20,060 nt of DNA from Candidatus Hydrogenedentota bacterium. Lineage in GTDB: Bacteria > Hydrogenedentota > Hydrogenedentia > Hydrogenedentiales > CAITNO01. The notes below the pieces were generated by a model. The model saw only the letters and a list, made by a program, of their open reading frames with translations. It had not been told where the DNA came from and did not search any database. Made by a program: the position numbers and the translations under genes. The stretch covers positions 1 through 20,060 of the forward strand of contig CAIXUF010000317.1 of the NCBI GenBank assembly GCA_903922535.1, given 5' to 3'. Shown here piece after piece: positions 1 through 20,060 of the stretch. The stretch's first letter is position 1, and every line of letters begins with the position of its first letter.

Positions 1-351
1 GAACGCAAAGTCAAGCGTTTTCAACACCTTTTTCCAACAATAAGTACTCTACGCCTTTGTCCACCCGCACCCCCAACTGTTGAAAATTTTACCACATATT
101 GCGCACATTCGCAAGACTTATGTCACTTGTTTTCCGAAAATCCTCACAGTTTTCCCTTCTCGGAGCAAAACTTCAATTGTCATTATCTCACGCACTGAAC
201 GCAGGTTACGTGAATTAATCATTCTATGTGCCCGCCTGCCATCATATTCTATCCCCATCCGCCGGACCAAGTTCCCTTTTTTTTCACCGTCCGCCGTGAA
301 TATTAATACTCCGAAATTCAACTGTCTGGGAAACATTCGCGAAAGACGGCG
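1..351. other. AT-richer intergenic stretch, no gene recognised
   Basis: This stretch is visibly richer in A and T than the rest of the window and lies downstream of the minus-strand PEP/pyruvate-binding gene. Short open frames on both strands have no recognisable protein features and look like chance. A run of eight T at about 278-285 is followed on the plus strand by GC-rich sequence. It is in the wrong orientation to serve as the U-tract of a terminator for the minus-strand gene. I see no tRNA, convincing promoter or origin here. The window begins inside this region, so its true extent is unknown. Confidence 0.4.
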
Positions 352-3003
352 CTATTCCTGTGGCGCCCCCAGGACGCTGTCGCGGAAGCACAAAACGTGC
401 TGGCGCAGCACGTCCGCATGCAGCCTTACCCGCTGACCCGGAGCGGCGTCACGCGCCCGCACCACCCGTATGGTGTCCGAAAAGACTGCCGCTTCGGGCA
501 GCATCTCGCCCAGCAGATTGGGCGCAGACATAAAGAAGTCGCCGTTGATCACTGTTTCGGGCTGGTCGGGAAACACAGCCAGATAGAGCATGTCCATTTC
601 GACCAGTTCGCTGAAGAAGTGGGTGCCCAGAGAGACATCGGGCACGAGATCCTCGCGCATGGCCACAATCTCGCACAGCACCGACACCGGATTGATTTCG
701 GCAAAAGACACGGGCACGCCCAGTTCGGGGGAGGTGGTGCCCCATCGGCCGGGCCCCAAAAGCATGATGCGCCCCACTTTTTGCAGTGGCTCATGATGCG
801 CAATGCGCCCAATGAGCCGCGCGATGCGGTAGCGGTCCGCGATGGGTGTTTTGCCGTAAACCTCCGGCACGACATAGATGAACAGGTCCACAACATCCGA
901 CCGGCTTTGACCAATGACCGGGCCCGCGGAGCGCAGGATGATGTCTGCGTCCGCCACGTTTTCGGGGAGCGGCGCGGCCACGGCGTCGCCGCGCACCTGG
1001 AGGGGGCGGCACTGCACCACGTTGACGCGGTAGCCGCCGTCGGGCGTGAAGTTGGCCGTGAACTCGACATCGACAGGATAGTCGTACGCCTCCTGAAGGA
1101 TGCGCAGCGCGGCGCGCATGTCCTCCACAAAGGGGGTGCCCGAGATGATCCGGTCAAAATTGATAAGCAGGGGGACGGGTGCGCTCACGCCCCGTTCCCG
1201 TGCGGCCCGTTCCATGTCGGGGTCGCGCCGGCCCAGCAAGGCGACGGAAGGATCGCCGACCGCGCCGCCGCAGCGCGTGGCAATGTCATTGAAGTCGCGG
1301 CTGACGAGCTGGTTGGCGTCCAGATCGATTATGTCCACCTTGCGCTGGCTGTACCGGCGGCCGCCGGCACGACCGCTCTCGGGGGTCTTGTCGGGCGCGT
1401 TGAGTGCGATGATGCGCGTATAATCGTCGTCAGAGCGGTCCACTGCCCGCGTGCCGAGACCGAAGACCAGCCGCAGCAGGCCGGCGTTAGGGTCGATGTC
1501 CTGACTCCAGACATAGGGGTTGAAGGAAAAGCCCACGCCCGCCACGTCGGGAAAATAGAGGTCGCCGTGCTGGGCGCCCGACACGCGCTGCACGAGCAGC
1601 GCCATCTGCTCTTCGCGGTCGAGCAGGCCGTGGCGCTTTCGGTAGGCCAGCGCCGCCTCGCTCATCGCGCTGGCGTACACGGTGCGCACGGCCGACTTGA
1701 AGTCCTCCATGCGCTGCTCAAAGGAGCCCTGGTTCGCGCAGAACACGCTCTCGTACTTGCCTGCGAAGGAGTTGCCGAAGTTGTCCTCCAGCAGCGAGCT
1801 GGACCGCACAATGATGGGTGAGCAGCCGAAGTAGTCCAGCATGCGCGCCAGTTCGTCCTCGGCCTCCTTGGAAAACTTTCCCGTGAGGATGCGGCGGCGC
1901 ACCTGTTCGGCGCCCTCGATGACGTCCTGGGCCGTTTTTTGCCGCCGCCGTATCCACCAGCAGCCGTTGCGCACAAGGTAGGTGTAGAACAGGTCCGACC
2001 CGATGTAGAAGCTGTCGTGCAGTTCGAGCAGGCCGGCCCAGTGCCCCCCGTCACGCCTCAGGATGGCGTGCGCGAGCAGCATGCCCACGGACTTGCCGCC
2101 GATCAGGCCGGTGCCTATCACGCGGCGGCCGATGTCGAGCAGGTCGGCCAGCGTGAAATAGCGGCGCGCCAGTTGCAGCACGCGCTCCTCGCGCGACACG
2201 ACCATGCGCAGCAGGCTCTCGAACAAATGCTGTGCCATCTCGGAGTTCAGCAGTTCGGGCGGGCCGAGCAGCAGGTCCTGCACCTGCAAGAAGGCCCGGT
2301 TCCACGCGTCGATGGGCCGCACCGCGCAGCCGATGGCCGAGGGCGGCGCGGGCCGCAGCACCTGCGCGATGGTGTGGCTGGCGGTGATGGCCTCGGGCCG
2401 GTCCCCCTCCCACCGGTGCAGCATGTGCATGGTCGGCGAGTAGCGCTGCTGGGTCTTGATGGGACGCAGGTAGACCGCGCCGCCCGACGCATGCACGTCA
2501 ATCATGATCTGGCAGGTCTCGCGGATGGGCAGCACTGCCTCGTTGGAATGGCGGTCGCGCATGAGCCCGAAATAGGCGATGTCGCCCCGGTCGTACAGGT
2601 AGGGGCAGGTGAGCATGAAGAAGTTGCACAGCATCTGGTCGCTGTACCAGACCGCCGCCAGTTCCGACAGCGAGTCGAACACGTAATAGGCGCCCCGGGG
2701 GGTGCCCTCAATGATGGTGTGCACCGCGTCGAGGAAGGGTTCGAATCCGGTGGAGGGATCAAGATCATGCCGCTCGATTCTCCCGTTGTCGCCTCCGTCC
2801 CCCAGCACGGGCTCATGCCGCGCAAACCGGAAGTACACGACCGGCCGGCCGGCTTCAACCCCAAACGCGGCGTAGGGCTTCACGAAGGCGGCGTAGTCCC
2901 CCACGCGGTCAACGCGCCAGACGAGATTGTCGCCGGCGATCAGACCGCGCAGCAGGTGGTCCAGTTCGGGAAGTCCGGTGCCGAGCGCAAGCGTGGAGGC
3001 CAC
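352..3003 (-). CDS. PEP/pyruvate-binding (PPDK N-terminal domain) protein with degenerate KaiC/RecA-like N-terminus
   Basis: The protein has 883 residues if started at the GTG at 3003. GAGGAG at 3011-3016 sits 7 nt before that GTG but only 1 nt before the in-frame ATG at 3009, so GTG is preferred. Residues 1-215 resemble the RecA/KaiC/GvpD-like fold: GTGLPELDHLLRG is typical, but the Walker A lysine/threonine loop is missing. Residues ~298-672 are the PEP synthase/PPDK ATP-grasp region, with GLIGGKSVGM, VRSSSLLED, SFAGKYES and a closing VVQCRPLQV. The phosphohistidine swivel domain and PEP-utilising barrel of true PEP synthase (about 800 residues) are absent. In their place is a ~200-residue C-terminal domain with LLGPGRWGTT and GTHFF, a pairing I recall from other stand-alone PPDK_N proteins. 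It probably binds nucleotide or transfers phosphate in a regulatory or unknown role; complete PEP synthase activity is unlikely. It is downstream of gdhA but separated from it by a terminator. Confidence 0.85.
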   Translation of the reverse strand: MASTLALGTGLPELDHLLRGLIAGDNLVWRVDRVGDYAAFVKPYAAFGVEAGRPVVYFRFARHEPVLGDGGDNGRIERHDLDPSTGFEPFLDAVHTIIEGTPRGAYYVFDSLSELAAVWYSDQMLCNFFMLTCPYLYDRGDIAYFGLMRDRHSNEAVLPIRETCQIMIDVHASGGAVYLRPIKTQQRYSPTMHMLHRWEGDRPEAITASHTIAQVLRPAPPSAIGCAVRPIDAWNRAFLQVQDLLLGPPELLNSEMAQHLFESLLRMVVSREERVLQLARRYFTLADLLDIGRRVIGTGLIGGKSVGMLLAHAILRRDGGHWAGLLELHDSFYIGSDLFYTYLVRNGCWWIRRRQKTAQDVIEGAEQVRRRILTGKFSKEAEDELARMLDYFGCSPIIVRSSSLLEDNFGNSFAGKYESVFCANQGSFEQRMEDFKSAVRTVYASAMSEAALAYRKRHGLLDREEQMALLVQRVSGAQHGDLYFPDVAGVGFSFNPYVWSQDIDPNAGLLRLVFGLGTRAVDRSDDDYTRIIALNAPDKTPESGRAGGRRYSQRKVDIIDLDANQLVSRDFNDIATRCGGAVGDPSVALLGRRDPDMERAARERGVSAPVPLLINFDRIISGTPFVEDMRAALRILQEAYDYPVDVEFTANFTPDGGYRVNVVQCRPLQVRGDAVAAPLPENVADADIILRSAGPVIGQSRSDVVDLFIYVVPEVYGKTPIADRYRIARLIGRIAHHEPLQKVGRIMLLGPGRWGTTSPELGVPVSFAEINPVSVLCEIVAMREDLVPDVSLGTHFFSELVEMDMLYLAVFPDQPETVINGDFFMSAPNLLGEMLPEAAVFSDTIRVVRARDAAPGQRVRLHADVLRQHVLCFRDSVLGAPQE

Positions 3004-3083
3004 TGTCATACTCCTCTGTCTGCAACAAAATGTAGAACAGGCACCCCGGCCCGCCTAACCTTGCCGCCGCGTTTCTGTGAAAG

Positions 3084-3198
3084 GCAACGGACAAAAGGGA
3101 CTCAAAGGACAGAGGGGCGCTGTGGAGGTTGCCTGTTTGGAGAATTCCAACCTGTCCCTTGCGTCTCTTTCGTCCCTTGGGTCCTTTTTGTCTCTCTG
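3084..3198. repeat. Opposed arrays of 9-bp repeats forming an imperfect inverted repeat
   Basis: The right arm has five head-to-tail 9-bp units at 3154-3162, 3163-3171, 3172-3180, 3181-3189 and 3190-3198. They read GTCCCTTGC, GTCTCTTTC, GTCCCTTGG, GTCCTTTTT and GTCTCTCTG. The left arm carries the reverse complement of the same unit (AAAAGGGAC 3093-3101, TCAAAGGAC 3102-3110, and weaker units at 3084-3092 and 3111-3119). The arms could pair across a spacer of about 34 nt. It lies between the gdhA terminator and the start of the PEP-binding gene. It could be a dispersed intergenic repeat, a transcript-end structure or a protein-binding array. Confidence 0.7.
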
Positions 3199-3230
3199 CT
3201 TTGACCCGACAACCGCGGACGGCTGTCCCG

Positions 3231-3272
3231 CAAAGCAAAAGCGGCCCGGCGGAACAGTCTCCGCCGGGCCGC
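3231..3272 (-). terminator. Rho-independent terminator of gdhA
   Basis: A perfect 13-bp GC-rich stem (3241-3253 paired with 3260-3272) has a 6-nt loop. On the minus strand it is followed directly by TTTTGCTTTG (3231-3240). It begins 10 nt after the gdhA TAA stop at 3283-3285. Direction and position both fit termination of gdhA, so the next minus-strand gene probably has its own promoter. Confidence 0.88.
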
Positions 3273-3282
3273 CGGGAATCGA

Positions 3283-4728
<1,446 letters not shown>

Positions 4729-4732
4729 CTAG

Positions 4733-4761
4733 AGTGTACGCAACGAAAACGGGAAAGTCAA
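4733..4761 (-). promoter_or_regulatory. Sigma70-like promoter of gdhA
   Basis: On the minus strand the -35 box is TTGACT (4756-4761) and the -10 box is TACACT (4733-4738), with a 17-bp spacer. Transcription would start near 4726 and give a leader of roughly 100 nt before the GTG start. The boxes each differ from consensus at one or two positions. Confidence 0.7.
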
Positions 4762-4765
4762 GAAT

Positions 4766-5267
4766 TATACTCCGCCCATTTTACATGCATTAAAAGGCGA
4801 TGTAGCGCGTGAATGCTCATTTTCGGGAATGTGTGTGCCGGGGAGACCCGCAAGGGCTATACGGCAGTAATGCCGGATATCTTCCCATATGACCGGAACG
4901 GAAGAAAGATCCGGCAGATTGCCGGAATCAATTTCTATGGCGGGAAACTCGGGGCGCATGTTATTATGGCCCCGGCGGATCCGCCTTGCGCATGCAATTG
5001 GACCGCAAGAATACAAGGTGAAACGAGACAGAACGCCATGTGTGAGAACCATGCCGAGCCCCAGTTTGCCGCCGTCCTGTTACAGGACCGGTTCCGGCAT
5101 TCCTTCCTGTTTCGATGTGCGCCTATCCCTCCTTTCCGCCTCCTGTTCATTTTCTGTTGTGGTCGTTTGGGCGTAGCATGCGTTGCAAAAGGTTTTTTCT
5201 TGGTCCATGCGGCTTGCGCCGAGCGCACACCGAAACGCATATTGCTTTCCCCGAAAGGGGAAGGGGA
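4766..5267. other. Divergent intergenic region between gdhA and the TPR gene array
   Basis: About 500 bp lie between the gdhA promoter and the first homologous sequence of the plus-strand array. An open frame crosses it (ATG 4813 through TGA 5365-5367), but before 5268 its translation shows no family features and it has no good Shine-Dalgarno. A small GAAA-loop hairpin (TTCCCC 5247-5252 with GGGGAA 5257-5262) lies at the end. The promoter of the array is expected here, but I could not identify convincing -35/-10 boxes. Confidence 0.4.
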
Positions 5268-5367
5268 ACGGCCGACCCGGGAGAAGGCATTGCAGTGGCA
5301 CCCCGGCAACGCGGAGGTGCGCGGGCCTTGGCAGCAGCTCAAGAACGCAGCGAGAGATCAATCATGA
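5268..5367 (+). pseudogene. 3'-end remnant of a gene-B-like TPR lipoprotein gene
   Basis: In the frame ending at TGA 5365-5367 this reads REKALQWHPGNAEVRG, then PWQQLKNAARDQS and stop. The real end of gene B (to 10435) reads WEKALQCDPGNTEVRG, then VLQQFNGAASDKS and stop. Both the DNA and the terminal TCATGAC overlap with the next ATG are conserved. Nothing of the N-terminal ~550 residues of a B-like protein is visible upstream, so this is a truncated duplicate. Its TGA still overlaps the ATG of gene A (5364), exactly as B overlaps C. Confidence 0.78.
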
Positions 5368-8300
5368 CTGCAAATGATAACCTCGCGCCGCAAGAAAAAC
5401 CGCCGGCCCCCAACCGGACAAGACAACGTCTCCTGCCTGAGACGGTTTTCTTTGTGCTTGCCGCGATTGTCGTCAGTGCGGTGGCCGCGCACGCGGATGC
5501 GCCACCGCCCGTGCAAGACCGGGCACAGCCGAAAAAAACGGTATCCCTTGAAATGGTTGCCGAACCGCCTGACTCCACCGACATCGTTGTTTGTCCGCCG
5601 CCGGGTACCCGCCAAATCCCAGAAGGGGATATGGTGGTGCTTCAGGCACGCCGGAAGGGGGTGCCTGATTGTCCGCCCGTTTGGTCCGGGGACGTCACGG
5701 GCGGTCCATCCTTCGCGATGCCGGTGCTCATGGACAATACGAAGCGGGTGGCGGCGGAGTTCGGGGACGGGTGCGCGTCTTCCGGCGGACAGGATGTTTT
5801 CGCGGCGCCCGACACGGGCGCATTGCACACCTTCCTTGGATCGGGCAGCCTGTACGGATGGTTCTCGGCAAACCGGTCAAAACAGGATGTCGGCGCGGGA
5901 ATCACCCACATGGTTTCCGGGGAATATCCCTATGCGCCCGTGTTCATGAGACCGAATCTGAATTTCGAGCACATTATGAACGGCTGCACGGCCGATGCGT
6001 GGCGTGCCCAGAACACCCCGCGCACAGACCCCATGGAGGTGCGCCTCCTCTCGTCCGCATGTGTTGAGATTCGGTGGCCCGCGCAAACCTCCAAGTGGAA
6101 ATTGGACTGTGTCATGCGCTATGCCTTCTCCGGGCAGAACGCCATAGATATGGAGTTCGAGGTCACGCCGCGCGCAAACGAGGCACCCTTGGGCTATCTT
6201 GTGTTCATGTGGGCATCCTACATAAACACGGCGCGTGCACGAACCATCTCTTTTCCTGCTGTTCGCGACGGGGTGGAGGGCTGGATGGAATTTGGAGGCG
6301 GCGAGTCAAACGGGGGGGCCGTTGCCGGTGTCGGTCAGACTGGGCTGAAATGGGAAAAGGATGCCGCTGTGTTGAATCTCCGCACAGAGGAGGAACTCCG
6401 TTTTTCGGAGCCTGTCTATTACGGGCTGGTGGATGGCGACCAGAACTGGCAGACCATGGACGACACCATGGCCGTCATCATGATGTTTGACAATCCGGAG
6501 AACACTCGGTTTGCCGTGTGGAATTGGGGGGACGATCCCCATTCAAGCGCGTGGGATTGGCAGTATGTGGTGCGTTCGCCCGAGGTGGGCAGGACGTACC
6601 ACCACCGCGCGCGCATGGTGTATAAAAGGTTTCAGGGCCGGGACGATGTGATTGCGGAATACCGGTCCTGGAACCGCTCAATATTGCCCGTGGAAAACGC
6701 GGGGGTGGCTCCGCTTCGCCCGTTTCCGGCCTATTGGTCTCCGGGAGATGATGGATACAACCCGGTCGTGGCTGCGAACAAGGCGGTCCAATCGGCCCCT
6801 GCGCTTGCACTGGCTGCCTATCGCCGACTGTTGGGAAGTCCGTTCTACCAGATGATGGCCGCGAATCAGATAGATGCCCTTTATGACGTGGCAGGGAACC
6901 TTGCCGGTCTTGCCGCAGAATGGGAGTCCGTCGCGGCGCAGGACAGCCACGATGCACTCGCCTGGAACCGTCTTGGCAGGGTGCGTTTGCGCACGGGCGA
7001 ACTCGGGAAGGCGGCAGAGGCATTTCAACGCGGACTGGACAGGGATGCAAATGACAGGGAATGCCGTTTGGGCATGGGCACCGTGGAAGTTCTTCAGAAC
7101 AATCTGGAGGCCGGGTTGGCACTGTTGGACGGGGTCGTGCGCGAGGATGCGGATTACGTGCAGCGGGCGGGAACCGTCTGCGCGGACGCGGCGAAAGCCC
7201 GCGTCGCCACCGGCGATTTGCCTGGCGCGCTGACCCTGCTCCGTAAGGCGCGAAGCCTTTCGCCCGAAGATCTGCGGTACAACGAGGCGTTGGGCGGGGC
7301 GCTTGAGGCCGCCGGAGATGACGACGGGGCGTTGGTCGAGTATCGGGGCGTGGTGATGCAGGCGCCCGAATCCCCGGAGTCCCCGCATTCAAGTGATCGC
7401 ATGGATGCCATTTATCAGCGGCGCAACGATCCCGGCGCCCGCGTGGCCGAATGGAAGAGTCTCGCACAGGCGCATCCCGATGCGGCCACGCAGCAACTGC
7501 ACCTGGGCATGGCCCTGGAGGACTCTGGTAATAGTTCCGGGGCGGAGGCGGCGTACCGGGAGGCTGTTCGGCTGCGTCCCGACTGGCAGAATTCGAAGCT
7601 GAGTCTGGGCAAGATCATCGCTGCGAAAGGTAATGTGGAGGAAGGGCTGCGGTTGGTGAACGAGGCGGTGGATGCCATGCCTGACCTTGCCGGGGCCGCT
7701 GCGGAGGCCTGTGGCCGGGCAGCAAAGACTCGTGTCGTCGCCGGCGACCTGCCCGGTGCGCTAACCCTGCTCCGCCGGGCGCGCAACCTTTTGCCTTCGG
7801 ATCTGGGTTATCGTGTTGCGCTGGGTGAGACCCTTGAAGCCGCCGAAAATGACGCCGAGGCGCTGTCAGAATACCGCGCAGTGGTGCTGGGGGTGCCGGA
7901 GTCCCCGCATTCAAGCGATCGCATGGATGCCATTTATCAGCGACGCAACGATCCCGGTGCCCGCGTGGCCGAATGGAAAAGTCTCGCACAGGCGCATCCC
8001 GATGCGGCCACGCCGCAACTGCACCTGGGCATGGCCCTTGAGGATTCGGGCGATGACGCGGGCGCGGAGGCGGCATACCGGGAGGCCATGCGATTGCGTC
8101 CTGAACGCCCGGAGCCGAAAGTGAGACTGGGTGTGATCATCGCGGCCAAGGGTAAAACGGAGGAAGGACTGCGGCTGTTGGACGAAGCGGTGGCTGCCAT
8201 GCCCGACCTGGCCGGTCCCGCAGCGGCAGGCTGCGACCGGGCGGCGAAAGTTCGTGGTTCGTCCGGTGACACAGCAGGCGCGCTGACCCTGCTCCGGCGT

Positions 8301-8687
8301 GCGCGAAGCCTGTCGCCGACGGATCTGCGCTATTGCGTGGCCGTGGGCGAGGCGCTTGAGGCCGCCGGGGATGACGACGGGGCGCTGGGCGAGTACCGCG
8401 CCGTGCTTGATGAAGTGCCTGAATCCCCCCATTGCAGCGAACGAATCGATGCCGTTTATCAGCGGCGCAAGGACATCTCCGGCCTTGTTGCCGAATGGCG
8501 GCACATGGTGGAAATCCACCCCGATGCGGCATGGCCGCGGCTTCATTTGGGGCTCGCGCTTGAAGCCAACGGTGATCTGGGAGGCGCGGAAACGGCCTAT
8601 TGCGGAGCGCTGTCGCGCAACGCGGCAGTGGACACAGATTCGACCCTGTTCCATCGCATCAAGAACAAAGAATGCGGTGCGCCATGA
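5364..8687 (+). CDS. Gene A: exported protein with unassigned N-terminal domain and TPR super-repeats
   Basis: The protein has 1107 residues from ATG 5364. This start is chosen because it aligns with the start of gene C and keeps the ATGA overlap; the open frame continues upstream to 5115 but looks non-coding there. Residues 1-24 are polar. Residues ~27-44 are a hydrophobic export signal ending AHA before D45. Residues ~45-435 form the conserved paralogue domain: VCPPPG (Cys77), CPPVWSG (Cys103), GSLYGWFSANRS, RPNLNFEHI, FMWASY, YYGLVDGDQ and AVWNWGDDPHSSAWDWQ. Residues ~455-1107 are TPRs in a 174/177-residue super-repeat, with anchor codons at 6870, 7401, 7923 and 8445. The tail (ALSRNA, then LFHRI) resembles that of D. 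A periplasmic or surface scaffold is likely; function is not known. Its first 35 residues match C rather than D, so it looks chimeric. The only Shine-Dalgarno-like sequence is a weak GAGAGA. Confidence 0.85.
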   Translation: MTANDNLAPQEKPPAPNRTRQRLLPETVFFVLAAIVVSAVAAHADAPPPVQDRAQPKKTVSLEMVAEPPDSTDIVVCPPPGTRQIPEGDMVVLQARRKGVPDCPPVWSGDVTGGPSFAMPVLMDNTKRVAAEFGDGCASSGGQDVFAAPDTGALHTFLGSGSLYGWFSANRSKQDVGAGITHMVSGEYPYAPVFMRPNLNFEHIMNGCTADAWRAQNTPRTDPMEVRLLSSACVEIRWPAQTSKWKLDCVMRYAFSGQNAIDMEFEVTPRANEAPLGYLVFMWASYINTARARTISFPAVRDGVEGWMEFGGGESNGGAVAGVGQTGLKWEKDAAVLNLRTEEELRFSEPVYYGLVDGDQNWQTMDDTMAVIMMFDNPENTRFAVWNWGDDPHSSAWDWQYVVRSPEVGRTYHHRARMVYKRFQGRDDVIAEYRSWNRSILPVENAGVAPLRPFPAYWSPGDDGYNPVVAANKAVQSAPALALAAYRRLLGSPFYQMMAANQIDALYDVAGNLAGLAAEWESVAAQDSHDALAWNRLGRVRLRTGELGKAAEAFQRGLDRDANDRECRLGMGTVEVLQNNLEAGLALLDGVVREDADYVQRAGTVCADAAKARVATGDLPGALTLLRKARSLSPEDLRYNEALGGALEAAGDDDGALVEYRGVVMQAPESPESPHSSDRMDAIYQRRNDPGARVAEWKSLAQAHPDAATQQLHLGMALEDSGNSSGAEAAYREAVRLRPDWQNSKLSLGKIIAAKGNVEEGLRLVNEAVDAMPDLAGAAAEACGRAAKTRVVAGDLPGALTLLRRARNLLPSDLGYRVALGETLEAAENDAEALSEYRAVVLGVPESPHSSDRMDAIYQRRNDPGARVAEWKSLAQAHPDAATPQLHLGMALEDSGDDAGAEAAYREAMRLRPERPEPKVRLGVIIAAKGKTEEGLRLLDEAVAAMPDLAGPAAAGCDRAAKVRGSSGDTAGALTLLRRARSLSPTDLRYCVAVGEALEAAGDDDGALGEYRAVLDEVPESPHCSERIDAVYQRRKDISGLVAEWRHMVEIHPDAAWPRLHLGLALEANGDLGGAETAYCGALSRNAAVDTDSTLFHRIKNKECGAP
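6870..8687 (+). repeat. TPR super-repeat array in gene A (period 531/522 bp)
   Basis: The anchor (M/I)DA(I/V/L)Y recurs with its first codon at 6870, 7401, 7923 and 8445, that is, at intervals of 531, 522 and 522 bp. Each 174/177-residue module contains five TPR-like helix pairs. The 9-bp difference is a three-residue insertion in the PESPES linker. The MDAIYQRRNDPGARVAEW segment is repeated almost without change at 7401 and 7923, so copies were recently amplified or homogenised. The last module ends in the protein's C-terminal tail. Confidence 0.88.
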
Positions 8688-10435
8688 ACTTCTTGATCAC
8701 ACGCGCACTTTCCCTTTTGGCACTGGCCGTGGTGCCACTTTGCGCATTCGGATGCTCCCGCGGAAACGATGGAACAGAAATGAAGGGTGGGGACAACAGG
8801 GCTGACGCCAAAGTCGGGAACAACGGGACCGTGGTCAAAGAGAGACCCGTCGAATGGGTAACGCTCGAAGTCGCCGGTCCATCCAATGCGGCTGACAAAA
8901 ACATTGTTTGTCCGCCGCCCGGTGTGTACAAAATGTGCAGGGGCGACAGCATGGTGCTTCATGCGTACGACAGGACCCGTCCGCAATGCCCGCCGCTGTG
9001 GTCTGGCGCCGCAAACGGAAACGCGGTGTCTGTTCCGGTGCTTGTGGACGGCCCCAGCCGCGTGGCGGTGGCGTTCGACGGGCCATGCGCCGCGGCTTCC
9101 GCGCCGGAGGCGCCGTATGCGGCACCCCAAACCGCGGCGTTGCAAACCCTGCTCGGTTCCGGAGACACGTATGGATGGTTCCTGGCCAACCGCCGAGACG
9201 AGCATTTGGGGGCGGGCATGGTCACGCTGGTCAGCGCCGACGAACCGTTCTATTCCGTGTTCAACCGGCCCAATCTGAATTTCGAGCACATCATCAACGG
9301 CGCCGCCCAGGATGCCTGGCGGGCGGTGGACACCCCAAGAACCGATCCGATGCAGGTTCGCGTGCTTTCCCCTTCCTGCGTTGAGGTGCGGTGGCCGGCG
9401 GAAAGTTCATCATGGAAACTGGACTGCGCAATGCGCTATTCATTCGTGGGGCGCAACGCGGTGGACATGGAGTTCGAGGTCACGCCGCGCAGGAACGAGG
9501 CCCCGCGCGGATACCTGGTCTTCATGTGGGCCTCCTACATGCGCATGGCCCGGGAGCGGATGATCCATTTCCCCGGCGTGCGGGATGGCGCGGAGGGATG
9601 GGTGTCCTTTGGCAACGAGGGGGAAAGTGGGACGGTGGCCGGCAGGGGCCAGGCCGCCTTGGACGGTGATCCCAATGCCGACGGTATGAAGCTCGGCAAC
9701 ATTCACACGGTCGAGGGGGTGCAATTCACGGAGCCGGTCTACTATGGGCTTGTCGACGGGGATCAGAACATGGAAACGGCGGAAGACGCGATGGCGTTTA
9801 TCATGATGTTTGACGACGCGGCCACGACCCGGTTTGCCATTTGGAACTGGGGGGACAATCCCTATGCGAGCGCCTGGGACTGGCAGTATGTGCTCCGTGC
9901 GCCCGAGGTGGGGAAAACCTGCCGACACCGCTCCCGCCTGGTCCTGAAACCGTTTGCGGGACAGGAAGACGTGCTGGCGGAATACCATGCATGGCGGGCG
10001 CGGCTGGACGGCAAAGACGTCGAAACCGCCCTCCCTCTGGAAAAGTTTCCCGTCATCCTGTCTCCGGGCGAGGACAAGCAGGACCCCGTGGCCCTGGGAG
10101 ACGCGCTGTGCGCCCAAGACCCGGCCCGCGCGCTACTCCTGTACCGTCAGGCGCTGCGTATCGCCTTGTTGCGTCTCATGGCCGCAACCCAGATTGACGC
10201 CCTTTTCAAGAGCACCAACGACAGCGCCGGTCGAGTTGTATTCTGGAAGTCGGTGGCGGGGGAAGAGCCCGGAAACGCCATTGCCTGGGAGCACCTGGGC
10301 CGTGCGCACGCCGCGTCCGGAGATCCGGCGGCTGCGCGCACGGCCTGGGAGAAGGCGTTGCAGTGCGACCCCGGCAACACGGAAGTGCGCGGGGTTTTGC
10401 AGCAGTTCAACGGCGCCGCGAGTGACAAGTCATGA
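8684..10435 (+). CDS. Gene B: short lipoprotein paralogue with a single TPR module
   Basis: The protein has 583 residues. ATG 8684 overlaps the TGA of gene A (8685-8687), and the next residues are a lipoprotein-type signal (basic start, hydrophobic core, AFGC with Cys24), which supports this start over the upstream frame. The box is not ideal (Phe at -2). The paralogue domain follows: VCPPPG, CPPLWSG, GDTYGWFLANRR, RPNLNFEHI, FMWASY, YYGLVDGDQ and AIWNWGDNPYASAWDWQ. One TPR module (anchor codon 10193) ends after two or three TPRs (GRAHAASGDPAAARTAWEKAL). It is therefore the minimal natural form of the family, probably tethered to a membrane by lipid. Its role is unknown. It overlaps gene C by ATGA, and a 3' remnant of a similar gene lies at 5268-5367. 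Confidence 0.87.
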   Translation: MNFLITRALSLLALAVVPLCAFGCSRGNDGTEMKGGDNRADAKVGNNGTVVKERPVEWVTLEVAGPSNAADKNIVCPPPGVYKMCRGDSMVLHAYDRTRPQCPPLWSGAANGNAVSVPVLVDGPSRVAVAFDGPCAAASAPEAPYAAPQTAALQTLLGSGDTYGWFLANRRDEHLGAGMVTLVSADEPFYSVFNRPNLNFEHIINGAAQDAWRAVDTPRTDPMQVRVLSPSCVEVRWPAESSSWKLDCAMRYSFVGRNAVDMEFEVTPRRNEAPRGYLVFMWASYMRMARERMIHFPGVRDGAEGWVSFGNEGESGTVAGRGQAALDGDPNADGMKLGNIHTVEGVQFTEPVYYGLVDGDQNMETAEDAMAFIMMFDDAATTRFAIWNWGDNPYASAWDWQYVLRAPEVGKTCRHRSRLVLKPFAGQEDVLAEYHAWRARLDGKDVETALPLEKFPVILSPGEDKQDPVALGDALCAQDPARALLLYRQALRIALLRLMAATQIDALFKSTNDSAGRVVFWKSVAGEEPGNAIAWEHLGRAHAASGDPAAARTAWEKALQCDPGNTEVRGVLQQFNGAASDKS

Positions 10436-12687
10436 CTGCTGGTGATCATATCGCGCAGCAAAAAGAGCCGCCGAACCCCGACCGGCCGAGGCGGCACCTC
10501 CAGCTTGAGACGGTCTGCATCATGCTGGTCGCGGTGCTGGGGGGCCTGCTGGCTTTTCAAACAGCCCTTGCCCCCCTTGGCGACCAGATAGAGGGACGGT
10601 TCAGAGTTGTCATGTCCGCCTTTCGGGCACCCGTAATGTTCGCGTTGGGTCACGGCCTGCGAAACCCGGATTCGGGGCCGCTTCCGGCTCTCGACGATTT
10701 CTACCGCGGAACGGCAATCTCATTGTGTCCTTCCAGCGTCCCATCGGACATAGGCACCGAACCGCTTCGTAATTCCTACGAACTCATGCACTGCCACCTC
10801 ATGTACGCCATCGGCTGGGCTTGGCGTCTGCTGGGCATTTCCACACGGTCCGTGAACGTTCTCTGCGCTGTTTTTTATGCGGTGCTCATGGCCGTGCTGT
10901 ACGGGCTGTTCAGGCTGGCCATGGGCCGCGCAATGTCGGTGCTCATGGTTCTGTTTCTGTCCACCTCCCCCGCCTATCTCTATTCCTGCCCGTCGCTGCG
11001 TGATTTCAGCAAGGCGCCGTTCATGCTCGGGGCTTTCCTTGTCGTGGCGGTGCTTCTCACGCGGCGGCAGACACGCCGCTCCCTGCTGAAATGGTCGGTC
11101 ATGGCGGGCGTGGTTGCGGGGGTGGGGTATGGGTTTCGGCAGGATCTGCTCATCTGCATCCCGGCGGCGCTGGCCGTGATCCTCCTGTTTTCGCGGGTTT
11201 CCGGGACGCACGCCTTTCGCTGGCGGATCCTGGCGGCAGCCTGTGCGATGGCCGCTTTCGGCCTGACCGGATGGGTGCCCATTTCGGGAAGCCTTCAGGA
11301 TCATGGGTCCGCTTCGGCACAGGCGATGGTGCAGGGGGCCTCAGAACTTGCGGAAAACCGGATGGATTTTGGCGGCGCCTCCTACACCATGCACTATGAA
11401 TACGCTGATGTTTTCGATTTCGCGGTGGTCAACGCCTTTGCGCGCCGTCAGGGCAACCACGAGCCCATGCCGGGGCACTTTTCCGCGGAACATGGCCGGA
11501 TGGGCAACCGCTGGTTTCGCGAATTGGTCCGCGAATACCCTGCGGACATCTTTTCCCGGGGCATGGCGGCGGCGTTGATGCTGCCGAAGATACCCGCCAT
11601 TTCGCTCGGGGAGACAGCGTCGGCCACCAGTCCGAATCAGGCGGCCATTGCCCGTTTCTCTCCCATTCACCGTCGATTGGCTGAGCATTTCGCCGCTTGG
11701 GGCTTCTGGTATCTGGCCGCCGGACTGCTTGTGTTTGCGTTTTATGACCTGCGCGCGGCTGTTGGCGCGGCGCTGCTGCTGGTCTATTTTGCCGCCCTAC
11801 CCGGACTGCTCTTTGAATTTCGCCACTTCTTTCATCTTGTTTTCGTGCCCTACTGGGTCGCGGCCGCTCTGGCGGCATGGACCGGGCGCGTCCTTTGGCG
11901 GGTTGCGCGTCGAAAAAGACCTTTCCTGGGGGACACATCGGGGCGGACCGTGCGCCGTCGGCTGGCGGGGGCGCTGCTGCTCCCGCTGGCGCTGGCATCG
12001 GGGCTGGCGTTGATCCTTGCCGGTTTGTGGCAGGTCCAGACAGCTACTGTGTCGCGGCTCTTCTCCAAATATGAACAGGCGAAACTTGAACCTGTGCCGG
12101 TTCGGGAGGAAATCGGAGCGTATGAGACACTGCTGCGTCCGGACAGCACCCTTCCCGCACTGGCAGCGACAGACACGCTTGATGCGTTTGAGACCTGCGG
12201 TGAATATCTCGTGTTGGACATGGACTGCGACGGGCGTCCAATTAGGCTGCGTGCCCTGTATGACTGTCCCAACGTCGTGGACTTTACCCAGAGGATGCAA
12301 CCCCATATAGACTATCCCGGCCACCCGTGCCGCGTGCGTTTCTTTTTTCCCGTTTACCAGACCGTGTGGCCCGACGGCGCCGGTGCGGCCCGGGGAAGAT
12401 TTGTGGGGGTTGAGGTGGAAAAGGGCCGCCGCGCCGCGATCCACGGGCTCTATCGTGTGACCAACGCGGAGGAGTTTCCACTCTGGCCCTATATGACAGT
12501 GCCGGAGGAGCGCGGAGTCTTTGTGGACCACAAGAGCGGCCCCCATGACCGCGTTTGCGCCGGTCTGGCAGGCTGCCTTCTTTCCCATTGTGCGGCGGAC
12601 CGGCAGGCGCTTTCGCCGGACAGAATGCCTGCTGTCGACAGCCCGCCTCTTGTTCGTGCAGAAGCACTGGAATCAAGAAGGCCATGA
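10432..12687 (+). CDS. Gene C: polytopic membrane protein resembling GT-C glycosyltransferases
   Basis: The protein has 751 residues, with ATG 10432 overlapping the TGA of gene B. A polar N-terminus of ~26 residues precedes about eleven hydrophobic segments (approximately 28-44, 142-160, 168-184, 195-210, 221-236, 238-254, 265-282, 423-439, 441-456, 466-484 and 511-533). There is a large loop after the first segment (~45-140) and another at ~285-420. A soluble C-terminal domain of ~210 residues follows. This layout, with SLRDFSKAPFMLGAF and FEFRHFFHLVFVPYW, resembles the PMT/ArnT-like GT-C superfamily, which uses lipid-linked sugar donors. I do not see a clear catalytic Asp-Glu pair in the first loop, so activity is inference. 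It is the only array member without the paralogue domain or TPRs. It might modify or export the neighbours' products. It overlaps gene D by ATGA. Confidence 0.8.
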   Translation: MTAGDHIAQQKEPPNPDRPRRHLQLETVCIMLVAVLGGLLAFQTALAPLGDQIEGRFRVVMSAFRAPVMFALGHGLRNPDSGPLPALDDFYRGTAISLCPSSVPSDIGTEPLRNSYELMHCHLMYAIGWAWRLLGISTRSVNVLCAVFYAVLMAVLYGLFRLAMGRAMSVLMVLFLSTSPAYLYSCPSLRDFSKAPFMLGAFLVVAVLLTRRQTRRSLLKWSVMAGVVAGVGYGFRQDLLICIPAALAVILLFSRVSGTHAFRWRILAAACAMAAFGLTGWVPISGSLQDHGSASAQAMVQGASELAENRMDFGGASYTMHYEYADVFDFAVVNAFARRQGNHEPMPGHFSAEHGRMGNRWFRELVREYPADIFSRGMAAALMLPKIPAISLGETASATSPNQAAIARFSPIHRRLAEHFAAWGFWYLAAGLLVFAFYDLRAAVGAALLLVYFAALPGLLFEFRHFFHLVFVPYWVAAALAAWTGRVLWRVARRKRPFLGDTSGRTVRRRLAGALLLPLALASGLALILAGLWQVQTATVSRLFSKYEQAKLEPVPVREEIGAYETLLRPDSTLPALAATDTLDAFETCGEYLVLDMDCDGRPIRLRALYDCPNVVDFTQRMQPHIDYPGHPCRVRFFFPVYQTVWPDGAGAARGRFVGVEVEKGRRAAIHGLYRVTNAEEFPLWPYMTVPEERGVFVDHKSGPHDRVCAGLAGCLLSHCAADRQALSPDRMPAVDSPPLVRAEALESRRP

Positions 12688-14327
12688 GAACGCCGACAAC
12701 AATCATAACTCTTTTATTCGGGCTGGCCTTTGGCGTCAGTGCGATCACAGCAAACGCAGATGCGCCGCCGCCACAGCAAGACCGGGCACAGCCGCAGAAA
12801 CCGGTATCGCTTGAAATGGTTGCCGAGCCGTCTGATTCCCCCGGGATCATTGTCTGTCCGCCGCCGGGCACCCGCCAGATTCCCCAGGGGGATGTGGTGG
12901 TGCTGCAGGGGCGCCGGAAGGGGGTGCCTGATTGTCCACCTATTTGGTCCGGGGACGTCACGGACGGTCCATCCTTCGCAATGCCGGTGCTCATGGACAA
13001 TGCGAAGCGGGTGGCGGCGGAGTTCAGGGACGGGTGCGTGTCCTCCGGCGGACAGGATGTTTTCGCGGCACCCGACATGGGCGCGCTGCACACCTTTCTT
13101 GGATCGGGCAGCCTGTACGGATGGTTCTCGGCAAACCGTTCAGAGCGCGGTGTTGGCGCTGGCATTACCCATATGGTCAGCAGGGACTATCCCTATGCAC
13201 CCGTCTTTGTAAGGCCCAATCTGAATTTTGAGCACATCGTGAACGGCGCCGCGGCCGATGAAGGACGGGCGCAGAACACCCCGAGAAGCGATCCCATGGA
13301 AGTGCGTGTTCTTTCGCCCGCCTGTGTGGAGATTCGGTGGCCGGCGAAAACCTCCTCGTGGAAACTGGACTGCGTCATGCGCTACGCCTTCTCAGGGCAA
13401 AACACCATCGACATGGAGTTCGAAGTCACGCCCCGCGCGGACGAGGCCCCCCGGGGTTACCTCATGTTCATGTGGGCCTCCTACATGCACACCGCCCTTG
13501 CCAGAAGCATCCACTTCCCTGGGGTTCGCGACGGGGTGGAGGGCTGGATGGAATTCGGGGACAGCCCGTCCGAAGCCCGTGCCATCGCGGGAACCGGCCA
13601 GGCCGGGCTGACTTGGGAGAAGGGCGGTGCGGCCCTTAATCTTTGCACCGTGCCCAATCTCCAGTTCACGAAACCGGTCTATTATGGATTGCTGGACGGT
13701 GATCAGGACTGGGAAACGACGGACGATGCCCTGGCCTTTATCATGATGTTTGACCACCCGGAAGACACCCGGTTCGCCGTCTGGAATTGGGGTGACAATC
13801 CCCACGCAAGCGCCTGGGACTGGCAGTACGTGGTGCGCTCGCCCGAAGTGGGCAGAACATACCGCCACCGTGCCCGCATGGTGTGCAAGCGCTTCCAGGG
13901 GCAGGACGATGTGATGGCCGAATACCGCTCATGGAGCGGCACTGCGGTACTGGCGAAGGGCACGGACGCCGCGCCGCTCCAAACCTTTCCAACGTTCTGG
14001 TCCCCCGGCGAAGACGGACGCAACCTTGTGGTGCAGGCGGACAAGGCGGTTCAGCCGGATTCCGCGCATGCTCTGGGCGCCTATCGCCGCCTGTTGGGGT
14101 TGCCGGTCTACCAAGCGCTGGCAGCCGAACGCTTGGACGCTCTTTTCGACACGGCAGGGAATCTGGACGGTCTTGCCGCGGAGTGGGAGTCCATTGCGGC
14201 GCAGGACAGCCACGGCGCGCTTGCCTGGGACCGTCTTGGCAGGGTCCTGTTGCGCAAGGGCGAAATTGGAAAGGCGGAAGAGGCATTTCAGCGCGGGCTG
14301 GACAGAGACACAAACGACAGGGATTGA
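12684..14327 (+). CDS. Gene D, 5' part: exported paralogue domain plus first TPRs, ended by an in-frame TGA
   Basis: This part has 547 residues. ATG 12684 overlaps the TGA of gene C. A classical signal peptide (residues 1-25, ANA before D26) is followed by the paralogue domain, closest to gene A (the run from DAPPP through VCPPPG to GRRKGVPDCPP is nearly the same), including GSLYGWFSANRS, RPNLNFEHI, FMWASY and AVWNWGDNPHASAWDWQ. The first TPR module begins at anchor codon 14133. Translation stops at TGA 14325-14327, where A has TGC (Cys567). The frame stays open after it to 17012 without any length change, so a full product would have 1442 residues. Options are a nonsense mutation splitting the gene, a sequencing error, tolerated truncation to a B-like short form, or recoding. 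Its export and fold are probably intact. Confidence 0.8.
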   Translation: MRTPTTIITLLFGLAFGVSAITANADAPPPQQDRAQPQKPVSLEMVAEPSDSPGIIVCPPPGTRQIPQGDVVVLQGRRKGVPDCPPIWSGDVTDGPSFAMPVLMDNAKRVAAEFRDGCVSSGGQDVFAAPDMGALHTFLGSGSLYGWFSANRSERGVGAGITHMVSRDYPYAPVFVRPNLNFEHIVNGAAADEGRAQNTPRSDPMEVRVLSPACVEIRWPAKTSSWKLDCVMRYAFSGQNTIDMEFEVTPRADEAPRGYLMFMWASYMHTALARSIHFPGVRDGVEGWMEFGDSPSEARAIAGTGQAGLTWEKGGAALNLCTVPNLQFTKPVYYGLLDGDQDWETTDDALAFIMMFDHPEDTRFAVWNWGDNPHASAWDWQYVVRSPEVGRTYRHRARMVCKRFQGQDDVMAEYRSWSGTAVLAKGTDAAPLQTFPTFWSPGEDGRNLVVQADKAVQPDSAHALGAYRRLLGLPVYQALAAERLDALFDTAGNLDGLAAEWESIAAQDSHGALAWDRLGRVLLRKGEIGKAEEAFQRGLDRDTNDRD

Positions 14328-17012
14328 CGACAGGACATGGGGGGCGTGAAACTCCATCAGAACGGCCTGGAGGACGGGTTGGCGCTGTTGGATGGGGTCG
14401 TGCGCGAGGATGCGGAATACGCGCAGCGGGCGGGAACCATCTGCGCAGACGCAGCGAAAGCCCGCGTTGCCGCCGGTGATTTGCCCGGCGCGCTGACCCT
14501 GCTCCGCAAGGCACGCGGCCTTTCGCCCGAAGATCTGCGGTACAACGAGGCGTTGGGCGGGGCGCTTGAAGCCGTCGGGGATGATTCCGGGGCGCTGGCC
14601 GAGTACCGTGCCGTGATTGCCAAGACACCCTGCGCACCGGAAATCCCGCAGTTCAGTGAGCGAATAGAGGCCGTTTACAAACGGCGCAATGATAATGACG
14701 CCCGCGTTGCGGAGTGGAGAAGCCTGGTGAAATGTCACCCCGACGCCGCCGTGCCGCAACTCCATTTGGGCATGGCCTTGGAGGATTCGGGTGATAATCC
14801 CGGGGCGGAGGCCGCATACCGGGAGGCAGCGCGGCTTCGTCCCGAATGGCAGGACCCGAAAGTGCGGCTGGACGCAGCCATCGCGGCCGGAGGCGGTGTG
14901 GAGGAGGGGCTGCGGCTGATGGACGAGGCGGTGCGCGACCTGCCAGACCTGGCTGGTTCCGTTGCGAACGGTTGCTCCCAGGCGGCGACAGCCCGTGTTG
15001 CCGCCGGTGACCTGCCGGGCGCGCTAACCCTGCTCCGCCGGGCGCACAGCCTTGCACCCAAGGATTTGCGGTATCGCGCCGCCCTGGGCGAGACCCTTGA
15101 AGCGGCCGGGGACGATGACGGGGCGTTGACGGAGTACCGCGCCCTGGTTTCGGAAGCGCCCGAATCATCGGAAACACCGCATTCCAGTGAGCGGATAGAT
15201 GCCGTGTATAAGCGGCGCAACGACACTGCCGGCCGCGTGGCGGAGTGGAGGGATTTGGCGCAGGCCCACCCCGACGCCTCCGTGCTGCAACTGCATCTGG
15301 GCATGGCTTTGGAAAATTCGGGCAATAGTGCCGGGGCGGAGGCGGCATACCGGGAAGCTATCCGGCTGCGCCCCGACTGGCAGGATCCGAAGCTGAGGCT
15401 GGGCGCGATCATCGCGGCTGGCGGCAATGTGGAGGAGGGACTGCGGCTGCTCGACGAGGCGGTGGGCATCATGCCCGACCTTGCCGGTTCCGCCGCGGAA
15501 GGCTGCGGGCGGGCGGCGAAAGTCCGCGCTTCGGCCGGTGATGCCGCGGGCGCATTGGCACTGACGAAACGCGCCCGAAGCCTGTCGCCGTCGGATCTGC
15601 GCTACCGCGAGGCGTTGGGCGAGGCGCTTGATGCCGCCGGGGACGATAATGGGGCACTGGGCGAATACCGCGCCGTGGTGGCGGATCTGCCCGAGTCGAT
15701 CCATTCCAGCAACCGGATTGACGCCATCTGCGGGCAGCGCAATGATCCTGCCGCCCGCGTGGCAGAATGGAAAGGCCTAACGCAAAATCACCCCGACGCC
15801 GCCGTGCCGCAACTGCATCTGGGCATGGCTCTGGAAGATTCGGGCGATAGCGCCGGGGCGGAGGCGGCATACCGGGAGGCCCTTCGGCGGCGTCCCGAAG
15901 GACAGGATCCCAAGGTGAGGCTGGGCGCGATCATCGCGGCCGGGGGCAGGGTGGAGGAGGGACTGCGGCTGATGGACGAGGCCGTGCGCGCCATGCCCGG
16001 CCTTGCCAATCTGGCCGCGGAAGGCTGCGGCCATGGGGCAAAAGTCCGCATTGCCGGCAACGACCTGCCAGGCGCGATAACCTTGCTCCGCCGTGCGCGT
16101 GACCTGTCACCCAAGGACCTGCGCCACCGCGTGGCATTGGGCGAGGCGCTTGAAGCGGCCGGGAACGAGGATGGAGCGTTGGCCGAGTACCGTGCCGTGG
16201 CTGAGGAAGCGCCCGAATCACCGGAGTCCCAGCGCTCCAGTGAGCGGATGGATGGCATCTGCCAGCAACGCGGCGGCGCGGCCGCCCGTGTGGCAGCCTG
16301 GAAAGACCTGGTGCAGAATCACCCCGACGCCGCCATGCTTCACCTGTATCTGGGCATGGCCCTGGAGGATTCGGGCGACACGTCCGGGGCGGAGGCGGCA
16401 TACCGGGAGGCGCTGCGGCTGAGTCCCGAAGGACAGAATCCGAAGCTGAGGCTCGGTGTTCTTGTCGCGGCCAAGGGCGGTGTGGAGGAAGGATTGCGCA
16501 TGCTGGACGAAGCGGTGCGCGCCATGCCAAGTCTCGCCGGTTCCGCCGCGGAGGGTTGTGACCGGGCGGCGAAGGCCCGCGGTTCCGCCGGAGACGGTGC
16601 GGGCGCACTGGCGCTGGCGAAACGCGCGCGAAGCCTGTCGCCGTCGGACCTGCGGTATCGCGTGGCCCTGGGCGGGGCGCTTGAGGCCGCCGGAGACGAC
16701 GACGGGGCGCTGGACGAATACCGCGCCGTGGTGGAACAAGCGCCGGAATCCCCAAAATCATCGGCACGCATGGATGCCATCCTGGAAAAGCGGGGCGACA
16801 AGGCCGCACGCGTAGATGCGTGGCGGCGCATGGCGGAGACCCATCCAGGCGCGGCAGTTCCCCGTATCCATCTGGGTATGGCGCTGGAAGCCTCGGGAGA
16901 CAAACTGGGTGCAGAATCAGCCTACCGGGAGGCGCTGTCGCGCAATGCCCTGGCAGAAGTGCAATCGGATCTGTTTCGCCGAATTCGACGATCGGAGATT
17001 GGGCAGCCATGA
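14133..17012 (+). repeat. TPR super-repeat array in gene D (period 531/522 bp)
   Basis: Anchor codons at 14133, 14664, 15195, 15717, 16248 and 16770 give intervals of 531, 531, 522, 531 and 522 bp. The interval 14133-14664, which contains the TGA at 14325, is exactly 531 bp, the same as 6870-7401 in gene A. No insertion or deletion accompanies the stop. The modules are similar at the DNA level, for example the stretches around GAGGCGGCATACCGGGA. Confidence 0.88.
14337..17012 (+). CDS. Gene D, 3' part: TPR super-repeat region, same frame as the 5' part
   Basis: This part has 891 residues from ATG 14337, which lies 9 nt after the TGA in the same frame; no convincing Shine-Dalgarno precedes it. 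It has no signal peptide, so as a separate product it would be cytosolic unless read-through joins it to the exported front half. It consists almost wholly of TPRs in five super-repeat modules (anchor codons 14664, 15195, 15717, 16248 and 16770) and ends with the ALSRNA...LFRRI tail shared with gene A. The coding pattern remains clean with no second stop, so any nonsense mutation is recent or the segment is still translated. Part of the array (15737-16261) is nearly identical to gene E. It overlaps gene E by ATGA. Confidence 0.75.
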   Translation: MGGVKLHQNGLEDGLALLDGVVREDAEYAQRAGTICADAAKARVAAGDLPGALTLLRKARGLSPEDLRYNEALGGALEAVGDDSGALAEYRAVIAKTPCAPEIPQFSERIEAVYKRRNDNDARVAEWRSLVKCHPDAAVPQLHLGMALEDSGDNPGAEAAYREAARLRPEWQDPKVRLDAAIAAGGGVEEGLRLMDEAVRDLPDLAGSVANGCSQAATARVAAGDLPGALTLLRRAHSLAPKDLRYRAALGETLEAAGDDDGALTEYRALVSEAPESSETPHSSERIDAVYKRRNDTAGRVAEWRDLAQAHPDASVLQLHLGMALENSGNSAGAEAAYREAIRLRPDWQDPKLRLGAIIAAGGNVEEGLRLLDEAVGIMPDLAGSAAEGCGRAAKVRASAGDAAGALALTKRARSLSPSDLRYREALGEALDAAGDDNGALGEYRAVVADLPESIHSSNRIDAICGQRNDPAARVAEWKGLTQNHPDAAVPQLHLGMALEDSGDSAGAEAAYREALRRRPEGQDPKVRLGAIIAAGGRVEEGLRLMDEAVRAMPGLANLAAEGCGHGAKVRIAGNDLPGAITLLRRARDLSPKDLRHRVALGEALEAAGNEDGALAEYRAVAEEAPESPESQRSSERMDGICQQRGGAAARVAAWKDLVQNHPDAAMLHLYLGMALEDSGDTSGAEAAYREALRLSPEGQNPKLRLGVLVAAKGGVEEGLRMLDEAVRAMPSLAGSAAEGCDRAAKARGSAGDGAGALALAKRARSLSPSDLRYRVALGGALEAAGDDDGALDEYRAVVEQAPESPKSSARMDAILEKRGDKAARVDAWRRMAETHPGAAVPRIHLGMALEASGDKLGAESAYREALSRNALAEVQSDLFRRIRRSEIGQP

Positions 17013-20000
17013 CTCTTGCCTGTCGATTTCCTATTGGTGGTCTGTCCGTTTTGGTTTGTGCCTTTTGCCTGACCGGTCTTGCCCAAGAGGCACAGCCTGC
17101 TTCGGGCAAGGAAATACTCGACAATATCGCAACGCTGGACCTGTCCATTCCCGGTCCAGGCACAGCTGCAGGCTCCATATACCCTCCGCCCGGCAGGCAC
17201 GACATCCCGAAAGACGACATAGTCCTGCTTCAGGGGCGCAGCTGCGCGAACCCGGATCACGGGCCGTTATGGTCCGGCGATGTCTCAGGGACGGGCCGTT
17301 TGCTGTCCGTGCAGATGGACGGGGCAAAGCGTGTGACGGCGGCTTTTGACGGTGCCGTCTCTCCTTCCGAAGACTCACCACCGGTGTTTGATGCGCCCGG
17401 AGAAGGTGCCCTGCAAACGTTTCTGGGCTCGGGCCACATGCATGGCTGGTTTTCCGTGAACCGGAGCAGACAGGGGGTTGGCGCGGGCATCACGCATCTC
17501 GTCACCGCCGACAACCCGTGCTTCCCCGTCTTCGCCCGGCCTAACCTGAACTTCGAGCACATCCTGAACGGCGCAGCGGCCGACATGTACCGCTCGCAGA
17601 ACACGCCCAGGACGGATGCCATGCAGATTCGCGTGCTGTCGCCCTCAAGCGTGGAAGTCTGCTGGCCTGCGGCGACGTCTTCGTGGAGCATCGACTGCCG
17701 GATGCGCTACACCTTTTCTGGAAACAATGCCATTGACATGGACTTCGAGGCGACCCCCCGAAAGGACGAGGCGCCAAAAGGCTGGCTATTGTTCATGTGG
17801 GCGTCCTATATGCAGATGGTTCGGGCTCGCGCCATCTATTTCCGCGGCACGGATGGCGGCGGTGAAAGGTGGGTGTCTTTCGGGAAGACGGGAACGAGTG
17901 GTACCGTGGCCGGAGCGGGGCAACCGGATCTCAGCCACGATGACGGTTCTGAATGGTTCAACGTCGGTGTTACCGGTGACGTTCGGTTCACGCTTCCTTT
18001 CTACTACGGCCTGCGCGACACCGACATGGATTCAAACACGACAGATGACACCACGGCGTTCATCATGATGTTTGACGACCCCATGACCACCCGTTTTGCG
18101 GTATGGAACTGGGGAGAGGACCCAACCGTGGCCGCGTGGGACTGGCAGTTCATAGTTCGCAGCCCGCAAGTTGGGCAAACATACCGCCAACGCGCCCGCA
18201 TGGTCTGTAAACGCTTTGTTGGCGAGGACGATGTGCTGGCCGAATATCTGGCCTGGCGCGAGACCCTTTCACTGGGGGCACAACAACCTTCCCTGCCTGT
18301 CACTGCGTGCCCCGTTTGCCTCGCACCGGGCAACTCGGCGTACAACCATGCGGCTATCATGGACAAGGTGGTGCGGGAGAATCCCGACTTGGCTCTCAAG
18401 ACATGCCGGAGAATGCTGTCCAGCGCCCTGTACGCGATCGACGCTGCCCGGCGTATCGATGTGATCTCAGAAAAGATGGGGGGGGCAGCTCTGTTAATAG
18501 AACAATGGGAGTCCATAGTGTCCGAGAATCCGCAATCCTCCCTGGCCTGGTATCATTTGGGCATGGCCAGAGAAAAACCGGGCAACTTGGACAAAGCCGC
18601 CGATGCCTATGCCAGAGTCCTGCAAATCAACGGTACCGACACCTCAGCCAAACTCCGCTTGGGCATCGTGCGTGTAATGCTGGGCGAAACAGATTCGGGA
18701 CTGGCTCTCGTAGACGAGATGGTTCAAAAGGAGGTCGGGGCCGCGGAGGCGGCCGCCAAGGAATGTTCCGATCTGGCCAAACCCCGACTGAAGTCCGGTG
18801 ACGTCAAGTGCGCTGCCGATCTGTACAGAATGGCGGTGGCCTGCAGCCCCAATGACTGCACGTACCGCATGCTTTGCGGCGGGGCACTGGAATCGGCGGG
18901 CGACTACAATGGCGCCATGGAACAGTACCGGTATGCCGCCGACATTTCACCCGAATCCGCCTATGCCGCCGTATGCATTAACGCGGTCTATCAGAAGCTC
19001 GGTGACACCGCGAGCCGGGTGTCGGAATGGAAACGCCTCAGCGAGGCGCATCCGGCGGCGTTCACTCCGGCATTTCACCTTGGCATGGCGCTTGAGGACG
19101 CGGGAGATTGGGCCAAGGCGAAAACGACGTATCAGAAGCTTCTTTGCAGGTATCCGGAAAACGGGGAAACGAAAATTCGGCTGGCCGGGCTGGTCGCAGC
19201 AAAAGGAGCAATTGAAGATGGACTGTGCACGATTACAGCGTTGACCGCCCACGGTGGGGAGGAGATGGCGAAAGCCGCCGCCTCGGCATGCGGCACCGCC
19301 GCACAAGCGCGTGCTGCCGCAGGTGACGTTATGGGATCCCGGGCACTGCTGCGGCAGGCATGTATCCTGTCACCCACCAACCTAAAGTATCGCGCGGCGC
19401 TCGGCGAGTCGCTAGAGGCGGCCGGAGACGATAATGGTGCTTTGGCGGAATACCTCACCGTCGTTGAGGAAGCGCCTGCATCACCGGAATCACTGCATTC
19501 GGGCGATCGCATGGACGGCATCTATCGACGGCGCAATGATCCTGCCGCCCGTGTGGCAGAGTGGAAAGTTCTGGTGCAAAATCACCCCGATGCCGCCATG
19601 CCGCAACTGCATCTGGGCATGGCTCTGGAGGATTCGGGCGACCCGTCCGGGGCGGAGGCGGCATACCGGGAGGCCCTTCGGCTGCGTCCCGAAGGACAGG
19701 ATTCCAAGCTAAGGCTGGGCGCGATCATCGCGGCCAAGGGCAAGGTGGAGGAGGGGCTGCAGATGGTGGACGAGGCAGCGCGCGCCCTGCCCGGCCTTGC
19801 CAGTCTGGCCGCGGAAGGCTGCGGTCATGCGGCGAAAGCCCGCGCTTCGGCCAGTGACAGCGCGGGCGCGCTGGCGCTGGCGAAACGCGCACGAGAACTG
19901 TCGCCGACGGACCTGCGCCACCGCGTGGCATTGGGCGAGGCGCTTGAAGCGGCCGGGGACAAGGATGGGGCGTTGGCCGAGTACCGTGCCGTGGCTGAGG

Positions 20001-20060
20001 AAGCGCCCGAATCACCGGAATCACAGCGCTCCAGTGAGCGGATGGATGGCATCTACCAGC
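17009..20060 (+). CDS. Gene E (partial): exported paralogue with TPR super-repeats, running off the window
   Basis: ATG 17009 overlaps the TGA of gene D (17010-17012). I translated this frame by hand and found no stop to the window end, giving at least 1017 residues. A signal peptide (residues 1-25, TGLA before Gln26) precedes the paralogue domain, the most divergent of the four: YPPPG in place of VCPPPG, HGPLWSG in place of CPPxWSG, then GHMHGWFSVNRS, RPNLNFEHI, FMWASY, YYGLRDTDM and AVWNWGEDPTVAAWDWQ. TPRs start near residue 440, with anchor codons at 18455, 18977, 19511 and 20042. The first TPR modules are distinctive, but from about 19531 the DNA is nearly identical to gene D at 15737-16261. 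A periplasmic or surface protein is expected. Function is unknown, and the true length cannot be seen. Confidence 0.87.
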   Translation, partial: MTLACRFPIGGLSVLVCAFCLTGLAQEAQPASGKEILDNIATLDLSIPGPGTAAGSIYPPPGRHDIPKDDIVLLQGRSCANPDHGPLWSGDVSGTGRLLSVQMDGAKRVTAAFDGAVSPSEDSPPVFDAPGEGALQTFLGSGHMHGWFSVNRSRQGVGAGITHLVTADNPCFPVFARPNLNFEHILNGAAADMYRSQNTPRTDAMQIRVLSPSSVEVCWPAATSSWSIDCRMRYTFSGNNAIDMDFEATPRKDEAPKGWLLFMWASYMQMVRARAIYFRGTDGGGERWVSFGKTGTSGTVAGAGQPDLSHDDGSEWFNVGVTGDVRFTLPFYYGLRDTDMDSNTTDDTTAFIMMFDDPMTTRFAVWNWGEDPTVAAWDWQFIVRSPQVGQTYRQRARMVCKRFVGEDDVLAEYLAWRETLSLGAQQPSLPVTACPVCLAPGNSAYNHAAIMDKVVRENPDLALKTCRRMLSSALYAIDAARRIDVISEKMGGAALLIEQWESIVSENPQSSLAWYHLGMAREKPGNLDKAADAYARVLQINGTDTSAKLRLGIVRVMLGETDSGLALVDEMVQKEVGAAEAAAKECSDLAKPRLKSGDVKCAADLYRMAVACSPNDCTYRMLCGGALESAGDYNGAMEQYRYAADISPESAYAAVCINAVYQKLGDTASRVSEWKRLSEAHPAAFTPAFHLGMALEDAGDWAKAKTTYQKLLCRYPENGETKIRLAGLVAAKGAIEDGLCTITALTAHGGEEMAKAAASACGTAAQARAAAGDVMGSRALLRQACILSPTNLKYRAALGESLEAAGDDNGALAEYLTVVEEAPASPESLHSGDRMDGIYRRRNDPAARVAEWKVLVQNHPDAAMPQLHLGMALEDSGDPSGAEAAYREALRLRPEGQDSKLRLGAIIAAKGKVEEGLQMVDEAARALPGLASLAAEGCGHAAKARASASDSAGALALAKRARELSPTDLRHRVALGEALEAAGDKDGALAEYRAVAEEAPESPESQRSSERMDGIYQ
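18455..20060 (+). repeat. TPR super-repeat array in gene E
   Basis: Anchor codons at 18455, 18977, 19511 and 20042 give intervals of 522, 534 and 531 bp. The first two modules are diverged and contain Cys residues not seen elsewhere (for example CSPNDCTYRMLCGG). The later modules carry the same sequence as gene D. The array continues beyond the window. Confidence 0.82.

Follow-up and report, generated by a model that had tools for sequence, protein, structure and literature searches.

The gene denoted A, in a stretch of 20,060 nucleotides from a Candidatus Hydrogenedentota bacterium (the whole stretch is referred to here as the window), raises the question of how its 5' end was put together and from which parent genes. 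Tandem duplication with partial deletion of paralogues is a known source of chimeric genes, and an initial annotation had proposed that A carries a remnant of gene B, the N-terminus of membrane protein C and the body of gene D. Gene A (5364-8687) is an uninterrupted frame of 1107 codons, and the start codon of each of A, B, C, D and E is held in an ATGA overlap; the stop codon overlapped by the start of A belongs to a short ORF of 109 codons (5038-5367). Searches with TPR families show long TPR arrays in A, D and E, and a short array in B. The left neighbour of the cluster, gdh, lies on the opposite strand and served as the anchor for comparisons of the left end. The features of the window are collected in Table 1. 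In D, an in-frame TGA is present where A is open and the same frame resumes downstream (ORF from 14337); a nonsense mutation, recoding or a sequencing error may be responsible.

Table 1. Coordinates of the features described in the window.
Feature	Coordinates	Strand	Basis
gdh, NADP-specific glutamate dehydrogenase	3283..4665	-	NF006929, 766.3 bits (cut-off 536)
Conserved DNA, interval from gdh to lead start	4668..5037	+	blastn to L003 and L004
Remnant of lead gene start (MCENHAEPQFAAVLLQDRFRHSFLFR...)	5038..5123	+	Alignment to L003 and L004
Stretch without assigned origin, ~140 bases	5124..5268	+	No stop in the lead-start frame
B-type 3' end	5269..5367	+	In frame with lead start; 72/91 bases vs B
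C-type start of A, 34 codons, ATGA overlap included	5364..5465	+	73/102 bases vs C
C/D breakpoint interval	5463..5471	+	Change-point optimum 5467
A, D-type body: end of hydrophobic core, AHA/DAPPP, shared domain, TPR array	5466..8687	+	259/301 bases vs D at 5466-5766
B, shared domain and short TPR stretch	8684..10435	+	ORF; TPR families; domain tree
C, PMT_2-type membrane protein	10432..12687	+	PF13231, 36.3 bits (gathering score 26.1)
D, in-frame TGA at 14325-14327	12684..17012	+	ORFs
E, continues past window end	17009..20060	+	ORF; start in ATGA overlap

A has a mosaic 5' region, in which a B-type 3' end precedes the start codon, a C-type start of 34 codons follows and a D-type body completes the gene. 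A repeat finder paired 5273-5465 with 10341-10533 (75%) and 5467-5766 with 12730-13029 (86%) as separate families. Across 5273-5466, 145 of 194 bases are those of the B/C junction and 47 those of D, and across 5467-5639, 142 of 173 bases are those of D and 49 those of B/C; the two parts of A therefore have different nearest parents, separated by a sharp breakpoint, and the parents B, C and D all lie in the same window. The copy of the 3' end of B that had been reported upstream of A, ATGA included, was recovered at 5273-5363 (72/91 bases vs 10341-10431, offset +5068); the best-scoring left edge of this copy is 5273, closely followed by 5269, and the ATGA at 5364-5367 is common to the A and B/C junctions. 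The likeness of the first ~35 residues of A to C was likewise borne out, with 73/102 bases and 17/34 residues matching between 5364-5465 and 10432-10533. The D-type body matches D at 259/301 bases over 5466-5766 (offset +7263), further stretches of A match D downstream, and A resembles D-type sequence along the whole gene, 3' end included (repeat families D12, D13 and D18).

Alignments proposed to locate the crossover were performed, and change-point analysis places the switch from C to D best at 5467 (positions 5463-5471 lie less than 3 log units from the optimum), inside the hydrophobic segment as expected. The initial annotation had the match to D begin at DAPPP (from 5496); the D-type body stands, although the likeness to D begins ~30 bases earlier, at residue 35 of A (IVVSA), within the hydrophobic core. 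The similarity to the B/C junction, on which the earlier reading depended, is strong: the local score of 5268-5465 against 10337-10545 is 97, and 500 dinucleotide-preserving shuffles gave a mean of 10.2 and a maximum of 19. When 5268-5465 was laid without gaps along the same strand of the window (offsets under 200 left out), the B/C junction gave 147/198 matches and the runner-up 80. A two-source model, assuming identities of 0.75 and 0.86 and a background of 0.27, scores 208.9 log units, compared with 12.8 for B/C alone and -75.0 for D alone.

The mosaic region stands behind a remnant of the conserved lead gene of the cluster. No relative emerged from a first scan, which covered one genome per species, and a second scan, with an alignment of 17 family members, found 66 loci, the closest four of which lie in two Hydrogenedentota MAGs, Loclat_bin-18389 (L001-L003) and AlinenLipids_bin-3554 (L004). 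The left end is assembled in two of these loci only, L003 and L004, and in both a lead gene of the family diverges from gdh; C comes next in L004, and L003 ends within the lead gene. The interval 4668-5037 aligns by blastn to L003 (81% over 101 and 72% over 181 columns) and to L004 (77% over 98 and 68% over 187 columns), with its middle (about 4766-4850) unaligned to either. The adjoining 5016-5123 scores 110 against L003 and 74 against L004, where 200 two-base-block shuffles reached at most 28 and 26, respectively. These alignments indicate that the window has kept the upstream region and the first ~26 codons of the lead gene. A close relative of a long opposite-strand gene at 352-3009 of the window, which has partial, sub-cut-off matches to phosphoenolpyruvate synthase models, sits beyond gdh in the same place in L004.

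Downstream of the lead start, 5131-5268 stays below the 95% shuffle level of 21 when scored against the lead gene of L003 (17) or of L004 (18), and blastn of 5114-5275 returned only the self-match in the window and the loci compared. An assignment of 5131-5268 to the lead gene, drawn by eye from LLSPKGEGE and VLSPPPGE, was rejected as not exceeding shuffles, as was the possibility that the start of B is a piece of the leader. The lead start and the B-type tail share one frame; the chance of this is ~0.10 (0.30 for no stop times one third for frame), so the open frame could be luck and selection for it was not adopted as an explanation. The 25-mer CGGTTCCGGCATTCYTTCCTGTTTC occurs once in the window and once in each of two related genomes searched (up to 3 mismatches). 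Constraint at the nucleotide level on the lead start was also considered and rejected: third positions of conserved gdh codons are identical in all three sequences at 299/408, and the conservation of the 25-mer is therefore unremarkable.

A phylogenetic tree of 32 copies of the shared domain places A and D with the D-type relatives P0003-P0006 (95/96), within which A and D pair at 90/75. B falls in a group (88/94) that also holds P0007, P0008, P0009 and the second P0002 domain, and this fork, which joins B to the lead bodies P0007 and P0008, is not strongly supported. E belongs to a clade (100/99) with P0011, P0012, P0014, P0015 and the first P0002 domain. Compared by eye, P0008 is almost identical to the lead gene of L003 and P0011 is the lead gene of L004, and a lead-type N-terminus is found on P0007 and P0008 of the B clade, on P0011 of the E clade and on P0010 and P0013, which form their own clade (97/97). 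Next to gdh, two body clades thus share this leader, and a third body clade carries it in P0010 and P0013. P0002 is itself another fusion within the family, with an E-type first and a B-type second copy of the domain; its last residues may be a database artefact. The shared domain and TPRs also occur in one chain with a membrane protein at L002 (498-5453) and L131 (7066-16387), as well as in P0017, P0021, P0023 and P0027, the last four being marked PMT_2 (PF13231). The domain is present in P0029-P0047 (679-1327 aa), of which 15 of 19 are marked PF00150 (cellulase family) and several are named Candidatus Hydrogenedentes, and viral contigs gave two distant matches.

A is the odd one among its relatives, given that the relatives of C in L002 and L004 keep the C-type start and that all five other D-type genes with a readable start (D of the window, P0003, P0004, P0005 and L002) have the short D-type signal; P0006 was left out of this count on account of its internal predicted start. 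Read in the DNA of the relatives, D-type starts lie at an ATGA in L001 (823) and at a GTGA in L002 (8254, before a frame change). In L002 (8254-8500) the D-type gene begins at this GTGA overlap and its frame changes near 8490. A match to the A domain was found in 37 of 100 relatives of genome G001, and a match to C in at least 39 of them (G001 and G002 being among the 100); among the matches listed, identity exceeds 50% only in G001 and G002, whose left ends show no A-type fusion. The relatives yielded no positional orthologue of A, and A was encountered on one contig only. A protein search with residues 1-75 of A found A alone among 70 candidates, in a search that needs shared 5-residue words and missed the long C relatives P0049 and P0051. 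Among the titles and abstract beginnings consulted, no title names this cluster.

By eye and by hydropathy count, the signal region of A comprises an n-region, a hydrophobic core and a cleavage-like site, AHA before D. The n-region and the first part of the core are C-type, and the end of the core and the cleavage-like site are D-type, suggesting that A is a putative Sec-exported protein with a hybrid signal. The initial proposal that the first helix of C became the export signal of A therefore holds for residues 1-34 of C, which are kept, but the whole helix was not taken, since the later core and the AxA site are those of D. A probably lacks a lasting membrane anchor. The shared domain has fold similarity to the galactose mutarotase-like fold, with low Foldseek TM-scores (3nre, 0.29 by query and 0.45 by target). 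When solved structures were searched with a profile, the 60 of 227 matches listed aligned best beyond profile position 453, in the TPR part. In the window, no match to Rfam was found at gathering scores, RNA structure at 5200-5300 has a z-score of -0.17, and promoter- and terminator-like sites are consensus matches only.

Base differences amount to 21% between the B-type piece and B, 28% between the C-type piece and C and 14% between the body and D (over its first 301 bases), and the event that formed the mosaic is therefore not recent. Synonymous divergence is uneven: dS is 0.35 in the B part (5269-5364) and 0.57 in the C part, and between A and D the opening 300 bases of the body give 0.34, followed by 0.72, 0.97, 1.68, 1.09 and 0.55 in successive segments, the last of which is short. 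Over 5466-6965, the low value beside the junction and the higher values in the next four segments resemble the trace that a conversion tract might leave. Given this unevenness, a single age for all pieces fails unless conversion followed, and later conversion near the junction would explain it. Over 5466-7063, A and D show a dN of 0.142 and a dS of 0.80, giving a dN/dS of ~0.18, and the body looks to be under purifying selection. This ratio, along with the open frame of 1107 codons, suggests that A is probably functional.

From left to right, the window carries the lead start, B end, C start and D body and then B, C, D and E, so that the remnants repeat the order of B, C and D in the same window. 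Given that B belongs with lead bodies and that L004 has a lead gene followed by C, the remnants are most readily understood as the left-hand copy of a lead/B-C-D block. In the history that we consider probable from these comparisons, such a block would have been duplicated in tandem, with B-C-D of the window as the right copy; in the left copy, one loss would have taken most of a lead/B-type gene, and a separate in-frame loss would have run from codon 35 of C to the middle of the D signal peptide. ATGA coupling to the short lead/B remnant ORF in front of it would then allow translation of A, and a hybrid signal (n-region and early core of C type, core end and AHA site of D type) would direct its export; the exported product would carry a domain of galactose mutarotase-like fold and a TPR array. 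The duplication of a B-C-D block and deletion within the hydrophobic segment proposed initially remain the simplest account of the order but are incomplete, as the DNA before the B remnant is the conserved left end of the cluster and a second loss, of the lead/B-type gene, is needed. An intact B-C-A left end, for which relatives were to be searched, was not found, L003 and L004 showing gdh and then the lead gene; an intact lead-C-D left of B, or another intact left block, was not found in the relatives either, and so the order of events is one that we infer. The initial observation is thus confirmed, and its interpretation is supported in part, with the lead gene to be added as a third parent.

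An alternative is that the left copy consisted of a lead gene and a second C, into which a D-type body was copied from the right copy by gene conversion or insertion. The low dS beside the junction (0.34, against 0.72-1.68 in the next four segments) is as this predicts, and in L004 the lead gene and C are present without a D-type gene before the next membrane protein, but A is D-like along its whole length, 3' end included, and B comes after it, where the next block is expected to begin, which requires a long copy, and the low dS equally fits a later tract over an older fusion; we regard this alternative as unlikely. It is very improbable that the joint at 5465 is an assembly artefact combining reads from separate genes or strains: A is seen on one contig only, but its pieces diverge from the B, C and D genes on that contig to the extent given above, the frame passes through the joint without a stop, and on the left the sequence runs on into the conserved left end. 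Likeness between signal peptides and first helices is common, and the start of A could in principle resemble that of C by chance or convergence, without common descent; this is scarcely credible and already refuted, since the ungapped DNA match spans the stop codon of B, the start codon and the charged n-region, at 147/198 matches against 80 for the next placement and a score of 97 against a shuffle maximum of 19.

More tentatively, the left end may be a site of repeated body exchange, at which the upstream region, start and export leader by gdh are fixed and the body is swapped among tandem paralogues. The leader is followed by a B-type body in L003 and an E-type body in L004, the window has a cut-down leader ORF before the C/D chimera, and the leader is also found on the third body clade (P0010 and P0013); this possibility, which is rather doubtful, draws on two relatives and a few unplaced proteins. 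If true, body exchange would be a route to diversified exported proteins in a little-studied phylum, amounting to slow, cassette-like diversification of an exported protein in Hydrogenedentota. A itself is a well-resolved fossil of bacterial gene birth, in which several parent remnants are readable and one breakpoint is placed within 9 bases, and suggests that the start of a membrane protein can become an export signal when a second parent brings the cleavage site.

The shared domain has 8-10% identity to galactose mutarotase-like supersandwich proteins, including the TPR protein BDI_1685 (5cd6); the likeness would be one of fold, and membership of the enzyme family is not claimed. The XrtA/PEP-CTERM TPR protein PrsT (TIGR02917) has a TPR array in common with A, but the 110 bits of the match fall far below the cut-off of 312.2 bits, and A is not assigned to that family. 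The PMT_2-domain fusions P0017, P0021, P0023 and P0027 resemble A in joining a membrane-protein start and the shared domain in one chain, whereas they carry a PMT_2-type membrane part before the domain and A has only 34 C-type residues. A is a clear but ordinary new instance of a known process, gene birth by copying and DNA loss. In comparison with known chimeras of tandem paralogues, an intact pre-fusion state was not found for A at the left ends of L003 and L004, which are without a left D-type gene. As in those chimeras, the parents of A adjoin it, the breakpoint is sharp and in frame and the frame is open; unlike them, A has three parents that are still readable and a joint that lies inside the export signal.
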